Source: Nocardia sputorum
Lineage (GTDB): Bacteria; Actinomycetota; Actinomycetes; Mycobacteriales; Mycobacteriaceae
Direction: 5' to 3'
Assembly: GCF_027924405.1 (NCBI RefSeq)
Contig: NZ_AP026978.1
Coordinates: 3,348,001 to 3,412,000, forward strand
DNA: 64,000 bases
In this document: piece after piece, positions 1-64,000 of the stretch
Layout of the letters: each line of letters begins with the position of its first letter
Numbering within the stretch: position 1 is the stretch's first letter
Translations under genes and position numbers: made by a program
Notes under the pieces: model-generated
What the model was told of the DNA's origin: nothing
The model's input: the letters and a program-made list of their open reading frames with translations, nothing else
Database searches by the model: none

Positions 1-70
1 GTTCTTCTCTGCTCCAGGTGTTGCTCATGCCCGGACGCTAGCCAGCTGCTGATCCGCAGGGCAGCGGCAG

Positions 71-104
71 TGTCCAGTGAGCGGGATCTCCCGCTGAATG
101 GAAA
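71..104. promoter_or_regulatory. Tandem operator-like sites upstream of the first FAD dehydrogenase
   Basis: Two head-to-tail 17-mers (71-87 and 88-104) match the window-wide near-palindrome TGTCCRCTSAGYGGACA. Together they form an inverted repeat, TCCAGTGAGCGGGA facing TCCCGCTGAATGGA. They sit about 75 bp before the start at 180. This is the only place where two copies abut. The likely reader is the IclR protein encoded at 16226, which is inference. Confidence 0.6.
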
Positions 105-179
105 GTCGAGCCGGTCTCTGCGGGCATGGAACTTACCGTGAGGCGTTCCAGCCGATCTCTGAGAGTGGAGTTCTCGATC

Positions 180-1877
180 ATGGCGAAGAAGCCGATGCCC
201 CCGCTCACCATCGCCCGCGATACGACTGTCGATCTTCTCGTCGTGGGGTCTGGTACCGGCATGGCTGCCGCGCTCGCCGCGCACGAATCCGGACTGTCCG
301 CTCTCATCGTGGAGAAGACCGCCTACGTCGGTGGCTCCACCGCGCGCTCCGGCGGTGCCTTCTGGATCCCCGGAAGCTCGATCCTGCCCGACAACGGGCC
401 TGCCGCGCTGGCCGAGGCGCGGACGTACATCCAAGCGGTAGTGGGGGATTCCGCCCCTGCCGAGCGTGGCGAGGCGTTTCTCGAGTCCGGACCGTCGACG
501 GTCGCGATGCTGGAGCGCACGACGCCGATGCGTTTCTTCTGGGCGCGGGGCTACTCCGATTACCACCCGGAGGAGCCCGGCGGCCGGGCTGAGGGCCGCA
601 CCTGCGAGTGCCGCCCGTTCGACGCCTCGGTGCTGGGCGCGGAGCGGCCGCGGCTACGGGCAGGCGTGATGAAGGCGTCGTTCCCGATGCCGGTGACCGG
701 CGCGGACTACAAATGGATGAACCTGGTCGCGCGCAAACCGCTCAAGGCGTTTTCCCGCATCCTGCGTCGGGCGTCGCTGGGTATCGGCGGCATGCTGATC
801 GGTCGTGAGTACGTGGCTGGAGGGCAGGCGCTCGCGGCCGGCCTTTTCGCGGGCGTGCTGCGAGCGGGTATCCCGGTGTGGACCGAGACGAGCCTGGTAC
901 GCCTGATCCAGGACGGCGATCGAGTGACTGGTGCGGTGCTGAGTCAAGGCGGTAGGGAGATCACCGTGACCGCGCGGAGCGGCGTGGTTCTCGCCGCCGG
1001 TGGGTTCGACCATGACATGGTGGCCCGGCACAAGTTCCAGTCGCCGAAGCTCGAGGAAGACGCCAGCCTCGGCTCCGAAGGTAACACCGGTGATGCCATC
1101 GTCGCCGCGCAGGAGCTCGGCGCCGCCATCGCGCTGATGGACCAGGCGTGGTGGTTCCCCGCCTTCGCGGCATTGCCCGGCGCCGCTCCGCAGGTCATGC
1201 TCGCCGAACGCTCCTTGCCGGGCTCGTTCGTCATCGATCAGACAGGCCGCCGATTCATAAACGAGGCGACCGACTACATGTCCTTTGGTCAGGCGCTGCT
1301 GGAGCGGGAGCGGCGCGGCGACCCGGTCGAGCAGATGTGGCTGGTGTTCGACCAGCGGTACCGCAACAGCTACATCATGGCCGGCCGCGCATTCCCGAAG
1401 CAGCCGTTGCCGGAGTCCTGGTACGAGGCCGGAATCGCCTACCGGGCCGACGATCCCGCCGCACTGGCCCGAGCGATCGGTGTGCCCGAGGCCGCCCTCA
1501 CCGAGACCTTCCGCGAGATCAACCGGTACGCCGAGAGCGGCACCGATCCGGATTTCGCGCGCGGCGAGAGCGCCTACGACCGCTACTACGGCGACCCGAC
1601 GGTTTCCCCGAACCCGAATCTGGCGCCGCTGGACACCGCGCCGTTCTATGCGGTGAAGATGGTCCTCAGCGACCTCGGTACCTGCGGTGGCGTAGTGGCC
1701 GACCGGAATGCGCGGGTGCTGCGCGAGGACGGCAGTGTCATCGAGGGCCTGTACGCCATCGGCAACACCGCCGCGAACGCTTTCGGCGCAACCTATCCCG
1801 GCGCAGGCGCCACAATCGGCCAAGGCCTCGTCTATGGCTATATCGCTGCGCGGCACGCGGCGGAACAGATGCGTTGA
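180..1877 (+). CDS. KstD-like FAD-dependent dehydrogenase
   Basis: A 565-aa flavoprotein of the FAD_binding_2 / 3-ketosteroid delta1-dehydrogenase type, which would introduce a 1,2 double bond into a 3-oxo ring. The N-terminal dinucleotide-binding motif VVGSGTG spans about residues 21-27 and ends in an acidic residue (E45), followed by a GGS-rich FAD segment. Near the C-terminus, ATYPGAGATIG carries the Tyr and Gly spacing (Y-x3-G) of the KstD active site. I chose ATG 180 because GGAG lies about 9 nt upstream; an in-frame ATG at 126 lacks a clear ribosome site. The tandem operator at 71-104 precedes it. A fumarate-reductase-like or other ring-dehydrogenase specificity cannot be excluded. Confidence 0.85.
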   Translation: MAKKPMPPLTIARDTTVDLLVVGSGTGMAAALAAHESGLSALIVEKTAYVGGSTARSGGAFWIPGSSILPDNGPAALAEARTYIQAVVGDSAPAERGEAFLESGPSTVAMLERTTPMRFFWARGYSDYHPEEPGGRAEGRTCECRPFDASVLGAERPRLRAGVMKASFPMPVTGADYKWMNLVARKPLKAFSRILRRASLGIGGMLIGREYVAGGQALAAGLFAGVLRAGIPVWTETSLVRLIQDGDRVTGAVLSQGGREITVTARSGVVLAAGGFDHDMVARHKFQSPKLEEDASLGSEGNTGDAIVAAQELGAAIALMDQAWWFPAFAALPGAAPQVMLAERSLPGSFVIDQTGRRFINEATDYMSFGQALLERERRGDPVEQMWLVFDQRYRNSYIMAGRAFPKQPLPESWYEAGIAYRADDPAALARAIGVPEAALTETFREINRYAESGTDPDFARGESAYDRYYGDPTVSPNPNLAPLDTAPFYAVKMVLSDLGTCGGVVADRNARVLREDGSVIEGLYAIGNTAANAFGATYPGAGATIGQGLVYGYIAARHAAEQMR

Positions 1878-2123
1878 CGACCCGCGCCGTCGCTCGGCAC
1901 ACCGAACGACGGCGCTCGGCGGGAGACCCGTTGCGGAGGCGCCAGCGGGCGGCCCTGATGGTCGGTGGGTGTCACCGGTGATCATGCGCGCGATATCTGC
2001 TTCGGCACCAGCAGAATTCGGCTGGGCGACGTGGAGCCCTATCGAGATGCGTTGCTGGTCCCGTTGAGAGGATCCGGCGTTTCTTGGTGCCGCAACTGCC
2101 GAGTTCGAGTTCCACGCCGCAGT

Positions 2124-2171
2124 GCTGAGTCATAGTCCGGCTGTCTTCGCAGCCGCGAGGAATGACTCAGC
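2124..2171. terminator. Compound hairpin between convergent genes
   Basis: A perfect 10-bp inverted repeat (GCTGAGTCAT at 2124-2133 and ATGACTCAGC at 2162-2171) encloses an inner 5-bp stem (GGCTG/CAGCC) with a 6-nt loop. It lies between the convergent genes ending at 1877 and 2348, so a bidirectional terminator is the simplest reading. There is no T-tract. The rest of 1878-2347 holds no gene I can support. Confidence 0.5.
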
Positions 2172-2347
2172 CGCGTAACCTCAGCCGGGGGGTGAACCTT
2201 TGAGGGGCGAGGACGGATGATCGACCACGTCACTCGCGTGATGGGAATGTCGCCTTCGTGTCGGCTCCGCACGCGCAGCGTCTCGCTGAACAGCGCCTGC
2301 GAAGCCGACCCGGAAGCCAGCGAATGGTGTTGAAACAGCTACCAGGG

Positions 2348-3154
2348 TCACACGTGCGTGCCGCCGTCGATGCGCACCTCGGTTCCGGTGATGAAGTAGG
2401 CATCGGGGGAGCCGAGCATCGCCACGACCGCGGCGACGGAGTCGGGTCCGGCGAAGACGGCGCCGCCGGGAAGCGGCAGCGTCGGCGTGATCTTGGTGAA
2501 CAGCTTGAAGTCGGCGTCGGCGGGCAGGCCGGGCCCGATGCTCTGTTTGGCCTCGCCGGTGCCGTCGGTCATTCCGGAGGAGATCGACCCCGGCTGCACG
2601 CTGTTGAACCGGATGCCCTCGGCACTGAACTCCAGCGCCAACGCATGCGTCATCGCCTGGATACCGGCCTTCGACGCGGCGTAGGCGGACATGTAGGGAT
2701 GCGCGAATACCGCCGAGGTGGAGCTGAAGTTGACCACCGCCGGGCCGGTGCCCGCGCGCAGCGCGGGAATCGACTCCCTGGTCACCAGGAAAGTGCCGAC
2801 CAGGTTGATCCGCAACACTTGCTCGAACTCGGCCAGAGTGGTCTGCTCGAAGTGCGCCGAGCGCAATACCCCTGCCGCGTTGACCAGCGTGTCCAGCCCG
2901 CCGAGCCACCGGATCGCATCGGTGACGCCTGCGCGCACGGACTCCTCCTCACTGATGTCCACGACCACGGTGTGCAGGCGTTCGCCGGCGTCCCCGGCCT
3001 TGGCGACGGTATCCCGCAGACCGGCCGCACTGATGTCCGCGGCCACCACTCGACCTCCCTCGGCGAGAATGCGCAGCACACTGGCCTGGCCGATGCCGGA
3101 ACCACCGCCGGTGACGAGGACACGGCGGCCGGTGTAGCGCTGAAGCTGGGACAT
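2348..3154 (-). CDS. SDR-family oxidoreductase
   Basis: A 268-aa classical short-chain dehydrogenase. The glycine-rich NAD(P) motif TGGGSGIG is near residue 15. The catalytic Ser-Tyr-Lys set appears in the FSSTSAV and SAYAASK segments, and the protein ends with the usual DGG tail. It would oxidise or reduce a hydroxyl/keto group of the cluster substrate, as hydroxysteroid dehydrogenases do. It is transcribed divergently from the FAD dehydrogenase at 3420, and the 265-bp gap holds an operator copy. The exact substrate is unknown. Confidence 0.85.
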   Translation of the reverse strand: MSQLQRYTGRRVLVTGGGSGIGQASVLRILAEGGRVVAADISAAGLRDTVAKAGDAGERLHTVVVDISEEESVRAGVTDAIRWLGGLDTLVNAAGVLRSAHFEQTTLAEFEQVLRINLVGTFLVTRESIPALRAGTGPAVVNFSSTSAVFAHPYMSAYAASKAGIQAMTHALALEFSAEGIRFNSVQPGSISSGMTDGTGEAKQSIGPGLPADADFKLFTKITPTLPLPGGAVFAGPDSVAAVVAMLGSPDAYFITGTEVRIDGGTHV

Positions 3155-3249
3155 GCGAGTTTCTCCTGTTTCGGTGAGCGGCGGTGCCGACCGGAGTGGA
3201 CGGCCCGACCGTTGAGAGTGGTGCGCCGCACGGGTCCATCGGCTGGCGC

Positions 3250-3266
3250 GTCCCGCTGAGTGGACA
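3250..3266. promoter_or_regulatory. Operator-like 17-mer in divergent promoter region
   Basis: GTCCCGCTGAGTGGACA is one of the best matches to the shared near-palindrome. It lies between the SDR gene (start 3154, minus) and the FAD dehydrogenase (start 3420, plus), so it could control both. Confidence 0.6.
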
Positions 3267-3419
3267 GCGTCCGCGCAGTCGGCTATGCCGCAGCATTCTG
3301 CGGGCCCTCACCTGGTGTCTCGATGAGCGGAACGGGCCGGTCCGGGCCGTAGTGCGGCTGCCTAGCATCGGCGCACCTGGTGACGCCGCTGTCACTTGGG
3401 ACGACGGGAGGCGTGACCG

Positions 3420-4982
3420 ATGAGCTGGGTCGATTCCGCGGTGCAGTGGGACGAACGATGCGACGTGCTGGTGATCGGCTCGGGCGGCGGCGCGCTGACC
3501 GGCGCCTACACCGCCGCCCGCGAAGGTTTGCGCGTCACGGTGATCGAAGCCACGGACCGCTTCGGCGGGACGACCGCCTATTCCGGTGGCGGCATGTGGT
3601 TTCCGTGCAATCCCGTCCTGCGCCGCGCCGGGGACGACGACACGATCGAAGAGGCACTGGCTTACTTCCGCGCTGTGGTGGGCGATCGTACCCCGGCCGA
3701 ACTGCAGGAGGCGTTCGTGACCGGCGGCGCTCCGCTGATCGAATATCTGGAAAACGATCCCGCCTTCGAATTCCAGGTGCTGCCGTGGCCGGACTACTTC
3801 GGTGCGGCTCCGCACGCACGGGCTGGCGGGCGTCACATCGTTCCTGCGCCGCTGCCCGCCGACGCTCTGGGCCCGCACGCCGGGACGCTGCGTCCGCCGC
3901 TCGGCACCGACCGCGGCAACGAGCCCCCACCCGCGCAGCTGATCGGCGGGCAGGCGCTCATCGGACGGATGTTGCTGGCGCTGAGCAAGCTCCCGAAGGC
4001 GGATTTGCGCCGGGATACCGCCTGCCGCGAGCTGATCCGTCTCGACGGTGCGGTGGCGGGGGCCGTCGTCGCCACGCGGCAAGGACTCCGCCGCATCCGC
4101 GCCGAACGCGGCGTGCTGATCACCGCCGGGGGTTTCGAGCGCAGCGATCGCATGCGGCGCCATTTCGGCGTGCCGGGTAGCAGTCGCGACTCGATGTCGC
4201 CCCCCGCGAACCACGGTGCCGCGATCGAGGCCGCGATGGCGATCGGCGCAGATACCGATTTGATGGACCAAGCCTGGTGGGCGCCGGGACTTACTCATCC
4301 CGACGGCTCCTCCACCTTCTCGCTCTGGTTCACCGGCGGCATCTTTGTCGACGGTGCGGGCAAGCGGTTCACCAACGAATCGGCCCCCTACGACCGGGTG
4401 GCGCGCGACGTGCTGGCCCGCACGGCCGACGGCCGAATGACGCTGCCCTACTGGATGATCCACAGTGGGGAGGTGCCGCAGCCGCCCGTGCTGTTCACCG
4501 GGATTCCGCTTGCCGACCCCGAAGCTTACGAGCGGGCGGGACTCTGGCACGCCGCCGACACCCTACCGGAACTCGCGAACCGCATCGGGGTGCCGCCCGA
4601 CGCTTTGGTGGAGACGGTCACCCGTTTCAACGAACTCGCGGCGGCCGGTGACGATCCGGACTTCGGACGAGGCCGCGAGCCCTACGATCGCTCGGTGCCG
4701 GGATGCTCGAACCCGTTGGTGCCCATCGAAGCAGGGCCGTTCCGGGCAGCGGCCTTCGGTCTCTCCGATCTCGGTACCAAGGGCGGTCTGCGCACCGACA
4801 TCGACGGCCGAGTGCTCGACTCCGAGGGTCTTCCTATCCCCGCGCTCTACGCGGCGGGGAACTCCATGGCCGCGGTCAGCGGTACCACCTACCCCGGAGG
4901 CGGCAACCCGGTCGGAGCCTTGATGGTGTTCGCCCATCGCGCTGCCTGCCACATCGCGAAATCGGCGCGGCCGAAGACGTGA
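3420..4982 (+). CDS. Second KstD-like FAD-dependent dehydrogenase
   Basis: A 520-aa FAD_binding_2 flavoprotein, paralogous in layout to the protein at 180-1877. The dinucleotide motif VIGSGGG is at about residues 18-24, followed by FGGTTAYSGGG. The C-terminal TTYPGGGNPVG keeps the Tyr-x3-Gly spacing of KstD enzymes but differs after it. It is shorter than typical KstD. GGGAG sits about 9 nt before ATG 3420. The two flavoproteins may act on different ring positions (delta1 versus delta4) or stereoisomers; this is inference. Confidence 0.82.
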   Translation: MSWVDSAVQWDERCDVLVIGSGGGALTGAYTAAREGLRVTVIEATDRFGGTTAYSGGGMWFPCNPVLRRAGDDDTIEEALAYFRAVVGDRTPAELQEAFVTGGAPLIEYLENDPAFEFQVLPWPDYFGAAPHARAGGRHIVPAPLPADALGPHAGTLRPPLGTDRGNEPPPAQLIGGQALIGRMLLALSKLPKADLRRDTACRELIRLDGAVAGAVVATRQGLRRIRAERGVLITAGGFERSDRMRRHFGVPGSSRDSMSPPANHGAAIEAAMAIGADTDLMDQAWWAPGLTHPDGSSTFSLWFTGGIFVDGAGKRFTNESAPYDRVARDVLARTADGRMTLPYWMIHSGEVPQPPVLFTGIPLADPEAYERAGLWHAADTLPELANRIGVPPDALVETVTRFNELAAAGDDPDFGRGREPYDRSVPGCSNPLVPIEAGPFRAAAFGLSDLGTKGGLRTDIDGRVLDSEGLPIPALYAAGNSMAAVSGTTYPGGGNPVGALMVFAHRAACHIAKSARPKT

Positions 4983-5168
4983 ACCTCCCGGCAACCGGAT
5001 CCGTCCCGCGCCGTTCCGCTGGCTGAAATTCCGTAGTCCGCAACAGGGCGCCGCGCTCTACGGTCGTCGGCGGTGCCCGGAAGTACGCGGCGATGTCGAC
5101 CGGCCCGCGCAGTGACGACGGGCTCTCGCTCCGGTCCGGAGCGCCCGACAGATCAGGAGAACAACAAC

Positions 5169-6332
5169 GTGAGCAACGATGTACTGGACCGGGTGCGCCC
5201 CCTGCTTCCGGCTATCGCCGACCGCGCCGTCGAGGCCGACCGGCAGCGCCGGGTCCCGGCCGAGACCATCGCCGAACTGAAGGAAGCCGGCGCCTTCCGG
5301 CTGCTGCAGCCGAAGCGATACGGCGGCTATGAGTCCGATCCCAGGGAACTCTACGAGGTGGTACGCGCCCTCGCCGGCGCCTGCCCGTCCACCGGCTGGG
5401 TGACCGCCGTGGTGGGTGTGCACCCGTGGCAGATCTCGCTGTTCGACGAGCGCGCCCAGGATGAGGTCTGGAAGGACGCCCCTGATGCCCTGGTGTCCTC
5501 GTCCTATGCCCCCACCGGCAAGCTCACCGAGGTAGAGGGCGGTTACCGGCTGTCGGGTCGGTGGAACTTCTCCTCCGGCAGCGACCACTGCCAGTGGGTG
5601 CTGCTGGGCACGTTGTGCTCGCGCGATGGTCAGGCGCCGGAGTATCTGACCGCGCTCGTCCCGCGCAGCGACTACACCGTCGACGACGTCTGGAACGTGG
5701 TCGGGTTGTCCGGCACCGGAAGCAACGACATCGTCATCGAGGACGCCTTCGTCCCGGCCCACCGTGCCTACAGTTCGTTGGAGCAGGACCAACTGCGCGG
5801 GCCCGGGCATGCTGTCAACACCGCTCCGATGTACAAGCTGCCGTTCGGCATGGTGTTCTCCTACACGATCACGCACGCGATCGTCGGTGCGGCCCAGGGC
5901 GCCTACACCGCGCATGTCGAGCGGATGAAGGAACGCGTGCGGTTGTCCTACGGCGGTCAGAAGGTTGCCGAAGACGCGTTCGCGCACGTGCGCGTCGCGC
6001 GCGCTGCCGGTGAGATCGACGCGGCGATCCTGACCTTGGACCACAACGTCGCCGAGCAGATGCGCTACGCCGACGCGGGCGAGGTAATTCCCGAGCGGTT
6101 GCGACTGCGGGCCCGTCGTGATCAGGTGCTGGGCACCGAGCGAGCCGTACACGCCGTCGAGATGCTGTTCGAGAACTCCGGCGGGCATTCCATCGCGCGC
6201 GGTAACCCGATCGAACGGCATTGGCGCGACGTGCACGCCGGCAGCGTGCATGTCATCAACGATGTCGAGCGGGCGCTGGCGATGTTCGGCCGTGGCGAGT
6301 TCGGGGTGCCGATCAACGAGGGAATGTACTGA
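5169..6332 (+). CDS. HsaA-like flavin-dependent monooxygenase, oxygenase subunit
   Basis: A 387-aa acyl-CoA-dehydrogenase-fold monooxygenase. It matches remembered mycobacterial HsaA along its length: LLQPKRYGG near the N-terminus, CPSTGWV, the SSGSDH loop, GLSGTGSND, RARRDQV and a C-terminal HWRDVHAG segment. HsaA hydroxylates a phenolic A-ring to a catechol using reduced flavin from HsaB; no flavin reductase is visible here, so one must be supplied from elsewhere. GTG 5169 has AGGAG 8 nt upstream; the longer ORF upstream has no ribosome site. The VOC gene follows after 8 bp. Confidence 0.85.
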   Translation: MSNDVLDRVRPLLPAIADRAVEADRQRRVPAETIAELKEAGAFRLLQPKRYGGYESDPRELYEVVRALAGACPSTGWVTAVVGVHPWQISLFDERAQDEVWKDAPDALVSSSYAPTGKLTEVEGGYRLSGRWNFSSGSDHCQWVLLGTLCSRDGQAPEYLTALVPRSDYTVDDVWNVVGLSGTGSNDIVIEDAFVPAHRAYSSLEQDQLRGPGHAVNTAPMYKLPFGMVFSYTITHAIVGAAQGAYTAHVERMKERVRLSYGGQKVAEDAFAHVRVARAAGEIDAAILTLDHNVAEQMRYADAGEVIPERLRLRARRDQVLGTERAVHAVEMLFENSGGHSIARGNPIERHWRDVHAGSVHVINDVERALAMFGRGEFGVPINEGMY

Positions 6333-6340
6333 GGTTCGTG

Positions 6341-6814
6341 ATGTTCTACGACCTGGCCGAACTGCATCACGTCGGAATCGTGGTCGACGACGTCGAGGCC
6401 GGTGCGGCGGCGCTGCACCGGCTCTACGGGGTGGATGTCACGGTGTTCGACGAGTCGGTGTTCACCTGCCGGATCGAGGGGGTCGCGCAGCAGACCGTGC
6501 AGCGGATGGGGCTGTCGGCCGGGCCTCCCCACGTGGAATTGCTGCGCACGATCCCGGGCTCGCCGATCTGGCAGCCCACCACCGGTATTCACCACTTGGG
6601 GTTCGTCGTCGAGGACGTCGCGACAGCCTCGGCGGAGCTGGCTCGCCGGGGTGCGCCGGTATGGATGATCGGCGGTGATGGCAGCACCGCACCGGGGGCC
6701 TGCTATCACCGCGATCCGCTGGGCCAGATCATCGAGTTGCTCGATCGGGCGACGGCCTCGCGGCTGGCCGCTCGCCGCGGTGGCTTCGGCTGGCGCTGTC
6801 CTGCTCACGAGTGA
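6341..6814 (+). CDS. VOC-family (glyoxalase/epimerase-like) metalloprotein
   Basis: A 157-aa vicinal-oxygen-chelate protein with two beta-alpha-beta3 repeats. Probable metal ligands are the first His in LHHVGIV, the Glu in HVELL, the His in IHHLGF and the Glu in IIELLD. This pattern resembles methylmalonyl-CoA epimerase-like members more than ring-cleaving extradiol dioxygenases, which are longer. It starts 8 bp after the HsaA-like gene and is probably co-translated. It could isomerise or hydrolyse a ring-cleavage or CoA intermediate. A GTG immediately upstream (6338) is an alternative start. Confidence 0.7.
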   Translation: MFYDLAELHHVGIVVDDVEAGAAALHRLYGVDVTVFDESVFTCRIEGVAQQTVQRMGLSAGPPHVELLRTIPGSPIWQPTTGIHHLGFVVEDVATASAELARRGAPVWMIGGDGSTAPGACYHRDPLGQIIELLDRATASRLAARRGGFGWRCPAHE

Positions 6815-6911
6815 GTCGCGGCCGCAACATTCAAGCGGCCGAACTCATTTGGGAGTTCTTTCCGGCCAACCGAGGCCGTTCCCGACGCTGCTGCGGTCGC
6901 CAAGAACAGCA

Positions 6912-6948
6912 CGGAGCCGGAACCCGCGCCACGCGGGTTCCGGCTCCG
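6912..6948. terminator. Perfect 17-bp hairpin between convergent genes
   Basis: A 17-bp perfect stem (6912-6928 and 6932-6948) with a 3-nt loop lies between the VOC gene (ends 6814, plus) and the zinc-ribbon gene (ends 6984, minus). Its position and strength fit a bidirectional transcription terminator. Confidence 0.75.
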
Positions 6949-6983
6949 GTGTGTGCGGTGCAGGCGACCTGTCGGCTACCGGA

Positions 6984-7265
6984 TCAGCTATTGGCGGCCC
7001 GTGTTTCCGCCTCCGCGGGAATCCGGAGTTCTCCGCAGGTCGCCGCCGCTGCGATGGCATCGCGCAGCCGGCCGCAGCCCGGTAGCGACGGGCCATTGCC
7101 CACCGCGTCCCGGAGCTCGGGGCAGCGGGCGGCCGCGGCGGCGTTCCACTGCACGCTGGTCTGCTGCCAGCTGGCCTTGCGAACGAGCACGCCTGCGCCG
7201 CAGTGCTCGCACCGCACCGGCGCCATCGGCACCTCGTTCAGCCGTTCGTCGATGCGCGGCGGCAT
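6984..7265 (-). CDS. Small cysteine-rich (zinc-ribbon-like) protein coupled to kshA
   Basis: A 93-aa protein with a CEHC pair and two later cysteines (in RCPEL and PGCGRL), suggesting a four-Cys metal site. The rest is Ala-rich and probably helical. Its ATG overlaps the kshA stop codon by one base (TGATG), so the two are translationally coupled. I do not know the function. A structural zinc ribbon or an accessory/electron-transfer partner of the oxygenase is possible, but the spacing does not match a plant-type or Rieske ferredoxin. A second Met 13 residues in is an alternative start. Confidence 0.65.
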   Translation of the reverse strand: MPPRIDERLNEVPMAPVRCEHCGAGVLVRKASWQQTSVQWNAAAAARCPELRDAVGNGPSLPGCGRLRDAIAAAATCGELRIPAEAETRAANS

Positions 7266-8434
7266 CAGGCCGAAGCCTCGGCGGAGCCGGTCTGGGCGGC
7301 CAGATCGGCGCGCGCGGCGAGATTGGCGCGGATCTCGGCCTGCCATGCCTCTACCGGGCGGGTGGTGTCCAGTTCGAACTCGAAGCGGTCCACCATTTCC
7401 GGGGTCACATCGGCGACGTCGACGTAGAACTGCTCATACCAGCGGCGCAGCTGGTAGACCGGGCCGTCCTCCTCGCACAGCAGTGGATTGTCGATGCGGG
7501 CCTTGTTCTTCCAGATCACCACGTCCTGCTCGAACCCGACCTTCACCCAGTCGCCCAGGGCGATCGCCGTCGCCATCGCCTGCTCCTCGGGCAGGTTCTG
7601 CGACTTCTTGACGATGATGCCGTACTGCAGCACGAACGAGTTCGCATCGATCGGGTAGTGGCAGTTGAGCAGCACCGTGTGATGATCGCCCTGCTCATAG
7701 TGGTATGTCAGGTCGTCGATCATGAAGGACGGCCCGTAGTACGACGCGACCGACGAAGTTCCCAGCAGTTTGGGAGCGCCTTCGGGGCCGGGCAGGTCCT
7801 CGCGCGCCCCGCTCTTGAAGTACTGCGTGGCGATATGGCCTTCGAACACGTTTTTGAAATAGGTCGGCAGCGAACCGTGGATGTAGAAGAAGTGCGCCAT
7901 GTCCACGACGTTGTCGATGATCTCGCGGCAGTTGGTGTTCACGACGGTGCGGTACCAGTGCCAGTCGGTCCACTCGTCGCTGGTCGCGCCGTCGATCCGG
8001 GGAATGGCGACGTCCGGGTCGGGCTTCTTGCCCTCCGGGTCGTTCCACACGAACAGCATTCCGTCTTGCTCGAGCGCATGCCAGGTGCGCGTCCGGGCCA
8101 GCGGCGGCACCCGGCGGCCGTAGGGGATCTCCTTGCAGCGACCGTCACCACCCCAGCGCCAGTCGTGGAAGGGGCAGGCGACGGCGTCGCCTTTGACGGT
8201 GCCCTGGCTGAGGTCGCCGCCCATGTGCCTGCAGTAGGCGTCGAGAACGTTGAGCGTGCCGTTCTCGCCGCGGAACACCACGAGTTTGGTGCCGAAAGCC
8301 TCGATGGCGTGCGGTTTGCCGTCGGCGAAATCGCGGATCAGTCCGAGGCAGTGCCAGCCGCGCGCGAAACGCGTCGGAGCCGCTGCTGCTTCGATACTGC
8401 GGACTTCCTGCGATTCCTGCTGAACCGGATTCAT
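7265..8434 (-). CDS. kshA: Rieske oxygenase, 3-ketosteroid 9alpha-hydroxylase oxygenase subunit
   Basis: A 389-aa Rieske non-haem iron oxygenase that aligns closely with mycobacterial KshA. The Rieske ligands are C68, H70, C87 and H90 (YCRHMGG and CPFHDW). The mononuclear-iron region has DNVVDMAHFFYIHG, and QLRRWYEQFYVDVADV occurs near the C-terminus. KshA hydroxylates C9 of 3-ketosteroids, which with delta1-dehydrogenation leads to B-ring opening. It needs the reductase KshB, which is not in the window. GTG-free start: ATG 8434 has GGAGGG 6 nt upstream. The promoter side faces two operator copies (8545-8596). Confidence 0.9.
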   Translation of the reverse strand: MNPVQQESQEVRSIEAAAAPTRFARGWHCLGLIRDFADGKPHAIEAFGTKLVVFRGENGTLNVLDAYCRHMGGDLSQGTVKGDAVACPFHDWRWGGDGRCKEIPYGRRVPPLARTRTWHALEQDGMLFVWNDPEGKKPDPDVAIPRIDGATSDEWTDWHWYRTVVNTNCREIIDNVVDMAHFFYIHGSLPTYFKNVFEGHIATQYFKSGAREDLPGPEGAPKLLGTSSVASYYGPSFMIDDLTYHYEQGDHHTVLLNCHYPIDANSFVLQYGIIVKKSQNLPEEQAMATAIALGDWVKVGFEQDVVIWKNKARIDNPLLCEEDGPVYQLRRWYEQFYVDVADVTPEMVDRFEFELDTTRPVEAWQAEIRANLAARADLAAQTGSAEASA

Positions 8435-8544
8435 GTCCACCCTCCTGGGATGAGAGAACGCAAGCGAGCTTGTTGGGCCGCAATGCACGGCTGCTTGCGC
8501 TGCGAACTCGTTCTAGCAGTCGCGGTGTGGCCTCTCGGCAAGTG

Positions 8545-8596
8545 ATTTCACTCACTGGGACGGGTGCGGCACGGCCGGTTGTCCACTGGGCGGACG
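8545..8596. promoter_or_regulatory. Two operator-like 17-mers between kshA and an SDR gene
   Basis: ATTTCACTCACTGGGAC (8545-8561) is a weaker copy and TGTCCACTGGGCGGACG (8580-8596) a strong copy of the shared near-palindrome. They sit between divergent kshA (start 8434) and the SDR gene (start 8663). Confidence 0.55.
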
Positions 8597-8662
8597 ACCG
8601 GCGCCGGAGTCGGCGCACTGCGGCCCAGAATCGCCGTGGACCGTCGGCGAAGGAAGGACAGA

Positions 8663-9412
8663 ATGAACGAGATCGCACCGATATCGCTGGACCTGAGCGA
8701 CAAGGTCGTGCTCGTCACCGGAGCGGCACGTGGGCAAGGCGCGGAACACGCGCGCCGACTCTCCGCGCTGGGGGCGCGGCTGGTCCTCGGCGACCTCGAC
8801 CGCGCCGAGGTCGGCGCGGTCGCCGCGGGGCTGCCGGGCTCGACGCTGGCCGTCGAACTCGACGTCCGGCGCGCCGACGCCTGGCGCACGGTCGTAGCAG
8901 AAACGTGGGAGGAGTTCGGACGGCTCGATGTCTTGGTCAACAACGCGGGCGTGGCGCCACGGGCACCGTTGCGCGAACTCACCGAGGCCGAACTGCGGTT
9001 CGTCCTCGATGTCGATCTGATCGGCGCGGTCCTCGGCATGCAGGCTGTCCTTCCCCTGATGCGCCAGCGTGGCGGGTCGATCATCAACATCGCCTCGACG
9101 GCTGGGATGACCGGCTACGAGGGCGGTCTGGCCTACGCGGCGGCCAAGTGGGGACTGCGTGGTGCCACGCGGTCGGCTGCGAAGGAATTGGGCGCGTTGG
9201 GGATTCGGGTCAACGCCATCTGCCCAGGCGCTATCGACACGGCGATGGTGTCGGACGCGACGCGAGCGGGAGGCGGCGCGGTGGCAAACCTGCCCATCGC
9301 TCGGGTCGGCCGCCCCGACGAGGTGTCGGCGCTGGTCGCCTTCTTGGCGTCGGACGCGAGCAGCTACTGCACCGGTCAGGACTTCGTGGTCGACGGCGGG
9401 CAGTTGGCGTGA
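8663..9412 (+). CDS. SDR-family oxidoreductase (hydroxysteroid-dehydrogenase-like)
   Basis: A 249-aa classical SDR. TGAARGQG binds the nucleotide, NNAGVAP is the structural Asn motif, and the catalytic residues lie in NIASTAG and YAAAKWG. The C-terminus has the SSYCTGQDFVVDGG signature. ATG 8663 is preceded by GGAAGGA; the upstream in-frame ATG would cross the operator region. It resembles 3alpha/20beta-hydroxysteroid dehydrogenases, but specificity cannot be read from sequence. Confidence 0.85.
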   Translation: MNEIAPISLDLSDKVVLVTGAARGQGAEHARRLSALGARLVLGDLDRAEVGAVAAGLPGSTLAVELDVRRADAWRTVVAETWEEFGRLDVLVNNAGVAPRAPLRELTEAELRFVLDVDLIGAVLGMQAVLPLMRQRGGSIINIASTAGMTGYEGGLAYAAAKWGLRGATRSAAKELGALGIRVNAICPGAIDTAMVSDATRAGGGAVANLPIARVGRPDEVSALVAFLASDASSYCTGQDFVVDGGQLA

Positions 9413-9497
9413 GGCGGCGCTGCGGCGATTCGCGTGCGTGCTGACCACACGGTGGGACAACGCCCCCGGACCCGGACCGCCAGTTCTTTGCGAGGAT

Positions 9498-9514
9498 GTC
9501 TCGGTGAGCGGACA
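9498..9514. promoter_or_regulatory. Operator-like 17-mer before thioesterase gene
   Basis: GTCTCGGTGAGCGGACA keeps the right half-site (GAGCGGACA) of the shared near-palindrome, with a weaker left half. It lies 43 bp before the start at 9557. Confidence 0.5.
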
Positions 9515-9556
9515 CACTGCCGTACCTTGCCGATCGAGTACCGCAGGATCTGGCCC

Positions 9557-10060
9557 ATGGTGATCGAACTACCCACCGCCCCGCAGATCCGCGCAATCCC
9601 GGCTGCGCTGACCGCCACTGTCACCGAGGCGGAGACCGACGGCAACGGCCACATGAACGTGCTGCATTATCTGAACAGAAACTCCCAGGCGGCTGACGTT
9701 CTGGTGCGTGAAGCGGGTGTAGACGAGAGCTATCGGCAGGATCGGCGCCTCGGGCTGTTCACGGCCGAACACCACTTGGCCTACTACAGTGAACTGCGCG
9801 AGGGCGACTCCTTCTCGGTACACGTGCGGGTGCTGGATCGCAGTGACAAGGCCGTGCACATGATGACCTTCCTCCTCGACCGGGAGCGGGACCGCTTGTC
9901 CAACACCCTCGAGATCCTGCTCGTCCATGTCGACCTCGAGCAGCGACGAGCGACGCCGTTGCCGCGCGACATCGCCGCCGCCTTCGACGGTTTCCTCGCG
10001 CAGTCGGCCGCACTCGGCTGGGATGCGCCGACCTGTGGCGCGATGCGCATCCGTCGCTGA
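9557..10060 (+). CDS. Hotdog-fold acyl-CoA thioesterase
   Basis: A 167-aa protein of the 4HBT/YbgC type. The catalytic-loop signature DGNGHMNVLHYL near residue 30 matches the usual D-x3-HMN pattern. It would hydrolyse a CoA thioester formed during side-chain or ring breakdown. ATG 9557 was chosen over the ORF start at 9434 because homology begins there and the operator lies between. It is convergent with the TetR gene (27-bp gap). A paralogue is at 25055. Confidence 0.75.
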   Translation: MVIELPTAPQIRAIPAALTATVTEAETDGNGHMNVLHYLNRNSQAADVLVREAGVDESYRQDRRLGLFTAEHHLAYYSELREGDSFSVHVRVLDRSDKAVHMMTFLLDRERDRLSNTLEILLVHVDLEQRRATPLPRDIAAAFDGFLAQSAALGWDAPTCGAMRIRR

Positions 10061-10087
10061 CGGCGGACAGTCGGCCGAGAGGGCGGG

Positions 10088-10708
10088 TCAGCGCGAGGGA
10101 GTGACGGCGTCGATTCCGGTCAGCAGTATTCGCATACCGCGCGAGAGAAGCCGTTCCACCTCCTCGAAATCGCCGGAGTGGCTGGTGTCCACCCAGTGGA
10201 TGTAGGCCTGGCGCATGGTCTGCATCACCAGTTGGGCGGGCAACGCTCGTAGGAAGGGATCGTTGCCGAGGTCGAAATGGCGCGCGAGGAAATCGGTGAT
10301 CTCTCCGCACAACCCTTCTCCCCACTCCAGCCAGCGCAACCGGTAGGGCGGCGTGTTGATCATCAGGTCCATGAACTTGCGGTCGAACTCGAGCACCTGC
10401 CGCTGATGGACCTCGGTCGTGAAAGCGTGCGTGAGCACCTGCACGGGATCGGCGTCGTCGGGAGCCGTACGTAAGAGTTCGATGATGAGCTGTTCGCTCT
10501 GTCGGAACAACGGTGAGAGCACGTCCTCCTTCACCGGGAAATGGCGGTGGAAGGTCCGCGGCGAAATACCGACGATCGCGCAGATGGTCTCCACCGTAGG
10601 TGAGGTGCTGCCCTCGGAGATGAACAGGTCTCGCGCAGTGAGGGCGATGGCCAGACGCAATTCCTCCGCCCGGCGTTCGGTGAGGGTGGGACGAGCTGAC
10701 TTTTCCAC
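10088..10708 (-). CDS. TetR-family transcriptional regulator
   Basis: A 206-aa regulator with an N-terminal helix-turn-helix (TVETICAIVGISPRTFHRHFP) at about residues 38-58, followed by an all-helical ligand domain. The start is GTG 10708 with AAAGGAGG just upstream. The palindrome at 10782-10796, about 75 bp upstream, is a likely autoregulatory operator. The same sequence recurs before the iclR gene. The ligand is probably a substrate or CoA intermediate of the cluster (inference). Confidence 0.85.
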   Translation of the reverse strand: MEKSARPTLTERRAEELRLAIALTARDLFISEGSTSPTVETICAIVGISPRTFHRHFPVKEDVLSPLFRQSEQLIIELLRTAPDDADPVQVLTHAFTTEVHQRQVLEFDRKFMDLMINTPPYRLRWLEWGEGLCGEITDFLARHFDLGNDPFLRALPAQLVMQTMRQAYIHWVDTSHSGDFEEVERLLSRGMRILLTGIDAVTPSR

Positions 10709-10781
10709 CGGGCCTCCTTTCCGCCGCGCCGACCTTCGGCGCCGTGTTCGCCGACGAAACCGACGCGTCTCCGAGTAATAG

Positions 10782-10796
10782 CGTCAGAATATGACG
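10782..10796. promoter_or_regulatory. Palindrome upstream of tetR-type gene
   Basis: CGTCAGAATATGACG is a 15-bp palindrome (5-bp arms, AT-rich centre). CAGAATATGAC recurs twice before the IclR gene (16174-16205). CACTCAGTG at 10803-10811 may be a weak copy of the other motif. The 10709-10961 gap otherwise holds no gene. Confidence 0.55.
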
Positions 10797-10961
10797 TTCT
10801 GTCACTCAGTGCCGCATCGGCGGGTTGCGGGCTCGCTTCCGGTCGAGAAGGGTAGGCCGCGCCGATCGGATCGAGGGAATCAACGGCCGGTGACAGAATG
10901 GCAACCGGCGCTGTGCCCTCTCCGTTGTATCAAGCGCAGAAATGCTGCAAGGCTTGCTATT

Positions 10962-12326
10962 TCATTGACCGGAACCGTCGGCCGCCACTGGGGAGGCGGG
11001 GAGCCCGGCGGAGGCGGTGACGGTTTGGCGAAGGTCCTCGCCTTTGGTCTCACGAACTCGCCAGATACACAGAATGGTCGCGACGCCGCAGCCCATGGCC
11101 AGCAAGACCAGGGGCGTGCTGGTCGTTCGGGAAGCGAGCAGGGCACTGGCGACGAGGGGAGTGAAGCCACCACCGAGCAACGCCGCGAATTGATAGCCCA
11201 TCGTCGCGCCGGTGTAGCGGATCGAAGTGCCGAACATCTCCGAGAGCAGGGCGCCCAACGGCGCGAACATGGCGGACTGGAGAAGCTGCCCCAGCACCAT
11301 GGCGGTGAACAGCAGCGGCACCGACCCGGAATCCACCAGTGCGTAGACCGGCCAAGCGAGCAGCACGATGCCGATGCCGCCGCCGAGGACGACCGGCCTG
11401 CGCCCGACGCGGTCGGACAACGCCGAGAACAGGGGAATCGCGACGAGCGCGGTGCTCGAGACGAACAGCAGGCCGGTCACGGCGCTGGAGCGGGCGTAGC
11501 CGATGGAGGTGGCGTAGCTGAGCATGTAGGTGCTGAGCAGGGCGGTGAGTGCGAAGGGGCCGATCCCGATCCCGCACGCCAGCAGGAGGGTCACCGGCTG
11601 GCGGAGCGCGGCCACGAAGGGGATCGAGGGTGCGGGCGTCTGGCTGCCGGTCTGTGCGCGAAACACCGGGCTCTCGGTGACGCCTATTCGCAGATACAGT
11701 CCCGCCGCGAGCAGTGCGATGCTGGCAAGGAAGGGTATGCGCCAGCCCCACGAGAGCAAGTCCTCCGCAGGCAGCAGTGCCACCGTGGCGACGACACCGG
11801 TGGACAGCAGCGACCCGATCGGTGACCCCATCTGCATGATCCCGTTCCAGAAGCCGCGCCGATGCGGTTCGGCGTGCTCGGTGACCATCAGCGTCGCGCC
11901 GCCCCATTCGCCGCCGAGGGCCACCCCTTGCACAACACGCAGCAGCACCAGCAACAGCGGCGCCACGATGCCGGCGGTGTGGTAGGTCGGCAGCGCGCCG
12001 ATCAGGAAACTCGACGCTCCCATCAGCCCCATTGTCAAGACGAGCATGGATTTGCGGCCGATTCGGTCACCGAAGTGGCCGAAGAGGACGCCGCCGATCG
12101 GTCTGGCCACGTACCCTGCGGCGAGCGTGCCGAACGCCGCGATGGTTCCCAGCGCCGGATTCGAGGCCGGGAAGAAGACCTTGTTGAACACAAGGGCGGT
12201 CATGGTGCTGTAGAGCAGGAAGTCGTAATACTCGATCGCGGTGCCGAGCAAGCTCGAAACGGCGATCCTGCGCAGCAGTGTGGGGTCGGGCCGCGGATCG
12301 GATTCCGGCGTGGCTGCCGAACTCAT
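10962..12326 (-). CDS. MFS transporter, metabolite:proton symporter type
   Basis: A 454-aa, about 12-helix major facilitator of the MHS (shikimate/citrate/proline-betaine) subgroup. Features are EYYDFLLY in helix 1, FGHFGDRIGRK in the helix 2-3 loop and LGGEWGGA in helix 5. It probably imports the growth substrate or an organic-acid breakdown product. GGAGG precedes ATG 12326 and an operator copy lies at 12397-12413. It is read toward the tetR gene but with a 250-bp gap. Confidence 0.85.
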   Translation of the reverse strand: MSSAATPESDPRPDPTLLRRIAVSSLLGTAIEYYDFLLYSTMTALVFNKVFFPASNPALGTIAAFGTLAAGYVARPIGGVLFGHFGDRIGRKSMLVLTMGLMGASSFLIGALPTYHTAGIVAPLLLVLLRVVQGVALGGEWGGATLMVTEHAEPHRRGFWNGIMQMGSPIGSLLSTGVVATVALLPAEDLLSWGWRIPFLASIALLAAGLYLRIGVTESPVFRAQTGSQTPAPSIPFVAALRQPVTLLLACGIGIGPFALTALLSTYMLSYATSIGYARSSAVTGLLFVSSTALVAIPLFSALSDRVGRRPVVLGGGIGIVLLAWPVYALVDSGSVPLLFTAMVLGQLLQSAMFAPLGALLSEMFGTSIRYTGATMGYQFAALLGGGFTPLVASALLASRTTSTPLVLLAMGCGVATILCIWRVRETKGEDLRQTVTASAGLPASPVAADGSGQ

Positions 12327-12396
12327 AGGAGCCTCCGTTCCCTCGGAGAGGACGATGGCTCATCGTGACCGCGGGACGCGGTGCCGGATATGCCGT

Positions 12397-12413
12397 TTTC
12401 TGTTCAGCGGGAT
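12397..12413. promoter_or_regulatory. Operator-like 17-mer before MFS gene
   Basis: TTTCTGTTCAGCGGGAT keeps the TTCAGCGGGA core of the shared motif and lies 71 bp upstream of the MFS start at 12326. Confidence 0.5.
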
Positions 12414-12446
12414 TCCGTCGCCCCATCGCCGCATCCGGCGGTTGGC

Positions 12447-13427
12447 TCAGGCCGCGGCCACCGGATGCAGCGCCTCGATGAGCGGTGTGATCGTGTCGAA
12501 GTCGGTGGCGCCGAAATCGACGTAGTTCAAACCCAATTCATCGCGCCTGGTGTTCAGCTGCTCCAGACACTGATCGACTGTGCCGACCAGCAGCCCGGTC
12601 GAACGGCGTCCGATCGCCGGATCGACGTTGTAGCGTTCGCATACCCGTCGCAGCGCCGCGTCGGTGTCGGCAGGACGGTCCACCACCTGACAGGTCCAGG
12701 TGATCGACAGGTAGTCCAGGGTCCCGGGATCGCGTCCGGCGCGCTCGGCCCCGGCCCTCGCCCACGCGATCTTGCGCGCCATGGCTCGGGGCAGCATGTC
12801 CTCTATCACCGCCGCGTCGTAAGCGGTGCCGCGCTTGAGATTCGAGTGCACACCGACGATGTCGGCACATCGTCCGGCCAGGGTGAGCATGCGCCGGCCA
12901 CCGCCGCCGATCACCAGCGGGGGATGGGGCCGCTGGATCGTCTGTGGTGTGCCCACCAGTCCGTTCACGGTGTAATGCAGACCGCGGTGTTCTACGGGTT
13001 CGCCGCCGAACAGGGCGGTGATCACCTCGACGGCCTCCTCCAGCCGATCCACCCGCTGCGGCGCCGGATCGAAAGGTATTCCCGCGGCGTGGTATTCCTC
13101 CGCCAGGTAGCCCGCACCGAGGCCGAGGTCGAACCGGCCCCCTGAGATCAGGTCGAGCGTCGCCGCGGACTTGTGGGTGATCACCGGGTGCCGGTAGTCG
13201 TTGGCCAATACCAGGGCCATGATTCGAATGCGTCGGGTGGCCGAGGCGATGGCCGCCAGCGCCGGAATCGGATCTTGGCGGCCGGTCAGGAAGTGATCCG
13301 ACACGGTGATGGCGGTCAAGCCGCTGTTGTCCATCCTGTGCAGCCGCCGCTGCCACTTGGGGAGGTCGGGCTCGACCGGCGGCGCATAGACAGCTGTCTT
13401 GAACGGGCGGACGACAGGCAGGCTCAT
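12447..13427 (-). CDS. LLM-class (F420-type) oxidoreductase
   Basis: A 326-aa luciferase-like TIM-barrel protein. Characteristic stretches are AITVSDHFLTG, GRFDLGLGAGYLAEEY and PLVIGGGGRRML. Actinobacterial members usually use F420 or FMN. Its ATG overlaps the P450 stop codon (ATGA), making it the third gene of a DegT-P450-LLM operon read on the minus strand. Reaction and substrate are unknown. Confidence 0.82.
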   Translation of the reverse strand: MSLPVVRPFKTAVYAPPVEPDLPKWQRRLHRMDNSGLTAITVSDHFLTGRQDPIPALAAIASATRRIRIMALVLANDYRHPVITHKSAATLDLISGGRFDLGLGAGYLAEEYHAAGIPFDPAPQRVDRLEEAVEVITALFGGEPVEHRGLHYTVNGLVGTPQTIQRPHPPLVIGGGGRRMLTLAGRCADIVGVHSNLKRGTAYDAAVIEDMLPRAMARKIAWARAGAERAGRDPGTLDYLSITWTCQVVDRPADTDAALRRVCERYNVDPAIGRRSTGLLVGTVDQCLEQLNTRRDELGLNYVDFGATDFDTITPLIEALHPVAAA

Positions 13428-14641
13428 TGCACGAGCTCGTAACGGACCGGAACCACTTCGGGGCCGGCGATGACTCCTCCGGCGGCCAGTTCGACCTCGC
13501 CGTCGATGCTGACGTTGCGCCATCGCTTGGTCAGGACCTTGAGACCTTCTTCCATCTCCGCCTTGGCGACGGCGTGGCCGAGGCAATAGTGGCCGCCGTA
13601 GCCGAAGCCGATGTCGAACAGCGGGGCGGGCCGCGTCGGATCGAACCGGTCGGGATCAGGGAAAGCCACCGGGTCGCGACCGGCGCCGCTGATGTTCAGC
13701 GTGACCGTCTGTCCGGGTTCGAAGTCGATGCCCTCCAGAGTCAGTGGCTGTTCGACCACCTTGACCTGGCGCGGGGTGGCTGGATGCAACCGCATCGATT
13801 CGTTGATCGCCGCCGGGATCAGCCGGGGATTCGCCCCGAGTGCTTCCCACTGACCGGCCTGCGCGATCGCCCGCACCGCCGAGGCTAGCTGGTAGCGGGT
13901 CGTGTCGTGACCCGCGAGCAGGACGCCCGCGACATGCCAGACGATCTCGACGTCGGAGATGTCGGCCTCTTGCGCGTCCTTTGCTTCGATGAGATCGCTG
14001 ATGAAATCCTCACGGGGGTTGCGTCGCCGTTGTTCGACGAGGTGGGCGCTGTAGTCGTGCACGGCCTGCAGCGCCTCTTCGAGCACCGGCACGCCGGGCC
14101 AGATCGGTTCCTGGCCGAGCAACCGCAATTTGACGGTGGCGTCGGCGAACGCGTCCACCTCGTCGAACGGAATCCCGATGAACCCGGCTACCACGCCGAT
14201 GGCCAGGTGGTGGCTGTAGTCGGTGACGAAGTTGATGTGGTCGCGCCCGGCGAGCCGGTCCACCAGCCGTTCGGCCAGCTCGCTCATGGACTGCCTGGCC
14301 TGAGCGATGCGCGTGGGACGGAAACCTTTCAGCAGGATCGGGCGCAGCCGATCGTGGTTCGCCGTCCAGGTCAGGTTGAGGTTGCCGTCGACGAGGTAGT
14401 CGATGATCGGGCCGCCGGTCAGGCCCTTGTCCAAGAAGAACTGCGGGTTGCGCGGGCCGATCCGGTCGTCGCGGTAGAGCGCGCGGACGGTGTCGTAGGC
14501 GAAGAACTCCGCCCCGGTGCGGCCCTCGGCGACCCGCCAGCGGGCGGCGTCACCCCCGACGAAACGGTTGGGGTCGTCGAGGAATTGGGGTGTGTGGGTG
14601 TCGAGGTAGGGGAGGTCGTGCGGTGCTCGAGCGGTGGTCAC
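13424..14641 (-). CDS. Cytochrome P450
   Basis: A 405-aa bacterial P450. The I-helix carries AGHDTTR, a K-helix ExxR-type segment lies in NESMRLHPATPRQ, and the haem-binding loop is FGYGGHYCLGHAVA with the thiolate Cys. It would hydroxylate the cluster substrate using a ferredoxin not encoded nearby. Start GTG 14641 has AGGAG upstream; the gene begins 22 bp after the DegT-like gene and overlaps the LLM gene by 4 bp. Confidence 0.88.
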   Translation of the reverse strand: MTTARAPHDLPYLDTHTPQFLDDPNRFVGGDAARWRVAEGRTGAEFFAYDTVRALYRDDRIGPRNPQFFLDKGLTGGPIIDYLVDGNLNLTWTANHDRLRPILLKGFRPTRIAQARQSMSELAERLVDRLAGRDHINFVTDYSHHLAIGVVAGFIGIPFDEVDAFADATVKLRLLGQEPIWPGVPVLEEALQAVHDYSAHLVEQRRRNPREDFISDLIEAKDAQEADISDVEIVWHVAGVLLAGHDTTRYQLASAVRAIAQAGQWEALGANPRLIPAAINESMRLHPATPRQVKVVEQPLTLEGIDFEPGQTVTLNISGAGRDPVAFPDPDRFDPTRPAPLFDIGFGYGGHYCLGHAVAKAEMEEGLKVLTKRWRNVSIDGEVELAAGGVIAGPEVVPVRYELVQ

Positions 14642-14663
14642 GGCGTCGTCTCCTGCTGTCGGT

Positions 14664-15887
14664 TCACCGGTCGGCGATGGCCGGTGCGTAGCGGCCGGCG
14701 AAGTCGTGGATGGTGGCCACCACGTGGTCGAGTTCCTCGGTGCTCATGCCGTGGCTCATGCCCAGCGACATGCCGCGCTCGAACACTTCGTCGGCGTTGG
14801 GCAGACCGCCGGCCGGGACGCGATACTCGACTCCACGCATCATCGGGTGTCGAGTGACGTTGCCGCTCCACACGGTTCGTGTATCGATGCCCGCATCCTC
14901 GAGGTGCGACTGCAGATCGGCGCGGGCGAAACCGGCGTCCTCGCGGATGGTGACCGGGTAGCACAGCCACGCGGTATGGAAGTCCGGGTTCTGACGCGGC
15001 AGTCGGAACAGAGTGGGGTAGCTGCCGAACGCGCCGTTGAACGCGTCGAAGATCTCCGCGCGGCGCTGGTAGTTCTTGTCGAGCTTGGACAGTTGCACCA
15101 GGCCGAAGGCCGCGCCCAGCTCCGAGGGCTCGAAGTTCCACGGCAGCACGTCGAAGATGAAGTCGTTGTCGTAGGCGACGCCGTCGAGGTACTCGCGGAA
15201 CACCCGGCCGGTTCCGCCGGAGCCGAACAGGTGTGGTTCCGAGCGGCGACCCCAGCGGCGCAGCATCAGCCCTTTGTCGCGCAGCTTCTCGTCATCGAGG
15301 CAAACCATGCCGCCGTTGCCCGCGCAGGTGATGATGTGGGACATGGCGAAACTGGTCACCGTGATGTCGGACCGGCTGCCGGTTTTCGTGCCCCGCAGGG
15401 TCGTTCCGATGCAGTCGCAGGAGTCCTCGATCACCTTCAGCCCGTGCTTGTCGGCGACAGCGCGGATGGCGTCCCAGTCCGGGGCATTGCCCGCCAGGTT
15501 CGGCAACAGGATGGCCTTGGTCTTATCGGTGATCAGTTCTTCGATGGCGGCAGGGTCTGCGTTGTAGGTGTTGGGCTCCACATCGACGAAAACAGGTATC
15601 CACCCGCCGCGAACGATGGGAGAGACGTCCGTGGAAAACGTCAGCGGTGAGGTGATGACCTCCGACCCCTTCGGCAAGTCGAGCAGTTCGAGGGCCAGGT
15701 AGAGCGCCGAGGAGCCCGAGTTGCACATCAGCCCGAGCTTCTTGCCGTAGAGCTCGGCGGTCCGCCGTTCCATCTCGGCGACGTTCTTTCCGATCTTGAG
15801 CGCGTAGGGGCCGCCGCGCAGCACCTCCAGGCAGGCGTTGATCTCGGCGTCGTCGTGGACGCTGCGCGCGTAGATGACCCTGGTCAC
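14664..15887 (-). CDS. DegT/DnrJ-fold PLP protein with Lys-to-His substitution (dehydrase-like)
   Basis: A 407-aa fold-type-I protein of the DegT/DnrJ/EryC1/StrS family. The conserved acidic residue that contacts the pyridine nitrogen is D155 (in VIEDSCD). The segment that normally reads SFxPTKN carries SFAMSHIIT here, so the Schiff-base Lys is H184. In this family that replacement marks PMP-dependent sugar 3-dehydrases (ColD, and E1/RfbH) rather than aminotransferases. The CxC-type iron-sulfur cysteines of E1 are not evident, so ColD-like chemistry fits better. Start GTG 15887 has AGGAG upstream. It heads an operon with P450 and LLM genes, an odd setting for a sugar enzyme; the true substrate is unknown. 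Confidence 0.8.
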   Translation of the reverse strand: MTRVIYARSVHDDAEINACLEVLRGGPYALKIGKNVAEMERRTAELYGKKLGLMCNSGSSALYLALELLDLPKGSEVITSPLTFSTDVSPIVRGGWIPVFVDVEPNTYNADPAAIEELITDKTKAILLPNLAGNAPDWDAIRAVADKHGLKVIEDSCDCIGTTLRGTKTGSRSDITVTSFAMSHIITCAGNGGMVCLDDEKLRDKGLMLRRWGRRSEPHLFGSGGTGRVFREYLDGVAYDNDFIFDVLPWNFEPSELGAAFGLVQLSKLDKNYQRRAEIFDAFNGAFGSYPTLFRLPRQNPDFHTAWLCYPVTIREDAGFARADLQSHLEDAGIDTRTVWSGNVTRHPMMRGVEYRVPAGGLPNADEVFERGMSLGMSHGMSTEELDHVVATIHDFAGRYAPAIADR

Positions 15888-16064
15888 GGTGGTTCTCCTA
15901 GTGGTGCGGAAGGGAAGCGGACGGTCGATCGGTCTGTCACCTCTCGGTCGGCGGCCGAGTCGCCGGGTCCGGTGCTTCGGCTATCCGAAGGCGGGAGGTC
16001 CCGTGGCGGGCAGTGGGATCGACGCGGCCAGTCTGGCGGCTCCGCATCAGTGTCGGGTCGGCGT

Positions 16065-16081
16065 CTTCCACTGACTGGACA
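16065..16081. promoter_or_regulatory. Operator-like 17-mer between DegT operon and iclR-type gene
   Basis: CTTCCACTGACTGGACA matches the shared near-palindrome well. It lies between the divergent DegT-P450-LLM operon (start 15887) and the IclR regulator (start 16226). Confidence 0.6.
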
Positions 16082-16173
16082 TCGCGGCGAGTCCGGAATC
16101 ACCGCGGTGACCGCGCCGCGTTCCGCTTGTGAGCTGCTTTACAGAAAAGCGATAGTGTGCTTACACTCACACC

Positions 16174-16205
16174 TGTCATATTCTGACAAGTAGGCAGAAT
16201 ATGAC
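16174..16205. promoter_or_regulatory. Repeated palindrome immediately before the iclR-type gene
   Basis: TGTCATATTCTGACA (16174-16188) is itself a palindrome, and CAGAATATGAC (16195-16205) repeats one half, giving an 11-bp inverted repeat. The same core occurs before the tetR gene (10782-10796). It ends 20 bp before ATG 16226, suitable for repression by the TetR protein (inference). Confidence 0.55.
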
Positions 16206-16225
16206 TTGATCGGCGGGAGGTTTCC

Positions 16226-17107
16226 ATGGCAATGGCGCAGATCGACGAGGCACCCACGGCGATGATCGATCGGGTGGCATCGCTGCTCGAATCCTTTGTG
16301 GGCCAGCAGCCTCTGACTCTTGCCGAGATAGCGCGTCGCTCGCACCTGCCCAGATCATCGGCCCACCGCATCCTGCAACGCCTCGTCGAACTGGGGTGGG
16401 TTGAGCGCAACGAGTTCAAATATGCCCTCGGCTTCCGCATGTTCGAACTCGGTGCCCAGTTCACCCGGCAGCGCAGCGTGCACCGCGCCGCCCTGCCGGT
16501 GATGACCGAACTGCATCGCCGCACCGGGATGACCGCTCATCTCAGCATGCTGACCGGCACGGAGATACTGCACCTGGAGCGGGTCGGGCTGTGGCCCGGC
16601 AACTTCGCGGAATGGAGCGTCGGCGCCCGCCAGCCTGTGGTGCGCACCGCCGCTGGGCGCGCCCTGCTGGCGGCGATGCCGCGAGAGGATTGGCCGCGAC
16701 TGGACTTCGGCGAGCCGGTCACCGTGTACAGCGTGCGCTCCGCCGTGCAGCTCGGCCGAGAGATCGAGCGGGTGCACGACCGCGGGGGCGTGGCGGTCGA
16801 CGCGCAGGGGTGCGCGCTCGGGGTCACCGTGGTCGCGGCCCCGATCGGACTCGAGAGCGAGGGCGGTCGATTCGCGTTGTCGCTGTGTGGCCCGACCGGG
16901 AGCATGCGCGTCGAATCCGCTGTTGCCGACGTCCGCAGTGCGGCCGCCAACGTCTGGCGAGCCGCGGTCGGAGCGCCATCCCCGCGGCCCCGTCAGGCTG
17001 TGGTCGATCGGTCGAGCTATCGGACTGCTCACCTCGGTCCGGTCGCCGTCGCGGCTCGATCTCCCCTCGGGGAACTATCGTCCGGTGGCGCATTCCGAGA
17101 GTGCTGA
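16226..17107 (+). CDS. IclR-family transcriptional regulator
   Basis: A 293-aa regulator with an N-terminal winged helix-turn-helix (TLAEIARRSHLPRSSAHRILQRL, split around residues 31-53) and a GAF-like IclR effector domain (about 80-245). GGGAGG lies before ATG 16226. The tail after about residue 250 is Arg/Ser-rich and longer than usual. It is the best candidate to read the 17-bp near-palindrome found before most transcription units in the first 27 kb, because IclR proteins bind short imperfect palindromes. That link is inference. Confidence 0.88.
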   Translation: MAMAQIDEAPTAMIDRVASLLESFVGQQPLTLAEIARRSHLPRSSAHRILQRLVELGWVERNEFKYALGFRMFELGAQFTRQRSVHRAALPVMTELHRRTGMTAHLSMLTGTEILHLERVGLWPGNFAEWSVGARQPVVRTAAGRALLAAMPREDWPRLDFGEPVTVYSVRSAVQLGREIERVHDRGGVAVDAQGCALGVTVVAAPIGLESEGGRFALSLCGPTGSMRVESAVADVRSAAANVWRAAVGAPSPRPRQAVVDRSSYRTAHLGPVAVAARSPLGELSSGGAFREC

Positions 17108-17208
17108 GCCAGTCGCCGCGGTGGCCCACAGGGCACTGGGGTGTCGCCGACCATGCGGTTCGAAGCCGTGCCTGCGTCGAGACCGATCCATGCTCGGCGG
17201 GCAGATCG

Positions 17209-17682
17209 TCACCGGTGCTGCTGTACCGCGTAAGCGAGATAGATCGTTTCGCCGATCAACGCAGGCTTCTCGCGGCCGCGCACGTCGACGCGTATCGCGA
17301 CCCGGTACTGTGCTCCGCCGTCGTCACGGAGTGCCGTGCCGGTCACCCGGGCGGACAAGCGGATCTCGGCGCCAATAGGTACCGGGCCGGTGAACCGGAG
17401 CCGGTCGATACCGTAGTTGGTGCCGCGCTGTTTGTCCTCGATGGTCAGCAGCTTGCTGAGCAGGCTGGGCACGAGTGACAGGGTGAGATAGCCGTGGGCG
17501 ATCGTCGTCCCGAACGGGCCGGACGCGGCCCGATCCTGGTCCACATGGATCCACTGGTGGTCATCAGTGGCGTCGGCGAACAGGTCCACGCGGGTCTGAT
17601 CGATGGTGACCCAATCGGTGACGCCGAGGTCGAACTCGCCCGCGGTCGCCAGTTGTGCCACGGTGATGGTCACTGGGGTCAT
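17209..17682 (-). CDS. MaoC-like hotdog dehydratase / enoyl-CoA hydratase
   Basis: A 157-aa single-hotdog protein. The hydratase-2 signature appears as DATDDHQWIHVDQ followed by FGTTIAHGYLTLSL, giving the Asp/His catalytic pair. It would hydrate an enoyl-CoA during side-chain or ring beta-oxidation. Start ATG 17682 has GAAGGGA upstream. It is convergent with iclR (about 100-bp gap). Confidence 0.82.
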   Translation of the reverse strand: MTPVTITVAQLATAGEFDLGVTDWVTIDQTRVDLFADATDDHQWIHVDQDRAASGPFGTTIAHGYLTLSLVPSLLSKLLTIEDKQRGTNYGIDRLRFTGPVPIGAEIRLSARVTGTALRDDGGAQYRVAIRVDVRGREKPALIGETIYLAYAVQQHR

Positions 17683-17828
17683 GTCCGTCCCTTCCGCACG
17701 TCCGGCGGCGGTGCGTCACCGATCCGCCCGGCAGCCGCTCGCCAGTCTCACACACGGTGTTCGCTTGCCCCGTTCTCATCCCGGTGAGTTGAACGGCCCT
17801 GTCGATCGCTCGGTGAAGTAAGCGGTTC

Positions 17829-17845
17829 GTACCGCTGAATGGGAT
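17829..17845. promoter_or_regulatory. Operator-like 17-mer upstream of MaoC gene
   Basis: GTACCGCTGAATGGGAT matches the shared motif and is followed leftward by an AGCGG half-site (17821-17825). It lies 147 bp upstream of the MaoC start. The long 17683-18590 interval also holds a long hairpin and another operator copy, but no gene I can support. Confidence 0.5.
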
Positions 17846-18031
17846 GGAGCGGCGACACGGTGCGACCTTGTGCGACGGTCTATTCCGCCCGCGATTGCCG
17901 TGTCGATCGCGGGGGTCGGGACCGTGCCTCATAGCCGGGGCGGCGGTGACAGTGCCGTCACCGCCTCGCAGGTGGGGGCAGCGTGACTGTACGCAACGGC
18001 GCTTACGGAATCGCGGCGTGGGCTGGTCCGG

Positions 18032-18099
18032 CGAGCGCCCGTTCGGCTGCCGCCGAGTCGTCTTGCGGATGAGGAGGACGACTCGGCGGCAGGCGCTCG
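18032..18099. repeat. Long GC-rich inverted repeat
   Basis: A perfect 16-bp stem (CTGCCGCCGAGTCGTC at 18047-18062, complement at 18077-18092) with a 14-nt loop is extended by an outer 8-bp pairing (CGAGCGCC / GGCGCTCG) after a 7-nt bulge. It lies far from any gene end, so it may be a structured small RNA or attenuator rather than a normal terminator. Confidence 0.6.
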
Positions 18100-18407
18100 G
18101 GATAATCCGGCCTGTCGATACGGCAATCCCGCGTCGCGGCGACTGGCGGCATCGCCGACGGTAGGCGCGTCCCCGCAGCAAGCCGGAGCGTTGCGGCTCG
18201 CAGCGTCTCGGCTGGGAAACTGGTGGACGGCGAGAGGAAACTGGTGTACGGCAAGACGACGACTTGGACGCCGCGTACTTCGATTCCCGCGGTCGCTTCG
18301 GTGAATTCTCTGTCTCCCTGAAAGTTCGGCGACGACGAGCAACCTCGGGTGGGTGTCGGTGACCGGGCTGCTGACGCTGGAGCCCGGGGTGTGCGAGCGA
18401 CCCGTCT

Positions 18408-18424
18408 GTCTCGCTGAGCGGAAG
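18408..18424. promoter_or_regulatory. Operator-like 17-mer upstream of a small gene
   Basis: GTCTCGCTGAGCGGAAG carries the central GCTGAGCGGA of the shared motif. It lies about 165 bp before the small gene at 18591. Confidence 0.5.
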
Positions 18425-18590
18425 GGGACGGTTCGGTCGAAGCCAGCCTGGCTAGCATCGCGCTCGAGGCGTGGTGCGGGCTGATCAGCTGCGGAGCCGG
18501 ATGTCACGGTCTCCACGGCAGCGCCGATCTGGCGGACCCGATTATCGCGCAGAACCATCACAGCTATGGCTTCACAGGAGGTGACGTGCC

Positions 18591-18812
18591 ATGACAGCGG
18601 GGAAGTGCCATCCGAGCGAAGGTGATGTGCAGGTGCGCATATGGCTGGCCGGGGAGGTCTTCGACTTCGTGGCGACGGCGTCGGCGGCTCGCAGCCTGTT
18701 CTGTGACAGCAGGCGGAAAGACTGGTGCGCGATGGAGTTGATCCACACGACCGCCGAAGACCTCCGACTGCTGCCGCGTCTACCCTGTGAACGACTGTTC
18801 GCCCCGGTTTGA
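18591..18812 (+). CDS. Small hypothetical protein
   Basis: A 73-aa protein I do not recognise. It has no signal peptide or membrane helix and two isolated Cys residues. Support for coding is the near-ideal ribosome site AGGAGGTGA (18576-18584), 6 nt before ATG, and the operator copy upstream. It may be a small accessory protein of the cluster. Confidence 0.5.
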   Translation: MTAGKCHPSEGDVQVRIWLAGEVFDFVATASAARSLFCDSRRKDWCAMELIHTTAEDLRLLPRLPCERLFAPV

Positions 18813-18869
18813 GCCTTGAAGCGAAGTCGGCGATCTCGAACCGGTTCGACTATCGACCGACCCGTCAGA

Positions 18870-19235
18870 ACAGCGCGCTGCGGAACGCAGCGTGATCCGG
18901 GCGACGAACCCGCATGTCCGCAACGCACGCCGCGCGAGCGTAAACCCGACCCGTGTGTAATCGGGTATGACCATCAACGAGTGACATGCCGTTGTAGCGG
19001 TTATCTCCGTCGACGGCGATAGGCGGGGCTGAGGAAATGAGCGGAGGCGCCCGCGATGAAGTCCGGTGTGAGGCGGACCGGACCATGTGCGCCACCTCGA
19101 CACATCCGGACAGCAGTCTGCTGTCAAGGAAATACACGCCGTCTTCGGCCGACCACTTCGCCATCATCGACCAGCGGCCCGTACAAAGCGTTCAGCCGGG
19201 CTGACCTCTCGTTCGCCGTGCAATAGCCGCACACA
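18870..19235 (-). pseudogene. Decayed SnoaL/NTF2-like gene
   Basis: Pieces in three frames on the minus strand match the intact SnoaL-like protein at 25793-26302 in order: LNALYGPLVDDG (about 19150-19190), WSAEDGVYFLDS (about 19110-19150) and TACHSLMVI (about 18960-18990). The intervening frame changes mean at least two indels. It is a dead paralogue of the two intact copies (25793 and 28289), implying duplication within the cluster. Confidence 0.7.
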
Positions 19236-19266
19236 CGCTGTCAGTGCTGCGAGATGGTCACCGACT

Positions 19267-20139
19267 TCATCCCTTTTCGGGGCTGGGGAAATGGCGGGTG
19301 CGGATATCGGCGAGCGCAGCCAGTTGCTCGCAGTAGTGATCGGCTGACGTCGCGTTCAGTCCGACGCTGACGATGGTGGCTCCAGCCCGCGCTGCCCGCT
19401 CGAGTTGCTGCCTTGCCATGACGGGGTCTTGGAGCGGATCCAGATGCCCGGTGGACAACACCACCTCGAAGCCTTCCGGCAGTTGTCGTCGACTCAACAG
19501 GGCGCGCAGTTCATCGAACGCGAGGCCGAAGGGAACCCAGCCGTCGCCCAGCTCGCAGGCTCGGCGCAGCGATCGTGCCGAGCGCCCACCGATCCACAGA
19601 GGAACCTTCGGCTGGACCGCGTGCGGATCGACGATCATCTCAGCGAACCTGTAATACCGTCCGCTGTAGGACGGTTGCCGCCCGGAGAGAGCGGAGCGTA
19701 GGGCCAGCAGCGCATCGTCGGCGCGGAGACCGCGGTCGTCGAACGGCACATCGAGCAGTTCGAATTCCTCACGAAGGGATCCGACACCCAGGCCGAGAAT
19801 CAATCGACCGGCACTGATGGCATCGAGAGTCCCATAACGCTTGGCGATCTCCAGCGGATGGTGATAGCCGAGAACCAGAACTTGTGTGGCCAGACGGATT
19901 CGGTCGGTCCGTGCTGCCAGATACCCCAGCGTCGACAACGGGTCCCAGTAGGTTCCGCCGCGCGCCTCCGCCAGCGGAGCGGGCACAGCGACGTGTTCGC
20001 TGCAGGTCAAGTGATGGAACTCGAGACGATCCGCCGCGGCGGCTATCTGGGCGATTTCCTCGATTCCCGCGCTCGCCTCCCACGGACTGTGGGATCCGGG
20101 GAAACGTGTCACCACGGGGGTGTTGATTCCGATTCGCAT
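19267..20139 (-). CDS. LLM-class F420-type oxidoreductase
   Basis: A 290-aa luciferase-like protein. CSEHVAVP, ILGLGVGSLREEFELL and KVPLWIGGRS are typical of the F420-dependent LLM subfamily common in actinobacteria. Start ATG 20139 follows an AGGAGCGATGACGGATCG stretch. It is only distantly similar to the LLM at 12447, so the two probably act on different intermediates. The upstream interval to 20707 has one operator copy and no other gene. Confidence 0.82.
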   Translation of the reverse strand: MRIGINTPVVTRFPGSHSPWEASAGIEEIAQIAAAADRLEFHHLTCSEHVAVPAPLAEARGGTYWDPLSTLGYLAARTDRIRLATQVLVLGYHHPLEIAKRYGTLDAISAGRLILGLGVGSLREEFELLDVPFDDRGLRADDALLALRSALSGRQPSYSGRYYRFAEMIVDPHAVQPKVPLWIGGRSARSLRRACELGDGWVPFGLAFDELRALLSRRQLPEGFEVVLSTGHLDPLQDPVMARQQLERAARAGATIVSVGLNATSADHYCEQLAALADIRTRHFPSPEKG

Positions 20140-20451
20140 CGATCCGTCATCGCTCCTGTCGACCGGCGTGTCCCCGCGGTCGCCGCCTGTCTACGGCGTG
20201 GTGGTCCGGGTGGCGACGCGGTCTTTCGAATATGCCTCCGACGATCTTGCGTGACTCGAGACTGAAGTTCGTCCCACCGTCCCACTGGGTTGACCATCGA
20301 CTTCCATTGGCGGTGGAGTTCGGGTGAGCAGATTTCGCGGAGGAGAAGGTGCGACCCACCTTCCCACCCCTGCCGTGCCGTCAAGGGGATTGGGCATTCC
20401 ATACCCCGGGCAGGTGCTTCGATAGCAGGCGCTGTTCGAGTGGTCCGCTTG

Positions 20452-20468
20452 CTCCCGCTGAACGGGAA
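20452..20468. promoter_or_regulatory. Operator-like 17-mer between LLM and MFS genes
   Basis: CTCCCGCTGAACGGGAA is a near-perfect palindromic variant of the shared motif, located between the divergent LLM gene (start 20139) and MFS gene (start 20708). Confidence 0.55.
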
Positions 20469-20707
20469 GGCGATACCCGGCACTTCAGGACACTCTTTAT
20501 CTTCCGTTGTGCCAGCTGCTGGCGATCGAGATCACGAAGGGCCCGCACGGTCCGTCGTTGATGCCGGTGCGAGCGCTGGTGCAGTCATTTCCGCGGTGCC
20601 GCGGGTCCGCTGGTTCGACTGCCGAATCCCGACCGAGCAAGAACCGGATGTGCGGCTCGGGAACTCTGGCGAAGCTCCGGGACCCCTCTCGTCTCAGGAG
20701 GACAGTC

Positions 20708-22189
20708 GTGTCCGATCCCTCATCCCGGTTGGCCTCCGGGCTTTCCGGTGGCGAAACAGCCTTCAAATCGACGGCACTGATCGTCACGGCACTGGTCCTC
20801 GCCGAATCCGTCAGCGCCTTCGAAGCCGGCATGATCTTCATCGCGCTGCCGCGGCTCGGTGAGATCTTCGCGGCCCCCGCTTCCACCACCGGGTGGGCGG
20901 TCACGGCCTACATGCTCGTGGCGGCGACGACGGCCCTGGTGGGAGGCCGTCTCGGGGATATATACGGCCGCAAGAAGATCCTCATCATCGTCATGCTTGT
21001 ATCGACGCTCGGCTCGCTCATCAGCGTACTCGGTGACTCGATGGCTGCGATCATCGCCGGTCGGGGCGTGCAGGGCGCCGCGGGCGCGATCCTGCCGCTG
21101 TGCTACGGCCTGGCTCGCGAGGCGTTGCCCGCTCAGAAGCTCTCGATCGCAGTCGGATTCATCGGCGGTGCCGCTCTGCTGGCCGGTTCGGGTGGCTCCC
21201 TGATCGCCGGTGTGCTGCTCGATGTCGCCGACTGGCACATGATCTTCGTCTTCGCCGCGGTGCTCGCTGTCGTGGCTTCCGCTGTGGCCGCACTCGCGCT
21301 TCCCGGTTCGCCGAGGTCGGCGGATCCGCCTCGTTTCGACTATGTGGGCGCGGCCCTGATGACGCCCGGACTGACCGCGCTCTTGTACGGCATCACGCAA
21401 GGTCCGCGGTGGGGGTGGACAAGTCTCGAGGTGGTCGGGCTGATCGTCGCTGGATTCGGGATCCTGGCGGTGTGGACCATCTGGGAGCTGGGCCGGCGCG
21501 AACCCCTGGTCGACTTGCGTGTCCTGGCGAGCAGGCGAATGTCCCTCAACCTGATCGCGGTGTCGGTACTCGCCCTCGGTCCCGTCGGGGCGATACAGAT
21601 CATCACCCCGATGATTCTGCAGTCGCCGACCTCGTTACCGGTCGGCCTGGGGATCTCGGCGACGGTCACGGGCCTGGTGGCCGGTATCGGAGCTCTGATC
21701 GGTTTCGTCGCTTCCCCGATCGCGGGGTCGGTGGCAGGCCGGTGGGGCGGACGAACGGCCTTCCTCATCGGGGCGGCCCTGTTCGCCGTCGCCAACCTCA
21801 TGATCTTGGTGGGCCATAAGTCGCTGCCGCTCATGATGGGGGTTTTCGCCGTCGGGGCCCTCGCCACGGCGTTCGCTTACACCGGCTATCCGAAAATTGT
21901 GATCGAATCCGTCCCCGACGGCGTCACCAGCGTGACGACGGGCGTTCTGAGCACCGCCCGGCAGGCGTTCTCAGCCGTGGGCGTCGCCATCGTATCGGTC
22001 ATGCTCTCCCTGTGGACCGTTCCAGAAGGGACCGCACCTGCGTTGCCGTCGTTCGACCTCGCGGTGGGTTGGTTCATCGGATGCTCGCTGATCGTGGCAG
22101 CCATCTGCCTGTTCATCGGCAGGCCGCAGCTGGCGACGAACGACGACACCGTGCCCGACGAGAAGGGTACGGCGGCGTATGCCGGATAG
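20708..22189 (+). CDS. MFS transporter, DHA2 (14-helix) type
   Basis: A 493-aa drug:proton antiporter-2 type permease. GGRLGDIYGRKK follows helix 2 and GRGVQGAAGAILPL marks the helix 4-5 region. About 14 hydrophobic segments are visible. GTG 20708 with AGGAGGA 5 nt upstream is preferred to the long ORF start at 20507. It may export a toxic intermediate or move substrate; direction is not readable. Confidence 0.83.
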   Translation: MSDPSSRLASGLSGGETAFKSTALIVTALVLAESVSAFEAGMIFIALPRLGEIFAAPASTTGWAVTAYMLVAATTALVGGRLGDIYGRKKILIIVMLVSTLGSLISVLGDSMAAIIAGRGVQGAAGAILPLCYGLAREALPAQKLSIAVGFIGGAALLAGSGGSLIAGVLLDVADWHMIFVFAAVLAVVASAVAALALPGSPRSADPPRFDYVGAALMTPGLTALLYGITQGPRWGWTSLEVVGLIVAGFGILAVWTIWELGRREPLVDLRVLASRRMSLNLIAVSVLALGPVGAIQIITPMILQSPTSLPVGLGISATVTGLVAGIGALIGFVASPIAGSVAGRWGGRTAFLIGAALFAVANLMILVGHKSLPLMMGVFAVGALATAFAYTGYPKIVIESVPDGVTSVTTGVLSTARQAFSAVGVAIVSVMLSLWTVPEGTAPALPSFDLAVGWFIGCSLIVAAICLFIGRPQLATNDDTVPDEKGTAAYAG

Positions 22190-22238
22190 CCGACAGGGCC
22201 GTCCGCGCGACGGCCTCTGGCGACGCTGCGGCGATTCG

Positions 22239-22255
22239 TTGTCATTCAGCGGGAT
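22239..22255. promoter_or_regulatory. Operator-like 17-mer before hypothetical gene
   Basis: TTGTCATTCAGCGGGAT matches the shared motif and lies 180 bp before the gene at 22435. Confidence 0.5.
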
Positions 22256-22434
22256 AGGTCGCCCGGCGCGAGGCCCCGCCGCCTACGCTACGAGCTCGAC
22301 CGCTCCGCCCAGTCCTCGAACATTGGGCCGGTGAACGGCGATCATGGGTCGCTAGCTCGACCCGGCAAACGGCGGGTGCTGCCTCGGCGGCCGTGGGCGT
22401 GCGACGTGAACGACTTCCGGAAAGGACCGGATTC

Positions 22435-22866
22435 ATGACCTCCCAACACATCGGTGACGGCGGCAACGCAGTCCTGCGCAGCTACGGTTGGCCGATCGTC
22501 GAAATCGACGGACGGGAGGCGCTGCTGACGACCGAGGGCATCTGCGGCGTCAGCGTTCCCAAGCCTCTCGGTGAACGAGTTCGGGAAAGACTTGCGATCG
22601 TCGACAGTTGCGGGCCCATCGTCGGGCATCATCGTCCCTTGCCTCGCTATGTCCTTCTGGCCGAGTCCGACAGTTTCATCGCGCCTGCGGAATTCGCTCG
22701 GCGGGGGGCCGCATTGTTGCCGACCTCGACTCCAATCCTGCTTCCGCCGGTACAGAGTCGGGATGGATCACCCTACTGGGTGATCGCCCCGAGCCCTACG
22801 AGACGGTGGCTACCGAATCTCTCGACCGTTCTCTGGGCGGTGCTGAACCAACCGGTTCGCTGCTGA
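22435..22866 (+). CDS. Hypothetical protein of an actinobacterial family
   Basis: A 143-aa soluble protein. GWPIVEIDGREALLTTEG and the C-terminal YWVIAPSPTRRWLP recall a family of small actinobacterial proteins distantly likened to primase-polymerase N-terminal regions, but I recognise it only by general pattern. ATG 22435 has GGAAAGGA upstream. No catalytic motif is evident. Confidence 0.6.
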   Translation: MTSQHIGDGGNAVLRSYGWPIVEIDGREALLTTEGICGVSVPKPLGERVRERLAIVDSCGPIVGHHRPLPRYVLLAESDSFIAPAEFARRGAALLPTSTPILLPPVQSRDGSPYWVIAPSPTRRWLPNLSTVLWAVLNQPVRC

Positions 22867-23215
22867 CCGCCGGATCGGACATGCGTCCGCCGGGCAGCGA
22901 GACTCCTACGTGCCAGCAGATCGACCGGCGTAGCCGGGCGTCGTCGTGCCCTGCCCCCAGGGTGGATGGACCAGGCTGAGCTTTCGGTGAACGTAGACAG
23001 CGATCGTCCGGCAGGCAGGCGCCGCCGGTACCCGGATGAGTCGTCTCCCGTTCGACCGGGACGTACGTGTGCTCAGGCACGTACAAGGATTCGAAGCTCT
23101 TTGCTCGGCAGCAGCCCCCGAACGCTGGGGGCGATTCCTCGACCGCTGGTGAAGAGAATCAATCCGTGTCACCTGGGGCAAGATTGGCACTACGCCTTGG
23201 CAGGTCCCGTCGGTG

Positions 23216-23232
23216 ATCCCGCTGAATGTGAG
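23216..23232. promoter_or_regulatory. Operator-like 17-mer, distal, before second DHA2 gene
   Basis: ATCCCGCTGAATGTGAG has the CCGCTGAATG core of the shared motif, 145 bp upstream of the second site at 23361. Confidence 0.45.
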
Positions 23233-23360
23233 ACAGCGACGGCACGCGGGAGGCTCAACGGCCGGAATTGCGGTGTCGGTGATGCTGTCGCTGTGTCGGT
23301 CCTGGCCTGAACTCTTCGAGACTGTCATCGGTCGATGCGATTCATCGCGAGGTCCACGCT

Positions 23361-23377
23361 TGTCCACTCAATGGCAT
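23361..23377. promoter_or_regulatory. Operator-like 17-mer, proximal, before second DHA2 gene
   Basis: TGTCCACTCAATGGCAT is a strong left-half match to the shared motif and lies 80 bp before the GTG at 23457. Confidence 0.5.
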
Positions 23378-23456
23378 TCCGTAGTCCACACCGCCGGTGC
23401 GGGCCTGATCCTGTGACCATGACCGATCATCGGACCTTTTCCGTCGGCGGGACGCG

Positions 23457-24926
23457 GTGGTAGCGGCCGAGGCGTCGGTTGTGGGCATCAACCCGCAGCA
23501 GGAGGTAAGCGGATCGGGTGCCAGAATCGTCGCCGTCCTCGCCGCTTGCGGGATCTTGATGTCGTTGCAGCAAACCATGATTCTGCCGTTGCTGCCCGCG
23601 CTGCCCGCCCTGCTGCACACCACGGCAGGCACCGCGTCCTGGCTGGTGACCGCCACCCTGTTGAGCGGTGCCGTCGTCACTCCGCTGATCGGACGCCTCG
23701 CCGACATGTACGGCAAGAAACGCCTGATTCTGGTGACCTTGGCGGTCGTGGTGGCCGCGTCGCTACTCGGCGCCCTCAGTGACGCACTGGTCCCGCTCGT
23801 CATCGCGCGTGCTGCGCAGGGTTGTGGCTTGTCGCTGATCCCGGTGGCGGTGGCGACTATGCGCGACGTGCTGCCACCGCACCGCATTCCCGGTGCGGTG
23901 GCGACCATGAGCGCTTCGCTGGCAATCGGCGCAGCCGCAGGTCTGCCCCTATCCGGGTTGATCGTCACCTTCCTGGACTGGCATTGCATCTTCTGGGTGA
24001 TGGTGCTCAGTGGCGCGTTACTGGCGACCGCGGTCGCGACAGTGATCCCCACGCCGCCACCGGCGCACCCCGTTCGCGGTGGTTTCGACTACTTCGGTGC
24101 GCTGCTACTCGCCGCCGCCCTCACCGCGCTGCTGCTGCCGTTGTCCAAGGGCAGTCAATGGGGATGGACCACAGCTAGGACCCTGCTGTTCGCCGGTACC
24201 GGCGTACTCCTGTTCGGGCTGTGGGTGCCGCTGCAGTTGCGAAGCACGAAACCGTTGGTGAACCTGCGCGTCACCACGCGTCCGCCAGTACTGCTCGTCA
24301 ACGCGTGTGCGCTGTTGATCGGGTTCGCCCTGTTCAGCAACATCCTGCTCACCACCCAGATGCTTCAGCTGCCCGTCGCAACGGGCTTCGGAGCGGGGAT
24401 GAGCGCGCTGCAGGCCGGGTGGTCGCTGATGCCGATAGCGCTTGTCGGCATCATCGTCGCACCGCTGGCCGGGCGCGCCATCGCACGCTTCGGCGCATCG
24501 TCGGTCCTGCTGGTGGCCGCGGCCGAACTAGCCCTGGCGTTCGCTGTCCGGGTGCCGTTCAGCAGCGAACCATGGCACTTGCTCGCCGGCGCCGTCGTGG
24601 TGGGCGCCGGCTTGTCCTTCACTATCGCCGCGATTCCCACATCGATCATGACGATGGCACCGATCACCGAATCGGCGTCGGCGACCACCATCGGCGCGCT
24701 ACTGCAATCGGTGGGAACCTCGACCGCCAGCGCGACCATGGCAGCCACCGCAACTACCTGGAATGTCACCATCGACGGCCACACCTACCCGTCGCTCACA
24801 GCGTTCACCGCCATGTTCTGGATCTCGGCGGGCACCACGCTGACTGCCGCGGTCCTGGCGCTGGCGCTCGTGGTGGGTGGCCGGTTGACCGTCGGTGGCG
24901 TCAGCGCACCACCGACTGCTCGGTGA
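23457..24926 (+). CDS. MFS transporter, DHA2 type
   Basis: A 489-aa permease with about 14 hydrophobic segments. GRLADMYGKKR follows helix 2 and IARAAQGCGLSLIPVA marks helix 4-5. It is similar in type to, but clearly diverged from, the transporter at 20708. The start GTG 23457 is the most upstream in frame and has only a weak ribosome site. Two operator copies precede it. Confidence 0.8.
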   Translation: MVAAEASVVGINPQQEVSGSGARIVAVLAACGILMSLQQTMILPLLPALPALLHTTAGTASWLVTATLLSGAVVTPLIGRLADMYGKKRLILVTLAVVVAASLLGALSDALVPLVIARAAQGCGLSLIPVAVATMRDVLPPHRIPGAVATMSASLAIGAAAGLPLSGLIVTFLDWHCIFWVMVLSGALLATAVATVIPTPPPAHPVRGGFDYFGALLLAAALTALLLPLSKGSQWGWTTARTLLFAGTGVLLFGLWVPLQLRSTKPLVNLRVTTRPPVLLVNACALLIGFALFSNILLTTQMLQLPVATGFGAGMSALQAGWSLMPIALVGIIVAPLAGRAIARFGASSVLLVAAAELALAFAVRVPFSSEPWHLLAGAVVVGAGLSFTIAAIPTSIMTMAPITESASATTIGALLQSVGTSTASATMAATATTWNVTIDGHTYPSLTAFTAMFWISAGTTLTAAVLALALVVGGRLTVGGVSAPPTAR

Positions 24927-24938
24927 CCCGTGGTGCTG

Positions 24939-24955
24939 GTCCCACTCACTGGGCA
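24939..24955. promoter_or_regulatory. Operator-like 17-mer before thioesterase gene
   Basis: GTCCCACTCACTGGGCA is a clear copy of the shared near-palindrome between the MFS stop (24926) and the thioesterase start (25055), suggesting a separate promoter. Confidence 0.55.
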
Positions 24956-25054
24956 TCAGGAAACCACACGCGTCCGGGGCGGATACATTCCGGCGCTGTA
25001 CCGCGGGGTTTCGGCTGTCTCGCAGCCGCCTGGAACGATATGGGAGAGGCTCTC

Positions 25055-25591
25055 ATGATCTCGGCATTTGCGATACCGCTCGATCAGCTGTCGCAGGGGC
25101 CCGTCACGTCCTACCGGTGCCGGGTCGAAGAGTCCTGGATCGATTTCAACGATCACATGAACGCCATGTACTACGGCATCGTCGTCTACCAGGGGCAGGA
25201 GAAGTTCAGCGAGTTCATCGGCATGGGCGCGGACTACACCGACCGGACTGGGCTGGGGAAGGTCATCGTCCAGTCGACACTCGGGTTCGAGCACGAGGTG
25301 CGCGGCGACGACGAACTCGAGGTCCGTTCGTGGCTATTGGGGGTCGATGACAAACGCTTCCACGTATTGCACGAGGTGTTCAGCGTCGGGAACGGGCGCC
25401 GGGTTGCCGTGGGGGAGCAACTGGATCTGCATTTCGACCTCGAGTCCCGGCGCAGCTGCCCGATGCCTGCCGAACAGCGGGATTATCTGACCCAGTTCTC
25501 CCGTATTCAGACCGCGGGCGGGCTGCCGGGGGGGATCGGCCGGATCATCCGCGGCCCGGGACACGCGCCCGAGGCGCATGGCAAGAACTGA
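25055..25591 (+). CDS. Hotdog-fold thioesterase
   Basis: A 178-aa protein of the 4HBT/carnitine-operon thioesterase type. The signature WIDFNDHMNAMYY near residue 28 parallels DGNGHMN in the paralogue at 9557. GGGAGAGGC lies before ATG 25055. It probably releases CoA from a breakdown intermediate. Confidence 0.75.
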   Translation: MISAFAIPLDQLSQGPVTSYRCRVEESWIDFNDHMNAMYYGIVVYQGQEKFSEFIGMGADYTDRTGLGKVIVQSTLGFEHEVRGDDELEVRSWLLGVDDKRFHVLHEVFSVGNGRRVAVGEQLDLHFDLESRRSCPMPAEQRDYLTQFSRIQTAGGLPGGIGRIIRGPGHAPEAHGKN

Positions 25592-25792
25592 CACCTGCGA
25601 ACAGGGCCGCACGATGTCATCGAAGCGCCGTCGGGAGCCGGGAGCCCCTCCCGACGAGCCGCGATGATCGACCCGGGAACCATGTCTGCCACCGGGGTAC
25701 GGAGGCCGACTTCGTCAGCGCAGGAGTTCGCTCGGGGTTGGCGGGGCAGCCGACGTAACGACGTGGTGCGACGGTCCAGGGAAAGTGTCGCA

Positions 25793-26302
25793 CTATCTCT
25801 CGGCGGCACCCGACCGGTCCACCGTCTCCTTACCGCGGATGCCCTCCGACAGCAGACGGTGGGCGAATTCCCTGCCATCGAGTATCCGGCTCGTCCGTCG
25901 CTGCACTCGCCACCCGTCGACGGTGCGGATCAGTAACCAGTGGTGGGCAGTGGCCCGGTGGACGCGGAACACGCCGCTGTCGTGGATCACCATCAGGGAG
26001 TGGCACACCGCGGTGGCGCGCTCCTCGGTCACAGTGATGTGGGCGGGGCCGAGAAAATGGGCGCATCCCCCGGCGATGAAACCCTGGTGCATTTCCGACC
26101 TGACCATCGCGGATATCTGGTCGTGCCCGGCCAGATATCCGCTGTCGACGTCGTACACACCGTCTTCTGTCCACAGCGCGGCCACCTCGTCCGCCGCACC
26201 GTCGTCGACGAGCGGGCCGTAGGAAGCGATCAACCGCCGGATCTCGTGTTCGTCTTCGAGGACGCGCAGTCGAGCTTCGAGTTCCGCCAGGCGGTGTTCC
26301 AT
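25793..26302 (-). CDS. SnoaL/NTF2-like protein
   Basis: A 169-aa protein with a short N-terminal coiled coil (ELEARLRVLEDEHEI) followed by a cone-shaped SnoaL-like domain. LIASYGPLVDDG and LWTEDGVYDVD are typical of the scytalone-dehydratase/ketosteroid-isomerase superfamily. Such proteins can be small-molecule isomerases, dehydratases or binding proteins. AGGAGGACTC precedes ATG 26302. Paralogues are the intact gene at 28289 and the pseudogene at about 18870. Confidence 0.75.
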   Translation of the reverse strand: MEHRLAELEARLRVLEDEHEIRRLIASYGPLVDDGAADEVAALWTEDGVYDVDSGYLAGHDQISAMVRSEMHQGFIAGGCAHFLGPAHITVTEERATAVCHSLMVIHDSGVFRVHRATAHHWLLIRTVDGWRVQRRTSRILDGREFAHRLLSEGIRGKETVDRSGAAER

Positions 26303-26499
26303 GAGTCCTCCTCGGTCGGCGCCCCACTGCCATTCGAACGATCGCAGCGCAGCAGCACGTCGGTGGGCGTCGGCGTGACGCGGGACCGGAGTTCGTAGTC
26401 CGCTCCGGATCTGGCGAGTCTGCACCCTGGCGCTTCCACCGGAGCGGCGGCGTCCCGATCTCCGGAACACCGAGCTGGCTGCCCTCTCACCGTTTTGGG

Positions 26500-26516
26500 T
26501 GACCATTCAGCGGGAG
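26500..26516. promoter_or_regulatory. Operator-like 17-mer in a divergent promoter
   Basis: TGACCATTCAGCGGGAG matches the shared motif and lies between the divergent SnoaL-like gene (start 26302) and the gene at 26590. It is the last clear copy; weaker resemblances occur near 28872. Confidence 0.55.
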
Positions 26517-26589
26517 CAGTCGGCGAGGACCCCCTACAACCTTGGCATTGTGACCGCTGTCATCGTCCACCGACCGATCGGAAGGCCGA

Positions 26590-27369
26590 ATGTTCTCGGA
26601 GCGAGCGTTCTTCTCCTTTGTCGAACTCACTGATTCCACCATGTACCGGGCATACAACGAGTGGCATCAGCTCGACCATCGGCCGGAGAATCTGTTGCTC
26701 CCTGGAGTTGCGTGGGGAGACCGGTGGGCTCGTCCTGCCGAGTACGCCGCTCTGAGCGAACCTCCGTCGGGCGAGTTGGGTGACTTCGACTACGCAGCTA
26801 TGTACTGGTTCCGTCCGCCATACGAGAAAAGCGTCGCGGCGTGGACCAAGCTGGGCGAGGACTCTTTTCAGTGGGGGCGAGGTCCGCTGCTTCCCGGTGT
26901 CCGGCGTCGCCTGCTCGGATTCTTCACGCCTGTCAAAGGTTACGCGGCGCCGCGAATTCGAGTCTCGCCGGACGCGCTTGTCTTCCGGCCGAACCGCGGA
27001 CTGCACATGTCGGTCACCCATTTCGGCGACTCGCATACCGCCGATGTCCACGAGTTGTTCGGCTGGGAGGACCGCGTCGGTATTCCGGACTTGCTGGAAT
27101 GCCCAGGGGTGGCCGGTGCGTGGACCTTCTCCCTGTTGGCCCTGCAAAAACATCCGACCCTCCCCGGCCTTCACGACGATCGCCGTGAATTCGGGCCCGG
27201 CTCGCTGCGCATCCGGCTTCTCTACCTGGACGCGGATCCGGCTGAAGCCGGCCGTGCTGTCGCCGATGCCGAGCGGGAGCTGGCAGCGAACGGCAGCGGA
27301 TGCCCGGTGGTGGGCGAGACGCTGTTCCACGGGCCGCTGCGTTCGATCATTCCCTTTCAGGACTGGTGA
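26590..27369 (+). CDS. Uncharacterised protein with two ferredoxin-like halves
   Basis: A 259-aa soluble protein I do not recognise firmly. The N-terminal half (FFSFVELTDSTMYRAYNEWH) and the C-terminal half (GAWTFSLLAL through LRIRLLYLD) both have a beta-alpha-beta look typical of EthD-like dimeric alpha-beta barrels, so it may be an internal duplication. GGAAGG lies just before ATG. It leads a run of three genes with the SDR and a SnoaL-like protein, so it probably belongs to the same pathway. Confidence 0.6.
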   Translation: MFSERAFFSFVELTDSTMYRAYNEWHQLDHRPENLLLPGVAWGDRWARPAEYAALSEPPSGELGDFDYAAMYWFRPPYEKSVAAWTKLGEDSFQWGRGPLLPGVRRRLLGFFTPVKGYAAPRIRVSPDALVFRPNRGLHMSVTHFGDSHTADVHELFGWEDRVGIPDLLECPGVAGAWTFSLLALQKHPTLPGLHDDRREFGPGSLRIRLLYLDADPAEAGRAVADAERELAANGSGCPVVGETLFHGPLRSIIPFQDW

Positions 27370-27451
27370 CCCACAGCACGAGGTGATGCAGCTGGCGACG
27401 ACCGCTATCACCTAAAAGATCATTCGGATCGACTTCGAGGAGCAAACACAT

Positions 27452-28246
27452 ATGGATATCGAAAAATACGGTCCCTGGGCCGTTATCGCCGGAGGATCCG
27501 AGGGCGTCGGCGCCGCATTCGCCGAACAACTCGCGGAGCGAGGCATGAACCTGGTGCTGCTCGCCCGCAAGGAGGCACCTCTGCAGCAGACCGCCGAGAA
27601 ATGTCGCGCGCATGGGGTTGAGGTGCGGATCCTGTCGGTGGATCTGCTCGCCGCGGACGCGCTCGAGCGCATCCGGCGGCTGACCGATGACCTCACCGTC
27701 GGTTTGTTCATCTACAACGCAGGCGCCAACACGTACGGCCACGAGTTCGTCACCGGTGACCTCGAGCGCTTCCAGGCCGTCATCGATCTGAACATCACCG
27801 TACAGCTGAAACTGCTGCAGCATTTCGGCGCTCCCATGCGCGAGCGACGCCGCGGCGGAATCATTCTGGTGGGGTCGCTCAGCGGCTTCTTGGGCTCGGC
27901 ACAGATCAGCATCTACTCCGCTGTCAAATCGTTCTGCCGCACCTTCGCCGAAGGGCTGTGGCTCGAGATGCGCGATTACGACGTCGATGTCCTCGAACTG
28001 GTGCTGGGACTCACCCGCACCCCGGCGATGGCCCGGGCCGGTTTGAAGATGGACACTCCCGGGCTGCTGATTTCCGAACCCGCCGACGTCGCCACACAGG
28101 GCCTCGCGAACATCACCAACGGTCCCGTCGTAGTAGTGAAGGAGTTCGAGGCAGCCGTCGTCAAGAACAGCGGCCACAACCGCGCCGAGCTGCTGCTGGA
28201 AGCTCGGGAGGCTGCGAAGAAGCTGCTTCCGCCCCCGTCGCAGTGA
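27452..28246 (+). CDS. SDR-family oxidoreductase
   Basis: A 264-aa short-chain dehydrogenase. AGGSEGVGAAFAEQLAERG is the nucleotide site, YNAGAN the structural motif, and LVGSLSG with YSAVKSF carry the catalytic Ser, Tyr and Lys. GAGGAG precedes ATG 27452. The gene is followed after 42 bp by a SnoaL-like gene, suggesting an operon with 26590. Confidence 0.83.
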   Translation: MDIEKYGPWAVIAGGSEGVGAAFAEQLAERGMNLVLLARKEAPLQQTAEKCRAHGVEVRILSVDLLAADALERIRRLTDDLTVGLFIYNAGANTYGHEFVTGDLERFQAVIDLNITVQLKLLQHFGAPMRERRRGGIILVGSLSGFLGSAQISIYSAVKSFCRTFAEGLWLEMRDYDVDVLELVLGLTRTPAMARAGLKMDTPGLLISEPADVATQGLANITNGPVVVVKEFEAAVVKNSGHNRAELLLEAREAAKKLLPPPSQ

Positions 28247-28288
28247 CGCGTGCGCGGCCGCTGCTCTCACCGATTAGGAAGGATGCCC

Positions 28289-28774
28289 ATGAACGACAGT
28301 GATCGTCTCGCCGCGCTCGAACGCCGCCTGAGCCATGTCGAAGACCAGTTGGCGATCGGCCGTCTGCTCGCCTCCTACGGCCCCCTCGTCGACAGCGGGG
28401 ACGCGGATGCGACCGCGGCGCTGTGGGCAGAGGACGGTGAATATGACGTTCCCGGACTGCACATGCGCTCACGGGAGGATATCCGATCGATGGTGCAGTC
28501 GCCCGCGCACCGCCGGCTCATCGAGGGCGGCAGCGCGCACTTCATCGGTCCGGCGCAGATCGAACTCGACGGCGACCGAGCGGTGGCCGTGTGCGAATCG
28601 ATCCTCGTGCTCCGCGACCAGGATTCCTACCGCATCCTGCTCTCCGGAAGCCACCGCATCACCCTCGTGCGAGTCGACGGAGAATGGAAGATCAGGCATC
28701 GGATCACCCGGGAGTTGAACGGTGACGCGCGGGCACGGGAATTACTGCGCATCGGGGCCGTCACCGGCGATTGA
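28289..28774 (+). CDS. SnoaL/NTF2-like protein
   Basis: A 161-aa paralogue of the protein at 25793, with the same coiled-coil start (ALERRLSHVEDQLAI), LLASYGPLVDSGDAD and ALWAEDGEYDV. It probably shares the substrate class. ATG 28289 is 7 nt from AGGAAGG; an in-frame ATG six bases earlier overlaps that site. The following interval to 29117 holds only a weak operator-like sequence near 28872. Confidence 0.75.
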   Translation: MNDSDRLAALERRLSHVEDQLAIGRLLASYGPLVDSGDADATAALWAEDGEYDVPGLHMRSREDIRSMVQSPAHRRLIEGGSAHFIGPAQIELDGDRAVAVCESILVLRDQDSYRILLSGSHRITLVRVDGEWKIRHRITRELNGDARARELLRIGAVTGD

Positions 28775-29117
28775 GGACCCGTCGGACCGGACCGGAACTC
28801 GATCTTCTGCGCTGACCGGAGATCAGCGGTCGCACGCACTCGTCGGCCGGGCTGACGCCAAGTGCGTGCTATCCGGGCTGAACGCCACACTCAATACGTG
28901 TCCTTGTGGCCGGAGAGGGGTTCACCGGCTGGCCGGCCGGTGGCGGGATTTCTTAGCCGGGATAGTGCCGTCGGCGCTGGCGGAGGCCAAGCGGCTGCGG
29001 GGCGCGCCGAGACGGTGTCCTCCCCGGTGGATCAAGCCGCCGCAGCTGCGTCGGTATATTCACAGCTGAATGATCCTGACGCTCACCACGTCACGAGGTG
29101 AACCATCCGGGGGGACG

Positions 29118-29459
29118 ATGATGGACCTACACCAGATCGTTATGAGCTCATGGGATTTCACCCTCTGCCGGACCGACGAGGGTGCCCATGTCATGAAGGT
29201 CGTCTTCAGCGAGGGCGAGCACAAGATGGATGTCGAACGCTATTTCGCAATCGACAGCCCCTTGAATCCGATCTACCCGATGGACGAGTCGAAGGCACTG
29301 TCAGCCAGAATCCGGGCAGAATACCCCGGCACTCACCTGCGGCAACTGAGCAGAGCTGATCTGTCGGCCATCCACACGGCGAAGACGCGCCCCGCACCCG
29401 AAGCGGTCCCCATCCGAGTGACCAGACCGACCTCAAAGGTCAACTCGCCATGCCGCTGA
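29118..29459 (+). CDS. Hypothetical protein
   Basis: A 113-aa protein I do not recognise, with no membrane segment. GGGGGGACG precedes two adjacent ATG codons (29118 and 29121). The C-terminal 25 residues are Pro/Arg-rich. It marks the transition from the catabolic cluster to the degraded region. The next 190 bp hold nothing I can support. Confidence 0.45.
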   Translation: MMDLHQIVMSSWDFTLCRTDEGAHVMKVVFSEGEHKMDVERYFAIDSPLNPIYPMDESKALSARIRAEYPGTHLRQLSRADLSAIHTAKTRPAPEAVPIRVTRPTSKVNSPCR

Positions 29460-29652
29460 CAGACATGCCCGTGAACGACGCCGGCGTCCCTGCCGACCTT
29501 CGCCCGGGCACAGATCGAGTGGTCATCCTCGACGACACTCCCACTCCCGCCCTGAACCTGCGGGTGCACCCAGTCGGTGATCCCGACCCGCGTACATAGA
29601 TCACGAGATATTGTCAAGACCTGTGGATCGGTGAGTTCGCCCGAGCCTGAGG

Positions 29653-30072
29653 TCAGATTCCTGCGAGTGTGGGAACTTGGGCAGGTATTCCCCAGGTGAC
29701 TATGCGTGGCAGCATTGCCTTGAATTTCGCTAGATCGGTGTCGGGTACCTCGAATCGAACAAGGAGGTGTGCGCCCAGACCGAGGATCTGGGCGTCCTCG
29801 GGATCGATCTCGATGACTGCGGTGGAGTCGTCGGTGAACTCGACCTTTTTCAACCCGCCGTAGACGGTCTGGCCCGACCCGACGGTGATGCAGTAGGTGT
29901 TGTCGAACAGTTCGGTTTCGTTCGGGTCGCCCTGCCACGGGTCGGGGTCCGAGCGGGTGCGTTGGAACATCACGGCGATCCCCGAGCCGTCGGCGCCTTC
30001 GGCGAACCCTGCGCCCAGGTAATCGTCGTATTCGTCGTCCTCGCAGCCCGCTGCTCTGGCTACCAGGTCCAT
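29653..30072 (-). CDS. Imm10-like immunity protein
   Basis: A 139-aa acidic soluble protein. The segments GAGFAEGADGSGIAVMFQR, TYCITVGSGQTVYGG and VIEIDPEDAQILGL recall the Imm10 family of polymorphic-toxin immunity proteins. AGGAG precedes ATG 30072. No toxin gene is next to it; the neighbours are transposase remnants, so it looks like an orphan immunity gene. Family assignment is from memory of the pattern. Confidence 0.5.
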   Translation of the reverse strand: MDLVARAAGCEDDEYDDYLGAGFAEGADGSGIAVMFQRTRSDPDPWQGDPNETELFDNTYCITVGSGQTVYGGLKKVEFTDDSTAVIEIDPEDAQILGLGAHLLVRFEVPDTDLAKFKAMLPRIVTWGIPAQVPTLAGI

Positions 30073-30124
30073 GTGGTTCTCCTATTGGCTGTGGGCCGTT
30101 TCGAAGCGATTATGTCGGGCAGGC

Positions 30125-30870
30125 TCAGGCAACGTCGGTGACGGTGTTGTTTGGTTCGGCTGACGGCGGGGTGATGTCGACGGGACGTTCGAGCACCTTG
30201 CCTCTGTGGAACAGAGCGCCGGCGCGGACGAGGGCGACGAGTTCGGGGGCGTTGACCTTGCGCCAGCGGGCTTGTGCGGCCTCGATCAGCTTGTAGGCCA
30301 CGGCAATTCCCGCCGTGCGCGCACCAGGGCCTTTGGTGACCTTGGTGCGAAGGCGGACCGTGGCGAAGGTCGATTCGATCGGGTTGGTGGTGCGCAGGTG
30401 GATCCAGTGCTCGGCCGGGTATTTGAAGAACTCGAGCAGCACGTCGAGATCGTCGACGATCTTCGCGACGGCTTTGGGATACTTTGGCCGTAGTCGAAGT
30501 CGAACGCTTTCACCGCGAGTTGGGCCTTGTCGATGTCTTCGGCCATGTAGATGTCCTTCAAGGCCGCGGTCGCGCCCGGGTGTGCCGTTTTCGGTAGCGC
30601 GGCAAGCACATTCGCTGGTTTATGGAACCAGCAACGCTGCTCGCGGGTGGCGGGGAACACCTCACGCAACGCTTTCCAGAATCCGAGTGCGCCGTCGCCG
30701 ACGGCCAGAACCGGGGCGGTCATGCCGCGGCGGCGGCAGTCCCGCAGCAGATCGGCCCAGGATTCGGTGGACTCGCGGTAGCCGTCGGTGACCGCGACGA
30801 GTTCCTTGCGGCCGTCCGCGCGCACGCCGATCATCACCAGCAGGCACAGCTTTTCACCTCCGCGCCCGCC
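30125..30870 (-). pseudogene. IS256-family transposase remnant
   Basis: The C-terminal two-thirds of a Mutator/IS256 transposase. EKLCLLVMIGVRADGRKEL, VGDGALGFWKALREVFP and HLRTTNPIESTFATVRLR include the second Asp and the final Glu of the DDE triad; the first Asp and N-terminus are gone. A frameshift near 30490 separates the two halves. It abuts the TIG-domain fragment at its truncated end. Confidence 0.85.
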
Positions 30871-30889
30871 ACCGCGGCAAAAGCTTCGC

Positions 30890-31250
30890 GCATGGCGGGT
30901 ATCACCGCCAACACGGCCACGTCGGTCACCGTGATCTCTCCGTCCGGGCAGGCACGGTCCCGGTGACCGTGACCACCCCGGGCGGGACGAGCAACCCGCT
31001 GTCATTCTTCTACGTGGGGGCGCCGTTCAAGGCCGCTTTGTCTCCGGTTTTCGGTGTCACCGCGGGCGGTGACACGGTGACCATCACCGGGACCGGCCTG
31101 TCCACGGCCACCGCGGTGGCGTTCGGCGCCAACTCCGCGACCCCGACGGTGGTCAACGACGGCACGTTGACGGTGACCGTGCCCGCGGGCGCGGCGGCCG
31201 GTCCGGTGGGTGTCAGCGTCACCACCGCGGGCGGCGCAACTCGCCCGAAG
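30890..31250 (+). pseudogene. IPT/TIG-domain protein fragment
   Basis: A piece of a repetitive immunoglobulin-like (IPT/TIG) surface protein: PVTVTTPGGTSNPLSFFYV and the next repeat GGDTVTITGTGLSTATAVAF. A frameshift at about 30955 breaks the first repeat, and both ends are missing. The 31251-31722 stretch beyond holds no recognisable gene. Confidence 0.7.
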
Positions 31251-31722
31251 CGACTGACTAAGGCTCTGGAGTCTTTCCGCTCCCCGCGACGATCGAGGTC
31301 GGGAGCCGTTCAGCGGGTTCGTGGCTTCAGCAGCCGCCGGCACCGGGGAACCGCCTGGGCCGTGACCGGGGTCCGGTCGCTGCCTGCGTCGGTGTGCGGT
31401 TCGGTGGCCTGCCGTTCGGCCAGGACTCGGTCTTGGTGGCGCGGGTGGATCCTTCGCCCAGGACCCGGGTCGCGATCGTCCACACGGCGGGCGTGTCCTT
31501 CAGGCGGTCTCGTCGAGCTCGGCGCAGGCCTGTTCTGGGCTATGTCGCGTCGGCAAGGTCCTCGCCGAACCCGAATCCGATACGCCGCATTTTTCGGTCT
31601 CGGCAACGCGATGGACAGGCTGGATGGTATAGAGTTACCGGTTGCTCGGCCGTCTCAAAGCGATCCTTGGTCATCCGGATCTTTGCCGCGACTTGAACGA
31701 TCGCTCCGATCGCGGTGGGCGG

Positions 31723-32139
31723 TCAGTCGCCGTAATGATCGTGTGTCTCGAACTCGCCGAAGTCGTCCTGTAGCCAGCCCAGGTCGCGCCAGGTCCCCGT
31801 GCCGTCGAGAGGGCCCGCGTAAACGATCTCCAGGTAGCTGCCAGGCTGGTCGTCGAGCCGCAGGCGGCGGCCTCGGCTGTACAGGAACACCGACACGCTG
31901 ATGTCCGGCTGTCCATCGATGTACTGCATACCGAGTACTCCCTCCCACGACACCTGGAGGGACGGACCGGACGGCTCAGGACCTCGGACGAGACAGGAGA
32001 ACCCGTCCTCGGCCTCGCTCGCGTTGACTACGGTCACCTGCTCACCGAGGTGAGTGGCGAGGCTGGCGGCGAGGACGTCGATCGTCGACCTCCACCGGTT
32101 GAATAATGGGTTGTCCTCCAGGCCATTCTCGACCGTCAT
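31723..32139 (-). CDS. Hypothetical protein
   Basis: A 138-aa acidic soluble protein with an intact start (AAAGGAG before ATG 32139). I do not recognise the family. Its size, acidity and position beside other small soluble genes recall immunity-type proteins, but no motif supports that. The following 345 bp (32140-32485) hold nothing I can support. Confidence 0.5.
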   Translation of the reverse strand: MTVENGLEDNPLFNRWRSTIDVLAASLATHLGEQVTVVNASEAEDGFSCLVRGPEPSGPSLQVSWEGVLGMQYIDGQPDISVSVFLYSRGRRLRLDDQPGSYLEIVYAGPLDGTGTWRDLGWLQDDFGEFETHDHYGD

Positions 32140-32485
32140 GGCCAATCGCTCCTTTCCCCGCGCTCCAGTCGGAATTCACTACTTCGTTGCCGTCAGCTGT
32201 GCGGATCTCGACATGTTGCGGGCTGTCCGCCCATCGTTTCGGGTGACCGGTCTCGGATTCGGGTCCCTCTTTTCGATCAAACGCCGGTCCTAGGTCATCC
32301 GCTCCTCGAGTTGACCATCGACGATGCTGACGTCGATGCGCAGCTGATCGGATCGGTAGGTGCCCACGTGGTGCCGAAGTAATCGAATCGTCAGGCCACG
32401 TAGTTCAGAGAACGACGAGGCCCCTGCGTGGAGGCGTGAGCAGCCTGGTGGTGGCGTGGCGAGATGATCCGGATCGACTCATCGG

Positions 32486-33066
32486 TCATCCGATCCGGCT
32501 GATCACAGTAACGGAAGTGTGTGAGTCCGCTGGTGGACGTGTCCAGCATGACCGTTGCGTTCCGGCGGGGCCCAGCCGCAGCGCTGTGCTGCGGGGGCGA
32601 CACGCCGCGCGGCCGGAGACATGAATCGTGTAGGTCATGGATCGCAGCCGGCCGCGTCCGCGGCCGATACCCTCGTACTCGACCAGTTCGGTATGGATTT
32701 CCAGGTCGGGTCGGGCCCAGCCTGTCTGCGTTGTCACCAGGATGGCCTCGTGACTTCGGATCCGAGCGAGCACAGCTCGCGTGCGGCTGGCTGCCGGGGT
32801 GATGGGACGGTCGAGCACGACGACGGGCAGGCCGTCGAGCAGGACGGCGGCGACGTCGAGGGGGTCGTCACCGGGGTCGGCGATGTGGGCCAGGCGGGCA
32901 AGATTTCCGCCCATTTCCGCGACCGCGAGCAATCCGAGCCGTGGGGATCCGAGGACGGCGGTCCATTCTCCGGCGGCGGTGGCCGCGGCGAGCAACCCGA
33001 GTAGGGGGCCGAGGCGTCCGGTGCACGCAATCAGTGATCCGCGTGGTAGCCCACCGGCGGGTAGCG
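32486..33066 (-). pseudogene. ImuA'-like gene fragment
   Basis: A minus-strand reading frame without a start. GGLPRGSLIACTG, WTAVLGSPRLGLLAVAEMG and IRSHEAILVTTQTGW match the actinobacterial ImuA'-type protein that normally precedes the ImuB/DnaE2 mutasome genes. The N-terminus is missing at about 33066 and no imuB follows, so this is a 5'-truncated remnant. Confidence 0.6.
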
Positions 33067-33092
33067 CGTCACCGAGTGCTCCGGGGATACGC

Positions 33093-33575
33093 GTTCAACA
33101 GGTCATCGAAGCAGCGTTGCGCTGCTACCGGCAGCTGTGCGAGACCCTCGCCCCACGGTTCGGAGACACTCTCGGTCATCGTGCGCTCATGCCCGTGCAG
33201 TTCTACGGCAACATCGGCTACCACCCCGACCGCAAGAAGGGCCCCTTCGACTACCCAGGCCCTCCCGAGCCCGGACTCAGCTGGATGCTCAAACCCACTG
33301 GCACGATCACCAGAGATGGCCGCCGCCGCGGCAGCGACAGCGTCTCGCTCACCCTCAATAACGACAACCGTGTAAGCGAAATCCGCGACGACCGCGACAC
33401 TCTCTATCGCGGCTACGTCGACTACTTCAAGGCCCAGCCGGCCCTGGAACCGTTCAAACCCTCCTTCTCCTTGCAGGGCGGTCGCTTCGGCATCCTCGAC
33501 CCGCGGCCCGCCACGAACTTCGCGCTGCGATGGCTGCGCGAAGACCTCAAGAAACTAGGCTGGCTCCCGCGCTGA
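33093..33575 (+). CDS. 5'-truncated hypothetical protein
   Basis: A C-terminal coding segment of about 160 residues (VIEAALRCYRQLCETLAPRF at the left, WLREDLKKLGWLPR at the end) whose left end abuts the inverted ImuA' fragment. The first in-frame ATG is 33189. I do not recognise the family. High Tyr, Arg and Pro content and no hydrophobic helix suggest a soluble protein. It is probably non-functional. Confidence 0.4.
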   Translation, partial: VQQVIEAALRCYRQLCETLAPRFGDTLGHRALMPVQFYGNIGYHPDRKKGPFDYPGPPEPGLSWMLKPTGTITRDGRRRGSDSVSLTLNNDNRVSEIRDDRDTLYRGYVDYFKAQPALEPFKPSFSLQGGRFGILDPRPATNFALRWLREDLKKLGWLPR

Positions 33576-33761
33576 TCCCAAGCTTTCACGCCAAGCTCAA
33601 GCCGACGATCCTCGACCTTGGAAGCGTCCGCCGCTCAGGGTGGCGGACGCTTCCCGGGCGAACCCGGCCTTGGCTCACACCAACGTGTTTCGGCCTCGAG
33701 TGTGGGTGCCGTAGTGGATCTCGTACACATCGTTTTCAATGTGTACGGAGTCCTCCTTGAT

Positions 33762-34395
33762 CTATTCGCGCCAGCGGTCGGGCCATTGGGTGGTCTGCTC
33801 CGACCACCGCAGCCCTTCGAGCGGCACGCCTGCGAGCTCGACTTTCCGCAGGTCTGCGCCGATGAAGTCGTTGAGCATCTGTTCGAGGAAGACCAGATAG
33901 CTGGCCAGCTCGGTCAGTGATTCGCTGACACGAGCGGCCCAGTTGATCGACAGCCCGGCCATCACTTCGGCGTCCTGGTCCCCGGATTGCGCGAGCATCC
34001 CCTGATGCATCGAGTCGAATGACGCTTCCACGTAGTCGGCAACCGCGTCCCTCCATCGATGCATGGAGCCGAAGTCGAAGACGACGCTGTTGAGGACCTC
34101 GACTATTTCGAGCCCGAAGCCCTCGTGCACCTTCCGCATGTCGATGCCGAGGACGGGAAAGGTGACGTTCCCCCGGACGTCGGTGGCGTCCGTGACAGGG
34201 ATAATCGCGGTCCTGTCCTCCTCTACTAGCAATTCGAAGACGCCTGTGGCCCTGAGAAACGCGTTCTTGTCGTTACCTCCGACAGCGTCAATCAGTGCCT
34301 CCTTCTGCTTCTCCGAAAGGCCGTCATCGTTGCGAATTTCTTCAGCAGTCGCGACGCGCCACCATTTTGCAGCAGTTCGGCAGGCCAGCTCGACT
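33762..34395 (-). pseudogene. 5'-truncated hypothetical gene
   Basis: An open frame runs from a stop near 34396 to 33762. It encodes AEEIRNDDGLSEKQKEALID, then FELLVEEDRTAIIPV, and ends RWSEQTTQWPDRWRE. No ATG or GTG with a ribosome site lies in the left part; only a TTG at 34232 could start a 156-aa form. I do not recognise the family. Confidence 0.4.
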
Positions 34396-34522
34396 GCTCA
34401 CTCCGCGACAACATGGCAGGGTGTCGATGTCGGTAAACTGCGGGTTCGCCATGTCGTCGCGGCCCGGTCCGGACCCTGGTGCCTGGGCCTGATCGGCGAA
34501 TCCCGTGATGGTTGGCGCGGCG

Positions 34523-35521
34523 CTAACCCGGAGGGGACGGTGAGACGTGCCCGAGCCGGAGTTGGCAGCCGATCACCGAGGTCGGAACTGTGGTGCGGAT
34601 GTCGTGTTCTATCCACTTCAGAGGACCCACGGCGGTGGCGTAGATGCTCGACGCTCGCGCCATTTCCCCGCGTTCGCGATGCGCTTTTATTATCGCGGCG
34701 ATACTGGTGATCAGTGCGCCGACCAAATTCGATTCGGTGGATGGATCGTGCACTTCCCTGCACAGCTGCGCGAGGACGAACGCTGCTTGTCCCAGATCCG
34801 GCACGTGTGATCCGAAGCTGGGCGGTCGTATGCGGCTGCCGGCCGCGAGTGCCGACATCCCGACTTCGTGCGCGGCGTCGGCAAATGGTCCTCTCGCGTC
34901 CGGTTCGACCCGCCATGACCAGATCGCCAGCACTCCGGAGACCCGGCTTGCCGCCCACCGCCATGCCGCGCGATCGGTACTCGGAACACGTGCCAGCGTT
35001 TCGGTAAAACTACGAACATCAGCGAGGGCGTGTGTCCAGAACTCGGTGTCGCCCGACACCACCGTTTCTCTGGCCGACGGCGCCACCGAACGCGGATGTT
35101 TCCATTCGGTTTGTGCGTCGGCCACCGCGTGCGCGTCGGGTTCCCACCCGTCGCGCAGGTCGGGCAGGCTAAGGCCTGCCCCGACCTCGAGGTCGGTGAT
35201 CGCAGGACCGAGGCGTGCGCTGCGGGGATCACGCCATTGGACGATGTAGCCGGCGACATAACCGTCGACGACACTGACCCGGGGTTGCAGGACGGATCCG
35301 GTCGCCCGCATCCGGCGTGTCCATTCGACCTCCGAGAGGCTGACCGCGGCCGTAGCGCGCAGCGTGCGCCGCAGCATCCGATGGTCCGAGCCGTCGCTGT
35401 CTTCGCGCCGCTCGATTCCCGCCAGCATCTGCTGCTCGAAACTCACACCAGGCCCGGGCAGCCCCGGCGTCACCGACCGATACAGGCAAAGGTCGCAACC
35501 GGTCAACGCGATATGATCCAA
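34523..35521 (-). CDS. Hypothetical protein, uncertain start
   Basis: A 332-aa soluble protein with helical, Ala-rich C-terminal half. The frame is closed by a stop just before a TTG at 35521, so the start is either that TTG or an internal codon. An N-terminal Cys-x2-Cys (GCDLCLY) is present. I do not recognise the family; the surroundings are all degraded, so it may be a remnant too. Confidence 0.4.
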   Translation of the reverse strand: MDHIALTGCDLCLYRSVTPGLPGPGVSFEQQMLAGIERREDSDGSDHRMLRRTLRATAAVSLSEVEWTRRMRATGSVLQPRVSVVDGYVAGYIVQWRDPRSARLGPAITDLEVGAGLSLPDLRDGWEPDAHAVADAQTEWKHPRSVAPSARETVVSGDTEFWTHALADVRSFTETLARVPSTDRAAWRWAASRVSGVLAIWSWRVEPDARGPFADAAHEVGMSALAAGSRIRPPSFGSHVPDLGQAAFVLAQLCREVHDPSTESNLVGALITSIAAIIKAHRERGEMARASSIYATAVGPLKWIEHDIRTTVPTSVIGCQLRLGHVSPSPPG

Positions 35522-35584
35522 TCAGTCGACGAACCGACGATCACCGTCGGCCGAGGGGGTGAACTTGCCACATCAAGCATCCAG

Positions 35585-36241
35585 TCAGCCGAGTTCGATC
35601 AGAGGCGCGAAGATCCTCTCGAACACCGGGAGCAGCGGGTCGGTGACCGGGTTCAATTTGAGCGCCACCACCCGGTTGTGCGCGATCAGCTCGTAGATCG
35701 TGTCGAGAGGCGCGATCGAGCTGATATGCCCGCCCCGAGCACCGCTGCTATCCCTCCGGTGCGTGTGGGGCCGAGCTGGGCAAGTCCCGCAGACGCCTTC
35801 GCAGAAGCCTCGGTGATGCGGGGCTGCAACCACACCTCGGCGCGGAATCCTCTGAGTAGAAGTTCGTCGTACAGGTTCGAGGGCAGCGCCTGCACGGTCA
35901 CCCTGCCCCTGGCGAATCCGAAACTTCGCCTTCGCGAGTGGGCTGGTCCCCTGTTCGAGCGACTCGAGAGTGCATGAAACCGCCGCCAGACTCGCTGCGA
36001 AGACGTAGGGGCCGGACATCCATTCCTCACCGACGAGCGGGGAGGAGGGATCCAGTGCTTTGATACCCACCGCCGCGTCGACCCAGTCCTGCGCGTGCTG
36101 TCCGGTGAGCGCGCGCACCCGGTCGAGCAGGGCTCTTCTGCCGGTCAACGACTGACGTGACCATTTCTTCTCCCCCTCGGCGAGGGCTGCGAGGGCGGAA
36201 TCGATGACCGCGTCTGCGGCGGCGGAATGTTCTGTCTGCAC
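35585..36241 (-). pseudogene. Aldehyde-dehydrogenase-fold protein, frameshifted and truncated
   Basis: Starts properly (GGGAG before GTG 36241) as an ALDH-superfamily protein: SRQSLTGRRALLDRVRALTG and LVGEEWMSGPYVFAASLAA. A frameshift near 35925 moves the reading into the VTVQALPSNLYDELLL frame, and a second near 35730 restores the first for SSIAPLDTIYELIAHN. The gene then stops after PLIELG, far short of the usual length of this family. Two compensating indels plus truncation show it is dead. Confidence 0.8.
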
Positions 36242-36418
36242 GTGGGCACACTCCCTGGTGAGAATTCGAGCGGAGATCCGCGTTGATGACGACGAGTTCA
36301 GGGTCGGTGGTGGCTTTGGCACACGTCGCCGCCAGCGATGTTGTCCCGAGAGCGGAGGGCCTGACCGACTTGACGGGACACGCTATGTGCTGGTATATCC
36401 GATTCGGAGTCGCATCCT

Positions 36419-36826
36419 TCACCTTGCCGCGGGCGCGCTGGCTTGCGCCGTCGGGCGCTGTTTCCGGAGAAGAACTGCTCCAGCACCCAGCGCTGCCAAA
36501 CCTGCTACGTCGAATGCCGCCACGCGCGCCAATCCCGGGCCAACGGGTCCTCCGGCGAGCACGAGAATGAGAAAGCATCCGAAACTGACCGCATTGGCGC
36601 CTACGGCCACCGGGCGTCGCCCGGAACGAAACACCGCCAGCAGCAGGAGGACTCCGAGCACGGCGAATAGGACGGCCCGATGCCGCAAGACGACATCGAG
36701 ATCGCGGCCCGCAGGAGCGAGCCCGTAGGCGGTGTACATTCCCCGCGGTGCCACCGCACCAAGAGCAGGCGCGGTTTGGAGTAGGCCCGCGAAAACCAAC
36801 AGGGCTCGTCCGGCATTGCGTCGCAT
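36419..36826 (-). CDS. Small multi-helix membrane protein
   Basis: A 135-aa protein with about four hydrophobic segments (RALLVFAGLLQTAPALGAV, AVLFAVLGVLLLLAVF, FGCFLILVLAGGPVG, LAALGAGAVLL). GAGGAG precedes ATG 36826. No family assignment beyond integral membrane protein. The next 410 bp to 37238 hold nothing I can support. Confidence 0.6.
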   Translation of the reverse strand: MRRNAGRALLVFAGLLQTAPALGAVAPRGMYTAYGLAPAGRDLDVVLRHRAVLFAVLGVLLLLAVFRSGRRPVAVGANAVSFGCFLILVLAGGPVGPGLARVAAFDVAGLAALGAGAVLLRKQRPTAQASAPAAR

Positions 36827-37238
36827 GATTCTCCTCGGGTCGGTGTCCTGCGATCCTCGCCCTGGCCGACACCCCGCGCTTCCGAGAACCTGCTGTAGGA
36901 ACTAGCGGGTCATAGGGCGTCATTGCGGCGGCGGGCATGGACGGATGCGGAGTTGCTCGCGGCCGCGGTTTGGCGTTGTCGTCCACGACGGTGAGCAGGA
37001 GAGCCATAACCGGCAAACGCGCAGCATGTTTTCGGAAGCGGCGGGCGAAGGGATCGTCAACTCTCGACAGAGAGATCGATCTCAGGAGGAATATGAGGAT
37101 CCGTCAGAGTCGGCGAAGCCCGCTCGTCCTGATGAGAGCGTGTAACAGCGTTCCGGTCGCGGAGGTTGTTGTACGTCATCGCTCGGATGCCGCGGGTGCA
37201 GCGTTTTCGAAGGCCGGATGGGGTCAGGAGTACAGCCG

Positions 37239-37597
37239 ATGAGAGAGCTAGTGCTCGCGCTGGCGGCTGTCTTCTTCGCAGGGATGGGTCTCTACGCGCT
37301 CGCAGCGTTGGCTGGGCCGTTCGCTCTGACAGAGACGCTACCGCAAGCGCGTTCCGAGATCCGCGCGGTGTACGGCGGCTTCGGTCTGGCGGTCGCAGGC
37401 GTGCTGTGCGGGTCGGCATTCGGCGACGACAGACCGCGTAACGGGGCGGCATTGACGGTGGGTGTTGCATTGGCGGGCATGGCCGCCGGTCGTGTGATCT
37501 CACGGCTGGCCGACACACGCCAACGGCGTTCTATCCGATTTGGTTCTACTGTCTGGTCGAGGCTGTCGGTGCCGCGGTCATACTCGGTGTCGTGTGA
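37239..37597 (+). pseudogene. DUF4345-type membrane protein with a late frameshift
   Basis: AGGAG precedes ATG 37239. Four hydrophobic segments and ARSEIRAVYGGFGLAVAG and LAGMAAGRVISRLAD fit DUF4345. A one-base deletion near 37528 shifts the frame; the +1 reading resumes as FYPIWFYCLVEAVG and ends at 37597. The unshifted frame runs on to 37613 with unrelated residues. It could be a real frameshift or a sequencing error. Confidence 0.65.
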
Positions 37598-37609
37598 GCG
37601 AGTGCGAGA

Positions 37610-38371
37610 ATGACAGTTGTGACCATCGGCGCCGAACGTCGCATCGTGTACCTGTGGCCTGCGCAGGCGGCTTACCTAGGGCCGCCGTTTCACCTGGACA
37701 GGCATGCAACACCGGTTCACTGTCTGGCTCTCGGAGTCGACGCACCGTTCACGGTGTCGACCGCAGAAGGCTCCTGGCAGCGGCGTAGCGCCCTGATACC
37801 TGCGCGGACGGTGCACAAGGTCGAGGCAGGCGTGGGTCGCATGCTGTTCTACTACCTCGACCCGCGCTCCCGCGACGCTGTCGACGTACGGGTTCGCATG
37901 AACGAAGATTTGGGTACGATCACCACCACTCACCGTGACGAGCCTGCGTTACTCGACTACATTCACCACGCGGACACAATCGAGGCCGACCAACTGCGAC
38001 GGATCGTCGTAGGGGACAGCCGCAGCGGCTTTCCCGATCCGAGGATTCGCACGGCGATGGAGTCGATTCTCGCCGAACCAGCACGAGATCTGGACGCGGC
38101 GACGCTCGCGGCTGCGGCCGGGCTCTCTACTTCACGGTTCCTACATTTGTTTTCGACCAACGCGGGAACCAGTTTTCGACGTTTCCGCCTGTGGGCGCGG
38201 CTGCTGCATCTGGCTGCTGCCTTGGCCGAGAATGCCTGCCTCACGGACGCGGCGGCCGACGCTGGGTTCGCTTCCGCCAGCCATTTCAGTGACACATTCC
38301 GGGCCATGTTCGGCCTCACCGCGACGACCGTGTTGAAACAGGGAACCGAAATCGTCGTGATTCGCAAGTAA
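37610..38371 (+). CDS. AraC-family transcriptional regulator
   Basis: A 253-aa regulator with an N-terminal sensory region and a C-terminal double helix-turn-helix: LAAAAGLSTSRFLHLF and DAAADAGFASASHFSDTFRAMFG are split over about residues 170-235. It starts 12 bp after the DUF4345 reading frame ends, so the two were probably an operon. Its target is unknown. Confidence 0.82.
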   Translation: MTVVTIGAERRIVYLWPAQAAYLGPPFHLDRHATPVHCLALGVDAPFTVSTAEGSWQRRSALIPARTVHKVEAGVGRMLFYYLDPRSRDAVDVRVRMNEDLGTITTTHRDEPALLDYIHHADTIEADQLRRIVVGDSRSGFPDPRIRTAMESILAEPARDLDAATLAAAAGLSTSRFLHLFSTNAGTSFRRFRLWARLLHLAAALAENACLTDAAADAGFASASHFSDTFRAMFGLTATTVLKQGTEIVVIRK

Positions 38372-38571
38372 ACATCCCCTCCGCATGGTTTCACCGCAGG
38401 GGGTTGACCCGCAGGAGGCTTTGCGGCAAGGACCTCGCCCCAATGGCATGGATCCGACTCGGCGCCGGCCCCGTCGGTTCAGTGGCGCAACGGTGCGGGC
38501 CGTGTAGATCGTCGGCCATGCTGGCACAGCTGTCGCAGACCAGACCATTCCGGATCTCGCACCGCCTGGCT

Positions 38572-38860
38572 GTGACAGCCTGATTTGGCCCCGGTGTGAC
38601 GGTCTGAGTCGGCCCCGCTTGCGACGCGCCGGGCGGGTTGTGATGGTTTGATCCGGCCCCACCTCAGGCTCGATTTCGACATGGTCGTTTCCGAGCTGGT
38701 GGAAGGGGTCCGGGATGGAGTGTCGGGTGGAGTTGTTTGCTGCCATTCGGCGTGATGCTCGTGTCGCGGGTCCTTCTCCCCGGTTGCCGGCTTGGCGGCA
38801 GCATCACTCGGGTCGGCGCAGCGCCGCTGTCCGGTGTCTCAGCGTTCACCTATCGGAGTA
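38572..38860 (+). mobile_element. IS21-like end: repeated termini and istA fragment
   Basis: Three imperfect repeats, TGATTTGGCCCC (about 38580), TGAGTCGGCCCC (about 38606) and TGATCCGGCCCC (about 38648), resemble the multiple terminal repeats of IS21-family elements. A start follows at 38714 (MECRVELFAAIRRDARV), matching an IstA N-terminus, but it degenerates within about 20 codons. From 38860 to 39270 I see no gene, only repeated GTGGTCCCA-type words. Confidence 0.55.
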
Positions 38861-39271
38861 GTGAGGCCTGATTGAGCCACGGCCTGACCAAGGTCCTGGG
38901 CAGAATTGTGGAAGATCTGAAACGCATGACAAGGAGGGGAGCTGAGGGTGTTGCGGACATGCCCAGAGGCGCAGCTCGTTTTGTCAGGCACGATGTCGAT
39001 GTGAAGGTGCAGGCCGATCAGCTCGGTGGGCGCGAGGTGGACAAAGCGGGTGAAACGCTGGCAGCGCCTGAACACAGGTGTCGGCTGCCAGGAGGAAGGG
39101 ACCACTTCGGAGCCGTTTTGCCATGAGCATGGGACCACCCCTTTTGCCACGGATGGGACCGCCTGACTAGTGGTTTTGCCAGTTGTGGGACCACCGGCGT
39201 GGCATGCGGGGTGTCTGGTCGCTTGGCCGCTGTATTTGGCGGATGAGCTACCGGGAGACCTCCGATTCTGC

Positions 39272-39560
39272 TAACTGTCAAGCAGCGGCAGTATTTTGGG
39301 GTCAGGAACTGGATCGCCGAAGGCCTTCACCGCGTCGTAGGGCTGGTGGGTTTGCAGGCAGTAGTAGAGCTGTCCGAGCATCTTGTTGAACAGGTGCCGG
39401 ATTGCGGGTGCGTGGCGGTCGCCGTGCTCGCGGCGACGCCGGTAGTGCTGTTGGCCGGGCCCGGGCAACACGACCATGGTGGTGCCCCAGACCCATCCGA
39501 CCGCCGCCAGGCGGTCGTTCTTGATCCTCCTGTGGCTGATCGAGATCGTTTTGCCGGATG
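39272..39560 (-). pseudogene. IS110-like transposase C-terminal fragment
   Basis: The minus-strand frame encodes HAPAIRHLFNKMLGQLYYCL followed by YDAVKAFGD, the pattern that ends IS110-type transposases (LFN.MLGQLYHCL). Upstream frames are shifted and the catalytic region is absent. Confidence 0.55.
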
Positions 39561-39596
39561 CTGCGGCTCGTAGGTGTCGAGTAGCTCCTCGCGGGC

Positions 39597-40157
39597 GCGG
39601 GGATCGAACCGATACGCAACCTCATCATCAACACCCTGCTCCTGATGCTAACCGACGACCGGTTCGGCGGCGGCCTGCCCAGCGGCGCCCTGATGACCCG
39701 AGACGCACTAGACGAAGTGCTGTTCACCGACCCGCCGATGGCGAACTTCTGCGCCACCTACCCCCGTCAGCCGACCATGGTCGACCGAACCTGGATACCC
39801 GCCGACCACCTCGTCCTCATCAGCTTCAGCGCCTGCCATCGCGACCCTGAGGTCGCCGGCGGTGACCTCACCGGCAACCGCTCCCATCTGGCGTTCGGCG
39901 CCGGACCACACCTCTGTCCAGCCAAGGACGTGGCCTACGTCGTCGCCGAGCACGCCATCAACCAACTCCTCGACGTTCTCGCCGACGTGCGACTGGCCGT
40001 GTCCGTACAACAGTTGACGTGGCGACCGGGTCCATTCCACCGCGCACTGCAGCAACTGCCGGTGACCTTCCCCAGCACAACGCCGCTGGACATCGGCAGT
40101 CGATCTGAACTGGACAGCTCACGCACAAGGTGTAGTGAGAGGCCGACGGGTCCCTGA
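39597..40157 (+). pseudogene. Cytochrome P450 C-terminal fragment
   Basis: Begins inside a P450 (IEPIRNLIINTLLLMLTDD from about 39600) and continues through DALDEVLFTDPPMAN (K-helix region) to the haem loop FGAGPHLCPAKDVA and the terminal LTWRPGPFHRAL. The N-terminal 240 or so residues and any start codon are missing; the left end abuts the IS110 debris. It is a relative of Streptomyces-type P450s, unlike the intact one at 13424. Confidence 0.75.
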
Positions 40158-40190
40158 CCTGGCGAAGGACGGTTGAGACAACTAGCTCAA

Positions 40191-40805
40191 CTAGCTGCCG
40201 TCGCGGCGGACGTTCTCGGCGAAGTCGCCCATCATGTTGCCCGCGGGATCGTAGTTGCACACCGTGTAGGTGCCGCCCTTCTTTCCGTTGAGCGCGCCGG
40301 CCTGCGCGCATCCCAGCTTGGTCGTGCCGCGCCACACCACCTGGGTGAAATGGCCGGTCCTGCTCCAGTTCCGCTCAGGATCGTCCCAGGCGACATCTTT
40401 GATTTCGTCGTACCAATTCTTGACCGGCGCCGCGCACGCAACCGGCGCGGCGCCGGCGCTGGACCAGTTCCAGGCCAAGTTCTCGCCGTAATTCCCGGCA
40501 TCGTGAGCGAAGATCTCGGTGGTGGCAAGCTTGTGCGCACGCTTCTTCGCGAACGCGACGAGCGCCGGGTCGGTGACCAGCGCGGGGGCCCCGTGCCTCT
40601 TGCGGTAGCCGTTGTGGGCGTGCAGGCAGTCGCGTTGGAAGGCATCGGTCGTGTAATCCTGTGCAGTCGCTGCCCACGCTGGTCCGGGGGCAGTCAGCCC
40701 CAGCAAGACCGCGGTCGCCCCGATGAGCACCACCGCACAGCGGTGCTTCCTCGTTACGGCGATCTCCAGCATCGTCGCGGCCGCGGCGGCAGGATTGGTG
40801 TGCAT
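40191..40805 (-). CDS. Secreted CAP-domain (SCP/PR1-like) protein
   Basis: A 204-aa exported protein. A basic start is followed by a hydrophobic stretch (CAVVLIGATAVLLGLTAP) and an AWA-A signal-peptidase site near residue 46. The CAP domain has HNGYRKRHGAP, FAHDAGNYGENLAWNW and the signature GHFTQVVWRGTTKLGC. ATG 40805 follows GGGGAACGC; an internal Met is a possible start. Function of bacterial CAP proteins is largely unknown. Confidence 0.82.
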   Translation of the reverse strand: MHTNPAAAAATMLEIAVTRKHRCAVVLIGATAVLLGLTAPGPAWAATAQDYTTDAFQRDCLHAHNGYRKRHGAPALVTDPALVAFAKKRAHKLATTEIFAHDAGNYGENLAWNWSSAGAAPVACAAPVKNWYDEIKDVAWDDPERNWSRTGHFTQVVWRGTTKLGCAQAGALNGKKGGTYTVCNYDPAGNMMGDFAENVRRDGS

Positions 40806-40857
40806 GCGTTCCCCTTCGACGTAGGGCGGTCAGCAATTATTCGGAACGGTCGATCTT

Positions 40858-40970
40858 CCGGACGGCGACCACGGGCGTGGGTTGGCGTTCCAGTGCGCGA
40901 TCCAGTCCATGACGTCTTTCTTCAGTGCCGCAACACTTTTGTGAACGCCACATCGGGTGAATCGAACGGA
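40858..40970 (-). pseudogene. IS630-like transposase fragment
   Basis: The minus-strand frame reads GVHKSVAALKKDVMDWIAHW then NANPRPW, the C-terminal pattern of IS630-type transposases (HKSV..L..DI..WI..WN.NP.PF). Only about 35 codons remain. The 40971-41300 stretch holds nothing else recognisable. Confidence 0.55.
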
Positions 40971-41300
40971 TTTCAGGCGCGGAACACTAGAGCCTGTCTC
41001 GAAGTGATGCCGCAGGTGTGAGACTGATTGGTGGGGCTCAGGGTTTGAGATATGGCGAGGTCTCCGGCGCCGCCATCGACCAATGGCTGTGACCCCGACA
41101 GCTAGCGGGATCAGTTGCGGTACGGATGATCCGTTGTGGCTGGCTAATGTTGCCGCACGATCTGCCGTCCGGAGTTCGCGAGTTGCGTTGGTGCCCTGCG
41201 TCTTCCCACTGTTGGAGGAAGGTTCTCAGATTCTTCTGAGGTAGCCCCGATACGTTTTGTCCTGTTTGCCCTATGTCAGACAAGCAACTCGGGGAGCTGT

Positions 41301-42044
41301 ATGCCTGCCATGAGCCTCACCGCGCCGCATCGCGCGCTCGTTCTCGCCTACGGATCATTGCTCGCAACTGTTGCGGGCTTCATCAACGCCGTGGCCATCT
41401 TGACTTTGGCCGTCCCGGTTGCCAATGTGACCGCGACGACAACGCAGCTGGGGATGGACGCTGCCAGCCCGTGGATGTTCGAAACAAGCCTGCTCGCCGC
41501 GATCATCATCGGATTTCTGGTGGGAGCGGCGTCGGCCGGTGCGGTGCTGGCGCCGGCGAAAACACATGCGGGAGCTCGGCACAGCGCCATCATGACCGGT
41601 GAGGCGTTGCTGCTGTTACTGGCCTTCACCTGGTCGGGAGACATGCTGTCGATCTTCCTCGCCGCGCTCGCCTGCGGGCTGCAGAACGGAACGAGTTCCA
41701 GTTTGCGGACGATGCAGATCCGCACCACCCATTTCACCGGCACCATCACCGACCTCGGCCTGCTGATCGGGCGTTCACGACGGCACCGTTTCGACAGTTG
41801 GCGGGCCGCCGTGTTGTCGGCCACGGTCATCACGTTCATCACCGGCAGCGTCGCGGGTACCGTCCTCGGCAGCCGGATCGGCGAGGCGGCACTGCTGTTG
41901 CCCGCCGCGGTCTGCGCCCTCATCGCCGTGGCCGGGCTCGCCTACGACCGTCAACGTCCCCTGCTCGCGCCGCCGACCGAATCCGGGCCACGAACCACCG
42001 CCGATCGCGACGAGCCGGAACTTCGACGAGCCGGAGTTTCATAA
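41301..42044 (+). CDS. YoaK/DUF1275 family membrane protein
   Basis: A 247-aa integral membrane protein with about six helices. GFINAVAILTL, ALACGLQNGTSSSL and RTTHFTGTITDLGLLIGR are typical of DUF1275. GGGGAG precedes ATG 41301. The C-terminal 35 residues are polar and variable. Function of the family is unknown; it is complete and looks intact. Confidence 0.82.
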   Translation: MPAMSLTAPHRALVLAYGSLLATVAGFINAVAILTLAVPVANVTATTTQLGMDAASPWMFETSLLAAIIIGFLVGAASAGAVLAPAKTHAGARHSAIMTGEALLLLLAFTWSGDMLSIFLAALACGLQNGTSSSLRTMQIRTTHFTGTITDLGLLIGRSRRHRFDSWRAAVLSATVITFITGSVAGTVLGSRIGEAALLLPAAVCALIAVAGLAYDRQRPLLAPPTESGPRTTADRDEPELRRAGVS

Positions 42045-42291
42045 CAGCGAACCGGACGATGGCCGGCGTGAAGGAGACGCAGGCCCCGTGTCCGGCGAAG
42101 CATGGACAGTGCGGCATGCCGCGATCGAAGCACGATCGCGGCATCCCGGACGAGCGGTTCCTGGGGTTCAATGGTCCGCAACGCTGTTGCCCCAGAGGGG
42201 TTAGGGCCGGTGGCAGGGTGGCGGTGCGGATGCCGACGCATCCGGTCGCCCTCGAGCTGCTCGCCGGGACCCGGCCCGGTGGCGGTGTCGA

Positions 42292-42956
42292 GTGCCGATC
42301 GTGTGGCTCACGCCTGAACAAGGTGGTCGATCGTCCGGGCCTCCGCCGACACCTGGCGGTCAGGATTACGCCGCCACGGCATTCGTGCCTCCAAGCACCA
42401 TTGAAAGCGGACTGGCATCCATCGCGTTGCGAGTACACGATCGTTCGGCTTGGCGCTCGCCTGCGACCGCAGGATGGCTGGTGGTAGGCAACACGGGTGC
42501 ACACGCTGTTCAAGCCGGCACCGTTGTCGTCATCACGGAAGGCGCGCGCGAGGTCGGCTACTTCCATGTGACCGAAGTCCTGGACACCTCCCTCGACGGG
42601 AGCCGAAGCCCACAATCCGCAGTGCTCAATCCGTCGACGCCATCGCTCGATATGCCCCGCTTCTCTCCATCGGTGTCCGTTCCACGGCAACCTTGCGAAC
42701 CGCGCCCCGACCGGTCTGGGTGCGCCTGGACGCACTGCTGCTCCGCGACCCCGAGATGCCGCGGCACGCCAACGGCGCCGGGGTGGAGATGCGCGGCGAA
42801 ACCGCCGGCACCCTGACGCACTGGATCCCGACCGTGGACGGCGATTGGCTCGGCCGGGTCAGCTACACCCTCCGCTATGCCGATGGCCGGACGCCGTTGC
42901 GGATGCGCGACCAGTTGGTACCCGCCTACGCACTCCGCCTCCGCGACAGCGATTGA
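42292..42956 (+). pseudogene. Frameshifted hypothetical gene
   Basis: GTG 42292 begins a frame with WLVVGNTGAHAVQAGTVVVI and YFHVTEVLDTSLDGS. Coding sense then moves to another frame near 42620, giving LLSIGVRSTATLRTAPRPVW and LRMRDQLVPAYALRLRDSD to 42956. Both halves have actinobacterial codon bias, so this is one gene with an indel. The family is not recognised; a surface or adhesin-like beta protein is possible. Confidence 0.5.
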
Positions 42957-43027
42957 GCCTTGCTTCGGCAGCTCCGCTCGCGGTGTGCTCCCGTTCATGG
43001 GTGGATTGTCGGACCCCTGAGCTAGCT

Positions 43028-43282
43028 CTATTCCGAATCGTCCGACTGTCCGCGCTTGTTGCGGATCACTATTGCCGCCACGGAGGTCGGTGGCAGGTCA
43101 ATCCACCGGTCGTCGTTGGGGGCGATCGGCCGAACTCTGATCCAGCCGCTGTCCTTTGAGACGATACGGTCAATCTTGATGTACGACACATGCTCGTCGT
43201 AAGGGTCTTCTTGCGCCATCCCGGTCGGCAGTGCGAGGGAGGCGGGCTTCAGCAAATAGACCACATGCGGCTCTTTTGTCAT
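43028..43282 (-). CDS. Small hypothetical protein
   Basis: An 84-aa soluble protein from ATG 43282 (MTKEPHVVYLLKPASLALP), with VSYIKIDRIVSKDSGWIRVR in the middle. No family is recognised. The ORF extends upstream to 43363 but without better start signals. It appears independent of its neighbours. Confidence 0.4.
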   Translation of the reverse strand: MTKEPHVVYLLKPASLALPTGMAQEDPYDEHVSYIKIDRIVSKDSGWIRVRPIAPNDDRWIDLPPTSVAAIVIRNKRGQSDDSE

Positions 43283-43528
43283 GGACGTCACAATACGGAG
43301 CCCAGCGACATGGGTACGAAGCGTGCTGCAAGGCAAGCAGTTTGGATCATTTCGCAGGTTCATTCACCGGGGACAGGCCACCCCCGCCGAGTATCTGGGG
43401 GTGGGGCGTATCTACGGGTGCGGGAGGACTTCGGGTTGAGCCAGGGCTGTGATCGCCTCGACGATGCCGGTGTTGCGGCTGAAGACGGTGTCGAAGAAGG
43501 TACGTAGATAGCTTCGTTGCAGGTCGAT

Positions 43529-44623
43529 CTAGCGCTGGGGGTCGATCTTGCCGACTGCTTTCGTTGTTGTTTCTGCCGGGAGCAGCCCGGCGGCGGTCAG
43601 CTGAGGCAGGATCGTCTGCTGATCGCAGAAGGACATGTGCTCGGTGCCCGACACCTGCAGGGGCAGCTTTACGCCGGTATTGCTGGGCCAGTAGGGCTCC
43701 CAGCCAGCATTGCCGTACCAGGGCGAGGCGCCACCGGCCAGCATGAGCAGCGGATGGTCGGTTCCCTCGGTGGCGACCGATCCCAGGATCGGCCCGTCCA
43801 GATTGATCCCGGCGCCGATCCTGGGATCGTCGTGCAGGGCTTGCACCGTGGTCGAGCCGCCGAGTGAGTGCCCGAACATCCCCACTTTCGTCAGGTCCAG
43901 GCTCGTAGCCAGCCCTGCGGGCAGGGCTCTGGTGGCTCGAGAGCCGTGCCCGGAGGCAGCGGCGGAGAGTTCGTCGAGCACGAAGCGTGTGTCGGCCACC
44001 CGTGTCGGGAGCAGGACATCGCGCAGAACTTCCGGAGGGGAATCCAGCGGAACCGCTGTGTGTTCGATCCGTCCGTCGGGGAAGTGGACCGAGAATGCCT
44101 CGTGCGTGTGGTTGATCGCGACCACGACATAGCCGTGGCTGGCGAGGTCCTCGGCTTGGGCAGTGCTCCAGCCGGTCGCGTCGCCCATACCGGGAGAGTT
44201 CAACAACACCGGGAACTTGCCGGCTTCTGCGCGTGCCGGTCGATCCGGGTAACTGTGACTCGGGCCGAGCGACCAGCTGCCTTGGGGGACGCCGAGCTCG
44301 GCGAGGTAGTCGGCTTGCTCCTGCCTCCCGCCCGGCGGCATCCAGGCCGCCGCCGCGGAAGCACCCGAATCCTGCGCTGGATACCAGATCTGCACCAGCA
44401 GCTGCCGATGGCCTCCGGTCCACAGGTCGTCTCGATCGGCGTCGGTGAGAGGAAGCTCGGTCAGCCCGACAGGGTTCTTGCCGGTAGGGGAAGGCAGAGA
44501 GATGACCATGGCATCGGCTGACAACGAAGCGGGCGCGGCTGCAGCCGCTGCCACGGTGGTCATGGTTGCTGTCCACGCCACCATGACCATGCCCGCGAAT
44601 CGTCGTAAACCTCTGCGCGCCAT
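43529..44623 (-). CDS. Exported alpha/beta hydrolase with premature stop
   Basis: A 364-aa PAF-acetylhydrolase/lipase-like protein. The N-terminal signal-like segment is Ala-rich. FPVLLNSPGMG leads to the oxyanion region, GMFGHSLGGST carries the nucleophile Ser, and SGTEHMSFCD near the end supplies a likely catalytic His. Start ATG 44623 is preferred to the longer frame. The frame ends with TAG at 43529-43531, yet the same frame continues for 38 family-like codons (DLQRSYLRTFFDTVF) to another TAG at 43412. This looks like a nonsense mutation removing the C-terminal helix. All catalytic elements precede it. Confidence 0.78.
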   Translation of the reverse strand: MARRGLRRFAGMVMVAWTATMTTVAAAAAAPASLSADAMVISLPSPTGKNPVGLTELPLTDADRDDLWTGGHRQLLVQIWYPAQDSGASAAAAWMPPGGRQEQADYLAELGVPQGSWSLGPSHSYPDRPARAEAGKFPVLLNSPGMGDATGWSTAQAEDLASHGYVVVAINHTHEAFSVHFPDGRIEHTAVPLDSPPEVLRDVLLPTRVADTRFVLDELSAAASGHGSRATRALPAGLATSLDLTKVGMFGHSLGGSTTVQALHDDPRIGAGINLDGPILGSVATEGTDHPLLMLAGGASPWYGNAGWEPYWPSNTGVKLPLQVSGTEHMSFCDQQTILPQLTAAGLLPAETTTKAVGKIDPQR

Positions 44624-44870
44624 CACAACCCCCGAGTTCAGTCCGCCAACGAACCGATACCCTACAAGACCTCTGTCACCGGGCCCCCGAGCCGCCGACC
44701 CCGACGCCGACGCTTTCACCGATCGCCCCGTCAGTCACAGGATTTGTGTGACTCGCAGCGATGAGTGGCGGCGGCGTTTCGCGCTATCGGATGGCACCGA
44801 GGTGTTTGAACGTCCGATAATGCCGAGAAGCGCTCGATCTGAGAACGCACGCTTCAGCTGAAGCCGAATT

Positions 44871-45600
44871 GTGAAGGGTTTGGGGATCTCGGAATCGTGC
44901 CTGCGGAACTGGCCGCGACGTGCCGATATCGATGAGGGCGCCCAGGAGGGCGTGACCAGCGCTGAACGTAAGGAACTGGCTGAGCTGCGGCGAAGGACTC
45001 GGCAACTCGAACTGGAGAACGAGATGCTGCGTAAGGCTGCGGCCTACTTCGCGCGGGAGAAAGTCCTCCCAAAATGGTGTTCCCGGTGGTCGCGCAACTG
45101 GCCGAAGCCGGCATTCCGGTCACGGTGTCATGCCGTGTGCTGCGGGTGTCGACCTCCGGGTACTACGAGTGGAAGCAGCGGGGCGAGTCTGCGCGTGCTC
45201 GCGCTGATCGTGAACTCACCGCCACGATCACCGAGGTCCACATCGCGTCGCGCGGTACCTACGGTGCTCCGCGGGTGCATGCCGAGTTGCGGCTCGGTCA
45301 GCGGATTCGAGTGGGTCGCGAACGTGTGGCCCGGCTGATGCGCAGCGCTGGGCTGGCCGGAATTTTCCGCCGCCGTCGCGGCTGCACCACGCGAGATCCG
45401 CTGGCCAGTCCGCACCCGGACCTGGTCAACCGCCGCTTCAGCGCCGATGATCCGGACCGGTTGTGGTGCATGGACTTGACTCAGCACCGCACCAGCGAAG
45501 GCCGGGTGTACTGCGCCGTCGTGCTCGATGCGTTCTCCCGGCGCGTCGTCGGCTGGTCGATTGCAGACCATCTACGCGCCGAACTGGTCGTGTCCGTCAG
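44871..45600 (+). mobile_element. IS3-family remnant
   Basis: Plus-strand OrfA lacks its N-terminus ([19 protein letters not shown] onward, with the leucine-zipper-like [11 protein letters not shown]). OrfB starts at 45074 ([16 protein letters not shown]) and includes the first two catalytic Asp regions (WCMDLTQHR and VVLDAFSRRVVGWS). OrfB is cut near 45600, before the catalytic Glu, where serine-recombinase sequence takes over. No terminal repeats remain, so both ends are lost. Confidence 0.8.
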
Positions 45601-46877
45601 CGCATCGACCGGAGCAGAACCGCCACCGCGCCAAGGACGGTTGGCAGGCCGGAACGGTAGCCGCGATCCTGCAGAATCCCCGATACACCGGCTACGCGGT
45701 GTTCGGGCGTTGGACCAAGCACGAAGAACTCCTCGATCCCGACGACGCTGCCGCCGGTAACGTCACCCGGTTCCGGCGCTCGCCCACCCACCGCATCGTT
45801 CGCTCGAAAAGCCCTGCGCATCCAGCCATCATTTCGGTAGAAACCTTCACCCAGGCTCAACTGCTGCGACGCCAGCGTGCCGGCGGCGGCAACCGCACCC
45901 GCGCCAAGCTCGGACGCGACAGAGCATCCAGCGGTCTGCGCCCGTATCTGCTGAGCGGCCTCGTGCGCTGCGCTGGCTGTGGTCGAAAGATGCAGGCGGA
46001 GTTGGTTGGTGACGCCGTGTACTACCGATGCCGCGCCAAAACCATCGCCCCCGACAGTCCGGACTTGCAAGACCATCCCCGGACAGTGAACCTGCGCGAA
46101 GATGTCGTCGTCGGGCCGATCGACAGCTGGCTGGCGAGCCTGTTCGATCGCGAACACCGCGAGAAGACCATCGCGGCGCTCGCGGCCGCCCAAGACACCG
46201 ATGACACCAACGTTCAGCGACGAACGCTTCGGCAACGGATCACTGACGCTGAGGCCAGACTCGCGCGTCACCTCGCCGCCATCGAGGCCGCAGTCGATCC
46301 GCAAGCCCTCGTCACGGCGATGAACACGGCACAGGCGGGCAAAGCGGCAGCTCAAGCCGAGTTGAAGAGCCTGCCCAAGATCAACCTGCTCACAGAAACC
46401 GAGATCCGGAAGTTGATCGAATCCCTCGGCGACATCCGCGCGGTGCTCGCTGCGGGAGATCCGGCCGATAAGGCCCGGTTGTACCGAGCCTTGGCCTTAG
46501 AAGTGCGCTACCAGCACCAACAGCAACTCGCAATCGTTGGTGCCACCCCCTGTGGGGTTAGCACTGGTGTCCGGAGGGGGAGTCGACCACTACGCACACG
46601 CGCTGTACCAGCGAAAAGTTCTGGTCGTGGGTGGCTGACTGTCCCAGGTTGGAGCCCTCGGCGGGGCACACAAAACATGGGCAACTGGAAAACGCCTGGT
46701 GATCGTGGGCACGTACTCAATGTGAGGGTTGCGATGATCGCGTCCGGAGAGCCGGTCATTTCCATGTTCACAGCGCCCTCGGCGGGGCGTTGTGAACATG
46801 GGAATGGGACGAGCTGCGGTTTCGGGCGGTCGGTTGGCGATCGAAGTCGACCGGCTCGATACCGACGATTGCGGTGA
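45600..46877 (+). pseudogene. Large serine recombinase, N-terminus lost
   Basis: The frame carries the Recombinase domain (GTVAAILQNPRYTGYAVFG), the zinc ribbon (LVRCAGCGRKMQAE with YYRCRAK) and a coiled coil (TLRQRITDAEARLARHLAAI) of a large serine integrase. The catalytic resolvase domain is missing; the left end is fused to the IS3 remnant. Residues after about 46550 do not look like recombinase. The lost enzyme could have carried the adjacent BREX island (inference). Confidence 0.8.
46762..46801. repeat. 40-bp near-perfect palindrome downstream of recombinase remnant
   Basis: CCATGTTCACA (46762-46772) and TGTGAACATGG (46791-46801) flank a second stem CGCCC/GGGCG with a 6-nt loop. The loop word CCCTCGGCGGGGC is repeated exactly 121 bp upstream (46655-46667). 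It may be a terminator or a vestigial recombination site. Confidence 0.6.
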
Positions 46878-46889
46878 ATCCCTGGATTC

Positions 46890-47200
46890 CTTGCGTGACA
46901 ACGCAGGTGGCTCCGAGTAACGCTGGTGTGCCCAGATGCGGAGGTCGGCTTCGAACTGGTCGATGACGAAATCGGCCATCGTCTTGCCGTATTCGGTGAG
47001 CTCGGGGCTGTCGTCACCGGGTTTGCGGCCGATCCAGTTGCAGCGCTGGCCGGACGGGCCCGTGGTCTCGGGCGCGGGGGCCAGGGCCGCGGCGAGTCGC
47101 CGCCCGCGCTGGCTCCGGCGACGACGATACGGGCGGGGTCGGTTCCCGGCTGCTCGGCGATCCAATCCGTCGATGTACGCGAACAACGCGTTCTCCGCGT
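46890..47200 (-). pseudogene. Scrambled alpha/beta hydrolase and oxygenase-like fragments
   Basis: On the minus strand, WIAEQPGTDPARIVVAGASA (an alpha/beta hydrolase nucleophile elbow) is flanked in another frame by MFAYID and LAAALAPAPE, showing frameshifts. The next piece, FVIDQFEADLRIWAHQRY with EPPAL, recalls the C-terminus of Rieske-type proteins. These are fused debris between the recombinase remnant and brxA. Confidence 0.5.
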
Positions 47201-47282
47201 CTTCTCTTGTGCGCCAGGCATTCCCGTATGCAAGCTCGGTCCTATAGCCTGATCTACTGCCCGAAAACAGGAAGGACGCCCT

Positions 47283-47921
47283 GTGGCCGTGACCGACCAG
47301 CCACGAGCACGCTATGCATTATCGTTCACGAGTGGCGGCCTCTTGGTCCGTGAGGGCGAGGTGATCGCCGAGGTATATCTGGGTTGCCGTTCCTGGGACG
47401 AGACTCGCACCCGGATCGTAGAGGGTAACCGGCTACAAGCACGCACGTCCTCATCGAGCACTCGTGTCACCCGCGAGACCGTTCAACGTCTGTCCGTGCT
47501 GAGCGACAGTGAGCTCGAGCTGCTCATCGACGCAAGCCCCACCGAGCAGCGTCATCTCATGTGGGTTGCGGCCTGCCGTCGCTACGACTTCATCGGCGAC
47601 TTCGCCGAAGAAGTTCTCCGCGAACGTTTCCTGCTGATGACCCCCACCTTGAGCACCGAGGACTTCGACCGTTTCCTGACCGGCAAGAGCCTGTGGCACC
47701 CGGAACTCGACGAGCTGAAATCTTCGACCAGTCAGAAGCTCCGCCAGACCCTGTTCCGGATGCTCCACGAGGCAGGACTGCGCACCACGAGTGGGGACAT
47801 CATCCCTGCGGTGCTCTCCGCGCGTGTCGCCGAGCTACTCGGCCGCCGGGCCCCTAGTGACCTCCGGTTCTTCCCGACCACGGCGCCGATCAGCGAGTTC
47901 GACCACGAGGTGCAGCTATGA
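47283..47921 (+). CDS. brxA: BREX protein BrxA (DUF1819)
   Basis: A 212-aa protein matching BrxA: it opens the operon, has the DUF1819 pattern LSFTSGGLLVREGEVIAEVY and QKLRQTLFRMLHEAGLR, and is followed by BrxB. BrxA is a small helical DNA-binding protein of type 1 BREX. GTG 47283 has AGGAAGGA upstream; TATAGC at 47243 is a possible -10 box. Its stop overlaps the brxB start (ATGA). No WYL-type BrxR regulator is encoded just upstream; only debris is present. Confidence 0.9.
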   Translation: MAVTDQPRARYALSFTSGGLLVREGEVIAEVYLGCRSWDETRTRIVEGNRLQARTSSSSTRVTRETVQRLSVLSDSELELLIDASPTEQRHLMWVAACRRYDFIGDFAEEVLRERFLLMTPTLSTEDFDRFLTGKSLWHPELDELKSSTSQKLRQTLFRMLHEAGLRTTSGDIIPAVLSARVAELLGRRAPSDLRFFPTTAPISEFDHEVQL

Positions 47922-48526
47922 GGACCACCCAACGGGACCTCGTCAGCGACGAGAAGCACGTCTACGACGTGCTGCGCAGTGAGCGGTTCCTGAAGATGGA
48001 AGGCCTGTCCAAGGAAGTCCCGTTCTTCATCTACCACTTCCCGCCGTCATGGGCACTCGGCGTCGACGACATGCGTGACCGTGTGCAGACGAAGCTGCAA
48101 AGCGACGAGGGGCGCAGTGTCGTGGAAATCAATCTCTACGACCTTGCCGTGGAGCTGTTGAAGGCCCGCGGTGTCTGGGAACGCGTCCTCGACCTCGAGC
48201 CAACGATGGACAAGTCGGAGTTCCGTGGCGTGTTGCAGGGCATGCTCGATCCGCACGACCACCTCGCACCTGCCATACGGGCACGGCTCGATGAGCAGCC
48301 CAGCGACATGGTCTTCCTCACCGGCATCGGCGAGGTATTTCCCTTTATCCGCACCCACACGGTGCTGGAGAACCTGCAAAGCGTCGTGGTCGGGCGTCCG
48401 ATGCTCGTCTGGTTCCCGGGCACCTATGAGTTCACTCAGACAGCCGGTCACCAGCTGCGCGCACTGAACCTCGGTGCCAGCGACAGCTACTACCGGGCCA
48501 AGGACATTCTGGAGCAAGAAGCATGA
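47918..48526 (+). CDS. brxB: BREX protein BrxB (DUF1788)
   Basis: A 202-aa protein of the DUF1788 family: VVEINLYDLAVELLKARGVW, VFLTGIGEVFPFIRTHTVL and MLVWFPGTYEF are typical. BrxB is an essential type 1 BREX component of unknown biochemistry. It overlaps brxA and brxC by 4 bp each, so the three are translationally coupled. Confidence 0.9.
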   Translation: MRTTQRDLVSDEKHVYDVLRSERFLKMEGLSKEVPFFIYHFPPSWALGVDDMRDRVQTKLQSDEGRSVVEINLYDLAVELLKARGVWERVLDLEPTMDKSEFRGVLQGMLDPHDHLAPAIRARLDEQPSDMVFLTGIGEVFPFIRTHTVLENLQSVVVGRPMLVWFPGTYEFTQTAGHQLRALNLGASDSYYRAKDILEQEA

Positions 48527-51500
48527 GCGTGCGCACGATCAACGAGATCTTCGCCAAGCGGATCGACCGAGCAATCGAGGGTGTCATCAAGGCCGATGAC
48601 ACCTCCCAGCTCGCCACCGAGGTGGAGGAGTATGTCCTCACGAACGAGGCCGCCAAGGGCGTAGAGCATGTGCTGGAGGCCTACACCAACTACACGAACA
48701 CCAACGGCGTGTGGATCTCCGGCTTCTTCGGCTCCGGTAAGTCACACCTGTTGAAGATGCTCGCCCACCTGCTCGGTGATATCGACGGCCACGAGTATCC
48801 ACGGGCCCGGGTCTCGGAACAATTCCGGGCCAAGGCCGATGACGCCTTCCTGCCTGCCCTGATCGCGAAGGCCGACCGGATCGCAGCCAAGAGTCTTCTG
48901 TTCAACATCGACCAGAAGGCCACGCTGATCTCGAAGGACCAGAACGACGCGTTGCTCAAGGTTTTCGTGAAGGTCTTCGACGAGTCCTGCAGCTACTACG
49001 GCAATCAAGGGCACATCGCCCGTTTCGAACGCGACCTGGACTCCCGTGGTCAGTACGCCGAGTTCAAGGCCGCCTTCGAGCGCATCGCAGGGATTCCGTG
49101 GTCGCAGGGCCGCGAACAGGCGGCACTGGAAACCGGGAACATCGACAAGGCATTCGCCGAGGTCAACGGCTCCGAGAGCCCGGGCATCATCCGCCAGTAC
49201 AGCCAGACCTACAAGGTCTCGATCGAGGACTTCGCTGACGAGGTCGCCGCCTGGCTGGGTCGGCAGCCCGAGGGCTACCGACTGAACTTCTTCGTCGACG
49301 AGGCCGGCCAGTTCATCGGCACCAACACCCAGCTCATGCTGAACCTCCAGACCATCGCGGAGTCCCTTGCGACGAAGTGCAAGGGGCGCGCGTGGATCTT
49401 CGTCACCTCGCAGGAGGACATGGAGAAGGTCGGCGGAGACCGCACCAAGCAGCAGGCCAACGACTTTTCCAAGATCCAGGCCCGCTTCAAGAACCGGCTC
49501 AAGCTCACCAGTCAGGATGTCGAAGAAGTCATCCGGAAGCGACTACTCGCCAAGACCGCGTCCGCCACAGGTGAGATTGCGGCGATCTACAGCGCCGAGC
49601 ACGCGAACTTCAAGACGCTTTTCGACTTCGTCGAGGGACGTCACTACCCGAACTACCGGGATGAGTCCCACTTCGTGGGCACTTACCCATTCGTGAGCTA
49701 CCAGTTCCCGCTGTTCCAGTCCGCGATCGAAGGCATCAGCGACCACAACATCTTCGAAGGCCGCAACAGCTCCGTCGGTGAGCGCTCCATGCTCGGCGTT
49801 GTTCAGCAGGTCGCCACCGAACTGGCCGACAAACCCTTGGGGACGCTCGCTTCCTTCGACCAGATGTTCGAGGGCATCCGCGCCTCGTTGAAGTCCGCAA
49901 ACCAGCGGGCCATCAACGACGCCGAGCGCAGCCCCTCGCTTCCTCCACTGGCCGTCCGGCTGCTGAAGGCCCTGTTCCTGGTCAAGTATGTGGACACCTT
50001 CAAAGCCACCGCCCGGAACCTCACCGTGCTCGTCTATGACCACTTCGGCACGGATCTCGGCCAGCTGGGCAAGGACGTCAACGCGGCCCTCAATGCACTG
50101 GAGGCGCAGACCTATATCCAGCGCAACGGCGACCTGTACGACTATCTGACCAATGAAGAGCAGAAAATCGAGCAGGAGATCAAGAATGTCGACATCGACA
50201 ACTCCGAGGTCTCCGGAAAGCTCAACAAGCTGCTCGCCGAGTCCGTGGTCAAGCTGACCAAGAGCACCTACAAGAACGGGCAGAACTTCCCCTTCGGATA
50301 CAAGCTCGACGGCACGCCGTATGGCAAGCAGTACGAGCTGTCACTCCACTTCACCAGCCCTGAAAGCGAGTTCAGTCTGGATCAGATCAAGGCCCACAGC
50401 GCCGGGCTCGACGAACTGCGCGTTGTTCTCCCGGCAGAGGCCAACCGCATCCTCGGCGACCTGCGCCTGCTGCTGAAGACGGAGAAGTACGTCAAGCGCG
50501 CCCAGGGGTCGAGCCGCACGGCGATCGAGCAAACGATCCTGCGAGCGAAGGGAACTCAGAACGCGGAACGGGAAAAGGAAATCGTCGAACGGTTGCGTAC
50601 CGCGGTCGGCAACTCGACACTGATCCACAACGCCGGCGTCCTGGACGTCAGCTCATCCGACGCGCAAGCCCGGATCAACGAGGGGTTCCAGCGGGTCATC
50701 GCTGCGACGTACAAGAACCTCGGGATGCTCGCCGGCAAGACCTTCAATGAGCAGAGCCTGGGTGAATTCGTGAACCCCGCAGGTGACGGCTTGTTCCAGC
50801 AGACGGGGAGCATCCTGGAGGTTCCCGGCGGAGACGTGCTCGGTCACCTGGAGCTGCGCCGCAAGCGCCATGAGCAGGTCACCATGCGGCAGCTCATCGA
50901 TCGATACACGGCGAAGCCGTTCGGCTGGGATCAGTGGTCTGTCGCCGCGGTGGTCGTATACCTTGCCGGGCAGTCGAAGATCGAGATCCAACTGAACGGG
51001 AAGGTCCTGGCTCGCACCGAGATCACCAGTGCGCTGCGGAACACACAAAGCTACTCGGCCATGGTCGTCGCGCCGCAGCGGGTGTTCGATGCCAAGATCG
51101 TGAATGCGTTCCGCAAGTTCGTCGTGGAATTCACCGATGACGGAGGGGTCACCAAAGACCCATTGGAACTAGCGCGGGCTGGCAAAGAACGCCTGGAAGC
51201 CAAACTCGCAGAATTGAAGACGCTGCGTACAGCTTCACCGTTCGCGTTCATCGATCAGCTGGACGAGCCGATCCAGATGCTCGCCGAGCTGTGTGAACAC
51301 AAGGCGGACTGGTTCATCACCGACTTCAGTGACGCTGATGACCTGCTCGACGCGAAGGGCAACGTGATCGACCCGATCAAGGCCTTCCTGAACGGCAGCC
51401 AGTGCGGCATATTCGAAAAAGCCCTGGCCTTCATGCAGAGCAACCAGTCCAACATCGCCTACCTGGTCCCCGGCGCCACCGACGCCGTCGAATCCGCCCT

Positions 51501-52044
51501 GGAAGACCCACAGATCTTCCGTGGCAACAAGACCCGGCAGCTCGGTGCCGCGGTAGAGGACCTGGAACAGCAGTTGCACAGCTTGATCGACGCGGAACGT
51601 ACCGCCGCCACCGACAAGATCAACGGCTACTGGCTTCAAGTGCCGCAAAGCAGGGCATACGCCGACGCAACCGATACCGCCCAGCATTCGGTGACGAGCA
51701 AAACGCAGGCCGTGCTCGACCGGGTGCGGCAGGAGACACAGATCCCGGCCATCAGGAACCTCGCAGCCCACTTCGCCGACACGATCTACCCGGAGATCAT
51801 CGACGAACTGGAAGCCGCCAAGGCCGCGCCCGATCCGAGCTCCGAACCGAAACCCCAGCCCGGTACCGACCCCGCCCCGAAACCCGCACCGGCGCCGACC
51901 AAGCAGACCGTGTCGATCAAGAAGCTGACGCTGCCCGGCAACGGTCAGGTCCTCGAAACCGCGGACGACGTCGACGCCTACCTCGACAGGCTCCGTGCGA
52001 CGCTGCTCGCCACGATCAACGACAACAAGCGCATCACGCTCTGA
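48523..52044 (+). CDS. brxC: BREX ATPase BrxC
   Basis: A 1173-aa AAA-type ATPase, close to the usual BrxC length. The Walker A motif GFFGSGKS is at residues 67-74 and a Walker B-like NFFVDEAGQFIG follows near residue 255. The C-terminal 60 residues include a Pro-rich linker. BrxC is needed both for BREX methylation and phage exclusion. Its ATG overlaps the brxB stop. The gene looks intact. Confidence 0.92.
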   Translation: MSVRTINEIFAKRIDRAIEGVIKADDTSQLATEVEEYVLTNEAAKGVEHVLEAYTNYTNTNGVWISGFFGSGKSHLLKMLAHLLGDIDGHEYPRARVSEQFRAKADDAFLPALIAKADRIAAKSLLFNIDQKATLISKDQNDALLKVFVKVFDESCSYYGNQGHIARFERDLDSRGQYAEFKAAFERIAGIPWSQGREQAALETGNIDKAFAEVNGSESPGIIRQYSQTYKVSIEDFADEVAAWLGRQPEGYRLNFFVDEAGQFIGTNTQLMLNLQTIAESLATKCKGRAWIFVTSQEDMEKVGGDRTKQQANDFSKIQARFKNRLKLTSQDVEEVIRKRLLAKTASATGEIAAIYSAEHANFKTLFDFVEGRHYPNYRDESHFVGTYPFVSYQFPLFQSAIEGISDHNIFEGRNSSVGERSMLGVVQQVATELADKPLGTLASFDQMFEGIRASLKSANQRAINDAERSPSLPPLAVRLLKALFLVKYVDTFKATARNLTVLVYDHFGTDLGQLGKDVNAALNALEAQTYIQRNGDLYDYLTNEEQKIEQEIKNVDIDNSEVSGKLNKLLAESVVKLTKSTYKNGQNFPFGYKLDGTPYGKQYELSLHFTSPESEFSLDQIKAHSAGLDELRVVLPAEANRILGDLRLLLKTEKYVKRAQGSSRTAIEQTILRAKGTQNAEREKEIVERLRTAVGNSTLIHNAGVLDVSSSDAQARINEGFQRVIAATYKNLGMLAGKTFNEQSLGEFVNPAGDGLFQQTGSILEVPGGDVLGHLELRRKRHEQVTMRQLIDRYTAKPFGWDQWSVAAVVVYLAGQSKIEIQLNGKVLARTEITSALRNTQSYSAMVVAPQRVFDAKIVNAFRKFVVEFTDDGGVTKDPLELARAGKERLEAKLAELKTLRTASPFAFIDQLDEPIQMLAELCEHKADWFITDFSDADDLLDAKGNVIDPIKAFLNGSQCGIFEKALAFMQSNQSNIAYLVPGATDAVESALEDPQIFRGNKTRQLGAAVEDLEQQLHSLIDAERTAATDKINGYWLQVPQSRAYADATDTAQHSVTSKTQAVLDRVRQETQIPAIRNLAAHFADTIYPEIIDELEAAKAAPDPSSEPKPQPGTDPAPKPAPAPTKQTVSIKKLTLPGNGQVLETADDVDAYLDRLRATLLATINDNKRITL

Positions 52045-52060
52045 GGCGGAAGAGAAACAC

Positions 52061-55000
52061 ATGGATACCAAGCCCCTGGAGCGATTCGCCACCCGGGCCC
52101 GCCGAGAACTGCTCGCCGCCGTCGAAGCTCAGGCTTCAGCGGTGCTCGCTGCTGGCTCGGTCGCGCGGAGCGAGCGCGGGAAAACGGTGCAGCGACTCGA
52201 AAGGGAGATCGCCGAGCACGGTCGGAAGCACGTGATCGACAAGGTCGCATACACATGGTTCAACCGGCTCATCGCACTGCGCTACATGGATGCCCGCAGC
52301 TACACGAGCGCCGGAATCGTCTCGCCGGCACACGGCCACGACCACGGACAGCCGGAGATCCTTGCCGACGCCAAGCGGGGACACCTCGACACCGACGTAG
52401 TCACCAACGACCGCATGGCCGATGCGATCCTGGGGCTGCTCGACGGGACCCTTCGCAGTACGGACGCCGAAGGGGAGGCCTACGCGCTGCTCTTGACCGA
52501 GTACTGCCGGTACTGGAACAAGGCCATGCCCTTCATGTTCGAGCGTGAAGGCGATCACACCGAAATCCTCGTGCCGTCAGGGCTTCTCGCCGACGGTGGG
52601 ATTCTGTCGCGTGCCCGCGAGGTGCTCACGGAGGACGTCTGCAAGGACGTCGAGGTGATCGGATGGCTCTACCAGTTCTACATCTCCGAGCGGAAAGACG
52701 AGGTCTTCGCCGGTTTCAAGAAGAACAAAAAGGCCGGCGCCGACGAGATCCCGGCGGCAACCCAGCTCTTCACGCCACACTGGATTGTTCGCTACCTGGT
52801 TGAGAACTCGCTCGGCAGGCTGTGGATGCTCAACCGGCCGACCTCGCGCCTCGTCGACCAGATGGATTATTACATAGCCCCGGTCGACAAAATAACCGAC
52901 TTCCTCGAGATCAACGGCCCCGAGGAACTGACGGTGATCGACCCGGCCTGCGGGTCGGGCCATATGCTCACATACGCCTTCGACCTGCTCTACGCAATCT
53001 ACGAAGAAGAAGGTTACGCCCCCTCGGAAATCCCGAGCCTGATCCTCGCCCACAACCTCCACGGCACCGAGATCGACCTCCGCGCAGGATCACTGGCAGC
53101 CTTTGCGCTCACAATGAAGGCACGCGACCGGGACCGGCGCTTCTTCACCCGATCGCAGGTGAAGCCCAAGATCTGCGTCATCGAACCGATCTCGTTCGGA
53201 CCCGATGAACTGGACCTCCTGGTGACCGCGGACGGCGAGCGGCGCGCGGAGGAGGCGTTCTGGAATCAGTTCCGCGACGCCGACCGGCTCGGTGCACTGA
53301 TTCAACCGGACGCCGAAGAGGCCAAGCGAGCAGCCAGCGTAGTGGAAGATTTGAAGGAGCAGGAAGGGACGCTCCTTTTCGAGACGCTGGACCAGGCACA
53401 CAAGGTCGTCGCGCAGGCCGCGATCCTCAGTCGCAAGTACGCGATTGCGGTGGCAAACCCGCCCTACATGGGCAGCAAGAACATGGACGCTCGACTGGTG
53501 GATTTCGTTAAGAGCGAGTACGCCGATGGTAAACAAGATCTCTACGGTTGCTTCGTCCTCCGCGCGATGGATCTCGTCTCTCAAGGAGGCATGGTCGGGA
53601 AGGTAATCGGCGATACGTGGATGTCGATCGTGAGCTTTAAGGGCCTGCGAGAAGACATCCTCGCAGGCCACTCGTTTGACAGTTTTGTCCACCTTCGAGA
53701 TGTCTCCAACCACCCTGACGTCTTTGGCGCAAACGCCGCCTTCATTCTCGCGATGACCAACTCGCCGGGACGGCAAGCTCCCTTCGTTCGCTTGACGTCG
53801 TTGAATGAAGAAGAGAAATGTCTGCGTCTCATCGAAGCAATCAAAGACCCCGAATGTGAGTGGCGATTTACGGCAACGTCCGAGGATTTCACCAAAGTAC
53901 CTGGCTCACCGATCGCGTACTGGCTCTCCGACGCCATGCGTGCCGCTTTTGCCAAGGGGCGACCGTTGAAGGAAGTTGCAGCGCCTCGACAAGGTCTGTC
54001 GACCGCAGATAATGGTCGGTTTCTACGCTCCTGGTGGGAGGTAGAATTACGCCGAATATTGCTGGGGTGTGAGAGCAGAGCTGAGGCCAGAGAGTCTGCT
54101 GCGCGGTGGTTTCCTCACAACAAGGGTGGCGAGTTCCGAAAATGGTGGGGGAACCAAGAACATCTGGTGGACTGGGAAAATGATGGTCGAGAGCTGCTTT
54201 CGCTGCGACCAAAGTCGGTTATCCGTAATCCTTCCACCTATTTTCAACCATCTGTCTCATGGTCAAGGATTAGCTCAGGAGATCCCGCCTTTCGCGTGTA
54301 TCCACATGGGTTCATATACAACGATGTTGGGCCATCGCTCTTCTTTGACGACGCCAGCACTCGGTACTCGTTTGTCTCGCTGGCTAATTCTAGTGTGGCT
54401 CACGCTATTTTGCAGGCAGTGGCGCCGACTCTGCATTTTGACGGAGGTCAGATTGCACAGTTGCCTGTATTTGACTCGGGCTCAGCACAACGGGCGAGAA
54501 TTTCGGAAGGTGCAGTAAAGGTATCGCAGGCGGACTGGGACGATTTCGAGACGTCTTGGAGCTTCACAACTCCATCGTGGATGGCTACGAGGGTATCTGG
54601 ACAGACGCTGTCCGAACACTACGCTGCGTGGTCGGTGAGACAATCTCAAATTGCTCGCGAGCAACGGGCACGCGAGACAGCGAACAACCGTGTCGTTGCC
54701 GAGGCATACGGACTGCAAGACGAGGTGCAGATCGAGGTGCCACTCCACCGCGTGTCCCTGAATCGCAATGTTGAATTCCGGTACGGCCCTGGTAAATCGG
54801 ACACCGAGTACGAGGCCTTGGAACGTGCTGATTTCGTTAAAGAGTTGTTCTCCCACGCCGTGGGGTGCATGTTTGGTCGCTACAGCATCGACGCGCCGGG
54901 TCTGATCCTGGCGGACCAGGGCGCGACGCTTCAGGACTACCTCGCGAAGGTGCCGTCGCCCACGTTCCTGCCGGATGCCGACAATGTCATCCCGTTCGTT

Positions 55001-55585
55001 GACGACGGCTGGTTCGAGGACGACATCGTCGAGCGGATCCGGCAGTTTCTGCGTACAGCCTTCGGAGCGGAGCACTTCGAGAAGAACCTCCGTTTCGTGG
55101 AGGAATCCCTGGGCGTCAAGACGATTCGGGACTACTTCATCGCGAAGTCGAACCCAGCCGGTAAAAATGTCGCGAGGTCGAGGTTCTACGAGGATCACGT
55201 GCAACGCTATAAGAAGCGCCCGATCTATTGGATGTTCTCCTCTTCCAAGGGATCGTTCAACGCGCTGGTCTACATGCACCGCTACACCCCGTCAACGGTG
55301 TCGACGGTCCTGAACGAGTACCTCCGTGAATACCGAGCGAAGCTCGAGGTCGCGCTCCAGCGCGCTGAGGAAGCCTCTGCCGGTGGCGCATCGGCGAAAG
55401 CGCAGAAAGAAGCTGATCGCCTGCGCGCGATCCTCGCCGAGCTGCGCGACTACGAGCATGACGTCCTCTACCCGTTGGACATCCAGAGAGTAGAGATCGA
55501 CCTCGACAACGGCGTGAGGGTGAACTACCCAAAGCTCTATCCAGCTTTGAGGAAGATCACCGGTCTGGAGGCATCGGATGGGTGA
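52061..55585 (+). CDS. pglX: BREX adenine-specific DNA methyltransferase PglX
   Basis: A 1174-aa N6-adenine methyltransferase. The SAM motif DPACGSGHML is near residue 294 and the catalytic NPPYMGSKN near residue 466. Methylation of a non-palindromic site marks self DNA in BREX. ATG 52061 is 16 bp after brxC; an upstream in-frame ATG overlaps brxC. Bases from roughly 53,790 to 54,560 are visibly richer in A/T than both sides, consistent with a swapped target-recognition region. The stop overlaps the next small gene by 8 bp. Confidence 0.92.
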   Translation: MDTKPLERFATRARRELLAAVEAQASAVLAAGSVARSERGKTVQRLEREIAEHGRKHVIDKVAYTWFNRLIALRYMDARSYTSAGIVSPAHGHDHGQPEILADAKRGHLDTDVVTNDRMADAILGLLDGTLRSTDAEGEAYALLLTEYCRYWNKAMPFMFEREGDHTEILVPSGLLADGGILSRAREVLTEDVCKDVEVIGWLYQFYISERKDEVFAGFKKNKKAGADEIPAATQLFTPHWIVRYLVENSLGRLWMLNRPTSRLVDQMDYYIAPVDKITDFLEINGPEELTVIDPACGSGHMLTYAFDLLYAIYEEEGYAPSEIPSLILAHNLHGTEIDLRAGSLAAFALTMKARDRDRRFFTRSQVKPKICVIEPISFGPDELDLLVTADGERRAEEAFWNQFRDADRLGALIQPDAEEAKRAASVVEDLKEQEGTLLFETLDQAHKVVAQAAILSRKYAIAVANPPYMGSKNMDARLVDFVKSEYADGKQDLYGCFVLRAMDLVSQGGMVGKVIGDTWMSIVSFKGLREDILAGHSFDSFVHLRDVSNHPDVFGANAAFILAMTNSPGRQAPFVRLTSLNEEEKCLRLIEAIKDPECEWRFTATSEDFTKVPGSPIAYWLSDAMRAAFAKGRPLKEVAAPRQGLSTADNGRFLRSWWEVELRRILLGCESRAEARESAARWFPHNKGGEFRKWWGNQEHLVDWENDGRELLSLRPKSVIRNPSTYFQPSVSWSRISSGDPAFRVYPHGFIYNDVGPSLFFDDASTRYSFVSLANSSVAHAILQAVAPTLHFDGGQIAQLPVFDSGSAQRARISEGAVKVSQADWDDFETSWSFTTPSWMATRVSGQTLSEHYAAWSVRQSQIAREQRARETANNRVVAEAYGLQDEVQIEVPLHRVSLNRNVEFRYGPGKSDTEYEALERADFVKELFSHAVGCMFGRYSIDAPGLILADQGATLQDYLAKVPSPTFLPDADNVIPFVDDGWFEDDIVERIRQFLRTAFGAEHFEKNLRFVEESLGVKTIRDYFIAKSNPAGKNVARSRFYEDHVQRYKKRPIYWMFSSSKGSFNALVYMHRYTPSTVSTVLNEYLREYRAKLEVALQRAEEASAGGASAKAQKEADRLRAILAELRDYEHDVLYPLDIQRVEIDLDNGVRVNYPKLYPALRKITGLEASDG

Positions 55586-55814
55586 CTTGAAGTCCGCCGG
55601 TGGACCGAGCGCGGCAGGCCCGTTCGAGCAGGGCTCTGCGCTGATCGAGACGGCCGGGTCGGCTGTCGCGCCGCCAGCGAACGCGGCGTTGGCGCTGATG
55701 AATTGGCAAATCAGACACCTGATCGACACCAAGAGGATCCAGCAGCAGCGCGCGGAGTACGGGCTTGCGCGTCGCCAATTCGGCAGCCGCCGAGATGACG
55801 AGGACCACGAATGA
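55578..55814 (+). CDS. 78-aa BREX-embedded small protein
   Basis: A 78-aa protein whose ATG overlaps the pglX stop by 8 bp and whose stop overlaps the pglZ start (ATGA), so it is expressed with the operon. The N-terminal half is Gly/Ala-rich; the second half (LALMNWQIRHLIDTKRIQQQ) is probably an amphipathic helix ending in a charged tail. I do not know a BREX component of this size at this position. It may bind PglX or PglZ, or be a modulator. Confidence 0.75.
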   Translation: MGDLKSAGGPSAAGPFEQGSALIETAGSAVAPPANAALALMNWQIRHLIDTKRIQQQRAEYGLARRQFGSRRDDEDHE

Positions 55815-58312
55815 GCAAGACGCCCACGATCTCCAGCCATCTCGTGGACCGCTTCGCCGGGCAACGCATCGTCGTGTGGCACGACCCTGAGGGCGGATAC
55901 GCGGCTGACCTTGAGAGCCACTTGCCGAGTGACGTCACCATGCTGCGCATCGAGGACAATGAGTTCGCCGTCAAGCATCGTGTGCTCCGCGAGGATACGA
56001 CGACTCGATTTCTGCTCTACCGCTCTGGACCCGTCGCTGAAGGGGCAGGGAACTGGTTGCTGGACCTCGAGTTGGCCTATGGACCCGTGTTCACGGCAGA
56101 TCGTGGTGAGCTCATGCGGGCCGGCCTGGGGCTGACCCAGCCTGGTGCCGACGCGCTCATCGCCGAGCATGCCTCGTTCTTCGCTGACGCCACGTTGGTC
56201 GACAAACTGAAGGCGTTGCTCGCTCCGAGTGATGATCTCGTGACGGTGCGGGCGAAGATGTGCGCTGTCGCGATCGGGCAGAAGGAGCACAGCTTCTCCG
56301 AGCTCACACGTACCCTGCTGGTTCAACAGGCACAGGACAGCTCGGACGGTTTCGACGCTCTCTCCCAGTATGGGCTCGCCGACTTCCACTGGACCGGCGC
56401 GAAGCACATCTATGGGTACCGATCGGAGTCACCGACAGTGCCGGGCTTCATTCTGTGGATGTTCCGGCAGGCTCGCGATGGCTTCGACGTCACCTCGTCG
56501 AAGCGTGCCCGCAACCTCGCAATCGATTTCCGTAGCTTCCGGGACTCCAAACGCAGCGCGACCGCGATCAAGGTACTCGCCCGCAAGGCCGAGGAGGACC
56601 TCGGCTACCAGGAGGGAGTCGCTGAAATCCCGTGGGACGCGCTCAGGGACGCCGATATCTTCGAAGCCGCTGAGCGGGAGACAATCCGCCGTCTGGTCGA
56701 TGGGCTCGTCAACCAGACGATGCCGCAGCGCGATGTTCTCGAAGCCATCGGCACCCGCCGTCGTGACAGCTTCTGGTTCGAGGACTACGCCATCCTCTAC
56801 GAGGCATTGGCGGCAGCCGCCGAGCTTCTGCCCGCGATCCGCACCGGCCGACTGGATTTCACCAGCTTCGACGAGGGGATCACGCGGTACCGTGACGAGC
56901 TGTTCCGTATCGATCAGCGCTACCGCCAGTTCACCCACGCGTACCTGACGGCCGAGTTCAAGCAGCCGCTCGATGAGTTGGCGGGCCGGGTCGAGGCTGC
57001 CTACGTCACGAACTTCCTGGCCCCGCTCGGCATATGCTGGCAGCAGCAGGTCGACGCGATCGAGCAGTGGCGTACGCCCGCCGTGACCTCTCAATCCTCG
57101 TTCTACGACCAGTACGTCGCGCAACTCACCAAAGGTGGTCACAAGAAGGCCGTCGTCGTGATCTCCGACGCGATGCGTTACGAGATCGCCGAGGAGTTGA
57201 CCTCGAAGATCCGTGGTGAGAACAAGTTCGAAGCCAAGATCGAGGCACTGCTGGGTGTGCTGCCGAGCTACACACAGCTGGGCATGGCGGCGCTCCTACC
57301 GCACAAGACCCTGGCGCATTCTCCGGCGGGTGATCCGGTTCTGGTCGATGGGCTGAAATCCGACGGTTCGGCGAACCGCAACAAGATTCTGAACGCAGTG
57401 GGGGGCGTCGCTGTCCAAGCGAAAGACTTCGTGGAGATGAAGCCGGCCGAGCGGCGAGAACTGTATTCATCCCACCAGGTACTCTACGTCTATCACGACA
57501 CGATCGACGCCACGGGAGACAGCGCGAAATCGGAACACCGCACCTTTTCAGCAGTGGCAGAAGCACTCGATCAGCTGGTCGATATCGTGAAGAAGCTCGC
57601 CAACGCGAACGCCACGAACATCTTTGTCACCGCGGATCACGGCTTCCTCTATCAGCGCTCCAAACTGGCGCCGCAGTTCAACCTCACCGTCGAGCCGCAA
57701 GGTGATGAGATCGTTGCAGAGAAGCGCCGTTACGTGCTGGGCCGTGGTCTGAAGGAGGATGCCGGATTCCGGACCTTCCAACCGGATCAGCTGGGGCTGT
57801 CCGGCGATCTCGAGGTGCAGATTCCGAATTCGATCCACCGGATCGTCAAGGCAGGTGCCGGGTTCCAGTTCGTGCACGGGGGAGCATCGCTCCAGGAGAT
57901 CGTGGTGCCGGTCGTCTCGATCAACAAGAGACGCAACAACACAGTCGAGCCAGTCAACGTCGACATCCACCCTGAGTCCGACAAGATCACCACGGGTCAG
58001 ATTGTTGTCAAGCTCTACCAGTCGATGAAGGTCGAACCGCACCGCACTGCACGACGGTTGCGTGCCGGGCTGTACTTCGGGGACCAGCTGATCTCGAACG
58101 AACAAGAGATGATGTTCGACTCGGCGAGCGACCAGGGGCGTGACCGATTCCAGAGCGTTCGGCTCCTGCTGAGCAAGGACGCGGACGATGCGAACAACCA
58201 AGGTGTGGAATTCCGCCTGTTGGAGCCGATTGAGGGCACCGATCAGTGGAAGAAGTACAAGAGCGTGCCGTACACGATCAAACGTTCCTTCACAACGGAC
58301 TTCGACTTCTAA
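55811..58312 (+). CDS. pglZ: BREX phosphatase-like protein PglZ
   Basis: An 833-aa protein of the PglZ family. The alkaline-phosphatase-like domain has VVVISDAMRYEIAEEL near residue 450 and FVTADHGFLYQRS near residue 605, which supply metal ligands. PglZ is the hallmark of BREX. It overlaps the upstream small gene by 4 bp and is followed by brxL after 10 bp. Length and motifs appear complete. Confidence 0.93.
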   Translation: MSKTPTISSHLVDRFAGQRIVVWHDPEGGYAADLESHLPSDVTMLRIEDNEFAVKHRVLREDTTTRFLLYRSGPVAEGAGNWLLDLELAYGPVFTADRGELMRAGLGLTQPGADALIAEHASFFADATLVDKLKALLAPSDDLVTVRAKMCAVAIGQKEHSFSELTRTLLVQQAQDSSDGFDALSQYGLADFHWTGAKHIYGYRSESPTVPGFILWMFRQARDGFDVTSSKRARNLAIDFRSFRDSKRSATAIKVLARKAEEDLGYQEGVAEIPWDALRDADIFEAAERETIRRLVDGLVNQTMPQRDVLEAIGTRRRDSFWFEDYAILYEALAAAAELLPAIRTGRLDFTSFDEGITRYRDELFRIDQRYRQFTHAYLTAEFKQPLDELAGRVEAAYVTNFLAPLGICWQQQVDAIEQWRTPAVTSQSSFYDQYVAQLTKGGHKKAVVVISDAMRYEIAEELTSKIRGENKFEAKIEALLGVLPSYTQLGMAALLPHKTLAHSPAGDPVLVDGLKSDGSANRNKILNAVGGVAVQAKDFVEMKPAERRELYSSHQVLYVYHDTIDATGDSAKSEHRTFSAVAEALDQLVDIVKKLANANATNIFVTADHGFLYQRSKLAPQFNLTVEPQGDEIVAEKRRYVLGRGLKEDAGFRTFQPDQLGLSGDLEVQIPNSIHRIVKAGAGFQFVHGGASLQEIVVPVVSINKRRNNTVEPVNVDIHPESDKITTGQIVVKLYQSMKVEPHRTARRLRAGLYFGDQLISNEQEMMFDSASDQGRDRFQSVRLLLSKDADDANNQGVEFRLLEPIEGTDQWKKYKSVPYTIKRSFTTDFDF

Positions 58313-58322
58313 GGGAGCGACG

Positions 58323-60461
58323 GTGAGCGAAAACATCGACCTGGACCAGGCCGCGCCCATCGAGGACGTTCTGGAAGCCGAGGCGCCGCACGCAACGGGG
58401 CAGCCCAGCGATCTGGATCGCAAGATCAACGAGCATTTCGCTGGCGCCGTGGTCCGCAAGGACCTGGTCAAGGCGGTCAAGGGCAACGCGATCGTACCCT
58501 CCTACGTGTTGGAGTACCTGCTCGGTCAGTACGCGGCCTCCGACGATGAGGCCACGATCCGGGCAGGCATCGACAAGGTGCGAGAAATCCTGGCCCAGCA
58601 TTACGTGCACCGCAACGAGTCCGAACTGGTCAAGTCGCGCATTCGTGAAAAGGGCCGCTTCCGGATCATCGACAAGGTGAGCGTCACCCTCAACGAGAAA
58701 GATGACGTCTACCAGGCATCCTTCGCCAACCTCGGAATCAGCGGAGTTCTCGTGGACCCGGGCACCGTCAACGCGAATCAGAAGCTGCTCGTCAGTGGCG
58801 TGTGGTGCCTGTGCGACATCGAATACTTCCACAGCGACGACCCCCGTGCCGTGCCATGGATTCTCGGCAGCTTGAAGCCGATCCAGATGTCGAACTTCGA
58901 CTATCAGAATTACCTGGATGCGCGGGCGAAGTTCACCACGGACGAGTGGATAGATCTGCTGATCCAGTCGATCGGCTTCGACCCGGAGAAGTTCGGCCGT
59001 CGCGCCAAGCTACTCCAGCTCATTCGCCTCATCCCGTTCGTTGAGCGCAACTACAACCTTGTCGAGCTCGGCCCGAAGGGAACCGGCAAGTCGCACATCT
59101 ACTCGGAGTTCTCGCCTCACGGCATGCTGATCTCCGGCGGAGAGGTCACCGTACCCAAGCTGTTCGTCAACAACGCCAACGGCCGCCTCGGGCTCGTCGG
59201 TTACTGGGACGTAGTTGCCTTCGACGAGTTCGCGGGCAAGAAGAAGCGCACCGACAGGGCGCTCGTCGACATCATGAAGAACTACATGGCGAACAAGTCG
59301 TTCTCCCGTGGAGTCGAGACCCTCGGCGCAGAGGCATCGATGGTGTTCGTGGGCAATACCTCGCACACCGTGCCGTACATGCTCAAGCACTCCGACCTTT
59401 TCGACGAGCTCCCCGAGAGCTACCACGACCCGGCCTACCTCGACCGGCTGCACTGCTACATCCCTGGCTGGGAATTCGACACGATCCGCGGCGACATGTT
59501 CTCCACCGGGTATGGATTTGTCGTCGACTACATCGCCGAGGTGCTCAAGTCGATGCGGGACCTCGACTATTCCGACCGCTACCAGCCGCATTTCACGCTT
59601 GGCTCAGACATCTCGAGCCGCGACCGCGACGGCATCCACAAGACCTTCTCCGGTCTCATGAAGCTGCTCTACCCGCATGAGAAAGCCACCGCTGAGGAGA
59701 TCGAGGAGACCCTGCGCTTCGCGATCGAGGGACGTAAGCGTGTGAAAGACCAGATCCTGCGTATCGACGACACCATGGTCGCGGTGAATTTCGGCTACCG
59801 GCCGCTGGCCGGCGAATGGACGGCCGTCACCACGCTGGAGGAAGACGAGTACCCGGGGCATTATCACCGTGGACGACCGAGTACAGGGGACGTCGATGAG
59901 GAAGCTGCGGATCCGGCTACGCCGGCGACCGCGGCTGCTTCGGCTACGGTCAAGGAGGAGTTGTACCAAGGGCAGCGGGACTTCGTCGAGAACCAGCGCG
60001 GAGTCTCCTACGAGACCCTTCTCATGCCGTATCTGCGTGGTGCGACGGAGATCGAGTTGCACGACCCGTATATCCGGATGAGTCACCAAGGCCGGAACCT
60101 GGTCGAGTTGCTGGCGTTGATCGCGTCGGCGAAGGACCCTGCTGAGGAGGTGTTGTTCAAGCTGTTCACCCTCCTCGAAGATGATCCTGACAAACAGAAG
60201 AAGCAGTTGCAGATGCTCCACCAGATCGTTCAGGGATCCGCCCAGCAGGGGATAAAGGTAGAAGTGGCCAAGGACCCCGGGGGTCACGACCGCTGGATCC
60301 GCACCAACAATGGATGGCGCATCAACCTCGGTCGTGGTCTGGACATCTTCCAGAAGCAAGAAGGCGGCTGGTTCGACTTCGGTAGTACCCGTCAGGAGTT
60401 CCGCCAGGTTCGCGCCTTCGGAGTGACCTACATTCGAGATGAGGTGACGGGACCCCGTTGA
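58323..60461 (+). CDS. brxL: BREX protein BrxL with MIT_C-like C-terminal domain
   Basis: A 712-aa protein. Residues 1 to about 500 match BrxL: HFAGAVVRKDLVKAVKGN, LEYLLGQYAASDDEAT, Walker A GPKGTGKSH (250-258) and Walker B VVAFDEFAGKKK (about 296-307). E. coli BrxL ends in a Lon-like domain; here, after a Pro/Ala linker, residues about 547-712 instead resemble the human MITD1 C-terminal PLD-like domain: VSYETLLMPYL, ELHDPYIRMSHQ and HDRWIRTNNGWRINLGRGLD. GTG 58323 has GGGAG upstream. The last five residues (VTGPR) come from an inserted IS end; without it the frame would end DEG-stop. Confidence 0.88.
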   Translation: MSENIDLDQAAPIEDVLEAEAPHATGQPSDLDRKINEHFAGAVVRKDLVKAVKGNAIVPSYVLEYLLGQYAASDDEATIRAGIDKVREILAQHYVHRNESELVKSRIREKGRFRIIDKVSVTLNEKDDVYQASFANLGISGVLVDPGTVNANQKLLVSGVWCLCDIEYFHSDDPRAVPWILGSLKPIQMSNFDYQNYLDARAKFTTDEWIDLLIQSIGFDPEKFGRRAKLLQLIRLIPFVERNYNLVELGPKGTGKSHIYSEFSPHGMLISGGEVTVPKLFVNNANGRLGLVGYWDVVAFDEFAGKKKRTDRALVDIMKNYMANKSFSRGVETLGAEASMVFVGNTSHTVPYMLKHSDLFDELPESYHDPAYLDRLHCYIPGWEFDTIRGDMFSTGYGFVVDYIAEVLKSMRDLDYSDRYQPHFTLGSDISSRDRDGIHKTFSGLMKLLYPHEKATAEEIEETLRFAIEGRKRVKDQILRIDDTMVAVNFGYRPLAGEWTAVTTLEEDEYPGHYHRGRPSTGDVDEEAADPATPATAAASATVKEELYQGQRDFVENQRGVSYETLLMPYLRGATEIELHDPYIRMSHQGRNLVELLALIASAKDPAEEVLFKLFTLLEDDPDKQKKQLQMLHQIVQGSAQQGIKVEVAKDPGGHDRWIRTNNGWRINLGRGLDIFQKQEGGWFDFGSTRQEFRQVRAFGVTYIRDEVTGPR

Positions 60462-60884
60462 TAGGTCCATCGTGAGTGTGAGTCGGCTATCGGTGGATGC
60501 AGGCAGCAGCGTAGCCTGCGGGGGTTTGATAGCCCAGGGCTGAGTGCCTGCGGTAGTGGTTGTAGTCGTCCTTCCAGTCGCTGATCACGACGCGGGCTTG
60601 GGTCAGCGACCAGAAAGGGTTGATGTTGAGGCATTCGTCGCGCAGTCGGCCGTTGAACGATTCGATGTAGCCGCCTGCGCCAAGGCTGTCCGGGTGGGAT
60701 GAACGCCAAGCCGACGCGTTCACCGGCCCAGTCCCGCATCGCCTGGCATGCCAGTTCCGGGCCGTTGTCGCTGCGCAGCGCGGCCGGGTATCCGCGGCCG
60801 GTGGCGATGCGGTCGAGTTCGTCGATGTGAACCGCCCCCGCTTTTCTGCCGCCCCGTTATGGGGTAGCAGGAAGGATATGGGCC

Positions 60885-61196
60885 ATGCCCAAAAAGATCG
60901 ACCCAGTGCTTCGGAGCCAGGCCGTCAGGCTTGTGCGGGAGCACCGCTCGGAGTACTCGACCGAGCGTGCCGTGCATGTCCAGGTCGCCGAGTCCCTCGG
61001 CGTGTCCCGGGAATCGGTGCGGCGCTGGGTGATGCAGGAAGAGATCGACGCGGGCCAGGTGCCGGGTGTGACCAGCGACGAACGCGACGAGTTGCGCCGG
61101 TTGCGGGCGGAGAACAAGCGGCTGCGTGAGGTCAACGACATCCTGAAATCGGCGACAATTTTCTTCGCGGGGGAACTCGACCCCCGAAACCGCTGA
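60885..61196 (+). CDS. IS3-family OrfA (inner element)
   Basis: A 103-aa protein with an N-terminal helix-turn-helix (LGVSRESVRRWVMQEEIDAG) and a C-terminal leucine-zipper-like helix (LRRLRAENKRLREVNDIL). It binds the IS ends and is normally fused to OrfB by -1 frameshifting; TTTTC at about 61159 is a possible slip region. It is intact. Confidence 0.88.
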   Translation: MPKKIDPVLRSQAVRLVREHRSEYSTERAVHVQVAESLGVSRESVRRWVMQEEIDAGQVPGVTSDERDELRRLRAENKRLREVNDILKSATIFFAGELDPRNR

Positions 61197-61198
61197 TC

Positions 61199-62170
61199 GT
61201 GGCATTCACCGACCAGATGCGCGCTGCTGGTCACGCCGTCGAGTCGATCTTGATCGCCCTCAGCACCGCTGGGCTCAAGATCGCGGCACGAACCTTGCGG
61301 GCCTGGTGTGCCCCGGCTGGACCCGGGAACAGGCCGGCGGCCAGGACCGTGACCGACGCCCTGATCCAGGACGCGATCCGGACCCTGGCGTTCACCACCA
61401 CCGCAGCCGGGCAGCGTGTGCTGACCCCGGAAGGGCTCTATGGCCGGCGCAAGATGCTGGCTCTCATCCGCCGGACCCTGTTCCCCGACGCCGGGTTCGG
61501 GGCCGTCGACCGAGCCATGCGCTCGCTCGGCTTGACCGGTGTCGTGCGTGGTAAACGAGCCAGGACCACGATCTCGAACCCGGCCGACACCAGAGCACCT
61601 GATCTACTTGACCGGGACTTCACCGCGGTCGCGCCGGACCGGAAGTGGGTGACAGATTTCACGTATGTGCGGACGTATCAGTCGTTTTCGTATGTCGCGT
61701 TCATTGTGGACTGCTTCTCCCAGAAGATCGTGGGCTGGCATGCCTCGATCAAACGGGACGTCGAGCTGGTCGATGTGCCGTTACGGATGGCGCTGTGGCG
61801 CCGTGGCCATGAAGGTAATCCGGTCGAAAGAGGTCAGTTGACATGCCATTCCGATGCGGGGTCTCAATACACCAGTATCCGCTTCACCGAGCATCTGCGG
61901 ATCGAGGGCATCAGCCCATCGATCGGCAGCGTCGGCGACGCCTACGACAACGCCCTGATGGAGACCATAAACGGCCTCTATAAGGCCGAATGCATCCGCA
62001 CGGCGGTGTTCCACGACGGTCCGTGGAAGACGATCGCCGATGTCGAGTACGCGACCGCGGCATGGGTCGAGTGGTACAACAACCGGCGCTTGCATTCGAG
62101 TCTGGGCATGATCTCACCGACCGAGTACGAGGCAGCGCACTACGCTGACACAGACCGATGGGCCGAGTGA
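61199..62170 (+). CDS. IS3-family OrfB transposase (inner element)
   Basis: A 323-aa DDE integrase-fold transposase in the -1 frame relative to OrfA. Catalytic residues are the Asp in WVTDFTYVRT, the Asp in CHSDAGSQYTS and the Glu in ALMETINGLYK, followed by WYNNRRLHSSLG. GTG 61199 is the annotated start, but synthesis is probably as an OrfAB fusion. It is intact, so the element may still move. Confidence 0.9.
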   Translation: MAFTDQMRAAGHAVESILIALSTAGLKIAARTLRAWCAPAGPGNRPAARTVTDALIQDAIRTLAFTTTAAGQRVLTPEGLYGRRKMLALIRRTLFPDAGFGAVDRAMRSLGLTGVVRGKRARTTISNPADTRAPDLLDRDFTAVAPDRKWVTDFTYVRTYQSFSYVAFIVDCFSQKIVGWHASIKRDVELVDVPLRMALWRRGHEGNPVERGQLTCHSDAGSQYTSIRFTEHLRIEGISPSIGSVGDAYDNALMETINGLYKAECIRTAVFHDGPWKTIADVEYATAAWVEWYNNRRLHSSLGMISPTEYEAAHYADTDRWAE

Positions 62171-62706
62171 CTATCGGCTCGTAAAACACCGGCAGGAAAG
62201 CCGGGGCGGTTCAATGAGCCGGTCGGCGGTGATGGAGCGTTCGACCAGCCCGCCCAGGCATTCGCGGGTGTGCTCATCGACGATGGACACGATCTTGACT
62301 GGACGGCCGTCATCGGTGGCGTCGAACTGGAAATCGACTGCCCACACTCGATTCGGTGCGTCCGCGGTCACCGCCGTGACCGTCGAGTCACCGATTCGTT
62401 TACGGCGCCGTCGCTGCGGCACCCGTAACCCTTCCTGCCGCCACAGGCGTTGGATCTTCTTGTGATTCACCGTCCAGCCCTCGCCGCGGGCGTCGTGGTA
62501 GGCGCGGCGGAACCCTTGCCGTGGATGGTTGCGTGCCCAGTCACGCAACCATGCCCGCAACGGGGCATCGCGATCCGTGGGCTGCTGCGCGCCCGCAGGA
62601 CGGCGCTGGGTACTGCGATGCTGCCCGGTCACCCGGCAGGCGAACCGTTCGCTGACGCCCATGAGGCGCATCAGATGCGCTACGGCCGCCCGCCGACGTT
62701 CCGGGT

Positions 62707-62993
62707 CTAGAAGTTTCCCTTGGCGATCTCCTTCAACGCCGCCTTCTCCAACTCCGCTTCGGCCAAAAGCCGCTTGAGCGTGGTGTTCTCGCGTTCGAGG
62801 TCTTTCAACCGCTTGGCGTCGTCGGCATTCAGTCCGCCGAACTGGTTACGCCACCGGTAGTAGGTGGCTTCGGTGATCTGCAACGCCCGGCACACATCCG
62901 CGACGTCCTGCCCTCGCCGAGCAGCCGATCGGCCTCGGTCAACTTGCGCACGACCTGCTCAGGGGTGTGCCTCTTCCTCGTGGTCATCGCCAT
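62707..62993 (-). pseudogene. OrfA of outer element, frameshifted
   Basis: MAMTTRKRHTPEQVVRKLTE starts at 62993 and the sequel VCRALQITEATYYRWRNQFG lies in another frame. A single missing base near 62918, in the run between RLLGEG and the expected QDVADVC, explains the break. The zipper region LERENTTLKRLLAEAELEK is intact. This is an IS407-group OrfA. Confidence 0.82.
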
Positions 62994-63088
62994 CGAGCCT
63001 TCCCGTGGGCCGCAAGACCCACACAGCCGATGGACCGACCTCACGGGGTCAGGTCAGAGGGCTGACATCATTCCGAGATCGGAAACAG

Positions 63089-63117
63089 GACGGGCCTAAC
63101 CGTGCAGGTTGGCCGTC
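63089..63117. terminator. Probable native brxL/BREX operon terminator
   Basis: GACGGGCCTAACC and GGTTGGCCGTC form an imperfect stem with a 5-nt loop. If the outer IS and one GAGG copy are removed, this hairpin begins about 25 bp after the restored brxL stop. Confidence 0.5.
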
Positions 63118-63209
63118 ATCGCTACCGGCTGTCTTTCAACAGATTTCTACAGAAGGCGCGTGATTTGCCGCGTGTTCGGGCTGTTGAGGCGGGTGCCCGG
63201 CTGGGCTGA

Positions 63210-63517
63210 TCACGCTCGCCGAACCTCGTCGAGCGTGGTCACACCGGCGACCTCAAGGTGCTGGGCCGTCCCATAAATGAGACCGGACCGACCACCTGGT
63301 CCCGGCACGACGATTCGGCCGCTGCTGGTCACGGCGTAGCGCGTGTAGTTGACCGCGTCGGGGCGTGGTTGTCCGAACTCGGTGTCGAACCGGGTGAAGG
63401 CGTGTGGAGGTAGGTCCAGAATCGTCCTGGATTCATCGGCGGCCGGGTGGGCACGGCCCGCCAGCGCAGCTCGGCACGCATCTGTTGATCCCCGCGACCG
63501 GTACGCCGATCATCACC
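63210..63517 (-). CDS. Hypothetical reading frame, start unclear
   Basis: A minus-strand frame open from a stop near 63518 to TGA at 63210-63212 has coding character in its last 70 codons: HAFTRFDTEFGQPRPDAVNY, YAVTSSGRIVVPGPGG and AGVTTLDEVRRA. No start codon with a ribosome site is visible, so it may be 5'-truncated. I do not recognise it. Confidence 0.35.
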
Positions 63518-63621
63518 CTGACCGGCGGCAGTAGCGGATGTTCGGCTGGGCGCTGGGTATTGCGTCCTGCCAGCAGTTCCGGTCCGCACGAACAGCGCAG
63601 ACATACGGCGCGTCCGTCCGG

Positions 63622-63954
63622 TCAATCTCCTTCAAGTGGGGCATTAATCTCGACTCGAGATCCGACCGGACCGTCAGGACCGAGATTCCACTCGTAAGCG
63701 TGTACGAGCGGTATAGCGCCGCACGCTGCGAGACTCTCACTCGCGGTGAGAATTCGTCTCGCTTGCCCATCATCTTCGACCTCGAATTCAATCCCAGCCG
63801 CTTCATGCAGCGAGTCGCACGTAACCAGTGTGTCCCGGAACAGTCGGGGAAGCTGATAGAGGGCGAAATCAGCTCGGTTACTCCGGAACTCGGGCTTGAT
63901 GGTGGTGAGCACCCCCCGGGTCTCACCCCATCCGTTCCTCATGACTTCGCCCAT
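63622..63954 (-). CDS. Small hypothetical protein
   Basis: A 110-aa acidic soluble protein (LYQLPRLFRDTLVTCDSLHE and AYEWNLGPDGPVGSRVEIN). ATG 63954 is used; an ATG four codons in is an alternative. No family is recognised. Its location next to the BREX island is compatible with an accessory gene, but nothing more can be said. Confidence 0.4.
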   Translation of the reverse strand: MGEVMRNGWGETRGVLTTIKPEFRSNRADFALYQLPRLFRDTLVTCDSLHEAAGIEFEVEDDGQARRILTASESLAACGAIPLVHAYEWNLGPDGPVGSRVEINAPLEGD

Positions 63955-64000
63955 CGAAAAATGCAGCGACCTACTCGTAGCGCTGTGAAGATAGCGATAG

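Follow-up and report, generated by a model that had tools for sequence, protein, structure and literature searches.

The role of BrxL in BREX is still debated, and a BREX locus in the stretch of Nocardia sputorum DNA analysed here (the window; 64,000 nucleotides of contig NZ_AP026978.1, in a single-contig genome of 7.43 Mb) raises the question of what a BrxL does when its Lon-like C-terminal domain is replaced by one related to human MITD1. The genes lie in the order brxA-brxB-brxC-pglX-pglZ-brxL, with brxL last and the other five directly upstream of it, and each gives an approximately full-length match to family models from Pfam, NCBIfam or PADLOC (Table 1). Transposase genes with integrase-core domains flank the locus near both ends (60885-62671 and 45074-46877), and a serine-recombinase C-terminal piece is located upstream of it at 45528-46877.

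Table 1. Features of the BREX locus and of its BrxL (window positions; residue numbers refer to BrxL).
Feature	Position	Strand	Basis
brxA (212 aa)	47283..47921	+	Pfam PF08849 3.6e-48; PADLOC BrxA 1.3e-74
brxB (202 aa)	47918..48526	+	Pfam PF08747 1.5e-33
brxC (1173 aa)	48523..52044	+	NCBIfam NF033441 1111.8 bits
pglX/brxX methyltransferase (in-frame ATG at 52061)	52061..55585	+	NCBIfam NF033452 1268.6 bits (span searched 52064-55585)
pglZ type A (833 aa)	55811..58312	+	NCBIfam TIGR02687 662.5 bits
brxL (712 aa, GTG start)	58323..60461	+	
BrxL_N domain, residues 37-168	58431..58826	+	PF20442 4.2e-47
BrxL AAA+ ATPase, residues 180-484	58860..59774	+	PF13337 6.4e-128
Predicted linker, residues about 512-546	59856..59960	+	pLDDT <50 at 512-552, full-length model
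MIT_C (MITD1-type, PLD-fold) C-terminal domain, residues 547-712	59961..60458	+	
D581-P-Y-I-R585 ... Q589-x-R591-N592 motif	60063..60098	+	Conservation counts
H655-x-R657-x4-N662, at HKD motif position	60285..60308	+	hhalign against 25 PLDc_2 domains
G670-R-G-L-D674 motif	60330..60344	+	Conservation counts

Read from its GTG codon at 58323, the brxL frame encodes 712 residues, of which 547-712, together with the stop codon, occupy positions 59961-60461. A Pfam scan of the protein placed BrxL_N, BrxL_ATPase and MIT_C above the cut-off and nothing else, and the BrxL family model TIGR02688 of NCBIfam matched with 616.6 bits (cut-off 329.3). The BrxL_N and ATPase matches bear out the ordinary BrxL core with AAA motifs that an earlier note on this DNA had described. 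The tail matched MIT_C (PF16565) with 128.7 bits against a cut-off of 25. A single-sequence phmmer search of the PDB with the protein matched human MITD1 over the tail (E = 7.8e-19); with a profile of 80 MIT_C domains this match reached 2.1e-41, and no second hit lay below E = 0.1. The structure prediction that the note had suggested as a check gave a model of residues 545-712 (AF2, 48 rows) with a pLDDT of 92.3, for which MITD1 was the top PDB match according to two aligners, Foldseek and VIA; the predicted structure of the tail has the MITD1 fold, a PLD fold. A full-length AF2 model was poor overall (mean pLDDT 59.0, pTM 0.46) and lends weak support to a loose linker between core and tail. 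The N-terminus is that of BrxL, and the Pfam scan contained no MIT domain of the kind found N-terminally in MITD1. The closest named relative of the tail domain is from Nocardia araoensis (99%). On the strength of the reading frame, the Pfam and phmmer matches, the 80-domain profile and the AF2 and aligner results, the MITD1-like PLD-fold tail noticed earlier at about residues 547-712 stands with exact coordinates, and its identity as a MITD1-type MIT_C domain is almost certain. The protein is a type-1 BREX BrxL of the MIT_C form, an MCM-like AAA+ ring subunit whose core is joined to a homologue of the C-terminal MITD1 domain.

That this tail is a divergent Lon domain misread as MIT_C would accord with the usual 'Lon protease-like' annotation of BrxL, which the plasmid records also carry, but the probability of this is negligible. 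The Lon-type BrxL of Acinetobacter (PDB codes 8emc and 8emh) shares the N-terminal and AAA+ domains (E = 2.5e-141), whereas its C-terminal domain has no match to MIT_C; in the phmmer search 8emc aligned to residues 28-484 only, and TIGR02653 aligned over 3-467 of 675, below its cut-off. The Lon-like BrxL tails form one sequence cluster, from which the two tested (L103 and L107) match the 8emc tail (6e-32 and 1e-20). Aligned to MIT_C with hhalign, 27 of these tails, L103 and L107 among them, scored 14.2, no better than the column-shuffled PLD domains given below, and the fold of the present tail is that of MITD1. A Lon domain mistaken for MIT_C is ruled out by the Pfam and phmmer matches, the fold match to MITD1 and this hhalign score, and no Lon-like C-terminal domain was found in the BrxL by 8emc, TIGR02653 or hhalign, in agreement with the proposal that the Lon domain has been replaced.

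The tail is not peculiar to this locus. A core match was present in the same frame for 94 of 100 MIT_C frames from loci L001-L101, which include the window's own; a plasmid search gave 25 records. The other six frames are a fusion to IF2_N (L007), a fusion to a dynamin (L009), pieces adjoining split BrxLs (L008, L014 and L094) and, close to an IS21 element, a fragment (L011). These loci were drawn by similarity to MIT_C, and a second set was therefore drawn by the BrxL ATPase domain (PF13337) from 296 genomes of the window's phylum and, for the phyla to which the Asticcacaulis, Balneola and Desulfoluna loci belong, from 398, 345 and 297 genomes, respectively; 21 of 21, 18 of 18, 30 of 46 and 30 of 32 places were examined. 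In the first three samples 67 of 69 loci had a core extending to its C-terminal end, with 29 MIT_C, 28 Lon-like, five Schlafen-type and one kinase tail and four short proteins; the 27 BrxLs of the fourth comprised five MIT_C, 18 Lon-like and four short forms. Pooled (n = 94), the samples contain 34 MIT_C, 46 Lon-like, five Schlafen-type, one kinase and eight short BrxLs. The window's phylum (n = 20; five MIT_C, nine Lon-like) contributed all of the Schlafen-type and kinase tails (five and one) among the four phyla sampled. MIT_C is therefore a common BrxL C-terminus and one of its two common forms, in line with the type-1 BrxLs with a C-terminal 'HKD-endoDNase' counted in 1030 of 2913 taxa in the main text of PMC12839542 (Rakesh & Krishnan, 2026). 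The survey also goes against the tail being standard for all type-1 BrxLs, the Lon-like form being at least as common.

Judged by its position, frequency and H-x-R motif, the published 'HKD-endoDNase' is very probably the same domain, except that its 'HRD' motif has an aspartate where the present copy has Asn662; the word MITD1 is absent from the main text of that article, which cites Li et al. (2025; gkaf357). The PADLOC model PDLC02508 for BrxL matches residues 29-706 over 2-695 of its 698 positions and carries no functional statement. In the openly available papers searched, only PMC12715929 touches on a link between MITD1 and BREX; there PF16565 stands in a BREX family list that derives from an earlier study, and MITD1 is not discussed. 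The MIT_C-tailed BrxL is thus already known and catalogued as a BrxL variant, and what is worth following is its explicit kinship with MITD1, the family of dynamin-type proteins and the tails of Schlafen and kinase type.

In a tree of 66 BrxL cores, built by a quick method and excluding the split L105, 27 of the 29 MIT_C rows fall with the short rows L154 and L161 into a single supported group (SH-aLRT 97), while the long-branched MIT_C rows L120 and L172 were placed outside it; given the starred branches, the tail label must have changed three times or more. This grouping and these changes suggest that MIT_C was mostly inherited with the core and that gains or losses of it perhaps happened repeatedly, a reading made unsure by the long branches. 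The short L154 and L161 may be broken copies. L120 (the same gene as L003) and L235 carry MIT_C on divergent cores. In the core tree L120 lies beside short tail-less BrxLs, whereas by its tail it clusters with L235; these two tails possibly derive from a separate joining event.

Residue conservation was counted in 128 locus domains (119 distinct) and in 120 listed dynamin-type domains. Asp581, Gln589, Asn592, His655, Arg657, Arg671, Asp674 and Arg694 are invariant or nearly so across both sets, His655 and Arg657 being retained in 127 and 126 of the 128 locus domains, and Gly672, Leu673 and Asp674 are present in every domain of either set. Arg585 is kept in the BrxL set and not in the dynamin set. 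Position 662 is D in 100, N in 27 and S in one of the 128 locus domains, and D in 100, N in 15 and G in two of 120 listed relatives, with three not scored. Human MITD1 (PDB codes 4a5z and 2ymb) belongs to the same domain family and has the same fold, all eight key residues and the asparagine at 662; it differs in having an ESCRT-binding MIT domain in place of the BrxL core and a tyrosine in place of Arg591, a less strict position.

Alignment of MIT_C (80 rows) with 25 PLDc_2 domains, picked for having an HKD motif, superimposed H655-x-R657-x4-N662 on HKD with an hhalign score of 37.4; 50 column shuffles reached no more than 18.7, and the Lon-like tails 14.2. The tail profile thus points to the PLD superfamily, which is home to both nucleases and lipid enzymes. 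The PLDc_2 domains compared have HxK and GSxN, whereas MIT_C has HxR and GRGLD with no obvious counterpart of the GSxN asparagine; in the present BrxL HxRx4N stands in place of HxKx4D, and arginine takes the place of the HKD lysine in 126 of 128 locus and 120 of 120 dynamin-type domains. SauUSI, NgoAVII, BfiI and Nuc/NucT are PLD nucleases with HxK and GSxN, and the lysine-to-arginine change in HKD is the mutation routinely used to inactivate human PLD1 and PLD2. Foldseek ranked human phospholipase D2 next after MITD1 (1.2e-4), while the best VIA match after MITD1 was a restriction endonuclease. Phosphatidylserine synthase (8.9), bacterial phospholipase D (8.6) and vaccinia F13 (8.6), with VIA scores close to the 7-8 that the tool gives as background, are level with the nucleases below SauUSI; on the modelled fold, lipid enzymes match about as well as nucleases, and the fold does not choose between them. 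The published nuclease proposal is therefore supported by both sequence and fold, but it would also apply to MITD1.

The note's expectation that such a BrxL has an output different from that of Lon-type BrxL is probably right. We propose that, as in the solved Lon-type BrxL, the rings would load on DNA, in this case DNA handled as foreign by the BREX complex, and that two rings would meet tail to tail, with MIT_C domains now forming the meeting surfaces. Enzymes with a single HKD motif act as dimers with a shared site, so that ring pairing on DNA would unite two H-x-R motifs. The paired motifs might then cut the captured DNA at its phosphate backbone or, should arginine in place of lysine have abolished cleavage, grip that backbone. 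We give DNA action by paired BrxL rings an even chance, a little over half of which goes to actual cleavage by MIT_C. Tail-to-tail rings loaded on DNA are described for Lon-type BrxL in the accessible text of PMC10164562. Several points count against DNA action: the C-terminal domains of the solved Lon-type structure, which lie far from the DNA (PMC10164562), a fold that does not favour nucleases over lipid enzymes, the arginine at the HKD lysine, the missing GSxN counterpart, Asn662 where most relatives have aspartate and the retention of the motif, Asn662 included, in MITD1, described in a review as a membrane binder (PMC6015221, accessible text). BREX restriction without cutting of phage DNA, as stated by the authors of PMC10164562, also counts against the proposal; in the later PMC12839542 (main text) PglZ is named as a nuclease.

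MIT_C might instead be a non-catalytic pairing and regulatory domain, connecting the rings and braking the ATPase, with H-x-R in a structural or phosphate-binding role. A Lon-like tail without protease residues does that job in the accessible account of PMC10164562, and the near-universal arginine would fit, but eight charged or polar positions fixed across two unrelated architectures exceed the need of a connector, other domains at the same place keep residues with a catalytic look, and eight of 94 BrxLs have no such tail, though L154 and L161 are perhaps broken copies; we regard this reading as rather unlikely. Less probable still is binding of membrane lipid as in MITD1, by which MIT_C would anchor the ring at the envelope, for instance close to where phage DNA enters. 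In its favour are the membrane-binding PLD fold of the MITD1 domain (PMC6015221, as available), the lipid enzymes among the PLD-fold matches and the presence of MIT_C on dynamin-like GTPases, which are membrane-type machines (Dynamin_N in 116 of the 120 listed relatives); BrxL is, however, a DNA-loading ring (PMC10164562, same text), and the best VIA match after MITD1 cuts DNA as a restriction endonuclease. The published nuclease reading of the alternative tail rests on a degenerate motif common to a human membrane-binding protein, and seeing BrxL tails and MITD1 as one family opens the nuclease and lipid readings to direct test.

BrxL_N and ATPase are intact ahead of the Schlafen and kinase tails, except in L105, where a stop splits the core and the tail comes after its second part. 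SLFN_AlbA_2 (PF04326) was matched with E of 4e-14 to 1e-17 in L102, L105, L114 and L119, L116 being assigned by clustering only, and Pkinase was matched in L118 (Pfam, 1.3e-33). ExxxxEFK and GGxLxIGVxD occur in all five AlbA_2 tails; the kinase tail has HRDxKPxN, with DFN and not DFG. We take these AlbA_2 and kinase patterns to be catalytic. Six flanking stretches were fetched and three scanned (L175, L176 and L177), all with PglX- and PglZ-like neighbours and the last two also with BrxC; PglX in L175 and PglZ type B and BrxC in L176 and L177 exceed the curated cut-offs, while PglZ in L175 and PglX in L176 and L177 fall below them. In both cases checked (L175 and L176) the Schlafen-tailed BrxL lies in a BREX locus. 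It occupies 9939-11969 in L175, and in L177, the context of L118, a BrxL ending in a Ser/Thr protein kinase domain (9345-11795) directly follows brxC, pglX and pglZ (type B). No description of Schlafen tails on BrxL was found in the openly available papers examined, and neither these nor kinase tails are described in the BrxL section or in the Schlafen and kinase passages, respectively, of PMC12839542. The Schlafen AlbA_2 and protein kinase tails suggest that the BrxL C-terminus is an output socket.

MIT_C also occurs beyond BrxL, as at the C-terminus of a 947-residue dynamin-like GTPase of Thiodictyon (L009:3622-6465). A protein search with this MIT_C gave 182 relatives at E<=1e-3; among the 120 listed, all except P0131, P0136, P0153 and P0191 combine Dynamin_N with MIT_C, and the listed rows with names are mostly from proteobacteria. 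These bacterial proteins have the same domain with all eight key residues and no BrxL core, and they form one separate group (100/100) in a MIT_C tree of 66 rows that includes human MITD1 and leaves out archaeal and other eukaryotic sequences. In the free tree MITD1, itself a long branch, groups with the BrxL tails L012, L172 and L008, including those of Thioflavicoccus and Hymenobacter BRD67 (100/88), and it is 47% identical to the Thioflavicoccus tail over 145 residues. Constraining all BrxL and small rows to lie apart from MITD1 gave an alternative tree that the AU test did not reject (p = 0.55; likelihood 2.1 higher). The nearest relatives of the human MITD1 domain in this sample are BREX tails. 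A tblastn search with the 168-residue domain gave no match at E = 0.01 in 50,697 phage records.

We tentatively suggest, as a joint idea that is possible but less likely than not, that MIT_C is one module common to anti-phage BrxL, bacterial dynamins and human MITD1, and that BrxL is a general DNA-loaded ring whose exchangeable C-terminal socket takes a Lon-like, MIT_C, Schlafen RNase-like or protein kinase domain, or none. If this is true, a human cytokinesis domain either derives from a domain of bacterial phage defence that keeps the same pocket or has common ancestry with it, and one activity, binding or hydrolysis of phosphate or phospholipid headgroups, may underlie the BrxL, dynamin and MITD1 domains. 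IF2_N is joined to MIT_C on a Paenarthrobacter plasmid (L007:7452-8501) with no BREX genes annotated within 8 kb, and this combination occurs in three of seven proteins, the query among the three. On a Rhodococcus opacus plasmid (L013:988-2417) an AbiEi/AbiEii pair lies between pglZ and a MIT_C-tailed brxL.
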